Of a stretch of 64,000 nt of DNA, positions 1 through 64,000 are shown piece after piece. The position numbers and the translations under genes were made by a program. The stretch's first letter is position 1. Every line of letters begins with the position of its first letter. This stretch comes from Ceratothoa steindachneri (Eukaryota; Arthropoda; Malacostraca; Isopoda; Cymothoidae), in assembly GCA_963969495.1 (NCBI GenBank), contig OZ018331.1, positions 147,728,387 through 147,792,386 of the forward strand, written 5' to 3'. The notes below the pieces were generated by a model. It saw only the letters and a list, made by a program, of their open reading frames with translations. It was not told the DNA's origin and did no database searches.

Positions 1-53
1 TCTCTAAAGTGACTCAATAACTGCTGCAGCTGGCTCTTCGACTTGAGGGGCAG

Positions 54-722
54 CTAAGCGTTAAATTCTGAGTCAGATGACTGGGATTTGGTAGCGCTGG
101 GCACGATAGGCAAGGGGTACTCCTCGTTCTGTTCAATGGTAGCCACTTGCACCACATTTAGTGGATCTAGGGGGTGAATGGGGCCGACCTGGTCGATTGC
201 CGCAAGAGCGAAAGGTTCAGGTGTAATGGCTCCCTTCTGCAGCGGAGCGGATCTGACGCGTCCTTTAGGGGCTCTCCTCTGATAGACATCACACGAACGG
301 CACTAATTAAGGATGTCATCTGCCGCACAGGGCCAATGAAAATATTTTAAAATTATTTGAGTTGTTTTGGTATGGCTGAAATGGCCAGAGAAACGACTAT
401 CGTGAGCCGTCTATAATATGAGGGGCACCTGCAAACTGCGGATCTATAATGCATGGGCCTCGGAATTATTGCTTTCCGAGCAGGCGCGGTACAGGAGGTC
501 GTTCTTCACGACGTAGGAAAAGACTTTCTTACCTCAGGTGGACTCCTGAATCTTATTATGAGCTTTGATCCAGAGGGGGCGGAGGGAATCGCAGTCCTTT
601 TGCTCTTTAGCGAATTCATTGTTCAGAACGACGCTAAACTCGGAGTCGCATGAGGCTTCAAGGGGGGCCGGTGCCTCTGCTTCCTTTTTAGTTTGAGAAC
701 GCGTGAGGTTGGGTTGAATCAC
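54..722 (-). pseudogene. Ty3/gypsy integrase N-terminal relic
   Basis: Read on the minus strand, this stretch resembles the start of a Ty3/gypsy integrase. A leading segment (FAKEQKDCDSLRPLW, about 600-640) is of the kind that precedes the H2C2 zinc module. It is followed by SRFSGHFSHTKTTQIIF and FKYFHWPC (about 325-400), then CRSCDVYQRR (about 270-300), which together give the His-His-Cys-Cys pattern. A first catalytic-type aspartate sits in AIDQVGPI (about 195-220). Stops and frame changes interrupt it, and it ends at a stop near 54 before the second catalytic aspartate. It is a dead integrase copy. The family assignment rests on the zinc-module order and the GPI motif. Confidence 0.65.
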
Positions 723-759
723 AGGTGTGGAAGTCGTCTGTGGTTACTGTCCGACCAGA

Positions 760-1216
760 ACAACGCAGAGCTTCATTAGGGCCGCTACCACTTCGGCCCA
801 GCCGGTATAATACGGGCATTCAATAAAGGAATTCACGATGGGGAATCGATTTGCACGCCCAAGGTAGTCATGTACTTTCGCAAACTCATCATGGTTCAGA
901 GCGATCGGGGGTAGCAGCTCGTCCGACACCACAATACATGTACACCTTGTATCCCCAACAACGGTGGAGACCCAGCAGCCGGTACTGATCCGGTCTCAAA
1001 CTTCAAGCTTCCTGGTGAGCTCTTCTCTAACAAGAAGTTCACCTGATGGCCAGCGGTAGGAGGAGCAGACGGAGAGGGAGGCAGTTCAACTTGCGACGGT
1101 GGTAGCGCGGGGGAGGCACAAATTTGGTGCACTTGATTGAGAAAACTAGGACGAAATTGGGAGCTCTGAGGGCAGTTGGTTCTCAAATGTCCTTCAAGAC
1201 TGCAGTAGAAGCACAC
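760..1216 (-). pseudogene. Gag zinc knuckle and decayed protease (Ty3/gypsy)
   Basis: The minus-strand frame beginning near 1216 opens with CFYCSLEGHLRTNC, a perfect C-x2-C-x4-H-x4-C retroviral-type zinc knuckle of a nucleocapsid. A Pro/Ser-rich linker follows (PPSQVELPPSPSAPP). After a frame change comes VVSDELLPPIALNHDEF and later VLVGQ (about 755-930), which has the shape of a retropepsin flank. I do not see an intact D-S/T-G. It belongs to the same minus-strand element as the integrase relic at 54-722. No reverse transcriptase or RNase H fits in the short gap between them. Confidence 0.6.
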
Positions 1217-1745
1217 GATGGGCCTCCTGGGAAAGTATTACGAAGGATGATTTTACGAGAATGGCTTGACGTCACGGGGTTCTGACGAAGAAAAATTTCT
1301 GGGCTTGGAAGGGCCCAGTTATTTTGAAAAACTTACTAGGGTCACGGGGTGTAAATATTTGGTTGCCACTTTTACCTTTGGGGGACGATGGATCAGACTT
1401 TCTTCCATCTGTAGGATATCAATCGTGGCTCCCGGCGAATACATCGGCTTCTTCGATGCATTCCTTGAAGGTTAACACTCCCGGTCCTACACAAAAGATC
1501 GAGTTTCCGAGGAAAGCGAAACATTAAGCTGGTCCTTCGGAATGAAGTAGACTAACGCTTCATACTCGTGGGGAACTTTCGAATAATCAAGCGAAAAGTT
1601 TAAAAGTCTCTGAAGCGTATACCAAAACTGTCGAAAAGTTTAGCTGGGTTCTACATGGGCGTTACGAAATTTAACGCGGTTCTTTAGCTCGAAGACCATA
1701 TCAAAATGCGCCAAATAAAACTCGAAAGAGTTTCACTGAAGCAGT
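1217..1745 (-). pseudogene. Probable Gag N-terminal region
   Basis: Minus-strand reading upstream of the zinc knuckle gives broken but coding-like peptides, for example FEFYLAHFDMVFELKN (about 1680-1725) and FSLDYSKVPHEYEALVYF (about 1545-1600). This is the right position and charge pattern for a retrotransposon Gag capsid. Several stops and frameshifts are present. The call depends on adjacency to the CCHC knuckle and is not independently diagnostic. Confidence 0.4.
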
Positions 1746-1796
1746 TTGAGGGACCTCTATCCGCGAGTTGATGGATATCGCCATATTCATTTCCAG

Positions 1797-1935
1797 CTCA
1801 TGCTGTCGGATGCGTTCTCTTTCTTCTCGTTCTTCTCTTTTCGCTCCCTCTCTTTCTTCTCTTTCTTTTTCTCTTTTTCTATTTCTTATTTGTCCCTTCT
1901 TTCCGCTCTCTCGACCCTCTCTCCTTCTTGTATAT
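1797..1935. repeat. Polypyrimidine tract
   Basis: About 140 bases are almost pure C/T on the plus strand (ttcttctcgttcttctcttt and similar). It separates the gypsy relic from the next block. It is simple sequence and not coding. Confidence 0.85.
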
Positions 1936-2580
1936 AGGAAAGAAGGTCCTTTCCTGATAAACCAAGGAATTCACCTTGTAATTTAAATTGGTCAAATGAA
2001 GACATGATGGTCTCAAATTAGAATTAAACATTTTAAAATAAATGTCGTTAATTTTTTACTCCCGGAAACGAAAGTGGGATTGTAAATAAACATTCCTTTT
2101 AATTGTTTCTTTGTTATATTAAAGTAAGTTGGGGTAGTAGTAATAATAATTTAGGTTAATTCACTTTTAATAAGTGGTCGTTGCTGCGTTTTGCGAAAGT
2201 GTATTGTTTCGAGTTGCCACCTAAGCACAGCTCCGGGTGTACCGAGAAGCAGTTTTTTCTTTCTGCTACTACGACTCAGTGTCAAGACGTAAATACAGAC
2301 CCCGTAAAATATCTACTAAAATTTCCGCGAGTGGTCAAGTTTTGGTTCATACGGCGTGCAAAGCCGTATGATAATAACTTAACTATTTTGATTTAAGTCT
2401 CACAAATATTAATGGATAAATAGGCCATTATCTCGCTCTGAGATCAAGATTAATCACCATTTCACAGGCTAAGTATATATTTAGCGGTCATTTTTTAATA
2501 ATAGCTACCTATTAGGATCCTTAAGGCATATTGTACTTAGACACTGTGAATGGGATATTTAATAACCACCTTATATTATA
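1936..2580. other. AT-rich spacer with one hairpin
   Basis: No gene or clear element is recognised. A 9-bp perfect stem (tcatacggc / gccgtatga, 2347-2371, 7-base loop) lies in it. It may include sequence upstream of the BEL/Pao element, but none of it is repeated near the 3' LTR. Confidence 0.6.
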
Positions 2581-2726
2581 AGTTGTGATTTTTATTATTT
2601 TACTAAGTTTATATTACAACCATTAATTTTCATTTAAAATTGAATTTAATTATTCTTCTCGCTGTTTCTTGTTCAAATTGTTCCCAGTGACCAAGTTCAT
2701 AATTGAAAATTAAACAGGAAATTCGC
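2581..2726 (+). repeat. 5' LTR (or LTR 3' part) of BEL/Pao element
   Basis: This 146-bp segment is repeated directly at 9284-9429 with only a handful of differences. It starts agttgtgattttt and ends aaacaggaaattcgc. A primer-binding-like site begins five bases after its end, as expected for an LTR retrotransposon. It is short for BEL/Pao, so the true 5' boundary could lie further left if the 3' copy has lost its start. Confidence 0.8.
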
Positions 2727-2730
2727 GATA

Positions 2731-2746
2731 TGGTCCTTCGAACCGG
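2731..2746 (+). promoter_or_regulatory. Putative primer-binding site
   Basis: tggtccttcgaaccgg lies directly downstream of the left LTR. It starts with TGG, the complement of a tRNA CCA end, which is usual for LTR element PBS sequences. The primer tRNA was not identified. Confidence 0.6.
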
Positions 2747-3084
2747 ATCTTAGCTTACTTAGCTCCTGTAACTTAATGGTAAAATAGCTTAATCTAGACC
2801 ACAGGGGCGAGATTTATATTAATATTCATGGTAAAAGAAAAATTATTTCGATAAATTGCTAGCGACTGTGATAGTACCACGAGTTGTGGTGTGGCGGTTA
2901 TAAGAAGGAATAGTAAGACGTTAATTAAATTTTTTATTTCTTAATTGTCAATAAATTTAAATTAGTTCACCCTCAATAATTCACACTTTCTTTAATTAAA
3001 TTTAAATTAGCATTGTCGTGTAAACAATTCATAAGATTGCGGGTCATAAATCTTTTTGTACAACCTTGAAAACAAGGGTGTGCG

Positions 3085-3596
3085 ATGAAATGCAGGGCGC
3101 TAGTTGTGACTACGCAAAACTCCGAGTATGGAGTCAACAATTACAAAAACAATAATAGACCTAAAGCTGCCTCTTTTAACCTAACGTCTTTGAGTGAGTC
3201 TAAAGCGAACTTGGAAATAATAATAGCCAGGTTAAAAAATACTAAATGTGATGTTGACGGTTGCAGACCAATGAGAGTAGCGGTGGTAAAAAAACATAAA
3301 CATTTAAAGCTATAGAATATATCCAAAACCGAATGGATGAAGATTATCTAGAAATAACACAATTAAGAGACGGGTGGGGAAAACTAGTAAATCATTTACG
3401 TTCCCATAAAATGACCGCAACGGATGCTAACTTACCGTCTACCACACGAGTAGCTAATAAATGGATTAGGCCAAAAGCAAAGATATTGAAAGTATATAAG
3501 AAAAAACCTCTCATAAGTGCAGATACTAAAGAAAGTTTCCCCTCCAAAACCAAACCCGTGAATAATTATGTGTTTTCTGTCAAGAGAAACACATAA
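3085..3596 (+). pseudogene. BEL/Pao gag fragment
   Basis: Two short plus-strand frames (3085-3315 and 3333-3596) fit the Gag region. The first is Lys/Asn rich. The second contains LRDGWGKLVNHLRSHKM and runs towards the zinc-finger block. The gag is much shorter than usual for BEL/Pao and is shifted in frame. Beyond position and composition there is little specific evidence. Confidence 0.45.
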
Positions 3597-4308
3597 CTAA
3601 TAAATGTACTGTGTATAAAACTTATGATAATCGTATAGATAGAATAAGAGAATTAAAATTGTGTACGAGATGTAGCGGGAAACACCCTACAGAAAACTGC
3701 CGAATAAAACTCAATAAGTGTTTAAAGTGTAAAAAGGCGTTTCATCATTTAAATTTTTGTGACAAGTTGCCAACCATTGAACAGAGAGTCTGTGCTGTGC
3801 AGTTCTCAAGTCGTAAAATATCGACCGCGTTGCCAGTGGAGAAATGCTCCATGAAGGCTAAGGGGCAAAAATATGCAGTAAAAGTACTCTATGACCAGGG
3901 TTCACAGCGTACCTTTATCAGTGCATATCTCGTAGCAAAATTGAATTTACAAATAAAGGAATGGATAGAGTTAAGAATATCTGGGTTCACCGGCGAAATG
4001 GACAGTCAAAAATATCGGATAATAAGATTCACTATTGAAGATGGGAATAAATTTGTAAGATTGCAAGCGCTAGTGTTGGATAGATTACCACGAAACATCA
4101 AGATTAATGGGTTGAGTAATTATTTAACACACCTAGTTAAGGGTGGAGTAAGGATGTCTGATCCATATTTGGGAGATTTGATAACAGATATGGATTTATT
4201 GGTAGGAGAGAATCAGTATGATAAATTGGAAGAGGGCATGGTTAAACTGAAAGGTATGACTTTCCTAAAAACAAGGGGAGGTTTAGTATTGTATGCAAAC
4301 CTCCCAAA
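3570..4308 (+). pseudogene. BEL/Pao gag zinc fingers and aspartic protease
   Basis: Cysteine/histidine motifs typical of BEL/Pao occur in series: CVFCQEKHITNKC (3570 on, in another frame), CTRCSGKHPTENC (3663 on) and CLKCKKAFHHLNFC. They are followed by the protease active-site motif LYDQGSQRTFIS (about 3888), with the D-x-G-S form of the BEL/Pao family. Further conserved-looking text (ELRISGFTGE) follows. The frame is cut at 4311 by the mariner insertion and resumes at 5607. Confidence 0.8.
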
Positions 4309-4310
4309 TA

Positions 4311-5604
4311 CGAGGGGCGGTCAATAAGTTTTGCGAATCGGTAGGGCAAAACAGAGGAAGGGGGATGGCTGTTTGTGGGGGTGTTAGCACAAGTTATGAC
4401 AAGTCAGGACCTGCAGCCGCACGCTCTTGCCTCGTCTATTTAAGGAGCAGTAGCTGGTCGCAGATCATCAGTCTCAAATTTTTCAACAATGGAGAAGGTT
4501 AAGCACCGCGCACTGATCAAACTTTTGACCAAGGAAGGCAAGAATGCAAAAGAGATCCATGAACGCATGGTTACAGTGTACACCACCACCGCCCCTTCCT
4601 ATGCAACCATTGCTCGCTGGAATAAGGAGTTCCTCCATGGTCGTGAGTCCCCTGAAGATGACCCCCGTCCAGGACGCCCGTCAGACGTGACCAACGAGGA
4701 CAATATGGCCCGTGTGGAGAGGATAATCCTCGAAAATCGACGGGTGGAGGTCAAAGAAATCGAGCGAGAACTTGGAATATCACATGGAAGTGTTATCAAC
4801 ATCATCCACGACAATTTGGCCATGACCAAGGTCTCTGCCCGTTGTGTCCCTAGAAACCTGACGCCCCATGATTGATTTCAACGTAGTCAAAGTCCGGAGG
4901 AGCTGCTGTTCCTGTACAACTAAGACCCGGCAGGATTCGGGTCACGCATAGTGACAGATGATGAAACCTGAGGCCATCACTGGGATCCTGAGACCAAGCT
5001 TGAAAGCATGGCCTGGAGGCACAGGGGCTCTTCGACCCCCATCAAGTTCCAGACCCAACCCTCAGCCGGGAAGATCATGGCAACCATCTTCTGGGACTCT
5101 GAGGGAGTGTTAATGGTGGACTATGCGCCTTGTGGAAGGACCATCACGGGCCAATATTATGCCAAGAAACTGGCTGGGTTGAAGATGTGCATCCGTCAGA
5201 AGCGGCGCGGCAAGTTAACACGCGGTGTCCTGCTCCTCCACGATAATGCCCCTGTCCACAAGGCCAGAGTTGCACAAGCTGCCCTCCGCGAGTGCGGATT
5301 CGAGGAGCTCAACCATCTCCCCTACATTCCAGATCTGGCCCCTAGCGACTACTTTTTATTCCGCCAGCTTAAGGCAGCACTGCGTGGACGCCGGTTTGGG
5401 GACGATGTAGATGTCTAGCTCGCCGTCTAGGAGTAAATTGAACAGCAGTCGGGAGATTTCTGGTTGTCGAGAATTCGAAGCCTCAGGGACAAGTAGTGCA
5501 AGTGCATTGAAGTCGAGGGTAGTTATATTGGAAAATAATAAAACAATTTTCCTCATATCTCGTTTCCTTATATCCGAATTGCAAAACTTATTGACCGCCC
5601 CTCA
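4311..5604 (+). mobile_element. mariner transposon nested in BEL/Pao
   Basis: The element is 1294 bp with 31-bp terminal inverted repeats (4311-4341 and 5574-5604, starting yGAGGGGCGGTCAATAAG) and is flanked by TA (4309-4310 and 5605-5606). This fits the length, TIR size and TA target duplication of mariner. Removing it brings the BEL/Pao reading frame back into register, so it is younger than the host element. Confidence 0.93.
4489..5418 (+). pseudogene. mariner transposase, broken
   Basis: The N-terminal part (4489-4875) carries two helix-turn-helix segments (IHERMVTVYTTTAPSYATIA, then ERELGISHGSVINIIHD) with the GRPSDV linker between them. After a stop, VTDDET (about 4948) supplies the first catalytic Asp region, but TGA follows it. 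The C-terminal part contains FWDSEGVLMVDYAP, LLHDNAPVHKA (second Asp) and PDLAPSDYFLF (third Asp, as in DD34D mariners). At least one frameshift and one in-frame stop inactivate it. Confidence 0.9.
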
Positions 5605-5606
5605 TA

Positions 5607-6226
5607 AATACGTGCCCGTTACTAAGGAAGCACAGGTAGCTTTAGTGACCAATATAGGTGTACTACCGTCCAATAATTCTCCTGATCTGTCAAATTTGTG
5701 GAGGTTAAATACAATAGTGATTTAACCTGAAACAATTAGTTATGAATAACAGGCAGTGATAGATCAATTCAAAAATAGGGTACAGTTCAAAGATGGAAAG
5801 TATTGGGTTAAACTGCCCTGGAAACCCGACCACCAAAACCTACCAAACAATTACAAATTAGCTGAAAACAGGCTAAAAGCAAGTTTGAAAAAACTGAGGT
5901 CCAACGCTAACATTATCAAAAAATATGATAATGTTATTAAAGAGCAGGTAATGAAAGGATTCATAGAAAAGGCGACTAGTGCTGAAGTAACTAAAGACAC
6001 ACATTACTTACCACACCCACCCGTAATAAGGGAGAGTAAAACTACTCCATTAAGAGTAGTATTTGACTGTAGTGCGAAACTAAAAAATGGTACTAGTCTA
6101 AACGATTGTCTATACACCGGACCCACTATATCTGATAAATTAATGGACGTTCTGATTAGATTTCGGACAAATAAATATGCTTATACAGCAGATATAAGTA
6201 AGGCTTTCCTTAGAATAGGATTGTAG
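5607..6226 (+). pseudogene. BEL/Pao protease end and reverse transcriptase N-terminal half
   Basis: The first part continues the pre-mariner frame (YVPVTKEAQVALVTNIG). After a frame break, 5756-6226 carries RT fingers and palm: YLPHPPVIRESKTTPLRVVF, DCSAKLKNGTSLNDCLYTGP and ADISKAFLRIGL. DxxKAF marks RT domain A with its catalytic Asp. LRVVFD and LNDCLYTGP are BEL/Pao signatures. An in-frame TAG at 6224 ends this frame. Confidence 0.85.
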
Positions 6227-7430
6227 GAAGAGGATCGTAATTTTACGAGATTCCTTTGGCCGAGTGACCCTTTAGAAAGAGATAGCCCAATGGATACTTA
6301 TAGATTTAAATCAGTATTGTTCGGAGCTACTAGTTCACCATTCCTACTACAAATGACATCAAGTCATCATTTGAATAATCAAGCGAAAAATAGTAATATA
6401 GCTGAGCGCATAAAGTCGGCGCTGTATTGCGACAATCTGTTAGGAACGGAGGAAGATGAAAGGTCATTAATTAAATTGTATACTATTACTAACGAGTTGT
6501 TGGAAGAAGCTAATATGCCGTTACAAGGATGAACAACTAACTCGACACAGTTAAACATTATAATAGGCAATAATGGGGATGGAAATGAAAAAATATTGGG
6601 AATAAATTGGAATTATAATAAGGATACTATTTCAGTAAATAGCGTTAAATGGCATTCGGCCACGAGTAAAAGAACGCTCTTAAGTAATATAAGTAAAGTA
6701 TTCGATCCCTTGGGGTCGGTTTCCCCGTTAATTATTCCCATAAAACTGCTAGTCCAGGAAACTTGGAGTAGGAAGTTGGGTGGGATGAGGATCTTCCCAT
6801 GAAAATTATAAATAAATGGGAGGAACTGAGCTTAGAAGCGAAGGAGTTGGATACTCTCGAATATCCAAGGGCGGTATTGCACAGTGGAGAACCGTATGAC
6901 CTTCCCATATTTTGTGATGCTTCGCAAAAAGCGTACGTAGCCGTAGCGTATGCTACAAATTATAGATCCGATCCCATGTTAATAATCTCTAAATCCCGCA
7001 TCTCACCTATGAAAGAAAAGACCATACCACAATTAGAATTAACGCCATGTATGTGGCGGTGAAATTAGGTAAATACTTAAAAAAAGTATTAAACTGTCTT
7101 TGCACTGGGTAAGAAATAAAAATTGTAAAATAGTTTATGTACAAAATAGGGTAGTACAGATCCCTAATGTATCTATAAATATCTACCTACAGAGAGTAAA
7201 CCAGCGGACATGTTGACGCGAGAAATAAAGTTTGCCAAATTTAAAGACTCCCGATTATGGCTCCGAGGTCCGGCCAGAGTGGCTAAATAATAAAGATAGA
7301 TGGCCTCACCAAAAGTATGAGCCATATATCGGTTCAGCTAAATCATTATTAGCCGTGAAATCCTAACAGAATCGGTAGTTGGAATAAATTGATGAGGCTT
7401 TGCTTACCTTAGTAAAAATTAAGAGGCAAG
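6227..7430 (+). pseudogene. BEL/Pao RT C-terminal half and RNase H region
   Basis: The frame runs through FRFLWP-like and YRFKSVLFGATSSPFLLQ (6290 on), then SALYCDNLLGTEED (about 6410). There the polymerase YVDD box reads YCDN, so the second catalytic Asp is lost. It continues with VFDPLGSVSPLIIPIKLLVQ (6690 on) and IFCDASQKAYVAVAY (about 6905), the RNase H-like start. After 7060, short fragments such as EWLNNKDRWPHQKY match the region before integrase. Many stops are present. Confidence 0.8.
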
Positions 7431-7432
7431 GG

Positions 7433-7630
7433 AGTCAGAGCTCGTATAAAGTGCCTCTTCTCTGGTTTTGAGTCTCGTACTGGTCATACTTATTTTTAAA
7501 GGTGTTAACACTAGGGCTAGTAACTATATAGTCAGGGAGACTATTCCACTTGTTTGTAATCCTCGCATTGAAGAATTTACTTCTCTTGTTGGTCCTGTAC
7601 CGTAGCTTCTTCTGGTTTTGACGTTTATTA
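7433..7630 (-). mobile_element. 3' fragment of a CR1/L2-type LINE
   Basis: On the minus strand this about 200-bp piece reads KFFNARITNKWNSLPDYIV followed by SVNTFKNKYDQY and a stop near 7435. The F-x-x-R-x-x-x-x-WNxLP-x-x-V and SVNxFK patterns are the usual C-terminal end of CR1/L2 reverse transcriptases. It is inserted antisense inside the BEL/Pao pol region just before integrase, as a 5'-truncated LINE copy. Confidence 0.75.
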
Positions 7631-7639
7631 ACCAGACCA

Positions 7640-8836
7640 GTGGCGATAAGTTTAAATTTAATCCCCATCAGTATTGGTTGGAAGATTTGCAAAAATGTTC
7701 ATTTTATGATATTTGTGATTATTTTAAAAATACCAAATTAAGTAAACGACCCCCTCATCTAGTTAAAGAGTTTGATTTATTCCAAAATGAAGGTGTAATG
7801 CGATGTAGGGGTAGAATCAGTAATGCCGACTTGCCATACCATACAAGATTCCTTATTCTTCTTCCCTCCAAACATCATATAACAGATCTACTCATTAATA
7901 ACGCACACGAACAGAGCATGCATGCAGGAGTTCAGGAAACTCTATGTAAATTAAGGGAAAATTTTTGGATCCCTAAAGGCAGACAAAGGGTCAAAAATGT
8001 AATAAGTAAATGTGTTTTGTGCAGAAGGCTGGAGGGAGTATCCTATCCCTATCCTAAATCTCCTCCATTACCGAAAGAACGAGTGAAGGATGCTAAACCA
8101 TTCGAGATAGTTGGAGTAGACTATACGGGCGCTATCACCGTAAAAGATGAGGGAGGGAAAGACGGTAATAAAGAATCCCGGAAAGTTTATATAGTTCTTT
8201 TTACCTGTGCAGCCACTAGAGCAATTCATTTGGACTTAGCCATGGACATGACAGGAGAAACATTTTAAAATATATTTAGAAGGTTTGTGGCTAGAAGATC
8301 CTGTCCAAAAATTATTCTTAGTGATAATGCCACAAATTTTAAACTGGGGGAAAAACTGCTCAGTATAATATTGGAGGATAGTGCTGTACAGAAAGAACTA
8401 GAGGAAAGACAATGTGAATGGAAATTTATTCCCCCAAGAGCGCCCTGGTTTGAAGGATTCTATGAAAGACTTATTGGTGTAGTAAAGGGATGCTTAAGAA
8501 AATTGCTATATGGAAAATCCATTAATATGTATGATCTCCGTACCTTAATAGTTGAGATAGAATGTAGAGTTAATAACAGACCACTTACTTATACCTATAA
8601 TGACAAATGAATCAGAAACTCTTACCCCCTCCCATTTAATATATGGATGGCGCCTTAATTCCCTGCCCGCAATAACCACGTCACCTCAAATAGAGGATCC
8701 TCCGTTTATGGAAACTGTTCCACTGAGTAGAAGATACTATAAGTTATCTAGAATTTTAAAACAATGGTTTGAACAGTGGAAACAGAATTATTTGACCTCT
8801 CTCATAGATCGTGTAAGTAATAAAGGTGGGGGATGA
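7640..8836 (+). pseudogene. BEL/Pao integrase
   Basis: The zinc-binding module contains HAGVQETLCKLRENFWIP and CVLCRRLEG. The catalytic core has the first Asp in EIVGVDYTGAI (about 8105), the second in KIILSDNATNFK (about 8312) and Glu in PWFEGFYERLIGVVKGCLRK (about 8440), so the DDE residues are all visible. A stop at 8266 and a frame change at 8610 break it. After the core, ESETLTPSHLIYGWRLNSLP (8606 on) is also typical of BEL/Pao integrases. Confidence 0.88.
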
Positions 8837-9116
8837 TGGTATAAGTAATAGTATTGAGAAAGGGGAAGTAGTGTTGATACATTCTGATAAAAACCGAGAA
8901 AACTGGTCGTTGGGTTTAATACAGGAATTATATAAGGGCCAAGATGGTGTGGTAAGAACAGCAAAATTAAAAACTAGATTAGGTAGCGTAATAGGCACCA
9001 TTAATAAATTGTATCTACTAGAAATTAGCTGCGATGATAAAATAACAAAAAATGAATCGCCTAATACCAAACCTTCTGAATTAAAAAAAATCTTAATAAA
9101 TAACCCAAAACCTTAA
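8826..9116 (+). pseudogene. BEL/Pao integrase C-terminal domain
   Basis: EKGEVVLIHSDKNRENWSLG, then YKGQDGVVRTAKLKTRLG and INKLYLLEI, match the C-terminal domain that follows BEL/Pao integrase cores. It overlaps the preceding frame by a few bases in another frame, which indicates a frameshift. The usual role is chromatin or DNA contact; here it is part of a dead copy. Confidence 0.8.
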
Positions 9117-9139
9117 ATAAGAAGGGACTAGTAAGTATA

Positions 9140-9238
9140 CTGTCGAAAAAGTCCAAGAAGGACAAAAGGAAGCAGCGTTATGCCGCCATCAAGTCGCAAC
9201 AACAGTGGCAAACACTGAAAGACCTTGGTGACATCTAA
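9140..9238 (+). other. Short basic reading frame before the 3' LTR
   Basis: A 32-codon open stretch without ATG reads SKKSKKDKRKQRY then SQQQWQTLKDLGDI and stops at 9236. It is richer in GC than its neighbours. It may be a frameshifted tail of pol or captured sequence. No family was recognised. Confidence 0.3.
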
Positions 9239-9283
9239 CTGTTTCTTGCCCTCGAGAAAAAGCTTTAGAAAAATTCTTCCGTG

Positions 9284-9429
9284 AGTTGCGATTTTTTTTC
9301 TTTTACTAAGTTTATATTACAGCCATTAATTTTCATTTAAAATTGAATTTAATTATTATTCTCGCAGTTTCTTGTTCAAATTGTTCCCAGTGACTAAGTT
9401 CATAATTGAAAATTAAACAGGAAATTCGC
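9284..9429 (+). repeat. 3' LTR of BEL/Pao element
   Basis: This is the direct copy of 2581-2726, with few substitutions, ending aaacaggaaattcgc. Sequence before 9284 and before 2581 is unrelated, so the visible LTR is 146 bp. Confidence 0.8.
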
Positions 9430-9880
9430 AACAATAAAAACGTAACGGGATTGTCGACCTGAATTAACGTGGTATACACACGGCGTAATTAGTAATTTCC
9501 GTCTGAGCACTCGGAAATACCCGAATTAACGCGAGAGCCTTCAACTTTGCTCAAAACACCGAGAACAAAACTAGACTGAGCCTTTCTTGATATGATATGA
9601 AAGGGGTAAAATTCCGCTGGGGGGGAATAAATGAGAAGCACGGTCTCAAAACTTACACATGGTATGTATAAATGCGGGTACACACAAAAAATGGGAAAAA
9701 TAGTTTGCAAAAATATTTATGCTTACCTTCTCAATAGCCAACCCTTCAGCCAATAGGCATAGTCGCTCAAGGTCAACGCGTGACCTTGATTCTACTCTGG
9801 TCACGACAGAGATGGGGAATAGAAGTGAGGCGAGTGCGAAGGATTTTTAAATTCAAAAGAGTGAGTGCAGTTGGCCGATA
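9430..9880. other. Spacer between BEL/Pao and CR1
   Basis: No gene or element recognised. A small imperfect hairpin (atttccg ... cggaaat, about 9494-9517) is present. Confidence 0.6.
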
Positions 9881-9973
9881 TTACACTAATGTAGGCTGCG
9901 GCTATACGCTTATGAAAAAGTAGGTACAAAAATAAACTTTAATATATACACAATAAATAGATTAAATGAAATA

Positions 9974-10237
9974 ATGGCTATAGAACCAAAAGTATCCAAG
10001 ATACTCAGAACGGGCTCTACTGTTGGGGTAGAATGGATGTCTCGTGCGATTGGGCTAAATGATTATGTGAGGAGGATGTGTGAGATGGAAGGTGTCATGT
10101 TTGTGGATGTGTGGGATAGGTTTGTTGGAATGAAAGAAATGTATGCGATGGATGGACTGCATTTGAGTAGGAGGGGGGTAGATGTGTTGTGGGAGGAGTA
10201 TGATCGTGTTATTAGGTCTTTGCGGGCGGGAAACTAG
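9974..10237 (+). pseudogene. CR1 ORF1 esterase domain, C-terminal part
   Basis: The frame ends in YAMDGLHLSRRGVDVLWEEY, which carries the D-x-x-H of block V of SGNH/GDSL hydrolases. The N-terminal GDS block is missing, so the element is truncated within ORF1. Esterase domains of this kind are known in ORF1 of CR1-group LINEs. The corresponding full domain is visible in the minus-strand CR1 at 60625-61092. Confidence 0.7.
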
Positions 10238-10260
10238 ATACTAATAGTGGTCAGGGAATT

Positions 10261-11049
10261 ATGAGAGGACATTATAGTACTGAAAGTAGAATGGACGTGG
10301 CAGATAACAGAAATAGGTTCCAAGGCGATAGAGGTGAGGTCATTCAGGTTTCAAGAGGTGCTTCAGGGATAGGGGGGTTAAATTGTTTCTATACAAATGC
10401 TCATAGTCTTAGAAACAAGAAGGATGAGCTATTTGGTTATATTAGCGATGAAGATATAGATATATTATGTGTTACTGAATCATGGGTTAATGAAATAGAA
10501 TTTAGTGACACTAAAAGTAAATTTGATTTACAGGGTTATAATATGTATATTAGTCAAAGGACAGGTAGGATTGGTGGAGAAATAATTATCTATATAAAAA
10601 ACAACATTGTTTCAAGTTTAAATACTTCAATAAAGCAGGATGGAGTTGAGTCACTTTGGATAGATATTAGGTTCAGTAAAAATAGAATGGTGCATTTAAG
10701 AGCGTTTTACAGGCCACCTGGGCAGACTGATGATATAGATGAACTAATGATAAAGGAAATAAGTAAGGGATGTGAAACAGATGTAGTTATTATTGGGGAC
10801 TTCAACTTAAACTTTGTGGACTGGGAAAATATGATAGGTAGGGAGAGAACAAGTGGCAGGTTCATAGAATGCTTTGAGGATAATTTTTTGAATCAATTTG
10901 TTAATAAGCCAACGAGGGGGGACAATATATTAGATTTAGAACTTTCTAACAGTGATCATTTAGTTCAAGAATTGACTGTTGGTGAAACATTGGGAAATAG
11001 TGACCATCAGATAGTTCGTTTTAACTTGGGAATTGAGAAGGTAAAATAA
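10261..11049 (+). pseudogene. CR1 ORF2 endonuclease domain
   Basis: A 262-codon frame carries apurinic/apyrimidinic-type endonuclease motifs: LNCFYTNAHSLRNKKDEL at the start, then DILCVTESWVN with the catalytic Glu, RAFYRPPG, VVIIGDFNLNFVDW (Asp/Asn), and TLGNSDHQIVRF (Ser-Asp-His) at the end. This domain nicks target DNA to prime reverse transcription. All key residues are visible. The frame is lost at 11047 before the RT. Confidence 0.85.
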
Positions 11050-13130
11050 TCGATAATGCTGTAAAAGTTCCAAATTTTCATAAGGCAGATTATGTAAAAC
11101 TTCGAAGCTTGCTAAATTTGGTAGACTGGGATGTAGAATTCAGAGGTAAAAATGCTTATGGGATGTGAAATACTTTCAAGCATATAATAAATGTAGTCCA
11201 AGAGCAACGTATCGCAATGAAGGCCATTAGGAACAAAAGTAGGAAACCATTATGGTGGAATCAGGAGATAGCTAGAAAAATTTCAGAGAAGAAAAGGGCA
11301 TACAAAAATATTACAGGTAGAAAATAATATTCAAAATTTAAGTGATTATAGAGTGACTAAGAATGAGTTAAATATGATTATAAAGAAGAGCAAAAGGGTG
11401 TTAGAAATTAAATTAGCTCAGGATAGCAACAAAGATCCTAGAAAGTTCTTTAGTTACTATAAAATTAATAACAAGTCTGGCAGAGTTAAAATAGGACCTA
11501 TCAAATATGAGAGAAACTGGTGAGGAAATAGTTGAGGTACTAAATGGTCATTTTGCATCAGTATTTACAAAAGAGAAACTAAATAGTCCTATGTATAGTA
11601 CTCATAGGTCAGGAAAAGAGGTGTTTACTAACATTTGTGTAGATCGGAGGATGATAAAAGGACTAATAGGTGATTTAGATACTACCAAGGCCTCCGGCCC
11701 TGATAATATTCATTCTAGGATACTTAAAGAAGGGGTAGAAAGTATCTCAATAGCTCTGGAGAAGTTATATACTAGGTCACTGGAATATGGAGAAATACCC
11801 GATGATTGGAAGAGAGCGGTTGTAGTCCCCATTTTCAAGAAGGGTAGTAAAGAGGATCCAAATAACTTTAGACCGGTTAGCCTAACTCCTGTAGTCTGTA
11901 AAATTCTTGAGAAAATAGTTAAAAAAGGGATTTGCCAACATCTAGAGAGGGAGGGGTTAATCAGCGATGCTCAGCATGGGTTTAGATCAGGTAGATCATG
12001 TTTGACTAATTTACTACACTTTCTGGAGTTTGTAACAAATCAAGTAGATAAGGAAGAGAATGTAGATGTAATTTACTTGGATTTTAGTAAAGCATTTGAT
12101 AAGGTACCACATAGGAGACTAGTTCATAAATTAAAAATGATTGGGATATGTGGGGGTGTTTCAAATTGGATAGCTGAGTGGCTGAAAGACAGGAAGCAAA
12201 GGGTAGTGCTAAATGGTGTAAAGTCAGAGTGGAGGGATGTTATCAGTGGGGTTCCTCAGGGATCAGTTCTCGGTCCATTATTATTTGTCATCTATATAAA
12301 CAATCTTGTGGAGGCAGTTAATATAAAGTGTCAATTTTTGCGGATGATACCAAATTAGCAGCTGTAGTTAAAGATATTGATGATAATTTTAAAGTGCAGG
12401 GGGATTTAAATAAATTGTTATCCTGGGCACATAAGTGGCAAATGACTTTCAACCTTGATAAGAGCAAAGTTATTAACATGAGAAAAGATAATAGAGAATT
12501 TAACTATGAAATGGATGGGCATTGGCTGAGCTCAGTAGAGGATGAAAAAGATCTAGGAGTAGTAATAGATAAGTCATTAAGGTTTTCTAAGCAGTGTATT
12601 GAAGCAAGAAATAGGGCAAATAGAGTGCTGGGTTTTATTAAGAGAAATTTTAGTTCCAAAAGTGAGGAGGTTATTCTTAAACTGCATAACTCTTATGTTA
12701 GGCTACATCTAGAGTACTGTATACAGGCATGGTCCCCACATTTTGGACACGATATTAACCTTCTCGAGTCAGTGCAACGGAGGGCAACAAAGATTATTCC
12801 TTCCCTGAGGCACCTTCAATATATAGATAGACTGAGGGTATTAAATATGTTCTCATTCGAAAGGAGGTGTGTGAGAGGGAATATGATTAAGCTCTTTTAA
12901 ATATTTTTCTGGGCTAGATAAATTGGATGTTAGCAAGTTTTATGAGTTAGATAATGGAAATCGGACTAGAGGTCACCACTTGAAAATTAAAAAGCAAGGG
13001 TGTAGGGTGTAGGTGGTAGACTTCTGGAACAAATTGCCGCGGAGGGTAGTTGGTAGTCGAAATTTAAATGTATTTAAGAGTAGGTTAGATAAGTTTATGG
13101 GGAGGGAAGGTTGTGATGGTTCCTAAGTTT
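11050..13130 (+). pseudogene. CR1 ORF2 reverse transcriptase
   Basis: The linker (11050-11506) is frame-broken. From 11507 the RT shows [49 protein letters not shown] (domain A Asp) and [20 protein letters not shown] one-base shift near 12330 then leads to [12 protein letters not shown], the catalytic FADD box. The C-terminus (SLRHLQYIDRLRVLNMFSFE, FWNKLPRRVVGSRNLNVF) is CR1-like. The catalytic residues are intact, so decay is mostly by indels. Confidence 0.88.
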
Positions 13131-13276
13131 TGTATATATTAATATTGTTTGTATATATCTATAGCTGCATGATTTAGTTTTTGACAAGCCTTGATTGGTG
13201 ATACCCTTGTTTGTGGACGCAATCCTCTGGATGTAGTTTTCTTTGGAGTTTGTGTGCCTTAAAAAAGAGGCCGTTT

Positions 13277-13440
13277 GACTGGGATGACCTATGATGGGCC
13301 CTTGTGGCTTTTGTCATCTGTTATATTATATTGTGGGGGACTTTGATTTTGTCTTCCCCTGGCGATGGTGCTTTTGTGGGTGGGTTTTGACGGATGCGGA
13401 TGACCTTTGATAGGCCCTTGTGGCTTTTGTCATCCGTGTA
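13277..13440 (+). repeat. Duplicated stem-loop in the CR1 3' UTR
   Basis: Two related motifs of about 40 bp (around 13283-13318 and 13397-13436) share gatgacc, ggcccttgtggcttttgtcat. Each can fold, with gatgac pairing with gtcatc in the first and cggatgac with gtcatccg in the second. They sit just before the terminal repeat, where LINE reverse transcriptases recognise their RNA. Confidence 0.65.
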
Positions 13441-13464
13441 ATTATGTTATGTTATGTTATGTTA

Positions 13465-14085
13465 AGGGGAAGTCGAGAGGCGATACGAGCCTCTGTACAA
13501 ACACACACAGGGATGGCTGACCGGATAGTCACAGATGATTCGTCTCAACCTGGCTTGAGTTAGAGGCTTTAAGAGATGAAACGGGGGATCGGATGGTTAT
13601 TCAAGGGGCTTTAACCACGGGGAGTTTAACCTCTAGTAGTAACACTAACTGAAGGAAGTATTGGTGCCAAACGAAATGTCCTGAAACCAAGGATGGGCCA
13701 ATTGACTGAGGCTCAGATCCTTTGGTATAATTCTAGCATTCGGCTCGTAGAGAACTGGAGCGCGATCGAGAATGACGTGTTTCGTTTGAAGAGGCAGGCC
13801 TATACTGCCGATGCCATATTGGGATCAACAATATATAGGGAAGAGATAGATCCGTTTCTGCCTCGCCAAGGGGAAGGGGGATCTCCCCATGAACCAACAC
13901 GGCGCTTGAGGGATGGGAAGTACTCCCGTGGGTGTTTCTTGAAAACACCCGCGGGAGATGACAGAAGCGCGCGTTTGAGATTCCAATCCCTCGCTTATCG
14001 CGGAAAGCAGTTCGATATTCTGACACTTCTCACGGTCCTCGCTCGCGTGGACTGACCTCGAGCCTGACCTTAAGGTTTCGACGGG
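13465..14085. other. Unassigned sequence with a strong hairpin and a 120-codon frame
   Basis: An open frame runs 13693-14055 (+) but resembles nothing I recognise, and alternative frames are equally open. A 15-bp stem with one mismatch (13923-13937 with 13943-13957, 5-base loop) lies inside it. It could belong to an unidentified transposon. Confidence 0.4.
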
Positions 14086-14089
14086 CAAC

Positions 14090-14345
14090 ATGGCAGTAAG
14101 GAGCCTGTATTCTCGACATAGATAATAATGTTTTTGCCGATCTATCAGGAACTAAATACATGAAACACTCGCGGGTTTCCCTGCAAATTCCTCCGAAAAC
14201 CCGCTGCACTGGCAAAACCCTCCCGACATTATTCTTTCTTCGTGAGAACACGGATTCATCAATTTTTACTGTCAATCCATTTCCACCGATCTTTATAGGA
14301 TTTTGGATTAACGAATTTGCGCCCACTTCACGGAGATAGTTCTTT
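14090..14345 (-). pseudogene. Merlin / IS1595-like transposase fragment
   Basis: The minus-strand frame contains KIGGNGLTVKIDESVFSRRK, then GRVLPVQRVFGGICRETREC and MYLVPDRSAKTLLS. IGGxG-x-VxIDES-x-F-x-RRK, WVFGG and VPDRxAxTLL are hallmarks of the DDE domain shared by ISXO2/IS1595 and the eukaryotic Merlin superfamily, and IDES carries the first catalytic Asp. The rest of the domain is absent and no terminal repeats were found. It is a short dead fragment. Confidence 0.75.
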
Positions 14346-14785
14346 TAGTCCGTAATAGCATTGCATGACATTTTTCATTTTTTAGTTGTTCTTCAAAAAA
14401 ACAGTAGTCGTTAATTTGTTGCACCATGGATGAACAAAAAAGATAATTGGTTCCATAGATATTTTATACCCTTCTAACTAGGTATCGCTTCTCAATCTGG
14501 AAAAGCTTTTACACCTTTGTTTGTGACAGCGCCATACAGGTGGGTAATGGGACAACGAAAGTTTCATGCTTTATCCATTTTGCAAATACTTGACAGCTTA
14601 TTCGATATCTTGCACCTTCCTAGCAAGTTCGTACGCTGTCATTATTTAAGGGTAAAAACAATGCTTATGCTTCCAAACAAACCAAAGAACATCGTGAAAT
14701 TAAAAATGTCACAAGTTACTCACCCGAGTAACCGGCCATTCAAGAAAAAATATCTGAGCAGCTACTCACTCCAGTAAACGGCCGT
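14346..14785. other. Unassigned AT-rich stretch
   Basis: No gene seen. A loose tandem similarity occurs near 14720-14800 (ctcacccgagtaaccggcc and ctcactccagtaaacggcc). Confidence 0.5.
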
Positions 14786-15490
14786 TCAGCCATCTGTCTG
14801 AGGAGACGAAATTGCGCCATAATAAGAGAAAAGATCCGTCCAGGTTTCTGATCCATATAATAATGAGGGCAAAACTATGGCCTTGCAAACTTTAACTTTT
14901 GTCTCTAGACGTAGGTCTCGGTCGTCAAAAAACCGCTTTCGTAATTTATCAAACGCAGAGTTGGCGCAACAAAGCCTGTATTGGATTTCATCCTCATTAC
15001 CTGCGTCCGCTGACAAGGGGCTACCTGAGTAAGCAAATCTTTCAATACATTCTAGAGTTTCTCTATTAATTTAAATATTAAATGGCGGAAATTGAGGATT
15101 ACCTGGAATATTTGGTGATGGTGCTAATTGAAGATTACCTGGGATTATTGGTGCTGGTTAGTACAAGACTTGAGTTTTCTGAACATTAATTGACAAACCG
15201 AACCTGAAGTAGCCATTCGCAAGTGCAGATATGATTGTTTGTAGGTCCCCGGCGTTGAGAGCACAGACTGCATCATCATCTGCATATTGAATTTCGAGGA
15301 TCAAGACAACTTCTGTTTTAGTCCTAGCTTTAGGACGACTAAGATTAAAAATGCCTCTGTCAAACCTTTAGTTAATTGAGCTACCTGGAGGTAGGTCGTC
15401 AAGGATAAACAGCAGAACGGTTGCAATAAAATAATGAGAACAGTGTTAGCGCGGCTACACACCCTTGCTTGACTCTAGAGTTGAACATAT
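14786..15490 (-). pseudogene. LINE reverse transcriptase fragment
   Basis: Minus-strand reading gives an RT palm: KQGCV-x-A-x-TLFSLF (about 15440-15480), then EIQYADDDAVCALNAGDLQ (about 15270, catalytic YADD), GLSINVQKTQVLY, and DKLRKRFFDDRDLRLETKVK with LPSLLYGSETW (14800-14960). The QxGCxxAPxLF and LLYGxExW patterns occur in non-LTR RTs distinct from the CR1 copies here. It has stops, is truncated on both sides, and has no visible endonuclease. Confidence 0.75.
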
Positions 15491-16190
15491 TCCCGTTGCT
15501 TTCACTTTTTCTAATTAAATCGACGAAAAATAAAAAGAATCCTCAAGTTATTCCACTTATTCCAATTTATCTTTTATAAAATGAGAACCTCTTCCCGTTC
15601 GTTGAAGATCTATAAGCCCCTGGTTGATGGACATGACTGCTCTTATTTAGGTGCGGCTGATTCAACTCAGGGCCGTTACAGTTTCCCCCCCGTCCCCCCA
15701 CACCAATGGTAAAGTTTTGACTAAATCAATATGATTATCGAATGTTTTTGAATTTTTCTAAACAAAAAGATGCCAGGTTAAATGAGACTCCCCTTCACAC
15801 TGAGATATGTATTAGACGGTGCAAATAGGCACTAAAGCCGTATAAATAACAAGAAATCGGTATTAAAAACGTACAAATAAAATGGTGGTAAAAACGAAAA
15901 AATGACAGGTAGCAAGAACGTACAAATAAAAAATAGTGGTAAAAACGTACAAACCATCCCAACATGATAACATAAATACATGACTTTCTAATGAGTTCAG
16001 TTTATTTAGGATTGACTCATATATTCTTTCAATTTCTATCCTGCGTTGTCAATAGTTGATTGACTGCGGGTATCAATGTATGAGTAAAAGATTTTCGCTA
16101 ATTACTTTTTATTCAACACTCTTTTAGTTGATTGATGCTAAATACCACTTCATTTTATTTGCCACCCAGGTGTTTCTTAGACTCTTAAAA
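15491..16190. other. Spacer upstream of the signal-peptide exon
   Basis: AT-rich. A short run of similar phrases (acgtacaaataaaa, ggtaaaaacg; 15830-15960) looks like degenerate local repetition. No gene seen. Confidence 0.5.
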
Positions 16191-16215
16191 AGTGGCAATA
16201 AATTTGGTTCAGAAG

Positions 16216-16224
16216 TATAAAAAA
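16216..16224 (+). promoter_or_regulatory. TATA box
   Basis: tataaaaaa lies 51 bases before the ATG at 16267, leaving room for a start site near 16246-16255 and a very short 5' leader. Compact TATA promoters of this kind are common on arthropod secreted-protease genes. Confidence 0.5.
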
Positions 16225-16266
16225 CTCGGTGCAAAGCTCTTGTGCCCAAGCTTCACTACGGCAAAA

Positions 16267-16333
16267 ATGGCCAGAATTACGATAGTGGTTTTTACATTGG
16301 TAATTATTGGTGGAATCGGAATCTGTGGAAGTG
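16267..16333 (+). CDS. Signal-peptide first exon, probably of the S1 protease
   Basis: ATG in good context (aaaATGG) opens 22 codons, MARITIVVFTLVIIGGIGIC and then GS. This is a textbook secretory signal: one Arg, a hydrophobic core, then small residues. It ends at a strong splice donor (G|GTAAGA at 16334). The exon ends one base into a codon. The protease exon at 30444 starts with the last two bases of a codon, so the two can join in frame to give Glu at the junction. A TATA box sits 51 bases upstream. The assignment to the protease is inference: the intron would be 14.1 kb, further exons may lie between, or this may begin another gene. Confidence 0.5.
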
Positions 16334-16714
16334 GTAAGATTATCCTAAACTACGTTGATTATTTTACCTATTTTCTATGGTGGAACAATAAATTTAGATG
16401 TAAAACGTGATTAATTTAATTTACAGTCCTTTTACCTAGGTATTACGAAATGTCACCTCGGTTGTGGCTTATGCATAACTTGATTTATCACCACATGCAG
16501 CTTATGGAACAAAATCAATGTTTTTTTTCATAAATAATTTAAGTTTAACGATAATTAAAGTGTCGTCGAACGGTTTAATTTAGCCCCTAATTTCCGATAT
16601 TCCAAAATATTTCATCTAATAAACTTTTCTCTCGCACACAAATCGCTCAAGTTCTCTACCCAGCGATTTTGGCCGGACTTCAGGCGATTTCTTTTTGGCA
16701 AAGCGGTTTTATGC

Positions 16715-16900
16715 TAGGTTAGGTTATGTTGTTTTATGTTGTGTTTTCATGTTTTGTTATGTTATGTTATCTCATGTTTTGTTATGTTGTTTTAGGTTAT
16801 TTTAGGTTATGTTATGTCACGTGGTTTTATGTTGTGTATGTTATATTGTCATGCTGTTTTATAGTATGTGGTGTTATGTTGTTTATGTTATGTAGGTAGG
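16715..16900. repeat. Degenerate TTATG/TTTTATG pentamer tract
   Basis: Imperfect runs of gttatgtt, gttttatg and ttaggtta cover about 185 bases. They abut the tail side of the SINE at 16895-17325 and resemble the (TTATG)n tail of the CR1 element at 13441. Confidence 0.7.
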
Positions 16901-17325
16901 TAGATAACGCCATTCGTCCTCGCATCGTGGACGCCATCCCTAGACCGGATAATGAAATGCATATAAAGATCAAAATGACGATCACTGGTGAGCGCGAAGA
17001 TAGCAGGGGCTGGTCTTCCAATGGGAAGCATTCGTGACCCCAGAGGGTGAGGGCACCCGTTCCGCGTCAAGGGTCTGTGGATACGAGTGCCCCCACGATG
17101 AGCCCCAGAGGAGAAACGAAATATCTCGTGCTGTGAAGACAAGAAGGGTGAGACAGCGGTCATGCGATTGGTTGTGCGTGTTGACCTACCTACTCACCCG
17201 GGGGAGGGGATCAGCGTATGAGCCAATAGCCTGCCAATTCGTGACGCCGCTGAGAGTTATGTTTCCGCCCAGGTTGGGATCGAACCCGCGCCTCGGCGCT
17301 AGAAATCCAACGCCGGAAACACTAG
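16895..17325 (-). mobile_element. tRNA-derived SINE, copy 1
   Basis: On the minus strand it starts with a pol III B-box-like gggttcgatcccaacctggg (about 17270-17290). It ends with the body gatcgtcattttgatcttta and catttcattatccgg (16938-16985). The same body occurs at 20890-20960 and 31198-31245. With its tRNA-like head it is a SINE. It is antisense to the putative host gene. Confidence 0.7.
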
Positions 17326-17344
17326 GTTAGTAAGAGCTCCTGTT

Positions 17345-17580
17345 ATGGGTTATTAGGTTAGGTTAGGTTAGGTATGGTTCGGTTCGATTTGGTTTGGGTT
17401 GGCTTAGTTTGATTTGGTTTGGTTTGGTTTGGTTGGTTGTGTTGTTTTATTAGTTTGGTTTGGTTTGTTTGATTTGGTTTGGTTTGGTTGGTTTGTTTAG
17501 TTGGTTTGGTTTGTTTTTGTTTCTTTTGGTATGGTTAGGTTAGGTTAGATTGTGTCGTGTTTGGTTAGATCAGGTTAGAA
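17345..17580. repeat. TTAGG-like and TTTGG-like simple repeat
   Basis: A short array of about three exact ttagg units (17350-17370) passes into about 200 bases of drifting ggttt/ggttag sequence. TTAGG is the arthropod telomere unit, but the array is too short and mixed to be a telomere. Confidence 0.75.
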
Positions 17581-17895
17581 TTAGAATCTTATACTTGTTC
17601 GGGGTCACATAATCCACTTCTCTCAAATGATTGTCAAAGTTCATTAAGGGAATAATCAAACGTGAGCATCTTTTTGCGTCTTATTCTTTTTATTGGTAAT
17701 GTAGCCATCTTTAATCACCAAGCACACGCACCTACCTTTATTGCTGAGGTTAGGAAAGCTTTGGAGAGTTACGCGCTCACCTGTGCCAACCGCCCCAAGG
17801 AGTCTCCTCCTTCTTTACAGCCCCATTTCTAATAATTATGGCAGAGATGTCCAAGTAGTTTTACGTTGCTTACTCAATATTATTAATACTAATAA

Positions 17896-18096
17896 CCAGG
17901 CAACGGCTTCTCGGCTGTCGGGGGGAGCTTGCGCTTCGCTACTAAGATCAAAATTTAAAATAAAAAAAAGCAGCCATGGTTAAAATTTTATAAATTTTCT
18001 GAACTTCACCAATTACAATCATTTTAAAAAGGAACTATAAACTAAATTTCCCCCCTTTCAAAATATCACGTTGCTAAAATATAGAGTTATAGATAA
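17896..18096 (+). repeat. GAT-tailed interspersed repeat, copy a (5' part)
   Basis: It starts ccaggcaacggcttc, continues through gcttgcgcttcgctacta and gcagccatggttaaa, and reaches ttgctaaaatatagagtta. It lacks the 3' half and the GAT tail seen in copies at 19885, 23598 and 36238. Confidence 0.75.
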
Positions 18097-18479
18097 CACT
18101 AGGGCAACAAATTTGACTTTTTGTTTGTTACAGACATGTGAATAAGTGTTTCTAATTAGTTCAAGGGCGCTGAATCCGAATTTGAAAACCAAAATTCTCT
18201 ATCACGTCTATATTTTGTGTAATGATCACCCCCCCTCCCTTTTCGCTATTTATTCCGATTAATAAATAATTTTTTTTTTTGTATTTTTTTAATTTTAAAC
18301 CAAAAATATTTTAAAAGTGGGGGACCTTCCTTCTTTATTCTGGCTTAGGACAGACAGTGTACATCAATGGCGAAGTAAACCGCCCCCCCCCCTTCCCTCC
18401 CAAGTTATGAAGATTTTATTGTCTTGATTAAGGTTTTTATGCACTTAAAGTTTAAAGAAATTTTGTTGTAGCCTTCTCG

Positions 18480-19385
18480 TTTTTCTTTTTTGAGACATCA
18501 AAGTTTGTTTTTGTAAAGACCAGCAATAATCCCCCATCATATTTGGATTAATTTGCCTTGGTACCTCGTCTCCTTAACCAAAATTTGTTGATGAAAACGT
18601 TCACCATATTCATCACTAACCGCTCACAGATTTTCAGGAAAGAAATCGAGATGAGAATGCAGAAAATGCATTTTAAGTGTCATTCTACACCCCATCTTTT
18701 CATAGGCTTCAATAATATTGTTTACTATTTCTCGGTAATTTGAAGATTTAAAATTGCCGAGAAAGTTTTCAGCGACTTCCACAAAGGATGTCCAAGCTTT
18801 GTGTTCCTTTTCATTGAGGCACAAAGTGAAGGAATCATCAGAAACAACTCTGCGAATTTGCGGTCCAGTGAAAACTCCAGCTTCTATTTTTGCATCAGTT
18901 AATGACCCTTTGAATTTGTTTTTGAAATATTAAAAGCTTTCACTCCTTTGATCCATACCCTTTACAAAATTTTTCATTAATACTAATTTAATGTGAAGAG
19001 GTGGAAGATGAACTTTTTTGGATCTACTAGAGCATCATGCTTAACATTATGTTTGTGAAAAATATATTCTTCTCTGGCTGGTCATTCTCGCTTTCTATAT
19101 TGATTTGAGGACTCACACCATATCATGAGAACAACAAATGGCATTGCCTTCCTCTTCCTATTTAATCAAGCTGTCAACATTGCGTTACACTGCGTGCAGC
19201 CTATATATATATATGAGTGGCCCAATCTTTATCCTGGTCCCCTACTTTGCATCCAAAATATTATATGTAGGCTTGCTTCGTCGTTACTGCTGTTATATTT
19301 TTCTCCCTTGACCCACTGGTGTGAATTGCCCACAAATATAACAAAATATGTTGGGGCTGTTTACACATCCGCGTCTAGAACTTGA
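18480..19385 (-). pseudogene. Relic of a repeated, uncharacterised arthropod gene family
   Basis: Minus-strand peptides in order are CVNSPNIFCYICGQFTPV (about 19330-19375), EEEGNAICCSHDMV (about 19125), KKVHLPPLHIKLVLMKNFV (about 18965-19020), KIEAGVFTGPQIRRVVSDD (about 18840-18890), then AWTSFVEVAENFLGNFKSSN and MHFLHSHLDFFPENL (18624-18810), and AVSDEYGERFHQQI (about 18580-18620). I recognise this order, especially LPPLHIKLxLMKNF and HLDFFPENLGAVSDExGERFHQ, from high-copy uncharacterised arthropod proteins, probably transposon-derived. Several stops and frame changes make this copy dead. No terminal repeats were found. Confidence 0.65.
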
Positions 19386-19619
19386 AGACATGAAAATATT
19401 TCAAATACTTAACTTGAGCAAGCAAACGATACACAATGTGAGATCCTTATCATAAGGTTATTATCAGAGCAAAACTTTGGTAAACATATTATCTTCTTTA
19501 CCAGTTATCAGTAGCAGAAAAGTTATCACAAATAAGTATGTATTAATCTGAAAATCTGAAAAAATCTGAAAAACTCAGTAATTAGAATTCAATGATATTT
19601 GAGCTTCAATATAGTCTAC

Positions 19620-19700
19620 TTTATATATATTAAAAATGTTAATATATATTAAATATATATATTATTTATTTTTTATATATTATATATATTAAATATATTA
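19620..19700. repeat. AT microsatellite-like tract
   Basis: Imperfect tatata/ttaaata tract next to copy b of the GAT-tailed repeat. Confidence 0.7.
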
Positions 19701-19884
19701 AAAATTGCATATTGGTACAATATTGAGCAAAAGTGTGAAATGGCTTGAAAAGGAAAATTCAAATTACACAAAAACTAGACGTGATATGCAAATTCTAAAG
19801 ACAGATTTGTAATCAGCGCCTTAAAATCATCTAGAATCACCTATTTTCTGCTATGTGACAAAAATAGTGTTAAACAGTGTAATT

Positions 19885-20365
19885 AATCATCATCATCAGC
19901 ATCATCATCACTAACTCTAATACTTAAGAAGGGGATTTTTTTGAGTATTTGAATAATAACTTCATCTTAGTTTGGTTATGACTTATGTTTTTTTATCAAA
20001 GTTATTTCTAATAATTCTTTTATAATATTAAAAAGCAAAATGGTGAAGTTCAGAAATAAATATAAGTATCAAAATCTTGTGATTTTTTAAAAACCCCCAA
20101 ATTACAAATGGTGAAGTTCAGAAAATTTACTTTTATATATTTTCTTCTCTTCTATAAATCTATATTTTAGCAACGTGATATTTTGAAAAAGGGGGAATTT
20201 AGTTTAGAGTTCCTTGTTAAAATTATTATAATTGGCGAAGTTGAGAAAATTTCTAAAAATTTAACCATGGCTGCTTTTTTTTTATAGATTTTAAATTTGA
20301 ATCTTAGTAGCGAAGTGCAAGTTACCTCCGTAAGGAGGAGAGTGGCGAAGCCATTGCCTGATAGA
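19885..20365 (-). repeat. GAT-tailed interspersed repeat, copy b
   Basis: A full-length copy on the minus strand. It begins at gccattgcctg (20350-20360 on the plus strand) with the hairpin cctccgtaaggagg (20325-20338), and ends in the trinucleotide tail (atcatcatc, 19888-19912). It shares over 400 bases of body with copies c, d and e. Confidence 0.85.
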
Positions 20366-20524
20366 TTAATTATTTATACAAAAGTTTCTTTCCTCAGTTG
20401 CCATTCTGTCAAAGTGATTAATTACTTCGTAATTTTGAAAGGACGCCAGCGCTGCTAAAATATTTAATTATGAATAAGACCCTGAAAAACACCTGCGTAT
20501 TTTCTTTTGCGTCATTCTTCCAAG

Positions 20525-20990
20525 AAGATCTTCCGAACACCTGTGTGATGCAGGTGTTGGTCTGTCAACGTCAGGGTACCGGGTTCGATCCCGGCATGAG
20601 CGGACTCAAACGGCAGCGCACTTAAGGAGATCTGGCTACCAATTGTTGGGTAGAGTTTACACTTCTAATTACACACATAGCCAATTACAACACTGCTTTC
20701 TTACCTCTCCTACCTCCGCAACACAACACACAAACACTCTCTGTTCCAAGGAATCCTGCCGATGGGTATCTATATCCACGTACCTAGGACGTGGAACATA
20801 TCCCTCCTCCCCCGAGGTGATGAAGGCTTCCACCCGAACGCTGTTTGGTGTCAAAACATAATACTTCCTGGCACCTCAACGATGACCGGCTTTTGGTGCC
20901 GTTAGACTCATCAGTGATTGTCATACTAAACTTTATATCTATTTCTTTATCTGGTCGGGATCCGCCTGGACAAAAGCAGGTCACCTAACT
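20525..20990 (+). mobile_element. tRNA-derived SINE, copy 2
   Basis: The head has a tRNA-like A region (tggtctgtcaacg) and a B box (gggttcgatcccggc, about 20580-20595). Shared middle text is tagccaattacaacac (20679-20694), and the shared body is cagtgattgtcatactaaac (about 20912). It matches copies 1 and 3 in the same order, so it is the same SINE family. Confidence 0.75.
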
Positions 20991-22029
20991 ACTACTTCTG
21001 GTTTGATGTGGTTTGGCATCAACGCTTTTTGTTAAATACCGAATTCTCATATCTCGTTTCCCATGACCTTTTGATCACTTCGCTGCGGTGTTAGTTCACC
21101 TGTGCTCATTATTATTATAAGCATAGGTGAGTTTGTAAAGTGCCCCTCTTTGTGACGTGGAGAGGTTGCTGAGTAGGGTGTTTAGCACGTTTTTTTATTC
21201 TTCCACATTTAACGTTTTCAACCCGGGTTTTACTTGAGTTTCGCCACTACGCACCCAAAATAAATTCGAATGTCGCACACGTAGCTGAATATCAATTGTT
21301 TTCCATTTGGTTTGGGAAGGTTTGAATAAACGCCCCTTATACAATAATCAAGTTTAAATAGTATTGTTACTTTTAACTTTACGTGTTGTTTTAAACTGTT
21401 AATGTTCTTCCTGATAAGTTCTTTCGTAAGTCCTCTCGTCCTTTCATTGTTGTACAGAGAGCAAAATGTCCTGGGTAGTTTGAAAGTTTACTTTATTTTT
21501 TTCCTACCTATAAAAAATACACCTTTTTTTAATCTGGATACCTTAAATATTCTCATACTCTTTGTTGACGTTGGATAATTATAACATTCGGATAATCTAA
21601 GTCATTTGGATACACTTTTGAGTGTAGATACATACAACATTCGGATACTCATTGTTGTCACTAAACTTCACGAACTAAAGCAACTTTAGAGGACAAAGTA
21701 TAACATCATTGGCCTGAGCGAAGAAGAAAAAGAGAAGGGGCGATGAAATAGGAAACTGGTCCGATGCTCTCCTCTAAGGATAGAAACGACCCTCATAGTA
21801 ATAGTGTCGGATTCTTAATACACCTTAGCCCTTTTCATAATCGACTTTATAGATACAGTAATCAAACTAGTAATCAAAATATCAAAAACGCATCCCCTAT
21901 AAATTATGTATAATAGTTTACATACCTACTTCTTTCTCAGATGACGAAGTTGAGTACTTCTATGTAGGGCTATTCATGAATTTATATAAAGATCAACGTA
22001 CAAATGCTCCTGAATGCTTAAAAAAAATT
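20991..22029. other. Spacer within putative intron 1
   Basis: No gene or repeat family recognised in about 1 kb of AT-rich sequence. Confidence 0.5.
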
Positions 22030-22031
22030 TA

Positions 22032-23539
22032 CAGTAAGGTCCAAAACTAGAGAACAAAAGAGCAAAAACTCATAAAAATACTTTTTTAATTTCCATTAAA
22101 ATTGTACAGAATATTTGTTTAAAATTTGCGTTTGATAGTGTTCAAGTCTCATTTCATAGAACAACACTTAAAAAAGTTATAAGAAAAATAATGTGTAGCT
22201 GAAGACAGTATGCGTGAAGTACTAGAGAACGTTAAATATAAATGTTGCCCCAACCAGAAAGAAACCTAAGTATTTTATAAGCAATTGAACAAAATAATAA
22301 GCAGGACTTCGCTAATTTGTTGCATTGCTCGAGCGTGAATTTATTCTATTCTTATTCCAACTCATTCGTCGTTTTTTGAGCCCTAATCTTGACGCCGATT
22401 ATCATCAATAGGTTTTATATCGGGTTTCAATCACTACTCTCCGCAGGTCAGTTCATCACGTCAATATTTTTAGCACCCGAGAACTGGTTCACCGTCTTTA
22501 CTGTGTGGTACGGAACAATGTTCTGCATGAAACCGGCTCACGTACTCTAAATGTTCGGAGAACGGAGGTATTCACATATTCCTGAAGCAGATTCTTGTGT
22601 ACCACAGCATTTGTTTTGCTATATAAACGGACGAATGGGCAGACTACAGCGCTTGAGAACGTTCTACACCATAACGTTGCCACTTTCAAATTTAACCGGG
22701 TATTCTCGTGCATGTGATATTTAATCTTTCACTTGTACGACGTCATACATATTGCTTTCCATCCTATAGGAGGAAGTTAAATTATTTTTTTGTTGCTGAA
22801 AAACACTTTCCCACTCTTCAGCACTCTACACGACACACTCAATAGCAACTAACCGATTTTTTTTCTTTTTAATTATGAGTGGTTTCTTAGCAGGAGAACG
22901 TGCCTTGAGTCCCACCTCCTTCAAGGGACGTGATACAACCTAGCTAGACACGTACTGGTTCAGGTTTTTGGCTACTTGACTTGAAATACCAGCTGCTGCC
23001 TTAAATCGGTCCATCGACATCCGTTGCATCTTGCGATATTTTCGGGGGGGGGGGGGAGAGGGCGACCGGTTTTGTTCTTCGATTCCTCAGGACCATGTAT
23101 CTTCGTGGGGGTTCTTAGTGTAAGTGTAGTCGCACCTGTTCACCATTATCATGGCTCAAAATGTGAGATCCTGTCATTCCTTCAATCTTCCTTGGACATC
23201 CTGCTTTCTGAAGGATTGGTTGACCTCGTCTTGCCATCATAATGAATGAGTGATGCCTTCAGTGTCAGTCTACAATGCATGTGGGAAAGTGTTGTCATAC
23301 ATAAGTTACGAATTTTTACACTTAAAATGAGAATTCTTAGTTATAGTTCTCTAGCTGTGGACACATTCTTTCTTCCATTACACATTACCTTCCTCATTCA
23401 CATTCTTCAATATTGTATGAAATGAATCTTGCAGAGGCAATTTCAACTAATATCTAGTGCAATTTTTATGGAAATTAAAGGAATATATTCAAGAAAATGT
23501 AGATTTGGGTATTTTGTTTTGTAGTTTTGGACGGTAATG
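22032..23539 (-). mobile_element. Tc1-like transposon
   Basis: 1508 bp with imperfect inverted ends (cagtaaggtccaaaacta on the left and cattaccgtccaaaacta as the complement of the right), each next to TA (22030-22031 and 23540-23541). The length is typical for Tc1. It contains a decayed minus-strand transposase. A run of 14-15 G (23043-23057) interrupts it. Confidence 0.85.
22350..23245 (-). pseudogene. Tc1 transposase, heavily decayed
   Basis: Minus-strand fragments in order are FESGNVMV (GSVMVWG-like block, about 22680), QNIVPYHTVKTVNQFSGAKN (about 22480-22540; the catalytic N/D-x-x-P-H block), then a PAESSD*NPI*NL block (about 22400-22440), where Trp and Leu codons have become stops. That last block corresponds to the third catalytic region of Tc1 (PDLNPIENLW). 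The N-terminal DNA-binding part is barely readable. It is non-functional. Confidence 0.75.
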
Positions 23540-23597
23540 TACAGATTAAAAAGTGAGATAGAAAGTTAATGAGAAATAATAAAACTTTACAGAAATG

Positions 23598-24014
23598 TTA
23601 TCATCATCATCATTAACTATATTTTAAACAGGGAATTATTTTCAGTATTTGAATAATAATTTCATCTTAGTTTGGTTATGACTTATGTTTTTTATCAAAG
23701 TTATTTCTAATAATTCTTTTATAATATTAAAAAACAAAATGGTGAAGTTCAGAAATAAATATAAGTATCGAAATTCGGTGAATTTTAAAAACCCAAAGAA
23801 TTAGAAATGGTGAAGTTCAGAAAATTTATTTTTGTAAATCTTCTATAACTCTATATTTTAGCGAGGTGATATTTTGAAAGGGGGGAAATTTAGTTTAAAA
23901 TTCCTTGTTAAAATTATTATAATTGGCAAAGTTCAGAAAATTTATAATAATTTAACCATGGCTGCTTTTTTTCAGATTTTAAATTTTAATTTTAGTAGCG
24001 AAGCCATTGCCTGC
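23598..24014 (-). repeat. GAT-tailed interspersed repeat, copy c
   Basis: Minus-strand copy with tail atcatcatcatc (23601-23612), shared body (ttggttatgacttatgtttt; ggtgaagttcagaaa twice) and end gcgaagccattgcctg. It lies only about 60 bases from the Tc1 right end. Confidence 0.85.
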
Positions 24015-24464
24015 GTCAGTCACATGAAGATATAGTAATGAAATAAATGAGTTCTACACTTTTACTATCAATTTTTAAAATGAGATTAAGTCTTTTGATT
24101 AATATTGCTTCTAACCTTTGAAGGGAGGTGTCAGATTTGCGCGAAACAGGGTGTCCCGAAAATTATTGAGCAGTAAAATAGGACGCGGCAGTTCTTGCGG
24201 GAACAGATATTGAATATTTCTTCTTGCCTTGAGATATGTGCGAACATTTTTGAAACCTATCCTAAAATTGTTGCTACGTGCTATATTCTATGCCCGACGC
24301 TAAGTGGACGAGCTTGAAAGTCCCAAACCAGTATGATCCTGGCGAGACTATATATGTCCAGTGCATAGTAATCTTTGGGACATCCTGAAGTATGAGTTTT
24401 AAAAATTCTATCATCTACTGAGATTTAAACTGGATAATATGATCTAGTTGATGTATAACTCGTC

Positions 24465-24780
24465 CGTTGTACACCTTTTAGCATTCTCGTTATCCTAGTG
24501 GGCCTCTCAGAGTTCTCGCTATCCTAGTGGATCTTTCATTGCTCTCGCTATCCTACTGAATCTATCAGGTTTTTGGCTATTCTAGTGAATCTATTAGAGC
24601 TCTTGATATATTAGTGGATCTTTCAGAGTTCTCGTTATCCTAGTAGATCTCTCAAATCTCTGGGTGTCCTCGGGGATCTCTTGGAGCGCTCGCTATCCTA
24701 GTGGATGTCTCAGAGATCTCCTTATTAGCTGAATCACTTCGACCTCTCGCTATCCTAGTGGATCTCTCAGATCTCTAAAA
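24465..24780. repeat. Degenerate minisatellite, about 27-29 bp unit
   Basis: About ten imperfect units of the form ctcgctatcctagtggatct with ctcagag at the join. Units differ by several substitutions each, so the array is old. Confidence 0.85.
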
Positions 24781-24829
24781 ATGCCCACTCTCTTATAGAA
24801 TATCTTAGAGAATATATTACTAGTTTGGC

Positions 24830-25257
24830 AACTAGTTCGACTTCTAGTTCTTAAGCTATTTCCGCAAATAATTTGACAACTCGTCAGAGAGGGAATTTGG
24901 AAAATATTTCGGCAGCTAGTTCGGCGACTAGTTTAACAGATAGTTCTTCAAATACATACCTTAGCAAATTGGCTGACAGTTAGTTTGGCAACTACTTCGC
25001 CAAATAGTTCGGCAAATAGTTCAACAGCTACTTCGGCAACTATCTCGACAGCTATTTCGAGAGTTAATCTCGGCAAATAGTTCAACGACTACTTAGGCAA
25101 ATAATTCGGTAAATGTTTGACAGCTAACTCGACAACTAGTTCTGCAGCTAGTTAGATAGCTAGTTCTGCAAATAGTTTGACAACTGTTTCGGAAAATAAT
25201 TTCACAGCTAGTTCGGCAGCTAGGTCGGAAGCCAGTTCGGCAGCTAGTTGTTAGATG
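24830..25257 (+). repeat. Degenerate 12-bp minisatellite reading as Ser/Ala/Thr repeats
   Basis: A dodecamer close to agttcggcaact recurs about 35 times with drift. In one frame the better stretches read SSANSSTATSATISTAIS and FTASSAARSEASSAASC before a stop at 25255. Several in-frame stops break it. It may be a decayed Ser/Thr-rich coding repeat or simply a non-coding minisatellite whose period is a multiple of three. I cannot tell which. Confidence 0.7.
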
Positions 25258-25516
25258 AGCTCAAATAATTGTATGGAATTAACGACTCTGGATCTCAACT
25301 TAGTCTCCAGTTTACAACAGGAACCCGAATAAACATACACATGTGGCTCTTCTTTGCTGTTGGTTTTGAGTTTTTTACTTAAAGTATTTTTGGAGCTGGT
25401 AAAGATTAGCAACTTACACTCGTTTCTGATTACTAACCTTTCAAGAAAGATTTTCGTACGAATGTTTTTATTTGAATATTTTTAGCGGTTTGACCGTTTG
25501 TTAGTTTATATGATTA

Positions 25517-25850
25517 CCAGGCAATGGCTTCGCCACTCCCTCCTACGTGGGGAGCTTGCGCTTCGCTACTAGAAATAGAATTTAAAATCTAAAAATAGCA
25601 GCCATGGTTTAATTTTTCTAAATTTTCTGAACTTTAAAATTTGTAATTCTTTGGGTTTTAAAAAATTCAACAAATTTCGATACTTATATTTATTTCTGAA
25701 CTTCACCATTTTGTTTTTTTGATATTATAAAAGAATTATTAGAAATAACTTTGATAAAAAAAAACATAAGTCATACTCAAACTAAGATGAAATTATTATT
25801 CAAATACTAAAAAAATCTCCTTAAATTATAGTTAGTGACAAGTTATTGAA
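25517..25850 (+). repeat. GAT-tailed interspersed repeat, copy d
   Basis: Starts ccaggcaatggcttcgccac and runs through gcagccatggtt and gaacttcaccattttg to gttagtgacaag. The GAT tail has been lost or never extended. Confidence 0.85.
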
Positions 25851-26930
25851 TTTTCTTAACTCGGAAATTTGAAGATCTAATCTTTACCTCGAAACTTATT
25901 TTTTTAAATTTTTAACAGCTCTGTATTTTCCGATAAAATTATTTGTGATTGAATGTGATGTCAATTAATTTGTTGGGAAAACACTAATTGTTTTATCAAT
26001 GCCATTTATAGTTATTTATTCAGATGCCTTTAGATTAGGAAGGAGACAATAGCTCTTATCTTTTGCGACATTAGAAATCGACGGAAATTTGGAATAAGAC
26101 GGACGCAAGCGGGTTTTTTTTTATGTCCCGTCAAACTCGCGCTACGATGCTAAATAGTTAAAGGTCTCTACCTCTCTTTTGGAATAACAACATTATTTTG
26201 GCGATTTTTTGCCGTTAATTTGTTAAATTACCAAACCTAAACATGTTTAAATAACCTACTATCCCTAACACTCCACATCGTAGTTAAATTAGCGTCTTAC
26301 CTGAATGTGATGTTATCTCTTGTGACCAATTTCTCTAATATTACCTTTAAAAACAACAACCTTTAATTTGCTATTTTGAAACGATCGAACGTAACTTTTG
26401 CCGTCTCGTGCTATTTAAAGATAGCGTTGCAAAAGGATGATTTTTTCATTTTATAAACTTTCTGATTAGTTAAGCAAATGCAAACAACATAATAATTATA
26501 TAAAACTAATAAATCAAAATTAACCTCATAAACAAGTCCAATAGTTCAATTATGAAAATAATAATAAAACTTAACTGTAAACAATCGGAACTTAGCCATG
26601 TTAAAGAATTCTTGCGTTGCAAAACAGGATCAAATTATTGACTTTTCGTGGATTGTAGATTATGCGTTAGAGCATTGGCCTGGACATAGAAGAGCGCTCG
26701 ATGATATAGGTTTAAAGCCCACCATTTTTTTATTTTCATTAAAAGGGTAAATAGTTAGATTATTTTATCCCGTTCGTTTTCTCTTTGCCTGTTTTATCTT
26801 TGTTAGGTCCTTACGATGACGAAAACGCTTGTAAATCTGTCTTTCCCTATTCACATGGGTTATTTCGCATCTAATATGTCGCGCGTGGATTGAGATTTCC
26901 CGTTTAGATCGATATACCTACAGGATGCGC
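25851..26930. other. Spacer with one degenerate tRNA-like segment
   Basis: At 26650-26730 the text ttatgcgttagagcattggc and aggtttaaagcccacca resembles the A box and B box of a tRNA gene about 50 bases apart. The acceptor stem is not convincing, so it is at best a tRNA pseudogene or SINE head. No coding was recognised elsewhere. Confidence 0.45.
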
Positions 26931-27308
26931 CACAAAAAAACAGGAAATTTTAGATTACATTATGTATTTTACACAACTACAATTAATTAGCATATAACTT
27001 TTACAAATGGCCCTCAAAGTCCAGATCTCAACGTAATGGATTTTACCATGTGGGGCTTACTGTTACATCAACTCCAATTGCAGATGAGAGAGGTCACAGA
27101 CATACAAACCTTGCAAACTCTGTTGATGGAAGCCTGGAACCATTTCCTGCTTGAAATGATCAAAAGGGGGACTGAAAGTTGGCTAGACTGTCTACGGAAA
27201 GCATTTTGAATACCACATCTAACATTTGTGTTTTAGTTCTGTTTTAACAATGTTTCTGTTAATTAAGTAAACTGTATCAAATTTCTTGTTATTTTGTGGG
27301 GCACCCTG
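26931..27308 (+). mobile_element. Internally deleted Tc1/mariner-superfamily element
   Basis: 378 bp with inverted ends (caggatgcgccaca on the left, cagggtgccccaca as the complement of the right), flanked by TA at 26929-26930 and 27309-27310. It retains only the transposase C-terminus. It needs a transposase supplied elsewhere. Confidence 0.85.
27019..27211 (+). pseudogene. Transposase C-terminal remnant
   Basis: SPDLNVMDFTMWGLLLHQL, then an amphipathic stretch and SWLDCLRKAF followed by a stop (27209). SPDLNxMDFxMWG contains the third catalytic Asp of IS630-Tc1-mariner transposases. The first two acidic residues were lost with the internal deletion. Confidence 0.8.
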
Positions 27309-27889
27309 TAGTATAGATATTTTTTTCGGATCATCGAGACCATAAATCTGGTACTTGTTGTCTGCCTTAAAAAAATATTTAAAAAATGGACAGAAAAGTG
27401 TGAAGGAAGAAGCAGTTTCACGGGAAAAAAATATAAAATTCTTGATTTAGGACAGTTTTCGAAAATGATTGGCTTCCATCATCCCTTTTGGGAATTGTAT
27501 TTTAAATTTTCTTTCTTGAATTCATTGTTGGAAAAGGAAAATCGGGAATATACACAAAATTTATTCTGTTTATACACAAACGATCAATTGAAGGTCAGAG
27601 CTGCGTCTGAAGATGTTGATATTATCTCAATTATATAGACATAGATCGATAGCTTTAACAATAACATTATGGGGGAGAATTGAACTTATTTTGCTATAAT
27701 TTTAATAGCAATAGGACTATAGAAAAGGCAGAAGCGTTATTTTTTGATATATAAAGCTCTCTAGTTCAATAATTAAATAGATAAATATTACGTCTTACAT
27801 TTTAGCTATCAAGTAGGTAATAAATAATAATAAAAATCAAGACAAACGGAAAAATACAATATTATTATTTTTGAAATAGCCTCGTCCTT

Positions 27890-28240
27890 AACTAAACAAA
27901 GATTAAGGTTTATATGCGATGATATAGATTTAACTTTGACTAATGATGCGATGTTAGTAGAAAGAATACATGTATGCGAAACACTTGGAAACAGCGATCA
28001 CAACATAATTTGATTTAATATAAATAATTCAAAAAATGTCCATGAGAGTTTTCAACTCATAGATGACTTTAAGTCTTTTAATTATGATATTTTCCAGTCC
28101 GCTTTAAATTTTTGAATTGGGGGGAAATTTAAGCGATGTAGACCCCCCCCTCCCCTCGGAAAAAGTACAATGGATTTCAGAGTTCGTTTTCACTATATAT
28201 AACGAAATAAGGTGGTTTAACATAGAGCTTCTAATAGGTA
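27890..28240 (+). pseudogene. CR1-type endonuclease fragment
   Basis: LTLTNDAMLVERIHVCETLG followed by NSDHNII matches the Ser-Asp-His end of the CR1 endonuclease. Compare TLGNSDHQIVRF in the element at 10261-11049. After it, further downstream ORF2-like text occurs (EIRWFNIELLIGKIRCLG). Truncated on both sides and interrupted by stops. Confidence 0.7.
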
Positions 28241-30279
28241 AAATAAGGTGCCTTGGATAAATATTCAGATTCTTCTGACCTTACACCACCTCATCTTTAT
28301 TTTGGGGTGTGCTGAAGAATTCAGTCTATGGTGAAATTTTCATTTTTCTTCCAAATAAAAGCTAATTTCATTTTCCGTTATGTCAATATTTGAAAGTAGG
28401 CCAGTTATCGAATCTTTTGCGTAATCAACCGAATTCGATCGAATTATCGTAAAAAAATTAAAACAAAACAGTACAATGTTATTTCTAATTCACTCACTAT
28501 ATAAACGAATTTCCTATAAATATATTATGTAAAATTATAAGATTTGCCCAAGACTCGAAGTTTGGTAGTAGGGCAAAATGTCATAGTTAGTATGAAAACT
28601 TGCAAAAAGAATTGATGAACTCAAGAGATTTGTCTAGCAGATTAAGGAATTCTTACTCTTACCCTAACCTAACCCTCTTATTTATTTATTGTAAGCAGTT
28701 GTAGCGCCCTTTTAAACCCTTTGTTAGATCTATACAAAAGTGGAAAATAAAAGACGAAAATAAAAGACGAAAATAAAAGTGAAAAGGACGATCCAAGAAA
28801 ACGCACGGGTTTGAAGGGCGTATCACTCCTCAAGGTTTCAGTTGTAGTGGAGCCATTACCTCCGTTACACCATCTGCACCCCTGTGGTTTTGAGTATGCG
28901 ATGAAATCCTGATCTTTATATTCACGAAAATACATTACAGTAAGGAAACGTGGCCAGTGTCGAGCGACGAAATAAATTCCTGAACTTAGAAATAGATCGC
29001 ACGAAGACACATACTAAGGCACCTATATTTAGTTTAACTCCGATATTGGCACTAGGGCTGATGCCAATAAAACTTTATACAGTAGGATCTATTTGCTTTT
29101 GTTTTGATTTACTACCTACTGGGAGGGGACTTTGGGAGAGGGGGAGCGAGGCTAGATTATGTCGAGCACGAGGAGGGAAAAGTTTGGTGACTTGAAGATC
29201 ACTCACTTTTTAGTTCCCGAGCGATGTCCGCAACAGCCTTGACTCTTTGGCTAACAGGTTGTTGTGTAATTCGTAAACTTGGCGACTGAAGTTAGTTAGT
29301 CAGTGTGGTGAAGTAGAGGCTGATCACGTAGGAGAGGAATGTGATTCCTGCCAAAATGTAGTCTCGCCGGAAGGATGATTATCCTCTCGCGATGTGGGTT
29401 TGTGCGGTCGGTGAACTCGGGATAGATAAATGAACAGCGTAATCTTTGCCACTGCCTTAAGGGGAAACTTGCGTTGGTGACGAGGCAAGTGTATCTATCT
29501 CTCAGCAATCCGGTAGTAATTAGAAATTAAGATGGATTAGATACTGCGAATGGTCGCTAATATTGGGTTGCGACCAAAACTGGACTACAACCTTTTTCGT
29601 GGACGTTCGTTTGTGCGAAATTCATTTTAGGGGGAAAACATTAAGCAATAAAAATTGCGATAAGATCATTTTGAGCGAAAATACTATGAAAAGTAAATTG
29701 AGGGAAATTTAAGAGCGAAAATTATGAAATAACAAATTACATATTAATTTAACATGAGGATATATTTAGTTAAATTGAAATAACACACGTAGGCGTTAAC
29801 TTATTGCGACGGATAGCTCCATAGAAACAAAATAAAAGTGAAAGCACGTTTAAAATAAATTATAATAAATTTAGTTATAACAAAGTCGTAAAAAGAAAAA
29901 TCATTAAGAAGAGAAAAGAAACCAATACAACCATCGATAAATTTTCACTTAGTTAAGAAAGATAGATGGGAAAGAGCTGAGGAAAAAAATATAATTAGAG
30001 CAAACAAGAATAATAAACAACAGGATGGCGCAGGCTATGAAGCAGACCTTGTCAACCTATTGGGGGCCTGCAGAGGGTATTCTACACTTCCAGAACACTT
30101 TTTAACAAACAACACCTAAATCCCCCCAGATGTCAATAAATAGCAAATAGAAAGCACTCGCAGTGCGCCCACCTCCGCCACAGTAAGAAAAGGCCATATT
30201 TCGCATTATTATAGAAAATGAATAAGTATTCCAGAATCCGCATCAGGATCTGCACCCCCCTTCCCCACTCAATTCTTTC
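28241..30279. other. Spacer, putative intron 1, AT- to mixed composition
   Basis: No exon was recognised. About 28608-28665 resembles one arm of the fold-back at 34448-34581 (agattaaggaattcttac). Around 28900-28920, ctgatctttatattc recalls the SINE body. 28745-28795 repeats aaataaaagacgaaaat. Confidence 0.45.
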
Positions 30280-30385
30280 TTGACCTCTAACTTCCGCCTC
30301 CATAAAATATCATCGAAATCTGTCCATAACCTTTTGAGATATTTTGTACACAACAACCATAATCACATAAACTCCGCCAAATCTG
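30280..30385. repeat. Possible LINE/SINE 3' tail remnant
   Basis: catcgaaatctgtccataac followed by cttttgagatattttg and an ACA-rich end resembles the 3' tails widespread in invertebrate retroposons. It lies just before the protease exon. Low confidence. Confidence 0.3.
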
Positions 30386-30443
30386 TTGAACCAGGTAATA
30401 AATTTGAAGACGCGCCTCGCTGACGTCATTCTATCTCTTCCAG

Positions 30444-30718
30444 AAGCGGCAAAACGGCGGCGAAAGAGCAATAAAAATGGCCTTATCGACCTCTATCGAT
30501 CATTCGAAGATAAGGAGCCGACCTGTCGGTGTGGGGAAAATAAGTATAAGGAACCAAGCAAGACCTCCAGGATTATCGGCGGTTTCGCTTCGAAACCGGG
30601 CAAGTATCCGTGGATGGCCGCACTTTGCCTCAATGGATCGTGCCAAACTGATTCCCTGCTTTGCGGGGGCTCGCTTATCAATGACCGATACGTCTTGACC
30701 ACCGCCCATTGCATACAG
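30444..30718 (+). CDS. S1 serine protease, propeptide and His57 exon
   Basis: Bounded by ctatctcttccag and CAG|GTAAGG. It encodes a basic propeptide (KRRRKSNKNG), then CRCG, whose Cys probably bridges to the catalytic domain, and the activation site SKTSR|IIGG (cleavage before 30572). The catalytic domain begins IIGGFASKPGKYPWMAAL, and VLTTAHC holds catalytic His57 (codon 30707-30709). The exon starts two bases from a codon end, in phase with the signal-peptide exon at 16267, and ends in phase 0. An ATG at 30386 is in frame, but the acceptor and the lack of any signal there argue that it is not the start. Confidence 0.88.
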
Positions 30719-31911
30719 GTAAGGGGGCTATCTGTGGTCAGGAACGGAGGGAGGTAAAGCTGAGATTTAGGTTGTGGGTTGACCACGCCTCGATACCGGG
30801 CTCGAGTCCCAGTGTCATCGGATACAAGATATTTCGGCCCGTGTAGGGAGGTGCTACTAATTAGGCAGTGCGTCGAGTCTGAGTATACACGTAGATAGCC
30901 CCCCGCCCCACCGCGTGCGTTGCAACACGCGTAGCCAATTACAACACCGCCGTTTCTTGTGTCTCCATTCGCACACACAACACATTACTCTTCCATCTCC
31001 AATCCTCTCTTAAGTGGGTATCATATCCACACTCCTCCTACCTGGAATGGATGGCTCTCCCTTAGGCCGTGAAGAGGTCCCTTGCTCCCTGGTTTGGTGA
31101 CGAAGAAGTGCCCCACCCTTAACCTTCACCTTCTTCCCCGAAGAGCCGACCCCCCCTGTTCCTTCCCCAATGAAGCCGAACCTTGGTACTTTGAGTTAGC
31201 ATTGATTGTCATTCTGATCTTTATGCGAATTTCATCATCTGGTCTCCTCTTCGCTCAATCAAAGCTGTTTTTGGAAGGGGTGAGAGGGAGGGGGGAGTAG
31301 GGGGGTAAGTAAAGTGATAACATGAGAGGAGATGAAAATGTGTGGGAAAGAAATTAGCCTGAGGGGTTTAAAGAGGTGACTACTCGGGGCCGTCGGGGCC
31401 CGTGAGGTGAGCAGCTCTCCTTAGCTAATTTATTTTAATCCTTCACATCATTCTTACTATAATTAGTGGCAGGTGTAGTAGTAATAGTATTAATAATGAT
31501 GATACTTATATTAGTAGTAGTAGTGAAGTAAAGAAAGTGGTGAAATAAGAAGTGAAAATGCGTGGAAGACAGATGAAAATCCTGCCGCAAGTATTGGGGC
31601 CGGGAGGGCACGCAACTAACTCTTAAGAAAGTAGGGAAAATGAAGTGAAAATGCGTGGAAGGCCTACAACCGCAGATCCTACTACGATCTTTGTTGATAG
31701 GCATCTGCTGGCGATGGGGCGGGGAGGGCACGCACGCATTCAGATGACAGCTGTAACATGGCGGTCCGTGCTACACCTGACAACTTCTAGGGGTACCTTT
31801 TAAAATAAGCCCCCTTTCCCGACTCGGGGCAATTGTATGGGCAATGGCATATTTGTCAAATGCAGGGTAACACAGGGGTGGTTTTAATCCCGGGGGTCTT
31901 TTTGTTAACAG
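30719..31911 (+). other. Protease intron with a SINE
   Basis: Canonical GTAAGG...tttgttaacAG intron. It contains SINE copy 3 (about 30765-31255). The remainder, 31256-31911, shows no gene; some purine-rich sequence with gtagtagtag-type simple repeats lies at 31460-31530. Confidence 0.7.
30765..31255 (+). mobile_element. tRNA-derived SINE, copy 3
   Basis: B-box-like gggctcgagtcccagtgtca (about 30798), shared middle tagccaattacaacac (30931-30946), and shared body attgattgtcattctgatct and catcatctggtc (31198-31245). The order matches copies 1 and 2. Confidence 0.72.
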
Positions 31912-32085
31912 GGGCTGAAGCAGGGGGATTTCAAAGTGGTCCTGGGGGAGAACCGGATCTTTCCTGGTGTCGTCTTAGGACCAGGTTCGGTCCACGGGGT
32001 GAAGAAGCTGATTCCACACCCGAAGTATGACCCCAGGGTTTACTCAAACAACATCGGCCTCGTTAAACTCAAAAGGAAAGTTCAG
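31912..32085 (+). CDS. S1 serine protease, middle exon with Asn at position 102
   Basis: Exactly 58 codons, phase 0 at both ends (acceptor gttaacAG, donor CAG|GTAAGG). It reads GDFKVVLGENRIFP, KKLIPHPKYDPRVYSNNIG and LVKLKRKVQ. FKVVLGE, IPHPKY and LVKL are standard S1 landmarks. The catalytic acid normally occurs in D-I-A-L. Here the codon at 32050-32052 is AAC, giving N-N-I-G-L-V-K-L, so Asp102 is Asn. In well-studied trypsins this change severely lowers activity at neutral pH, so the product may be a non-catalytic homologue. Confidence 0.85.
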
Positions 32086-32650
32086 GTAAGGCAGTGAAGG
32101 TATGGAGCGACCGAGACCCCGGCCCCGGTTCCGGCTAACCCCAGCCGCGGTCAAATATTAGTGGTCCAAGCCCCGGTCCCGGTCCCGCCCCCTGCCCATG
32201 CCCCAGCCCCGAGCTCGGCGTAATTACGACCCCGCTCGCTCTATAGCCGAGTACAGAGCGATGGGGGCCTAGAACCCGGCCAAATCACCACACCCGGTCG
32301 GTCTATAAGTGAAGGTCTGAAAGAGCAAGGGAGGTGTAGAAAATGAGGGTGTGCAAGGAATTGAAGGCAAAGTGTGGGATGACTTGAAAGTGGGAGAGTA
32401 AGGAATGGTGGCGTGGAAGAGAAATAAACATTAATACAAAAAAAGTTCGAATTAGGCACAATTTGGGGTTTCCTACCCAAATGGGGTTGGCGCGTATCAA
32501 CCCCACTCATTACGTATTGCGCTTTGTAGAAACAAAGTGTCCAGGTTTGCGGTTTTCAAGGCAAGCGGCACATATCCGGGTTTAGTCGTCTTTAAAGACA
32601 CGCGCTGGAAGTCGGTAGGGGTATTTTGAGGGAACAGGAGTGGTATCCTC

Positions 32651-32758
32651 AATATTTACATGTATACCTTCGAGAAGGAATATTTACATGTATACCTTCG
32701 AGAAGGAATATTTACATGTATACCTTCGAGAAGGAATATTTACATGTATACCTTCGAC
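32651..32758. repeat. 28-bp tandem repeat, four units
   Basis: Nearly identical units starting at 32651, 32679, 32707 and 32735 (aatatttacatgtatacctt then cgagaagg). Very low divergence implies recent expansion. Confidence 0.95.
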
Positions 32759-32875
32759 ATATAAATACTCACTTTATCCGTTGAATTGCACTCCGAGATC
32801 TGGGCCCTACCTCGTCTTAAGGCGGCTCACTCTGACCACCAGAAACAATTACAACTCGGAGTAGTGAAACAGAGC

Positions 32876-33055
32876 AAAGGCGAGCAAAGCAGAGCAAAGT
32901 AAATGGTAAAACAGAGTAAATAGAGTAAAGGTGAGCAAAGCAGAACGAAGTAAACAGAGTAAACAGTAAAAGAGAGTAAATAGAGTAAAGGTGAGTAAAG
33001 CAGAACGAAGTAAACAGAGTAAACAGTAAAAGAGGGTAAATAGAGTAGAGTCGAG
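32876..33055. repeat. 60-bp tandem repeat
   Basis: Units at 32931-32990 and 32991-33050 are nearly identical (gtgagcaaagcagaacgaag ...), with a partial unit before them. Internally the unit is built from agtaaacagagtaaa-like subrepeats. Confidence 0.95.
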
Positions 33056-33625
33056 CGAAGCCACCGAGATGCGTTTTCCCAGAAAACGAATGAGTTGACG
33101 TTTTCAGATCCTCGAAGCGTTCGGATTTTAAAGCGAAAAAGCCCCTCCAAATTGAGGTAAAAACTGACCCCAAGCCCCACACCCACTCTCAAAGGTGAAG
33201 GGGGTGTCGTAAGGATCGGGTCAAGAGAAGGGGGTAGACCCCAGGACCCACTTACAGGTCCAGGGAACCATAAACCTCAGTGCAGTTCCGTGACCACGTT
33301 TGAAAAACAATGTCATAAAGCTGAGATAAAAACGAAGAGAGAAGTGTTAAAATAGACAGATAAATAGGGTAGACAGAAGAAAGGAGGGTAGAAGAATAAG
33401 GAAAGAGGAGTGAGAGGGAATCTATTATGGTTCTGAGATTTAAAAGGCGTCAGAAGCATCCTGAGAATTCCGTGCCCATTTGCCCTAATGCCCACAGGTT
33501 AATTGGCGGTTATATGTATTACACACAGTTTCAGTTCCTCCATCTTCAACACTTTTTTAGAGACGTTCATTTACATGCTTTCTAGCTTCGTGCCCTCGTT
33601 GGTTTTATTTTATCAGTAAAAAAAA

Positions 33626-33651
33626 CACACAACAACAACAACAACAACAAC
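33626..33651. repeat. (CAA)n microsatellite
   Basis: caacaacaacaacaacaaca, about eight units. Confidence 0.9.
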
Positions 33652-33864
33652 CATTTTACCCTTAGGCAACGGAGCGAAAATACGCCTTAGACGATGGTGG
33701 AGGGCGGAAAGTCCTTTTGCTGCCTATTTGGGCATCTGAATGGCTTTTTTTACACTTCACATCAAGTCTTTCCCACTTCACACTCCACCCTGACATTTGC
33801 GGTGGAAATGTGTAGTTCTCTTCACTCCTCATCTTCTAATGTAGCTTCCGCCCATTCTTTGATA

Positions 33865-34018
33865 CCACTCGATTCGTTCCGACTCATCTCGACTCCACTC
33901 AACCTAACTGAACCTAACGTAACTCAATTCGGCTCAACGCAACACAATTTAATCTAATTCGACCCTACTCAAGTCAACTCAATTCCACTCAGCTCAACTC
34001 CACTCCGATTCGACTTAG
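33865..34018. repeat. Degenerate pentamer/decamer tract
   Basis: Drifting ctcaactcaa, actgaaccta and gactccactc phrases over about 150 bases. Confidence 0.7.
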
Positions 34019-34082
34019 CAAAAAGGTGAGTCTAATAAGCGGTGTCAAGGGGAATGGCCTCTTAATGACTTTTTCCTCTCAG

Positions 34083-34220
34083 GTGACCGATAAAATCAAT
34101 CCCATCTGCTTGCCATCGGTAAGCCAGTGCTACATCGGGGCCACGGCCTACCTATCTGGATGGGGCGACACGACAGGAAGCGGTACATACCCGGGTATTC
34201 TCAATGAAGTACCATTTGAG
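34083..34220 (+). CDS. S1 serine protease, third catalytic-domain exon
   Basis: 46 codons in phase 0, acceptor ttcctctcAG and donor GAG|GTCAGT. It reads VTDKINPICLPS, then AYLSGWGDTTGSGTYPGIL and NEVPFE. INPICLP and SGWG are conserved S1 landmarks. It continues directly from the Asn102 exon and leads into the Ser195 exon. Confidence 0.88.
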
Positions 34221-34331
34221 GTCAGTACCATTTCACTAGCAAAAGTCAAATTGCATTTAAACTCGATGGATATAAACTGGAATCCTGCAATTTTTAAAAA
34301 GTGTCGTAAAAATCCAGCAGCTTGAAGAGAT

Positions 34332-34333
<2 letters not shown>

Positions 34334-34397
<64 letters not shown>
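34334..34397. repeat. (TA)n microsatellite
   Basis: About 64 bases of uninterrupted AT dinucleotide. Confidence 0.95.
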
Positions 34398-34399
<2 letters not shown>

Positions 34400-34447
34400 A
34401 AATTAATAATAACGTTCTAGTCAATGGGGTTAGCTACAGGTAATAAT

Positions 34448-34581
34448 AAGAATTCCTTAATCAGCTAGTGAAGTCTCTTGGAGTTCCTCAACCCTCTTCA
34501 GATTGCCTTGTCGTATTTGTAACGCTCCTGAAGAGGGTTGAGGAACTCCAAAGGACTTCATTAGTGGATTAAGGAATACTT
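34448..34581. repeat. Fold-back (long inverted repeat)
   Basis: Arms of about 54 bases (34448-34501 and 34528-34581) share aattccttaatc, gaagtc, and a perfect core ggagttcctcaaccctcttc, around a 26-base loop. A degenerate single arm occurs at 28608-28665. Confidence 0.9.
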
Positions 34582-34984
34582 ACTGAATACCCTTAGATAT
34601 AGACCAACGTTTCATCTTCTGGACACATCTTCTGGGCTAGAACATTAAAAATATAAAGATCAACTCGAATAACGACCCCACCCTTAAACTAATCATACCC
34701 ATTGTAGCTTACTTTCTCTCAAATGGGTCAATTTTGCTACTCAACTTGCCCCCCTTCCCCTCCCCTCTACTGTTGAATAGCGGTTTCACGCCTTTGACGT
34801 TGGCGGAGTCGCCATGGTAACCAACGGCGGTCGCATCCCCTGTCGACTAAATTAATTATTTTTTATCGTATTGTCACAAATGTAGTTAAAATATCCCTAA
34901 ATCCTTCCTAATCTATGGAGGGCGGGTGGATAAAGGGGTGAGGGGGGTCGAGTGGTCGCTAAGGTCCCCCCCCCCCTGTTTCAG

Positions 34985-35160
34985 GTGATCTCGAGGGAGG
35001 ATTGCCAAGCCGCTTACTCAATGTTTCCGGGCGCGATTGACAGGGCGATGATCTGCGGCTGGAGTCGCGACGCCAACGGGTGTGAGGGAGATTCCGGCGG
35101 TCCTCTCATGTTCAAGAATTCGTGCGGATTTTATGAACAGGTGGGGTGGATTGCGCGGCA
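34985..35160 (+). CDS. S1 serine protease, Ser195 exon
   Basis: Acceptor ctgtttcAG. It reads VISREDCQAAYSMFPGAIDR and AMICGWSRDANGCEGDSGGP. GDSGGP holds catalytic Ser195 (codon 35093-35095). The residue aligned with 189, which sets primary specificity, is Asn (35075-35077) and not the trypsin Asp. The end is uncertain: donors are possible at 35141 (CAG|GTGGGG, phase 0 like the other introns) or 35161 (CAG|GTATAC), or the frame simply runs to TAG at 35171 (VGWIARQVYS). The usual SWG...C and final W-I helix are not seen, so either a further exon exists or the protein is truncated. Confidence 0.82.
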
Positions 35161-35450
35161 GGTATACTCGTAGAGTGGAGTGTCTGGGCGCGATCTTGTG
35201 CAGTTAATTGAACTGGTCGTATATTTCAAATGTGGAGAAGGTCGAACGAGGGAAAAATTAAATTTCCCTAAAGATCAGAATGACAATCGAGGACGAAGGT
35301 GAGGGAAGAGAGGTAGTGGTGTAGTTTGTCATAGGTCGGTGAGCATTACAGCCCTCCATGGCCCAAGGGAGAGTCACTTCTTCCACTGTCAAGGGAGTAA
35401 GGACTGAAAATTGCATAGAAGAATATCAGATGGAAGAGCGATGTGTTGTG
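35161..35450 (-). repeat. Partial SINE-like segment
   Basis: ctaaagatcagaatgacaatcg (35269-35290) is the complement of the shared SINE body. gcccaagggagagtcact (35361-35378) matches the complement of a block in copy 3 (near 31060). Probably a decayed minus-strand copy. Confidence 0.45.
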
Positions 35451-35454
35451 GGGC

Positions 35455-35838
35455 GAAGAAATAAGAGAAAGAGTAAGGGAAAGTAGAAACGAAAGAGAGA
35501 AACTAAATGAAAAATGAAAAGGAGAAATGAGAAGTAGAAATGGAAGGAGAAGGTGAAGGTAAATGTAAAGCAAATGGAGAAGGAGAAGAAGAATAAGAAT
35601 GAGAATGATAAGAACGAGAAGGATAGGAAAGAGAAGAAGGATAAGAATAACGAGAAGAAGGATAAGGAAAACGGGAAGAAGGAGAACGAGAAGAAGAAAA
35701 GGGGGAAGAATGAGAGAATGAAAAAGAGGGAGAGAAAAAGAGCATAAGACATGAAATAAGAAAGGAGAAATAAATAAAAGAGACTAAGGAAAATAGAGGG
35801 AAAAAGAAAGAGAGAAAAAGAGAGAGAAAAAGAGAGAG

Positions 35839-35877
<39 letters not shown>

Positions 35878-35925
35878 AGAGAGAGAGAGAAAGAGAGAGA
35901 GAGTTAGGGAAAGAGAAAGAGAGAC
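35455..35925. repeat. Long polypurine tract with (GA)n core
   Basis: About 470 bases almost purely A/G on the plus strand, including a (GA)n run at 35840-35905, then a GT-rich end (35927-35980). Frames across it are Ser/Leu or Lys/Glu artefacts. Confidence 0.95.
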
Positions 35926-36237
35926 TCTGCGTGTGTGTGTATATGAACGTGTTTGTGTAAGTGAGTGTGTATGTTTAATGTTTAAGTGTGTCCAGGCTAC
36001 CACAGGGTGCATAACTTAAAGAATGAACGAGTTTTATTAAGGACTAGTCACGTGATAAATTACTTGCGAAAGGTTGTTGTTACTCGTTGAAAAGAAACCA
36101 GGTGATTAATTTACTGAATGGCCAAAATTCCGGTGATCAAAGAAGGTTAAAACATTTTCTTCATTTCTTTGCCAATGAGCGCTTTACTAATCATTACCAC
36201 TTAGATCTTAAGTAAGGCGACTTAAATTATAAAAACA

Positions 36238-36670
36238 CCAGGCAATGGTTTCACCACTCCCCCTTACGGGAGGGGAGGGAGCCATGGTTAAATTTTTATA
36301 AATTTTCTGAACTTCGCCAATTATAATAAAAGGAACTCGAAACTAAATTTCCCCCCTTTCAAAATATCACGTTGCTAAAATATAGTTATAGAAGAAGATA
36401 TATAAAAATAAATTTTCTGAACTTCACCATTTGTAATTCTTTGGTTTTTAAAAAGTTCACAAAATTTTGATACTTATATTTATTTCTGAACTTCACCATT
36501 TGTTTTTTGATATTATAAAAGAATTATTAGAAATAATTTTGATAAAAAAAGTCATAATGAAACTAAGATGAAATTATTATTCAAATACAAAAAAAAATCC
36601 CCTTCTTAAATTATAGTTAGTGATGATGATGATGATGATAATGATGAAGATGATGATGATGATGATGATC
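36238..36670 (+). repeat. GAT-tailed interspersed repeat, copy e
   Basis: Starts ccaggcaatggtttcaccac with hairpin ccccttacgggagggg, and ends with gttagtgatgatgatgatga and more GAT units (36620-36668). The best-preserved tail of the family. Confidence 0.88.
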
Positions 36671-37319
36671 TATAAATGAATATTTGAGGCACCATGGAAC
36701 ATTTCCTTTTCCTTAAGTTTATAGCTTTTTGTGATTATTAAATTTAATTGCAGGAATTTTTAATAATTAAAGTCGTTCCATTAAAAATACTGCCGATGTG
36801 AAGTAGGATATTCTAGAAGAATGTTAGCATAGGAATCTTTTCCATACTTTTAAATTAACACTAAATCGTCATAAACTGTGATTACCTTCCATTATGATCT
36901 ATTAATGTTGAAATATAAATATTATATAGTATAAATCTTTTAAGAAACATTATATCATTTCGAAGCATTTTCATCCTTTAAAACAGATTGGCATTGCAAT
37001 GGGCGGTGTAGAATGCACTGACTTGCGATTTCCCGCTGTGTTCATTAAAGTTAAGAAGTATCTACACTTCATCCGTCACTTTACAAGAGACGCCCATTAT
37101 TGCCCTTACCCAGACGATGACTGAAGTCTCCTCTGACCTGAAGCCTGAAAGAACGTCATCTATCCAACCGCAATTTCATTGGATTCGTTGATATTCCCTT
37201 AACTGAACTCACACTTGAATAAAAATAACTCACTTGATTCACACCTAAAAATGTTTTCCTATTCTTATTTGGTAATCAAATTAGATTAGCTAGATTCTGC
37301 ATTAGAGGTTAAATCAATG
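36671..37319. other. AT-rich spacer
   Basis: No gene or element recognised. Confidence 0.5.
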
Positions 37320-37930
37320 TTTCCCAACCTTTTTCAGATGAGCGCCCACTTTGGACAAAAAATCTTTTGCCATCTCCCCACCTGTCAAATTTAGAATACT
37401 ATACTAAATTTATCTTCTATATCAAGATAGCACTTAAGTAGTAGTGCACAGTTATTTTAAATGTAGTTTTTATTTTTATTTTAAGAATTAATGATGAAAA
37501 TGCCAATAAGATTTTGTTTATTTTGAGGATTACCTTAATATGTTATCGATGCGATGGTTGACGTTGGTGCTTACTGGCTAAAGCTCTTTCTCTACATTAC
37601 TGGCCTCCTAGAAGTAATCTCATATCTCCTCGTTTTGCAATTTGCAGGCGATTTGATGGGTTTAGTAAAAAACTGAGTAACTACACTAAAACCATTTCAT
37701 CCATACCTATATGAAGTTGGAAAAACAATAAAAAAAAGGTTTGATAGCTTCCCACAGCTATGGATACCTTTCAAAATTTTCCTTTTGTAGCCAACATTCT
37801 CGGTATGTTTGTTTGAAGAGGGGCTTTAATTCTGAGTCGCTTTTCCAAAAGATCAAGAGGCCATAATGTAATATTGAGTTATCAGCATCGTAATCATCTT
37901 CTAGTTGATCAAGATTTGGAAATTAAGATA

Positions 37931-38699
37931 CACTACCGAGCAACGTAACACAACGTTTTTCCTTTATTGAAATATTTTCAAAAATTTTATGAGTAGGTAA
38001 GTGAAATCTCCATGATAAAATCGTATATTCCAGAAATTATACTAAAAATAAACTAACAAAATAAAATATTGTTACGTGGAAAATAAGAGAACGATCATTA
38101 ATAGAATTACTTAGCAAACAAATACACTAGAAACAAAAGCTGCTAGTCTTGAACTTTGTCTCCAATGATCTTCCATAAGTTCTCAATTGGTTTCAATCCT
38201 GGATCTAAGCAGACCACTTTATTACTTCGATATTTTCTTGTTTGAAATAGTAGTATTTTACTCGGTTTAAAGTATGGCATGGTGCGTTTTTCTGCACATA
38301 TATTGCTGGCTGTTTGAAAGATGGTTGAAGTGAAGGTATAACATGTTATTGTACGAGGTTTAGGTACACATTGGCATTTACTCTTCCTATCATTTGCACT
38401 AACGGACCAACTCCTTCACACGAAAACATCCCCATACCATAAAACAGCCTCTTCCATGTTTAGTAACTTTTTAACATTTAGCGTTTTCTTATCTTGCAAG
38501 AGTCAATATTTTATTTTGTTAGTAAATTTAGTATAATTTCTTGAATAGACGATTGTATCAAATGAATTCTTTATAAAAATATATTAAGTGCATACCTTTA
38601 TGTACCATGGAAATTTCATTTAACTACTCATCGTATTTTTGAAACTATTTTAATAAAGAAAAATTGTTCCTTTATTTTGTTCGTTAGTGTAGCTCCCGA
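37931..38699 (-). mobile_element. Deleted Tc1-like transposon nested in the hAT relic
   Basis: 769 bp with inverted ends (cactaccgagcaa on the left, cactaacgaacaa as the complement of the right), flanked by TA (37929-37930, 38700-38701). Inside, minus-strand peptides EEAVLWYGDVFV, CAEKRTMPYFKPSK and LKPIENLWKIIGDKVQD (38140-38470) are Tc1 transposase parts. PIENLWKIIG marks the third catalytic block. The N-terminal half is deleted. Confidence 0.85.
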
Positions 38700-38701
38700 C
38701 G

Positions 38702-39510
38702 ACCATTATTATGCTTAAAGAGTGAAAGCTTTCCCATGAATGTGCAAATAACAGATTTTGCTTCAATAAGAATTGCATCACAGCCTTGCAATTGCAAATT
38801 CAGATCATTGGATATATTGAAATAATCTATTAAGTAGGCAATGTCACATTTGTAAGCTAAGAGTTCGTCACTAATATAACCACATTTATTCTCCTAGAAA
38901 AATTACGTAAGTGTTGAAAAGAGAATAAAATCGCTTCACACAGTTTCCTGTGTATCTTACTTTTATAAAAAATATAATCAAATTCTTTATCATTGCTGTT
39001 GCAAAGGTGTCGAAAGATTGGGGAATTAAGTGGAATTTATTTTTATTTTATTTATTGCTGTAATAAAACATTAAGTTTCTAGCGTGAGAGCTGCTGCTAT
39101 ACGGCCCTGTTAATTTGTTAATGCTAGAGCACCGTCTGTTGCACAACATAACCAATTATATGGTTTATAAGGATTTTTTTTAAACTGCTAAACATGGATT
39201 TACCTTTATTGTCTGTTTCAAGTTCAGTTGAAAACCAATAATTCTTGTATAATTCTCTTATATTTAATAAAACGGACATATCCAAAAAGTAGTGTTTCAT
39301 TGCCAGAGAGAGTTGTTTCGTCCAATTGTAAAATATAGTTGATTTTGAATTATGCTATATAAGCTCTTTTCAATATCCTCGGCCATTTCATCCATACTTC
39401 TTTACACAGAATTATTACTTAAGTGGAATCGCTTTAATAATTCCACTTGATCCGTTACTTGATTTGTCATATGTATGGGCTCATGGCTGAAGTTGATAAT
39501 TGGGATTGTT
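38702..39510 (-). pseudogene. hAT transposase relic, central part
   Basis: Minus-strand peptides in order are LKRFHLSNNSV*RSMDEMAE with DIEKSLYSIIQNQLYFTIG (about 39330-39450), and later DELLAYKCDIAYLIDYFNIS, NDLNLQLQGCDAILIEAKSV and GKLSLFKHNNGRREL (about 38702-38870). LSNxTVxRRIDEMAEDIE and LNLQLQG-x6-I belong to the hAT lineage that also gave domesticated vertebrate genes such as GTF2IRD2. Reading resumes at 37929 with FPNLDQLEDD after the Tc1 insertion. Numerous stops. Confidence 0.7.
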
Positions 39511-39659
39511 CGTAGAAACACTAACATTGAATCATTTATGAGAACTTAAAATAAAAATGGATCAATACCCACCGCCCATTTAAGTATGTTGACTGCCCTT
39601 AAGTGAAATATGAACTTACGGTGCCCCCTTCTAACGCAGCAACGTCCAAAAAGAAGGGG

Positions 39660-41760
39660 GCACTAGCACTGGCGTTGATAATCACTGGTTTAAATGTGAA
39701 TTTAAGTTCTTATGAATTTTTATAACTTATTCTTTTAGGTAGAGAATTTATTGTAGGCAGAGTTTGTTGATGCAGTCATTCATGATTATTTTTTTTTTTA
39801 GTTTTTATTGTTTATACTATTTGTTTTCATACTCTACCACTGAGTAACCATTTAGTGACTTACATTTCTTTTTTGGACATTAAAAATAACCTCACAATAG
39901 TGATTTTTATTGAAACAGCTTCGATTATTTTCTCTAAATTCGAATCGATCATCCCTAAATTGATCTTTTTCCATAATCAAAGCTTCCGTTGATTCGAAGA
40001 AAGTGCTTCTCCAAATGAAATTTTCACATATGTACTTTAGATTCCTTGTATAATTTATGTTAAAAAGAGAAGGAGAACTAATTTTATCCTGTTCTCTTTA
40101 TATTTATACCTGTAGTTTCTGGGATCCTATAGCGTTGGTACTATAACGTTTCCCGTACCACTAACACAGAGAGGGCAATACAACCAGCACATATATTAAG
40201 ATGAGCTGCGAGGGAATTTTGTCACTAATTTAGCTGTGTTGCTTCATAACACTTCTACAATAGTGAGGGAAAATAATAGGGATGAAGTTAAATAGGTTTG
40301 GTTAATTTATGCAGAATAGAACAGCTTCGTAACTGACTCAGAATGGAAGATGCAGAAGCTAGAATGTAAAACAAAACACCTAATAAATGCCAGAGAGAGA
40401 TTGTATATGTATGTGAGGAATAGGGAGGGAGGTGCTCTTGAATATCCGTTTCTCCCAGCACAGTAGACGATATTCCTTCCAGCCGTGCTGTTTAAGCCAG
40501 AGGAGCCACAATATTAATTGGTTTTCAAGTTGGATGCTGAAATGGAATGGTTTGTATCCCTATACACAAAGGAAGGATTGCCCAAATTCGATGCGATTTC
40601 AGTATTTAACTCCCTTATTTGTGGCGAGTAGTGTTTACCCAGGCACAGGATAAGAACTAGGGATCAATTTAAGAAAGAAAAGGGAACATAAAATTGCCAT
40701 AAACAACAAAGAAAAGAATATTAAACAAGAATATGTTGAAAAGAATTGCCCCATTAACATTTATCACTCGCAAATACAAGTTCTACCCATTTAACCAATC
40801 ATATAATTTTTACCGTAAATTTATGTTTCATGATTACGAACCAGTAAAGATCCTAGACATTGACTGAAGGTTTGTTGTAGATAGATAGTGAAGGGCGAAA
40901 GTCAGAGTTGAAGCAGGTTAGGAGGTGAAGGAGCTATGAGGTGAAGTTGGTATGAGGTATCCCGGTACAATAAAATGTGAATTTGAAACCTTTCGGAAGA
41001 AGGAGCATTCGAATCAAAGGTAGTCCTTAAAATACAAGGTACGCCAGATATTCGAGAATAAATTATAATTCGAGGAAATATAAGGATATTTAATAAATAA
41101 ACATGCAGCTCTATAGACATTGATATACATGTGTTTTAAATACTTTAAATGTAAAGTTATTTAGTAAAAACATCAGCCTCTATGGTGGATTAGCTATCGC
41201 CAGATGCCCACATCCATACGCGGGCAATAAGCCTATATCACCTAAAGGGAATTTAAGACTTAAAAAATGGTGAGGTAAAAATTAAAAAAAAAATACCTAA
41301 CCTAGATTTTTTTATAAAAAGAATTGTTTTGAATTTTTCCTTCACCATTTTAAAATTTTAGTAGTCAGTTTACGTCATTATAATATAAATTTTAGCTTGT
41401 CGCCATGCTGTCTGTACACTAGCCTGGATAAAGTGGTTATTATTCATGTTAGCCATAACACCCACGATGTCAGTTTTGAAGGAGTGATTCGTATTGTGGT
41501 GGTGTTAATTGGCGTCTTTTAACGACACCGTAAACGTATTAGTCCAAGAAGATCAATTCTTAGGAGCAACGCGGACCACATTTTAGGGGTTGCATGATCG
41601 CAAGATTCTCTGTCGGCCTATATTGGGTCACTGTGGCTGGCTGTGTGAGTATTTGGGTGTGTGTGGTGGTGGTGGGTGTGTGTGTGTGTGTGTGTGGCCG
41701 GGGAAGGAGGGGGGGGTAGTCCTACTGCAGCACGAGCTTCTTCCCAGGAAAATCCAGGGC
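39660..41760. other. Spacer without recognised genes
   Basis: AT-rich. The frames at 40432-40653 and 40902-41120 show no family signal. A (GT)n run lies at 41675-41695. Confidence 0.5.
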
Positions 41761-41766
41761 CATTAA

Positions 41767-42056
41767 CTACTTACTGATGTTGGTTTTGAAGATGTCATAG
41801 ACGAGCACGGTCGCTCTGATGACCTCTAACTCCAGAGAAGTATTCTTTCTCTTGGTTACGGATGCGACGTCCAGTTCTGAAGCTTTTTTTTCTGACCGCG
41901 ACCCCGGAGGACCTATCCACTGTTCAAAAAGGAGCAATCTCGGAATATCATCGTGGTTAGCGGTCAAGGTGACAAGGACATGTTTGGGATGAAATGAATT
42001 GATAGAGCTTGGAGTATTTATGACTTTCGAAGTTGTATTCTTAAATATCGGTGCCA

Positions 42057-42057
<1 letters not shown>
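41767..42057 (-). other. Candidate host exon, uncertain
   Basis: A 96-codon minus-strand frame with balanced composition (LTANHDDIPRLLLFEQWIG, SLELEVIRATVLVYDIFKTN) ends next to a perfect donor-like ATCA|GTAAGT (about 41773). No acceptor stands out at its start, which abuts (TA)n. No family was recognised. It may be chance. Confidence 0.2.

Positions 42058-42058
<1 letters not shown>

Positions 42059-42122
<64 letters not shown>
42059..42122. repeat. (TA)n microsatellite
   Basis: 64 bases of AT dinucleotide directly adjoining the transposon at 42123. Confidence 0.95.
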
Positions 42123-42125
<3 letters not shown>

Positions 42126-43359
42126 TGTTCAGGATAAATTTGAAGGTCTGCTTAAAATACCGCCCCCCTCCCCGTAATATCTCAGTGCATTTAAAAAAAC
42201 AAAAAACTATCACCTATATTATTGGTAGAAGATAACAGTTTAATCAAAGTAGCCACCCTCAGCTTCCACCACAGTCTCAAGACGTCTCTGAGACCTGTCA
42301 CATGCGATCCTCACTGGAAAGATCTTCGAACACCTCCTTGATCTTGACCACCAGCTCGGCCTTGGTGTTGCAGGCAGAACGGCTATTGTCTTTCTCAACA
42401 GCGCCTCACACATAGTCATCCATGGGAGTTACAATCGTGGGAATTAGGATGCCAACAAGTGTGGTTAGTGAAGTCGTAGAAATTCTCCGGAAGCCACTTC
42501 TGGCTCTTTCCGGAGTTACGGCCTTCCGGTAGCAAGCTTCTCTAGCTAGGGTTTGACCACCGTCTCCAGCAGTTTCACATAACTGTCTGAATTGTGCTTA
42601 AGACCCTTCTAAAAGATGTGGGGTAGCATGACGTTAGCCTCACTGGAGTCACACTCATAGACCAACAGAGTTAGGAGAAACTTGTTCTTCATGGTATATG
42701 GAACGTCGTATTGATTATAGGCAAGCCACTTGTTTTCCTTGGTGTTGTGCAACTGGTCCTGGCAGAAGTTCTTTTCGTTTGAGAACAATCAGATCGTCCT
42801 CTGCTCAATAGGACGCTTCAGCATGTTCAGGAACAGTTTTCCCTTCGTCAAGTGATTCTCTTTGGCCTTCGCGTCTCTTCTACGAGTGGCAGTGGAAGTC
42901 CTCAGTTGGGGCCAGCTTAATGATGGTGACTACAACACCCATCTCTTTCGCCAAAGCCCAGATTCCCTTGTTCGAGTCTTCTATCATCTTACCCTGCAGG
43001 TGTTGGATGAATTCCAGCTTGCGGACTCAATCAGAACGCCTGCTGTCTTTCATTCTGCTGGCCACAGCTCTGTCGTCTCCATTACAGCTGCCCATGTCGC
43101 GTCTTACATCCTTTACAGTGTTAACAGATTATTGAACACCAGTTATGATGTTGGCATTTTGATACCCTGCGCGAATCATCATGATGCAGCTAACTCTTTT
43201 TCAATATTCAGATAGCTTTCATTCCTCCATGTCAGCTAACTTTTTCTTAACTAAACTTCACTTTGTTTTAATCTCCAACGCCGTTGACTGTTCACTGATC
43301 CGTCAAATTGTTCCTGAAAAAGGAGACATTAAATATCGTCAAATTTAGCCCGAACATCC
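42123..43359 (-). mobile_element. Tc1/mariner transposon (DD37D-like) inserted at (TA)n
   Basis: 1237 bp. Imperfect inverted ends are ggtgttcaggataaatttg (42124-42142) and caaatttagcccgaacatcc (43340-43359), with TA at 42121-42122 and 43360-43361. It carries a minus-strand transposase relic. The left end sits exactly at the edge of the (TA)n run. Confidence 0.85.
42236..43230 (-). pseudogene. DD37D/maT-like transposase, broken
   Basis: Minus-strand reading shows LFSNEKNFCQDQLHNTKENK (about 42740-42800), where the first catalytic Asp (S-D-E-K) is Asn. It continues with QYDVPYTMKNKFLLTLLVYE, SDSYVKLLETVVKP (about 42545-42590), and MDDYV*GAVEKDN (about 42380-42430), equivalent to the MDYYVWG third-Asp block. 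The segment that should hold the second catalytic Asp, between ATGRP and GKSQKWLPENFYDF, is deleted. It ends with LETVVEAEGGYFD-like text near 42240. Inactive. Confidence 0.8.
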
Positions 43360-43361
43360 TA

Positions 43362-43995
43362 CATATAATTTAAATATGTACCACAATAGAAAATTCATTA
43401 CCTTATGACCATTTAATCTGGCAGACCCTTCTCGCCCTCCCACAGTATTCGGAAGAACAAAAGGTTAATTTTAATATTATTATCATGCTTAGAACATTCG
43501 CATTTCGGATGACGTCAGAAATTATGATATAATCACTTACAAAAAAAAATACAATTTCTGAAAACAAAATTTGCATACATAAACATAATATATAACGCAT
43601 ATAAACGAAAACAGATCATAATATTGAATCTTTACATTTTATATATTTAATAAAGCATGCTTGGATTTAATAGGACCAATTCGCATCCATTTTGTGGAGG
43701 TATCTTTGGAGCCTATTGAATCCATCAATTTTGGTGCCAAAGGTCTACCTATTACATAGTTCGATCACTACAGACACAGAAAAAGTTCATCTTCAACTGA
43801 AAAGAAACGATTTCTCTCCTTGCTACTTTCTTTCTTTCTTTAAATCTTGAGCTGACCACCCTAATGGAAAGAGTCAAAAGACTATAAATCTAAGGGGCTC
43901 CAGAGAAAGATCAGCTTGCAAATAAGAATACGATAGAGAAAAAAAAGTAAGGATTAAATAAGGGCAAACAAAAATAATAATAACACAAAAAACGG
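43362..43995. other. AT-rich spacer, possibly LINE 3' UTR
   Basis: No coding recognised. It lies 3' of the minus-strand LINE relic at 44000-44900. Confidence 0.4.
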
Positions 43996-43999
43996 AAAT

Positions 44000-44900
44000 C
44001 AGGTGATGTCATCAGATAATAAGAATGAGTTAGCTCCCCTCTTAAATGTCAGGAGATCAGTAGACTCCCACAAAAACATTAGGCAAATCATTCCACGTCA
44101 CGGTTGCAGCCACAGTAAAACTCCTGGCAAACTGGTTAGTACAATACCTGATACAATGCCTTGTATTACGAGCAAAAACAGCTAGATCAGTTAAGGACAA
44201 ATTTACAGGATGTTCATCACTGTAGTACATTTTAAGCAACAAGCATAAATAACTCACTTTACTCCTATGCCACAGGTCAACATTAATACTTGGTATAATA
44301 AACTTGACCGAAGACATAACTCTATCCAGAAGCCTAAGAAGAGAATCTGCACCTGAGGACACACCGGAGAGCAGTACTCCAAACAGTTAAGAAGAAAGGA
44401 ATTAAAACACTTAGTTATAATAGCTTCGTTTCCAAACATTCTAATACATCTCCTCAAGATACGAACTTTCTGGGAAACAGAGGGCGCAATATTACGTATG
44501 TGCTTCTTAAAAGTTAATTACTTGTCGAAAGTAACGCCCAAAACCTTAAAATAGTCACTAGTATTTAATACTGTTCCATCAATATGTAGATCATGATGCA
44601 TAGGCAAAAGTGTTCTGGACCCACTTAACTATCATATTCTGAGTTTTAGAAGGGTTAAGTTTCATGCCCCAAAGCTTATACCATTCATAGGTACTTGCTA
44701 GTCCTCTATTCATGGAATCTACTACTACATTCCTTAGGCGGGGAGAAGGAAGAACAGCCATGTCACTTGTATAATAGATAGCAAGGGACTAAGGACGCTA
44801 CCCTGAGGGACACCTGAGTTTACATTTCTAACACTACTATACTGGCCATCAACACAGACCCTCTGGGCCTGGCAAGCAAGAATTTACTTAAAATATTAAG
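44000..44900 (-). pseudogene. Non-LTR reverse transcriptase fragment
   Basis: Minus strand: RVCVDGQYSSVRNVNSG then [12 protein letters not shown] (about 44810-44870), WGMKLNPSKTQNMIVKW (about 44625-44680), SQKVRILRRCIRMFGNEAI and SFLLNCLEYCSPVC (44360-44480), then YLCLLLKMYYSDEHP and FARSFTVAATVTWNDLP (44080-44260). PQGSVLxPLLF, NPxKTQ and RSF-x-PAA-x-x-WNxLP are RT palm and C-terminal marks of a jockey/I-like or related LINE. The catalytic YADD segment is missing. Frameshifts are frequent. Confidence 0.75.
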
Positions 44901-44919
44901 TGAATTCTTACTCCACTTA

Positions 44920-46330
44920 ATATTCTTATTTAATATTCTCATTTAATTGGTGCTAGTTAAATGAGACAAAGCTTGCTCACATATATAAGAAGTTGAAAGC
45001 TGCAATAATATATCCCCTGCTTTCCTATTAAAGGCGGGATACTCCTCTTTCACAGAAATCTATAACTTGTCTAGAAATAGGTCAGTGTATTTCATTTTCA
45101 CTATACGAATAAATTGGATTTCACAAAGTTCTTCCTATTTTCTTAAAGTCAAGGTCTCTAAATGAGCCGAAGATTCAGAGTATAGATGTTCAACTCCATC
45201 ATACACTTGTGTTAAAAATTAAGGAGATACTATTTGATAATATTCTTCTAAATGGGTTTCAATAAGACTTGAAATTTGCTGATACCCGTCTTCACTCTTA
45301 AAACACTACAGTAGACGAAACATTTCAAATTTCCTGTTCCTACAAGACTTTTTCAAAGATTCAATTTTATTTTAAATCTATGAATGATGTCACTTGAAGT
45401 TAAAACACTTTCTCCACTCTTCAATTACTTGTCCAACTAATTAATGTGATTTAAAATTGTATGCTAGGTAGGTTGAACTCCACAACCAATATTCATTTCC
45501 AAAGCACTAGACAAAATTTGATTTAATGTATTTTCGAAAACATTCTTGCAGTTCATCTTTTGTTTAAACACACTCTTTAGAACATTTCCTCTACTCAACC
45601 ACTGGAATTTTGCTGTGTAGCAAGGGACTTATGTAATCTTTTTACAGATTTTTACATAGATTTTTTAAACATTCTGGATTGAACTGGACTTTGTATAGTA
45701 AAGTTGACAATTGAAACCGCATCATCAAAAACCTTTTTAATTCATCTCCAGGAAATTTTGAAAGAAGTTACCATGTCAATCACAGCCTTTTTTTTTCAAG
45801 AGAAACAAAGCCTCTTAAGGAACTATTAATGGAGCACAATCAATAAAGATACCAACGCAGTTCTTGCACGAGAGCCATAAAGTTTTAAGACACGGGAACA
45901 AAATATGAAACACCTATTCCAGTGCTTGTCTCTGGCGAATCTTCGCAACAGAAAAAATTTCTTAAATTTTGGCTTCATTCAATCTTTTAAAAAGCGACAA
46001 TGTCACATTTATTGGTAGGCGTTGTTGATTCATCAACCTGAATAGAAAAAAGATGGTTCTGAGTTTAACAGATAAAACCTCTTCAACGTCTTGGAAGGTG
46101 ATCAATACTTCGACTAATAGTATTGTCTGAAAGAGGAATATTTTCAATTTATCATTCTGCATCATTTCTTACCATTTTACTCACTAAAACCTGACAGCTT
46201 TGAACAGCTTCAAGAAACAAACTCTCAACAGTAAAGAATTACATGCTTTCATTTTTTGATATATTAGACTTGTGACAAAATGTTACTCTCAAACTTGTCT
46301 CATGAATAAGTTGCCTTGTCTGCCTTGAGA
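44920..46330 (-). pseudogene. hAT transposase relic, ZBED5/FAM200-like
   Basis: Minus strand, N to C: TFQDVEEVLSVKLRT (about 46065-46110; the other frame reads LSDN-like text before it), NQQRLPINVTLSLFKRLN, ARDKHWNRCFIF (about 45910), SSTYLAYNF, and at the C-terminal end EELCEIQFIRIVKMKYTDLF and SVKEEYPAFNRKAGDILLQL, then STSYICEQALSHLTSTN (44950-45150). The last block is the hAT dimerisation region in the version found in ZBED5/FAM200-type domesticated genes. Many stops occur; it is a relic. Confidence 0.75.
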
Positions 46331-47687
46331 GTAAGAAAACTGATTTTGTTATATTTATGAAAACTGTGTATGTGCTAATGTCATTTGTTTTTCCAAGACT
46401 CCAAGACTATCATAATTGTATAGTTGGAAAGAGGACTAAAATCCTTTAATTGGTGCCTATTTTGTTGCTCTATCTTGTTTAGATAAAAAGTTATAGTTCA
46501 AAATATAATTTAAAATACCACAGAACCGGTGCTTTAGGCCTATTTTAAGGCCGAACTTTTAAACCTCCATGCGACAATGCTGCCTAACATGATAACTCAA
46601 AACAGTTGCAATATCCTGTTTTATCAGGTCAGAAAGTATAGGAAAATCTACAGAAACTTATGAAGATAAGGAAAAGTTGATTTTTGAACAGGCCTAAACC
46701 CCTACCTTCTCCACTCAATAAAAGACGGATCAAGGTCCTACTTCAGGGAAGCAAATATAAAGACAAGAATCAAGGAAAACAACGCGCAATCTAACACAGA
46801 TAGCACTCCCATATAATACAATCTACAAATTCCTCATATCCCGATTAAAAATAATCAGGTATATTATATGTCATCATCTGTACATAACATATCCATTATA
46901 TGTTTCCTGAATTCATATATTCTACACATACAACGATACAATTCTAATTCTATCCACATTCTGCTTAAAGCTCTTTTTCCTTCATCAGAAGGCATGGTGT
47001 TATGAAGTGTTGACCTGGTTCCATAGGACGAATGGCACCTTCTGGCAGGTAGCTTTCAAGCATTGCTATGCTCAATCAATTCCCAGAACTCTTTGCTTCC
47101 AGAGAAAACAGACCTGGGACACATCCCTCTTGCGAACAGTGCCTATTTCAAAACCATAACAATTTCCTTTGAGGTGTCCCCAAAGGGACAACACAGGGAG
47201 GGGTTACTTAATCTTTTCCCTAAAATGCCAAAAAGGTGGACACACAAAACATTCTATCGGAAGCTCATCGACGACAGATGTCGTTCTCGTATATAAGACA
47301 AAACCAAGCTCTTTCGATATTGAGCTTCTATACATACATTTATTACCAACTGCTCATCATTATAATGTTCAACTATACACATGTATAGTCATTACAAAAA
47401 TATTGACCGAATTCCATTAGAGATCCATCAAGCTCTAAACACAAAATTCACTCCGGCTTCACCATCACTGTGCCTTTATTGAAATTCTCGATATTCATAA
47501 TCTGTGGGAATTGTTAAGCCTAAATTATTTATGAATTATTTATAAAGTATTCAAATTCACCATTTGTTATCAAAGATTTGTTCCACAGATTTAATTTTTC
47601 TCGACCTCTATGGAAAAGGGGAAGATCGGTTGATTTTAAAAACCAACAAGCTAAAATAGGTCACTTCCAAAACAGAAGCCTCTTCAG

Positions 47688-47689
<2 letters not shown>
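46331..47689. other. Spacer without recognised genes
   Basis: AT-rich. A 77-codon frame (47063-47296) shows no family signal. Confidence 0.5.

Positions 47690-47776
<87 letters not shown>
47690..47776. repeat. (TA)n microsatellite
   Basis: About 87 bases of AT dinucleotide at the 3' side of the Penelope-like relic. Confidence 0.95.
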
Positions 47777-47779
<3 letters not shown>

Positions 47780-47799
47780 GTAAAAATCACGAGAGGTAA

Positions 47800-48215
47800 C
47801 ACTCACTGAATAAGTGTAAATATTTCGTTGTACCACGTAGGGAAAAAGAAGGATTAATTGGAGCCTAGCACTTTCGTTATCTTAATAACATTTTCAAACT
47901 CACAATGGTTTTTGAAAGAGAGAGACACTGTATTTATACAAAGCAATGTTTTCCTTATAAAATCACATGGTCAGATTTTTTTATGGACTGATAAGTTTGA
48001 TTTGAGCAAGAAAGATAGGACTGGATCTAAGGAAAACGAACCGAGGCTAATATTTACATTTCTCTCCTTTGTGCTGGAGATTAGGAACGATTCACATATA
48101 TTTCTGGTAATAAAATCATTTATATGCATTATGGTATCTGCTTTTGACCAGTTAATCTGGTGACCAATCTTAAGCCTGTGGACGGCCAAAGCACTATTTA
48201 AATGGTGTAGAGTTA
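47800..48215 (-). pseudogene. Penelope-like GIY-YIG endonuclease C-terminal relic
   Basis: Minus strand: HHLNSALAVHRLKIGHQINW, then IMHINDFITRN-x-CESFLISSTKE and NVNISLGSFSLDPVLSF, stop near 47971. The order H-x4-GH-x-I-x-W, R-x-x-x-E-S-x-x-I and N-x-N-x-x-x-G matches the end of the GIY-YIG endonuclease of Penelope-like elements. The RT core is not found upstream. It is truncated. Part of the call depends on family recognition without an alignment. Confidence 0.6.
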
Positions 48216-49178
48216 TCCCCTTAGAATAATATTATTTCCCCACCTCCTAAGATATTACTTAGGGAGAGAAAGCGAGCCGTTACTCCTCCACCCCCTTCCG
48301 ACCTCACCTTTTTTGGACTTGCCACCAGGTTTCCGCAAAATTCACACCAAGGCATGACGCTGAAATTGAGGCTACCTCCCCGCTGTCTCGATCTCCCCCC
48401 CCCCCCCATCCCTTCGGGTAGGGAGATTACTTTGTAGGTTCGCCGTAAACAGCTTTTGTGACTCCAGCCGCTGGTCTTCCGTCTTGCCCGCTGATCCGTG
48501 CAATTGACACTTCCCCGTAAGGAGACGCTCGGTTTGTCACGCCCGATAACGAGGGTTCGAAAAGGCCTCTCTCTCTCCCTGTTTTGGAGAACTCCGGGTA
48601 TATATGCACCCTCTCCAGGATTACAGACAGATTTGGTTAGACGAGACTTCCCCGAAAGGAATTCAATTCAACGAAGCTCTCTCCCAAGAAGTATGAGTGA
48701 CGGTGGCAAGCCACGGAAGAACTGGACATCACACCCGTATCTTCGGATCAGGAAAAAAGAGTCTCGTGAGGCAACGTCAGCCTTTCTCAACTGCCTTCGG
48801 ATCAAGGATTGGAGAAGCCGTACTCCGAAGTTCTTCTGGTAACCTCTTAAGGACAAAAGGCCAGTTAGCTCGCTCAAGCTGAGTGTGGAGAAGTCATCTC
48901 TCCCCCTACTTCGAAGTTCGTTCGGTGACCTCCTGAGAACGAGAGGCCTGCATCTCGCAAAACACGAGTTCGAGAAAGTAGCCCCACCCGCTGTGGGTTT
49001 TGTGGCCACCAGCCGTGAGTAATCAAGGTCACCAAGACCTTCCCCAAGTTTCCCTCACCTTACCCTCGAGTTTCAAAGGAACTAAGTCACTTATTACCCT
49101 CAATTTCCCATCATAAACATTCCCTAACCACGGTTATCTAATTAGTATTCGGAGCTTAAGTCCGTCTTATTTATGTAC

Positions 49179-49180
<2 letters not shown>
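48216..49180. other. GC-richer block, possibly an old LTR
   Basis: 48490-49020 is clearly richer in GC than the flanks, contains a TATA-like gggtatatatgcacc (48595-48609) and no consistent coding. It resembles a solo LTR in composition, but no second copy or target duplication is visible. A poly-C run lies at 48397-48408. Confidence 0.3.

Positions 49181-49236
<56 letters not shown>
49181..49236. repeat. (TA)n microsatellite
   Basis: About 56 bases of AT dinucleotide. Confidence 0.95.
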
Positions 49237-49238
<2 letters not shown>

Positions 49239-50223
49239 ATATTTAAAGTTGTGTCTTTTATTTAGTGTGTATTAAAAAATCTATTTTTGTCGTTGTGTTT
49301 AGTATATTCCTTGGTCACGCAGCTGCAGCTATCTATTCAAATCGCACTCTTAGAACAATAACAGTTGTCGCCTTGCTTAACCTACCTTAGAGCCTGTGTG
49401 CGCATATTCCCTTACACTTAGCTATACTTCGACACATGGAACTGCCTGTTAATGACATCAAGAAAAGAATGGAGAAAAATTAGTGGAAAATAAACTCACT
49501 TCCTCTGGTATTTATGTAGAGCATACATACTAACATCAGAGCAAAAACTCGTGCATCACTCGATTCCCAAATGGTGGACCAGCTGAGAATCGTGAAGGCC
49601 TCGTTGTTTGCTTAAAAAATAAAATTTTCCTATTTATCTAATTGTCTAAAATTACCGGATTGTCCGAAAACTTTTGGCCGTGGCTGTACATTGATTCTTT
49701 ACTTTCTCTCCATTTATAATTCACGTGATTCTAAGCTAACGTTTTTGCTATTTCACAATCGCGCGATTAAATACTTGTTTATTCTTAATATACCTTTTTA
49801 TAATTAAAGTACAAGCTAATCGTTTATCACTACACTTTACCCCAACCTAAATCTGAAAGTAATTTCATCCTCCATAACAGAAATTACAGTGACAGTCTTT
49901 TGCTATGGTTGAAATAGAAGGATGACTTTCCTGGGAAGAATCAAAGCTAACCGCAATCTTCTTTTAATTCGGGTCGTTAAAATTTGTTATTTTTATTTTG
50001 ATTAATCGAGATGGCTTGCATCGCCTTCACTTCCTCACTAAACAGTGACCCTTAAGGTTTTAATGCCACTCTCCAACTCTCCACACAGAAAATCCTGCTG
50101 GTTCTTTCTATTAAGTTGCCATGAAATTGATATCGTTTCGATAAGACCTATAAAACGTCGCTTCTTAGACTTGTTTAAATTTCTACAAATTTTATGCAAA
50201 TTATTCACAAATAGCTGTAGTAA
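49237..50223. other. AT-rich spacer
   Basis: No gene recognised. It ends at the 8-bp target duplication of the hAT element. Confidence 0.5.
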
Positions 50224-50300
50224 TGTCTAAGCAGGGCTGGTTAAGGAGCTGCGGGGCCCGTAGCACAAAGAACAGCGGGGCCCCTACCCGTATATGTATA

Positions 50301-50305
<5 letters not shown>

Positions 50306-50395
<90 letters not shown>

Positions 50396-50408
50396 TCGTA
50401 TATATATA
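50306..50408. repeat. (TA)n microsatellite
   Basis: About 100 bases of AT dinucleotide (with one CG interruption) between the hAT left end and the nested MITE. Confidence 0.95.
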
Positions 50409-50775
50409 CAGGGGTTGGACAAAATAATGGAAACATTAACTAATGCACCCATTCACACCAAAAAAGTTTTAAAAACTTATTTAAAATACCAGAAAATGAC
50501 GTTGAACACATATTCGTTTCCAAAATTCACAGATCTTACCATAATCAATTTTTGGGGGGTAAATTGGAACAAAAACTAGGGGATATATTCCCTCTAAAAA
50601 GCGTCTACGAAGGAGCTAGAGCAGGTTTCACCCGAAACCAGTTAAATTCGTATAGATACAGCACAAAACTGTATGAATCGATTGGTCAGCGTATTGAATC
50701 TATTAATACTGCTAAGGGGGAGGGGACTCAAATCAGTAATTTAATTAATGTTTCCATTATTTTGTCCAACCCCTG
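50409..50775. mobile_element. Tc1/mariner-type MITE nested at (TA)n
   Basis: 367 bp with near-perfect inverted ends of about 30 bases (cagggg ttggacaaaata on the left; its complement ending tttgtccaacccctg on the right), TA on both sides (50407-50408, 50776-50777), and no transposase. A non-autonomous TA-specific element inside the hAT. Confidence 0.93.
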
Positions 50776-50979
50776 TATATATTGTATCTCGCCCCCATCT
50801 CCCATTTTCCTTTGCAGAGAGGGAAAACTTATCTGAGGAATTTAAAAGAACTTCTCGTATGGCTGGGAGGACCCAACTGAAAAAGATGGTTTTATTTTGT
50901 ACACTTTTTATTCCTTTTTGAAGAACAACACCGTCCATACCAGTAGCTTAGCCAGTAGACTATTTGTGATGCCATGGAG

Positions 50980-51570
50980 TATCCTAGAACCATTTGCTGA
51001 ACGGAATACACACCAACTAGTTACGTGGCTCACATGAAGCACTTACGAGACTTAGCAACATTAAACTCCTCAATTATCCTTGACGTGTTAATTTCCCTCA
51101 GTAACTCGTGTTCAATATTGACGGCTTCTGGACAATATTCTGCAGCAAATTTTTCTGCCAATTTGAGGGAATCTTCAAAACATGGAATATACTCTGCAAA
51201 ATTACACTTCTCTTTGTTGATGGCCATTGTATTTTTCACCCATGTTACTAGCATTGTCATAACTTTCTTTAGAGAAATAGAGTAAGCTATCAGCAAGTTT
51301 TGCAGAACTATGACCTTCCATCTCTAAAAACTTGATATATACTCGTACTTAGTTGGTTTGTTGAACTTAGCTTTGAGTTCAACTAAACCTTCATCATCTG
51401 ATGTTGAAGGATGGGAAGGTCTGCCTCGAGATTCAGATGTGTCATTTTCACTAGGTTGTATCTTGAAGAAAGTAGTCAACTTTGGAATTTTGGACACAGC
51501 ACTCTCTCCTTCTTCAATGTGTACACATTAGCTTTCCTTTTAGCACTACTAGACGGGTAACTGCGCTAAA
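50980..51570 (-). pseudogene. ZMYM1-like hAT transposase remnant
   Basis: Minus strand, N to C: a Lys/Arg-rich start, then SKIPKLTTFFKIQPSENDTS and ESRGRPSHPSTSDDEG (51410-51500). After a large internal loss comes WVKNTMAINKEKCNFAEYI, then EDSLKLAEKFAAEYCPEAVN and RIIEEFNVAKSRKC (51030-51250). The IPKL-xx-FF start and the later helical segment are the form seen in TTF/ZMYM1-type hAT proteins. The catalytic middle is missing, so the element is non-autonomous. Confidence 0.6.
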
Positions 51571-52707
51571 AATCTCGCTCACGATTAGCCATTAATTTTT
51601 CTTAAGAAAAAAAAACATGCAAAATTACTAATTTAGACTGACACTGTATATAATTTCCAATGTTTACTTTATTTTAAAGTAGAGGTGTTATTTTATGTGT
51701 ATATATTATGTTTACTGCATACGATAGGTGTTAACCCACGCTTTAACTTGATTCTCACTCAAGATTGAATGAATGAACAAAAATAGAGTTTTCTCATGTT
51801 GCTCGAAGGCAAAATCATATCAGAAATTCAGCTCATCGCCCAGCCAAATATATTCTTCAGTACCTTTTGGAGTTAGGCAATAATTTCTGGGAACGTTATC
51901 GTATCACGCAAATCCGGTTTAACGATCAACATTTCGCAACAATCTTATAGGGAGCGCAATAGCAAAGAGGATCACAAAATGACATGGAATACGACTATAA
52001 ATATATCTGGTGACCAACGAAGAGATCCTTTCATCTTCTTGTGATATATGTATGTAGATAAAATTAAGTTAAAAAGCATTATATCAATATTTTTTATAAC
52101 TATTTGATGAAAATTTCAGTAATTCTGATGATATTTCGGTAGATTTGGCAACACAGGACGCTTCATTGAGCCACGATCTCAACATTTCTCATCACTATCA
52201 CCACCCAGCTGATTTGTCCCATTTTCTGTTATTGATATTTAATATAAACTATACTAAAGTTTTATCTGCATTAATAGGTTAAGTACAAAATGTATAATAC
52301 ACCCCTAACTTACCCTACAGTCAGTGAAGGAAATACACATTTAAGAATCCATTGCCAGGACCTTTATGCTATTCAATTTATGTTTATTTCTGCTGCACCC
52401 AGAAGGTCCGGATTTGGCCCGCGGGCAGCCTGTTGAGTATCCCTGGACTATACGGTGTATTACTGTAACTTATTATACTATGCAGTATGTTTTAGTGTAG
52501 TTTTCTATATTTTTTCTTATATATAGTAATATCATATATAATAATAATATAAAAAAATCAGGATAAATTATTTTGTCTCGGCCTTCTGTGCTTAAGGGCA
52601 AAAACTTAATTATTACTAATTTTTACATCCCCGCGGGCCCCGTTAAAGTGCGGGGCCCATAGCACGTGCTACAAGTATTATTAGATTAAACCGGCACTGT
52701 GTCTAAG

Positions 52708-53310
52708 CCTAATTTAAGCTAGCAATACTTAGGTCTTTTTAAGCCTATAACATCTATACCTTTTTTAAGTCACAAACATGGTGTTTGAGTGCTACATGAA
52801 CGATCTAAAGGAGTTTACAATGAGTAAATATTGCTTCATCTCTATTAGCTTAAAATGTTCGCGAGCCATTTCTGGATATAAATATTAAAGACGATGAAAA
52901 CGTTATTCCTAAACAAGGTTTCCAATGGCAGAAGGCTAAGTCCTAAAGTTGGTGAGATGTGAAATGATTTATTCATTATGCACTCATTAATAATAAGCAG
53001 ATAGTTATTGCAGAGCTATAGTATACTATATGTTTAACAATCACACCATTTAAATGAAGAATTTAGCAACCACTTCCTTCACAGGTTAGCCAAAAGAATG
53101 TCAGCCTTCTTCATGACGATGGACGCCTACACGAACCACGTTTGACAAAAGAAAAAATAATTGCCTTAGGGTAGGAAAGTCATCCTCATCCTCCATTTTT
53201 TACCAGAGCTTTCAACATGTGATTATCCTTCATTAAGTCGTTACAACATCGCATAAATGGAAAAGTTTACTCTGATTTAAACAAGAAGGAAAATAACATC
53301 AAATCATAGA
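52708..53310. other. AT-rich spacer
   Basis: No gene recognised. Confidence 0.5.
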
Positions 53311-54581
53311 CAGGGTATCCCAAAATTCCCCTAGATATTTAAATATGTCAGATTTTTATACTTTTCACTTTTTAATCAGAACTTAGATTAACATAGGACA
53401 ATTACCCATGGGAAAATTGACAAACTGAACAAAGAAGTAAAATCGTGTAATTTTATTTTGTATCTACCCAATCCATCATTCACACTCAAAGAGAATACTG
53501 TTGGAAGGAAACCCCACTTGGATTTCATGATTCCTCGGTCGATTAAAGTTTTTAGGTACTGTGGTTCAGTAAGTGACTTTCTCGGATGTGTAAGACTACG
53601 TAAAGTCCGCCTGCAGATGAAGCGTGAACGTCTGCGAGGCAGTGTTTACCAAGAACCAGGAATATTAATTCGCAGATGCTCCGACCAGTTGAGGATGTCT
53701 CGGACGTCCTTGCATCGCATGTTAAGAGACGATTTACATCTGTACCAATGCAAAATGAAGATGGTCAAGAATTTGCAACCCACAGATCATCCACAACGCT
53801 TAAATTACTCGGTGCAGGTCCAGGGGCTGGCTACTGAAGATAACGACTGCGTTCATAAGGGGATTATGAGTAACGAAGTTCATTTCCATTTGAACAGTTT
53901 TGTTAATAAGCAAAACTGTCATACCTGTAGATGAGAGAATCCTAGGATATTCCTCAACGTGACTTGCACTCTTTCAATTACACAGGCTGGTGTTGTGTAA
54001 TGTCAGAGAGAGGATCGATATATCATTTTATTTTTGAAAATGGCAATGCAATAACAAACTTAATGAACAGTATCGGGCAATGATCAAGACCTTTTTTGCG
54101 CCCAGCATTGCAGAAGATACCTGAGATGTGGTTTCAAAAAGATGGAGCCACTGCTCAAAAGGCGAGAGCAACGATGGAACTTCTAACAAACTTTTTGTCA
54201 CTGAATAATTTCGAAAACATCCAAAATTTCTTGGCCACCGCTTTCTCCTGATCTGACGCTCCTGATTAATCTCTGTGGGGATACCTTAAGGGGCGCGTAC
54301 ACATCCATAAACCCCAGACAATTCAGCACTCGAGGATAATATCTGTACAGAAATTCGAGGACTGTAGTCAAAGTTATTAACCACTCTTATGGAGAATGCT
54401 ATCCAAAGAGGGCATCTGGGTGAAGTCGAAAATGGAGGATTTTTAGGTAGAATAAATTTTCATAATTAAATGGGAAAGTTTTTACGAATTTTGACTTTTT
54501 ATTTTCTATAAAACTATTTTTAAATAATAAAAAAATGTAGCAATTATATTTTTAAATCCCTAGGTGACTTTTGAGACCCTG
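53311..54581 (+). mobile_element. IS630-Tc1-mariner superfamily element
   Basis: 1271 bp with imperfect inverted ends: cagggtatcccaaaattccc at the left, and cagggtctcaaaagtcacct as the complement of the right, both continuing cctag...attta. It holds a plus-strand transposase relic. The flanks do not show a clean TA on both sides, so one end may have moved. Confidence 0.8.
53458..54440 (+). pseudogene. DDE_3-type transposase, broken
   Basis: The first frame (53458-53934) has an HTH-like part (RRCSDQLRMSRTSLHRMLRD) and then IMSNEVHFHLNSFVNKQNC. That block normally reads S-D-E-A-H-F-H-L, so the first catalytic Asp is Asn. In other frames follow WFQKDGATAQKARATMELL (about 54135; second Asp present) and SLWGYLKGRVHIHKPQTIQ (about 54275-54330). 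Stops at 53932 and later break it. Confidence 0.8.
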
Positions 54582-55257
54582 TATTTCATCAATATAAATT
54601 TGCTACTGAGTTAAACGCTGGAAAAACATTCTAAAAAAATAATGTTTATTGAATAGTAAAAATTAGGATAATTTCATAGAAAAAAAACGATTTCTTGAAT
54701 AGCTTGAATTTTCACCCAATCTTCGGAGGTGAAATATCTGCCAGAACATTTCACTAATCCTTGATTTAAAAGAACGGCTTCTCAAAGAATTGGTGAGAGG
54801 ATGCGTCCTTTTTAGCCTCTCCGCTTTTCATGCTCTGCGAGTGACTTTGACCTCAATTATTAATGGATTTGATTAAAAAAGCCTCATTTCCTTCTCTATA
54901 TTCTCGAGTTTTCGATTAAACAGTATAACATACTCGTAAATGATATAATTATTTATAAAACTGTCCTGCCTATGCATCAATGGTATCGATGCTTTTCACC
55001 TAGAAATTTGAAAGAGGAAGTTTGATTAGGTAGTCTATTTCGCGCTAAGCCTCAAAAGTGTTGCCTAACGAGTGCTATCATCCTCTTATTGGCCGATTTA
55101 ACTTCGCTCATAACTAGTTTGTGAGTTTTTTAAAATTTGAGTTTCTGCGAAAATCGCATAGAAATCACATTCTCTAAGAAAACCGAGTAATCCTAAGACT
55201 ACAGTATTATAACTACTCTCATTGGATTCTTTATTTTTTTAACATTCATAGACCTCA
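54582..55257. other. AT-rich spacer
   Basis: No gene recognised. Confidence 0.5.
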
Positions 55258-55660
55258 ATGTCTTATTCTTCAATATTTTTTACATTTTTAAAAAATAAAA
55301 CTGTTGCAGCCAGTGACCGTTGGCAACCCCATAATGTTTATACCTGGCAACCTCACACCATTCTAGGCCTACATAGCTGGCAGTCCCTGGAAAGGCAGCA
55401 TAAATTATCAATTATCAATTGTCATACACACGATGCCATCCCTGCCATCCCTGCCATCCTCGCTCCACGCCAAGTTCCAACTTTCATCAACCTCCAAAAA
55501 GCTCTCCATCCACGCAAGCTGCAAGACACTTGTCTTGAGGCAAAACAAGAAGAATTATAATCCGAACATGTTAAAAGAAATAAAAAAATAATCGTGAGCT
55601 TGTTTGTGTAACTAACCGTTCCACTAGTGACCCCAGAATTGCCCCATTAGTCACCATGTC
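55258..55660 (+). repeat. Possible LTR of the gypsy relic
   Basis: A GC-richer block lies upstream of the gag relic, and an agtgaccccagaattgcccc phrase (55627-55646) sits where arthropod gypsy elements often keep their primer-binding region. No 3' partner was found, so the LTR call is tentative. Confidence 0.3.
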
Positions 55661-55859
55661 GACAAGCTACTCTCCCATCCTGCTTCAAGCAACAAAAATA
55701 GCATCGCTGTAAAAAAATTCTCAACGCACTCGTCATATATATTCAAAAATAAAACAACTAAGAGTCCTCTTCCACGAACACAGCATTTGTTTCGGCGATT
55801 TAAGTGATCAAAATATTTGACAGGTAGGCCAAAATACTGAATTCATCTCAGCGAGCTGG

Positions 55860-56660
55860 TATTTCAGGCACAAAAGGTCTCGTCTACAAAGACCAAATTC
55901 TGGCTATCCTTTATACATTTACCAACAGACCTCATTGAAGCAGCGGACTCATTATGCGAGATACTGTCAGAGCAGAGGACATTCGAGGTTTCCAAGGCCA
56001 TTATTATTCGGCACCACGCGCCCTCTAACCAGAAAAGATGGCCGAACTTCAACAGAAACATCACCCTGGTGGGGCAGAAACCCACAACTCTCCTTCGGCA
56101 GCTTCGAGACGCCGCGGCTGCCGACGTCTCGGTTGGGCAGCTGAGAAAAGCTTTCATCAGCCGTATCCAAGTTAATAAAACAAAATGTGGAGGCTTTGGG
56201 GAAATTTCAACCCCTCAACAGCTTTTATGAGACTGCCGATCGCATTTTAGCTAGGGGTGCATTAAGTGTCCAGGAGCTAGTTGCCGCTGCCGCCTACAAT
56301 GATATGATCTACATAGGTTCGCGCAGCTCTCTCGCCACCCAGGACCGCCCATTGCTAGAATACAATGGTCCAGGCAGTAAGTCAGCTAGCTGGCGCGCTA
56401 GTACCACAAGAAGTTCAAAGGTGATGCCCACCGCTGATTATCACCATGTGCCTCACATGTGGAAGAAAGCCAATGACTATTTTCTCTACTTCCTCCAAGG
56501 GAAACCTTATGTCCATCATTCCCCCCTCTACTACCAGAAGCTATCTAAGAGCGTCCTGCTGGAGTCTCAAACTCGTCAGCAGCTACCAGTCTCTTCACTG
56601 TGCCTCATTCGGATACCACGAAAATTTGCATATTCCAAGTTCAGTATTCAGTAGTCGAAA
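55860..56660 (+). pseudogene. Ty3/gypsy Gag relic
   Basis: Plus-strand reading gives LPTDLIEAADSLCEILSEQ (about 55922), then HHAPSNQKRWPNF, KPTTLLRQLRDAAAADVSVG and QLRKAFISRIQ (56085-56165). This matches the capsid C-terminal half of arthropod gypsy Gag in order (a helix of I-x-x-A-V, then L-x-x-L-R-x-L-A-x-D-x-S..., and L-R-x-x-F-L-x-R). A second open stretch, 56187-56654, continues in shifted frames. No zinc knuckle was seen. Confidence 0.55.
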
Positions 56661-56839
56661 GGTCCACGGTAAATGACAATAGTATTTTACGATGAAATAC
56701 AAAACTTAACTTCACCTCGTCTGAGATGTCATTACCCTCTCCACACCAGATTTTTCGCACCGCCCGACCACCCCACCAACTCTACTAACTCATAGACACC
56801 TTCTTCCAGGAGACTCAACCAGCCTGCCTCTGCAGTCAC

Positions 56840-57195
56840 CGTGGGGGCGATACAGGGCTCAAACCCCCGCCTCTTTATCCGGGATCCAGATACGGGACTC
56901 AACTTCCTCATTGACAGATGTTCTATTGTCTCCATTTTCCGGCTTCGTCTCAGGACGGACGTCGCACTCCAATGGTCTTCGCACTACAAACTATCTCAGA
57001 TCTGCCTCTCTCAGTCTATTTAAAGAAACCTTTTTTGATCTCTATCTTTCTCGGATGGTCTCTCCCTTGTCTGTTATTAGTTGCTAACGTCGGGCATCCC
57101 ATCTTAGTGGCCAACTTCCTGCAACATTTCTCGCTTGTCCTACACTTAAAAGGGCGTGCTCTCAAGGACCGTGTGTCACTGCAGTCAAAAAGGAA
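56840..57195 (+). pseudogene. Ty3/gypsy aspartic protease relic
   Basis: RLFIRDPDTGLNFLIDRCSI (about 56868-56930) corresponds to the retropepsin start, where LIDTGA is expected. Here it reads L-I-D-R-C-S, keeping the Asp but losing Thr-Gly. In another frame, VANVGHPILVANFLQHFSLV and LHLKGRALKD (about 57085-57170) are the downstream flap and C-terminal parts (V-A-D-V-x-x-P-I-L-G-x-D-F-L). The order and spacing fit gypsy protease. Nothing of RT follows; the minus-strand CR1 comes next. Confidence 0.65.
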
Positions 57196-57690
57196 CTGGA
57201 CTACAGGACACAAGAAGGACTAAATGTAATCATACGCATAATAGAAAGAAAAATCAAACTCACCAGTCTTGTAATGCAACGGGATGTTATCTTCCAAGGA
57301 GAGACGGCCTCCCAATTACTAATTTTATAAGATTATTCAATAATAGAGAACTAGTCATTTTGATCGGAGACATAAACGCGCATAGTATTTAAAATGGAGA
57401 TAAAAACAAAACAGTTAGGGTAGGCAGCTGATGACGATGCTAAATAGGGGCATGGTACAAAGCCTGGGGATGGAATTCCCAACCTACACCAACAACATTG
57501 TAGCATCAAACCAGATATCTGGCTCTCGAGCTTTGTCGTGGTACACCATTCTATACCATACACATTCTCCTATATTATGTGAAAGCTACAAGGATAAAAA
57601 GTACAATAGGAGACCTTACAGTCCATTCATAGAGGGTACCTTTGGGCTAACAGCTGAGCAGCCACAGTTCTGTACAACGACTTAAGTGCC
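57196..57690. other. Spacer between gypsy and CR1
   Basis: No element recognised. It may contain the 3' UTR end of the minus-strand CR1. Confidence 0.4.
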
Positions 57691-58550
57691 CAAACAGCCA
57701 CTTTTCAAGACCCTGTCTAGTCTTGACTTGGACTGATCAACAGAATTGCTGTTTACAATTTCCACTGGAAGTGCATTTCAGCTACCGCTGATGCTGTATG
57801 TGAAAGATTTACCACACAGATCACGGGTGCAACGCTTCAGTTCAAGTTTGTAGCCGTGATTTCTCGTTCTTCCCTCACTAAGTTGTAAAATATCCGTGTA
57901 GTCTATATTATCGAAGCCTCGAAGTATTTTAAACACTTCAATAAGCTGACCACGCAGTCTCCGGGTTTCCAACGAGAACAGATCTAATTCCCTTAATCTA
58001 TCATCGTAACTTTTGTGCCTGATAGAGGGAATCAGTTTGGTTGTCCTGGCTTGCACACGTTCCAATCTCGCAATATCCTTTCGAAACTAAGGACTCTAAA
58101 ATTGTACGGCATACTCCAGGTGCGGTCGGAGAAGTGAGTTGTTTAAACACTGTACAATCTCCTTGTTCCGATATCCAAACTGGCGCTTTATGTATCCTAG
58201 CATCTTTTGGGCATTTTTCTCTACCTCAATGCACTGTTTCGGGAACTTGAGGTCTCTAGTGATTGTTAAACCCAAGTCCTCCTCAGTGTCGGTAGATTCA
58301 ATAGCAGTGCCCTTAAGGATATACTGAGATTGGGGGTTTCGGGGGCAGATATGCATCACTTTGCATTTGTTCACATTAAATGGCATTGACCACGTGTCCA
58401 ACCACTCCCCAATCTTCCCAAGATCATCTTGAAGGCGGGCAGTATTTCCTTCCTTTGCGACGTTCATACCAAGCTTGGTATCATCGTCAAATTTAGAAAT
58501 CTTGGCCACCATTTCACCGTCCATGTCGTTTACGTAGATGATGAATAGTA
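57690..58550 (-). pseudogene. CR1 RT palm and C-terminal part
   Basis: SKFDDDTKLGMNV (58490; the FADD box reads FDDD), PFNVNKCKVMHICPRN, STDTEEDLGLTITRDLKFPK, HLEYAVQF, then SIRHKSYDDRLRELDLFSLE and RRLRGQLIEVFKILRGF (57900-58020), and SWNALPVEIVNSNSVDQ (about 57750). These are CR1 C-terminal signatures. A frameshift near 58560, inside the [10 protein letters not shown] block, separates this from the upstream frame. Confidence 0.85.
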
Positions 58551-58595
58551 GTGTCCCAGGACAGAACCTTGAGAAACACCGCTAGTAACGGGCAC

Positions 58596-59702
58596 CTACT
58601 CAGAAGCCTGTTCATTCAACACTACCCGTTGCCGTCTGCTGCATAGCCCGTTCCCTATCCAACTTGCTACATTTCCGTCTACGCCCAGCGCACGCACTTT
58701 CCGAAGGAGGCGGCGGTGTGGTACCTTATCGAAGGCTTTTTGAAAGTCTAAGTAGATAACATCCACCGTCTTATCCCGGTCGTGCTCACTAAAAACCAAG
58801 TAGAAGAATTCCACAAGATTCGTTAGGCATGACCGGTGCCTTCGTAACCGATGCTGGGAACTCCTCAATCGCAAGTTGGACTCTAAATATGACGTCACTT
58901 TGTCCACCAAGATGCTTTCCATGAGTTTACCGAGTATTGAGGTTAAGCTAATAGGTCGGTAGTTCCACGGCTGCCTAGGGTCTCCCTTTTTGAAGAGAGG
59001 AGTTACCTCCGCTTCACCCAGTCTCTTGGAACTCATCCGGTCCAGATTGACATGTTGAAGATTATGCTTAGATGTTGTGACACTACATCGCGCACTTCTT
59101 TCAACAATTTAGGTAGAAACCTGTCCGGGCCAGGGGACTTATTCGTCTTTAGATCAGTGATTTTTTTTCTATTTTTCCTTGGGTGAGATCTATTTCCTCC
59201 AGTTTTGCTCCCCCAGTAAGAATCCATGATCTGGGGGATGGGACCACATTCTTCAGTAAACACTGAAGAGAAGTAGTCGTTCAGGTGGTTAGCATTTTCT
59301 GCATCTGAGTGATTTAATACCTCCTCCTCATTCACTAAAGGGTCAATCGTGCGATGGATTGGTTTACGGCTGTTTATATAACCAAAGAACTCCTTGGGAT
59401 TCTCCTTGCAGAGTCTCGACACTCGCAGCTTCTCGGCACGCTTTGCCGCCCTTATGCTAGACTTCACCCCCCTAGCTAGCCTACGGTACTCGTCAAAGTC
59501 TCTATAAATCTTTGAGTGCCGGTAAACCACTCCTCTCCTTCAGCAGTTGAACGATTTCTCGATTAAACCAATTTGGTTGAACGGAAGACCGACGAAGGTT
59601 TTTCAAAGGGATGAAACGTGATTGAAGAGTCATGAAAGTAATTTTGAATCTATTCCACGAATCTTCAACATCCTCGCACACTTCTAGCCTCGCATAGGTC
59701 AA
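58596..59702 (-). pseudogene. CR1 RT N-terminal part and linker
   Basis: KNFRRSS/NWFNREIVQLL (about 59550-59600), KIYRDFDEYRRLARGVKSS (about 59460-59520), RVSRLCKENPKEFFGYINSR (about 59370-59430), KTNKSPGPDRFLPKLLKEV (about 59095-59150), AEVTPLFKKGDPRQPWNYRP with ISLTSILGKLMESILV (58920-59010), and [18 protein letters not shown] (about 58700-58760; domain A Asp). Two frames are separated near 59033. Catalytic domain A is intact here. Confidence 0.87.
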
Positions 59703-59837
59703 TCAAGCACGAAGATATGCAAAGTCAGCTCTTCTCAAATCAAGTTTCCTTGATTTACTAGTCGCAGACTCTACCTTGGGGACCTTGACTATAAATCTGA
59801 CTAGTCGGTGATCACTGCCACCAAGCTCTTCGTCCAC

Positions 59838-60463
59838 CTAGAGATCCTCAACGATGTCATCATGAAAGGTGAAAACCAAGTCGAGGGTATTATTGCCTCT
59901 CGTCGGCTCTCTCATCCATTGAGTCAGGAACTCGTTTTTCGCGAACTCCAGGTGTAGTGCATTTTCGCCACAGGGTTCTCTCGTTTTCCAGTCAACTTGG
60001 GTGTTGAAGTCGCCCATAGCGATACACACTTTGTCTTGTAAAAGTTCACCCAGCAGCCGGTACAAATCCCTGTTCTTTTCAACGAGTTGGGTAGGGGTCT
60101 GTAAATCACCAAGCTCCTGTATTTGGCAAGACCTATGTTTAGGGCAACACCTAGTAGCTCGTGGTCGGATACAATGTTGCAGTTCGTCGATTTGAGCCTA
60201 TCCTTGACATACAACATCACACCGCCACCCTCTCTCTCTGTCCTATCTTTTTGGAAGAGTTGGTAACCGGGAATCGTGAATTCACCTTCAAAATCTCGGT
60301 TTGAGGTTTTTACCCACGACTCCGTTGTGGCTACCATTTCAGGTTCTTGCGTCGCTACGAGGCCACGAAGTTCAAGAAACTTGTTCTTGATCGCCCTAGC
60401 ATTAAACAGAAGAACTTTCAGGGAGTCTCCGAATGTAGAACTTCCTACTCTCTCCTGTTTCAC
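59838..60463 (-). pseudogene. CR1 endonuclease domain
   Basis: LKVLLFNARAIKNKFLELRG (about 60365-60425), PEMVATTESWVK with the catalytic Glu, EGGGVMLYVKDRLK, then in another frame VCIAMGDFNTQVDWKTREPC (59960-60030) and TRGNNTLDLVFT. The N-A-R-S/A-I-x-N-K, T-E-S-W and G-D-F-N motifs are all present. One frameshift near 60060 divides the domain. Confidence 0.85.
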
Positions 60464-60624
60464 GGCTTATTTAATGGTTTGGTGTCTCCCCTCTTTCCGA
60501 CCTCCGAGAAAGTCGTTCCAGGAGTGACACGGGCGTACTGGTGTACGTCCGTCTTCACTCTGGGCCTGACACTCCTTAGGGTCCGTTCCACGACATCCTG
60601 TATCATGTTACAGCTTACTACCTT

Positions 60625-61092
60625 TTATTTAAAGGAAAGATGTACTCCATCCCATTGGTAGAGATCGTTTCTACCATAGAAGATGCGGTAAGAGTCAACA
60701 AAAAAGACCCCTTTTGTTGTACACAAATCTCCCAGGCGTCGATTAAGCGAGACGTTCCTCGAGTGAGCGGTCCGGGTCAGTCCTCTTCTCGGGAGCATCC
60801 CGACCACAACACGTCTGTGTGTTTTCAGCCCACAGTCGTCCACAGCACCCATGACTGTGTTTAGAGTCTTTACTGTGGGGCGTATCCTTCCTCCTCTGAG
60901 GTAGAGGTCGTTGCCAATTACCATTAAGACAACTACTGAATTCTCAGAAATCTGTGATTTCTCTACCTTTACTCTAATCTGCTGGTTTTCCCTTCCTGGT
61001 AGGCAACTTACCTTCACACTCGTGCGAAGGCGTGCTGCTAGTAGGGGTTGCAGGGCCCTTGCATGAGAGTCCCCAATAAGGTTGACCCTCAC
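60625..61092 (-). pseudogene. CR1 ORF1 SGNH/GDSL esterase
   Basis: The frame begins MRVNLIGDSHARALQPLLAA, in which GDSH holds the nucleophile Ser of block I. VLMVIGNDLYLRGG is the G-x-N-D of block III, and QWDGVHLSFK is the D-x-x-H of block V. All four SGNH residues (Ser, Gly, Asn, His) are visible, as is the partner Asp. It is continuous over 155 codons in an otherwise broken element. In CR1 ORF1 this domain is thought to act on lipids or acetyl groups; its role in retrotransposition is not settled. Confidence 0.8.
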
Positions 61093-61099
61093 ACATTTG

Positions 61100-61460
61100 T
61101 CTACACTCTATTCTTTCGCGAGAGACTGATCTCTTTTCTCCTTCGTCTCCGCAGTTCCCTTATTTTTCTTCTTTTTCTTCCTTTTTTTGATCTTCATTTG
61201 TCTTTTCTTCTGTTTCTCTTTTCTCTTTTTCTCTTTCCACTTTCTCTTGCCCTCCAGTAACGCTGAAATTCTCTACACTGGGGTGAGCTGCATTAAGTTC
61301 GTTGTTTTTATTTTTCTTTTTTATTTTAATTTCTCCGCTTGGCTAAAGTGGCACTGCCAATGCAGTTTCAGCTCCTTAAGTTGGAGTCTCATTAACGGAA
61401 CCACCCGAGTCAGTGGGAGGTTCGTCTCGAGCTTGAGCTGACTAGGCCTCTAGTTTAGAA
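61100..61460 (-). pseudogene. CR1 ORF1 linker, Lys/Glu-rich
   Basis: The minus-strand frame leading into the esterase is strongly charged (KRKREKEKREK, KKRKKKKKN, TKEKRDQSLAKE) with a stop just before the esterase at about 61108. On the plus strand it is a polypyrimidine tract. It joins the coiled-coil part to the esterase. Confidence 0.6.
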
Positions 61461-61461
61461 G

Positions 61462-61764
61462 CTAGTTCTTGGATTCTCTCCTCAAGACGCAAATCTGAAG
61501 CAAGTACTCCGCTTCTAGGGTCTGTAGTTTAGTTTCCAGTGCCCTAGAATTTTCCTCACAGGTTGTGAAGAGATCTTTAAGTTCATTGCAGTATGCCACT
61601 GCCTTTCGGACCTCTACTTTAAGGATGCAATAGGTGCATATACTTCCCGGATGGCATTTCGAAAAACAGCCCTCCGGGAAGTCCACGCACCCCTTCTCCT
61701 TCTGGCATATCGCACATGTGTATTTGAGTGCAGCTGGTCCTTTTTTCACTGTCATTTTGAACAC
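61462..61764 (-). pseudogene. CR1 ORF1 N-terminus: PHD-like finger and coiled coil
   Basis: MFKMTVKKGPAALKYTCAIC starts a Cys/His-rich module. Its spacing is C-x2-C-x6-C, later C-x3-C-H, then C-x2-C (CAIC, GC, CFSKCH, CTYC), a PHD/RING-like zinc finger. A heptad-rich stretch (NSRALETKLQTLEAEYLLQ) then predicts a coiled coil. PHD plus esterase is the known ORF1 plan of several CR1 LINEs. A frameshift near 61480 ends the frame. Confidence 0.72.
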
Positions 61765-61800
61765 TTTCTCTCTCTCAAAACTTTGCGACCAATCAATAGT

Positions 61801-62660
61801 AAAAAAGGGGGTTGGTGTATTCTCCCCACGTCAGTCGCTCCCGCCTATCGATTGGAGACGTTTCGAAGTCTTTCAGAAGGCACGCTCCATGTGTTGCTGT
61901 TCGTCCGACCGAGTCGTTAAACCTCGGCGTGCCGTGGCTCCCAACCAAGCCGCACTGACTGTCCCCGAAGGGGCCATCGATTTCTCACCAGCTGAACAAC
62001 GGAGCACACCCCATACTAAACTCCTACTAATTCCCTTCACGATGGACAGGATCTCAGTGTAGCGTTCAATGGATATCCCGCTATACCAAGAGACTCGACC
62101 CCAGACTTTTTATTGGACTGGCAACCAACCTGGGAACAAAGGGCCGTAACCTCGGACCGATGCTACCAGAGACACCCGTCAACGGTCACTGGAAATTGTT
62201 AATAATTACGCGCGGGGGACGGTGTTAGCGGGGCACTACCCTCATCACATTCATCTTTCCCCAACGCCTAAGATACCTCTAGTCCTAGTCTCTCGCAACC
62301 AGTGAGCGTTGATTGGTGCTGTTTATAAAGGTTCCAAAGCCTCTCTCCTGACGCATGAGGTAGCTGCCAGGTCCTTATATGTAGATAGAGGGAAAAAGGG
62401 TAAGAGTGACATGATGGGAGTAGGGTTTTTTTGTTTTTATTTCTTTTTGTATAATAAGTGGTAGAAATAGGATAAGGTTGAAAAAGGAGAAGGGTAGAGT
62501 AGAAAAAGGAAGGACGCACTTAGTCTGGAACCTCGTTTCCGACAAAATTGACAAGGGACGCCCTACTATGGGTACCCAGAAGAGAGGTACTCCCGCCCAC
62601 ATAGCTCGAAAAGTTAAAGGTATACACCAGCTCTCTTCCCGCGACAATGGGGCGTCACCT
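61801..62660. other. Possible CR1 5' UTR and unassigned sequence
   Basis: GC-richer sequence immediately 5' of the minus-strand ORF1 (61801-62200) may be its 5' UTR and promoter. Beyond it no gene is recognised. Confidence 0.35.
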
Positions 62661-62675
62661 CTGCCTCTACTTTCT

Positions 62676-62736
<61 letters not shown>
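62676..62736. repeat. (GA)n microsatellite
   Basis: About 60 bases of GA dinucleotide. Confidence 0.95.
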
Positions 62737-62739
<3 letters not shown>

Positions 62740-62740
<1 letters not shown>

Positions 62741-64000
62741 ATCACCTACTGCAACGATAATCGTTTAAGGACTGTTCGTAGGGATTAAAGATCGAACAGG
62801 AGGTCAAACTCGAGGTGTTGGGTTTCAAATTCTTAACAAATCAGGCAAAGTGCAAAAATGGTTGGCGAGATTTACTTGAATAGGCCGAGAGTATCGTTCA
62901 AGGTTAGTTAAAGATGAAACAACCAAAATATAATTTTATTTACAAATATTAAAATATGAATAAAAATAGGCAAAGGGGAATTATTTAAAAATGAAATATT
63001 CTCTTGATAATTATGATAAGGATGGATTCTCAAATAAAATTAATTAATTAGCGTTATTATCCTCAGATCAAAGGGGGAAATTGACAATACTAATAATTGA
63101 GGGAGTTTCAATCTTATCGGTCAGTATCTTCGAGGAAGGTCCTGCTTGGGATAGGGCGAGTGGGACAGGATCCGATGAGGGAAGTGGGGCACGATCCGAA
63201 TGAAGCAAGTAGGGCACGTTCCGGATGAAGCAAGTAGGTCACGATCCGATTGAGGCAAGTGGGGCACGACCCGAACCAACCTTCTGAGGAATAGCGATGA
63301 AGATAGGCAATCTTTAAGGATGACGTTCGATGGTGAAATGTGCGATTACTCGTAATTCTACTGGGAGATGAAACTTCTTTTCCTTAAAGGTAATCGATAG
63401 AGATTTTCCTGGATCGATTAAAGAAAGGGAGACTGTCGCGCAACTTCAAAGGATTGCCGTTCACAGGAGCTACCAATTGACTGGGGTAGAGTCACGGCAG
63501 AGAAAGTCTTAGTCTCTGATGAACGCTCACGGGACTTCGACTCGAGACGATGGGGACGACTTTGAGGTGCGTATGGGACTCTTCGATATCAAGTCAAATC
63601 GGGTATTTCTACAAGTGATCCAGAAGGAGGAAAGGGGGATACGGAGCAGTGGGTTAGGAAGCTCCAGATATCTTAATCCGTGGGCCGGACGAATATTCAG
63701 CTTTGAGCGGCAATGCGCGAAAAATAATAAACGACTCATTCTCTCCTCTTCGCCGGGGCGAGAGCTCTGGACAAATTCGCAGGATTGGGGGATAATTCCC
63801 CAATAAGCCTAGAAGTTGAAACTTCTCTAATGATCTCGAACCGGAAGTGACGTTTTCCATAGCGGGATACAATCGCACGTGGTCTCCAAATAACGTGAGG
63901 AGGTCAGAGGTTGTTCTTTTACACCTTTTCCTTCCATACGATAGAATTTTTCTGAGAGAGAGGGAAGAAAAAGGGAAATCGCAAATTTGGATAGGGGAAA
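62740..64000. other. Unassigned right edge
   Basis: Apart from the minisatellite, no gene or element is recognised. A 95-codon frame at 63519-63806 (+) lies in GC-richer sequence, but its reverse frames are equally open and no motif stands out. Confidence 0.4.
63156..63279. repeat. 25-bp minisatellite, five units
   Basis: Units start at about 63156, 63180, 63205, 63230 and 63255 with form gcaagtggggcacgatccga then atgaa. Divergence between units is moderate. Confidence 0.92.

Follow-up and report, generated by a model that had tools for sequence, protein, structure and literature searches.

An S1 protease-like gene in the window, the 64-kb stretch of DNA analysed here (C15:147728387-147792386), very probably begins some 14 kb upstream of its protease domain: the short signal-peptide exon at 16267-16333 is read, with a probability of about 0.93, as the first exon of a gene whose five other coding exons lie at 30444-37124. 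Apart from one interesting residue, Asn102, the locus is a gene of an ordinary kind that repeats appear to have lengthened. In the proposed scheme, the TATA promoter would drive a transcript with a short 5' leader, splicing out of the phase-1 intron 1 would join the signal peptide to the basic propeptide and protease domain, and the product would be a secreted zymogen of about 315 aa, cleaved at R65/I66IGG. Coordinates are collected in Table 1.

Table 1. Features of the window gene, its first intron and the other family members (window coordinates unless a contig is named)
Feature	Position	Strand	Remarks
TATA box TATAAAAA	16216-16223	+	51 bp 5' of ATG; read directly
Exon 1	16267-16333	+	22 predicted signal-peptide codons MARITIVVFTLVIIGGIGICGS plus one base; GTAAGA donor from 16334, phase 1
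Intron 1	16334-30443	+	14,110 bp, phase 1
Repeat with inverted ends	17892-20363	.	arms 17962-18093 / 20151-20282; in intron 1
Partial copies of this repeat	near 23600-24004 and 25513-25838		in intron 1
Tandem arrays, 29-bp and 12/24-bp	24446-25257	.	in intron 1
Exon 2	30444-30718	+	basic propeptide, CxCG, activation site R/IIGG, His57
Exon 3	31912-32085	+	holds position 102, here Asn (SNNIGL)
Exon 4	34083-34220	+	local S1 profile match
Exon 5	34985-35140	+	Ser195 (GDSGGP), Asn at 189; donor GTGGGG placed by homology with relatives
Exon 6, last coding exon, TGA stop	36987-37124	+	profile E 1.7e-7 and 5.7e-7
Polyadenylation signal AATAAA	37218-37223	+
Other cluster member	C15:147649576	-	genome search
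Other cluster member	C15:147704884	+	genome search
Other cluster member	C15:147814872	-	genome search
Other cluster member	C15:147848278	-	genome search
Sixth family member (c6)	C6:78349804		61% identity to window gene across 50-aa query

Structure of the predicted gene

Direct reading of the sequence bore out the TATA box at 16216, the ATG at 16267 and the GTAAGA donor after 16333 that a sequence-only reading of this DNA had described. The start codon (16267-16269) has A at -3 and G at +4, and exon 1 encodes a predicted signal peptide with a best 9-residue mean hydropathy of 3.56, with matching exons in the relatives. The acceptor ending at 30443 is pyrimidine-rich and closes with CAG, and the exon at 30444 starts inside a codon, with its second and third bases, as had been noted; an in-frame splice from 16333 completes a G/AA junction codon for Glu, and the frame stays open. 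The protease frame is open 5' to 30371 and its first in-frame ATG, at 30614, falls inside the domain, so that no usable start lies in the protease exons themselves and an upstream first exon is needed; the protease had been said earlier to lack a secretion signal otherwise. The in-frame product that had been proposed, a secretion signal, a basic propeptide and an IIGG protease domain, likewise matches the present gene model.

The agreement in phase had been credited with a one-in-three chance of being accidental. This is not a fair figure, as phase-1 introns are favoured near signal peptides: an excess of them near signal-peptide cleavage sites is described for animals (PMC1626468), and long phase-1 introns are described as associated with signal peptides in human genes (PMC7259759). 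Phase agreement is therefore weaker evidence than that figure implies. The case for the proposed joining of 16333 to 30444 rests on the relatives.

With E values up to 5 accepted, a whole-domain S1 profile built from 150 listed homologs matched five protease exons of this gene and no other protease exon in the window. For the last exon, a profile of the C-terminal parts of 104 of 120 listed homologs was used, in which the next best match after exon 6 had an E value of 0.18, and the exon-6 boundary Q/IGI is identical to that of the cluster member g4. Since this is the last exon, the gene, starting at about 16216, extends as far as the AATAAA at 37218; the minimum span of 19 kb given earlier stands (about 21 kb), but the end placed at 35173 was wrong, as the stop at 35171-35173 sits in intron 5 and the real last exon lies beyond it. 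The six coding exons give a spliced product of 315 residues. Exon 5 has a weak donor, GTGGGG at 35141, and an in-frame alternative, CAG/GTATAC after 35161, would add 7 residues, for a product of 322 instead of 315. The coding frame is intact despite identities of only 33-39% to the aligned relatives, and a working gene is therefore favoured.

Exon layout in a duplicated protease family

A search of the genome (3.93 Gb in 529 contigs) with the exon-2 segment, a 50-aa query, gave at least 50 matches, among them four further S1 protease members within 200 kb on C15. Together with the window gene these make up a five-member S1 protease cluster, with genes in both orientations (G000 C15:147644500-147849700), and tblastn over 262 kb recovered five protease exons for every other cluster member (4/4), with order and strand matching. 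As part of the whole gene model, the window gene very probably belongs to this locally duplicated family. In the protease tree the six family genes, c6 included, group at 91/87 and the window gene joins g5/g6 at 92/73, both forks being under the 95/80 mark of the tree tool. The coding sequences of g5 and g6 differ at 0 of 921 nt, and g3 and g4 form an inverted near-identical pair (25 of 939 coding positions differ; dN 0.019, dS 0.058); because of these two pairs, the six genes count as four independent cases, the window gene included.

The two-part start, consisting of a TATA or TATA-like box, a signal exon with a phase-1 donor and a phase-1 acceptor before the propeptide, is also present in the five relatives, which supports the earlier assignment of the 16267 exon as the first exon of the protease. 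The signal exon measures 64-67 nt across the six genes and 64 nt in the five relatives, and the TATA box lies 51-61 bp from the ATG in the five cluster genes. The propeptide exons of the other four cluster proteases likewise begin in phase 1, and according to the gene models the intron positions and the phases 1,0,0,0,0 are common to five genes. The C6 gene, with phases 1,0,0,0 and an exon-5 donor, agrees up to exon 5, its last exon not being found in the stretch examined; its phase-1 signal exon is accompanied by a TATA-like TATATTAAA at -56 (distance counted by eye). All six genes also carry, in exon 2 after the activation site and before the His57 loop, a Cys-x4-Cys motif (C84/C89), a pattern matched in none of 203 listed homologs, and these cysteines possibly form an extra disulfide.

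Signal-exon scans and promoter comparison

A scan blind to proteases, which sought an ATG, a hydrophobic core and a good donor on both strands of 262,386 bp, with any TATA box lying within 150 bp, gave 17 candidates, 8 of them in phase 1. A TATA box accompanies seven of the 17, and five of these seven are in phase 1 (the three phase-1 candidates without TATA entered the count only). The five TATA-bearing phase-1 exons fall one per cluster protease, each upstream and on the strand of its protease, and no other exon of this kind was found in the 262,386 bp. In 20 dinucleotide shuffles there were no candidates in 16 and one candidate in four, a mean of 0.2 against the five real ones. Upstream of 14 more distant protease loci (1.5 kb each), a TATA box with a phase-1 signal exon was found in none, and a phase-1 signal exon without TATA in two (L008, L015).

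A relaxed scan of positions 1-30600 of the window gave 16 candidates on the + strand, with five phase-1 rows: the 16267 exon, one candidate within a LINE frame and, nested in a low-complexity array, three whose donor is poor (score 1.1). Five candidates came from the - strand, three of them in phase 1. On the + strand 5' of 30444, the 16267 exon is the sole phase-1 candidate with a TATA box. At the thresholds used there is thus no rival first exon, the finding that the sequence-only reading had named as one that would count against its proposal.

Sequence similarity points to g5 as the nearest relative of the start, and the same gene is nearest by the tree of the protease body. Against g5 the window promoter gave p 0.008 and the signal exon p 0.004 (500 shuffles; uncorrected, six pairs each), and the combined score of the two was reached by 1 of 5,000 shuffles; neither part matched g4 or c6 significantly. 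When the g5 start was slid along the 64-kb window, the 16267 site ranked first of 3,192 placements. Over 262 kb (13,110 placements) the window site scored 52 in the grid and 56 at best, and, g5/g6 aside, two places outscored it, at about 147869681 (65) and about 147651546 (57), so that the promoter match is supporting evidence and not unique to this site. No signal exon was found around 147869681. Used as a DNA query against the genome, the promoter and the signal exon matched only their own site.

Intron 1 and other elements

The five relatives have introns 1 of 958, 962, 962, 962 and 997 bp, and the 14-kb intron of the window gene is far beyond this range, which counts against the joining. 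The first intron had been called TE-filled, and its repeat-rich character is confirmed by a repeat with inverted ends, by tandem arrays and by its matches elsewhere in the 262 kb (counting those within the intron), which cover 4,455 of its 14,110 bp. The repeat at 17892-20363 is DNA-transposon-like by its shape; no transposase domain was found in it, and a Pfam search of three intron-1 frames (18624-18926 on the - strand, 27312-27635 on the +, 28678-29010 on the -) gave no match. The introns 1 of g4, g5 and c6 do not clearly resemble that of the window gene (best match with g5: 65 bp, 74%, E 6e-6), and for this reason a remnant of an ancestral 1-kb intron cannot be marked. The simplest account is that intron 1, once about 1 kb long, reached 14.1 kb through the insertion of repeats that left its splice sites in place.

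Other elements were observed in the window and the genome. LTR-retroelement-like frames at 3566-8610 include an aspartyl protease and an integrase zinc-binding domain, and a mariner-like frame (HTH_48, 4444-4872, perhaps extending to 5418) lies between them, which suggests a nested insertion in an LTR-retroelement-like element. Non-LTR retroelement frames occupy 9890-12900 and 57778-61107 on opposite strands, with endonuclease and reverse transcriptase at 10216-12358 (+) and a weak reverse transcriptase match at 58096-58578 (-). A long COX1-like match was found on a large contig (G000 C11:170834712-170836051) and another on C529; the C11 match is perhaps a mitochondrial insertion into the nuclear genome. 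The genome is perhaps, on weak grounds, that of an arthropod: many of the homologs come from arthropods, and on a COX1-bearing contig the codons AGA/AGG are compatible with Ser and ATA with Met, while M-ND2-COX1-COX2-K and an ATP6-like frame lie in succession. A tRNA-Ala that aragorn called on the minus strand between ND2 and COX1 departs from the usual arthropod order and speaks against this assignment.

Active site of the predicted product

The PF00089 (Trypsin) profile matched residues 66-264 at E 3.2e-43 in a version of the product without the last exon, and alignments show the R/IIGG activation site and the conserved cysteines. Identity to the listed homologs was at most 40% across most of the query, with 43% across under half of it. 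When 203 listed homologs were aligned with the product, 201 of them had Asp at position 102 and two had Asn; within the family this residue is Asn in the window gene, g5 and g6 and Asp in g3, g4 and c6. As regards the residues of a catalytically competent S1 protease, the window gene keeps His57 and Ser195 (GDSGGP) and lacks Asp102. In g5/g6, His57 is replaced by Ser and Ser195 by Phe which, along with Asn102, amounts to loss of the whole triad. The window gene also lacks Asp189, the residue of trypsin specificity for Arg/Lys, which is present in 137 of the 203 listed homologs and is here replaced by Asn.

The product is probably either a protease of weak or conditional activity or a non-enzymatic member of the serine protease homologs (SPH), a class defined by the absence of one or more triad residues, to which Asn102 would assign it. 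With Asn102 present and His57 and Ser195 kept, an altered-triad, putatively secreted S1 protease homolog is the best label. A more tentative idea, which we regard as somewhat doubtful, is that the family records a stepwise loss of the enzyme, from His-Asp-Ser in g3/g4 and c6 through His-Asn-Ser in the window gene to Ser-Asn-Phe in g5/g6, in which case the window gene might encode an Asn102 protease active only at high pH or a pseudo-protease with most of its active site.

Alternative explanations

The signal exon could be an orphan, left by a lost protease copy or belonging to another secreted gene, beside a broken protease that has lost its own first exon. The separation of 14 kb, where the five relatives have about 1 kb, speaks for such an arrangement, as does the frequency of phase-1 introns near signal peptides described in PMC1626468. 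The cluster, however, has one TATA box and phase-1 signal exon per protease, the whole-domain profile found no other protease exon in the window, and the signal exon and the protease body both indicate g5; the coding exons are also open, with splice sites present, despite the 33-39% identity of the relatives. We consider this explanation improbable. A coincidence, in which a random ATG with hydrophobic codons happens to have a TATA box and a donor, would be helped by the weakness of phase agreement by itself, but is the least credible of the alternatives given the excess of real exons over the shuffle mean and the same layout in the relatives.

Marginally less improbable than an orphan exon, and still unlikely, is an extra exon within intron 1, such as one for a CLIP domain, between the signal peptide and the propeptide. 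Many listed homologs carry CLIP domains, and a phase 1-1 exon would be compatible with an unchanged frame. No CLIP domain was found in the window, where the best match had an E value of 0.34 with a small local profile (four training sequences; about 40 control sequences matched); the two-part start, moreover, is already open in all six genes, and the length of the relatives' intron 1, about 1 kb, also argues against an added exon. The single gene with its first exon at 16267 is thus the preferred reading.

That reading illustrates how a gene model spanning 14 kb of repeats can be decided by comparing tandem copies within one genome, with no need for RNA evidence. In large genomes full of repeats, automatic annotation might be expected to drop distant first exons of this kind and to call the product non-secreted. 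The natural Asn102 series, in turn, makes it possible to test by what route the catalytic triad of a serine protease is lost.

Comparison with known systems

The predicted product resembles secreted S1A proteases (PF00089) in its predicted signal peptide, CxCG propeptide, R/IIGG activation site, His57, Ser195 and cysteines, and differs from them by Asn102 and the extra Cys-x4-Cys. CLIP domains are found in some SPHs but not in all. The window gene resembles SPHs in its missing Asp102 and in its place in a duplicated cluster with triad-less members, but differs in having kept His57 and Ser195, and no CLIP was found in the window with the small local profile. Of the 90 serine protease-like genes described for Nilaparvata lugens, 25 are missing triad residues, and some of these belong to duplicated groups (PMC4085338). 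A close counterpart of the active site is an engineered trypsin, D102N, whose triad change is identical to that of the window gene. The engineered protein is reportedly the rat enzyme. Its kcat is given as 10^4-fold lower, and at pH 10.2 the enzyme comes close to 6% of wild type (PMC12018205). The change in the window gene differs from it in being natural, in occurring with Asn189 as well and in lying in another sequence background.
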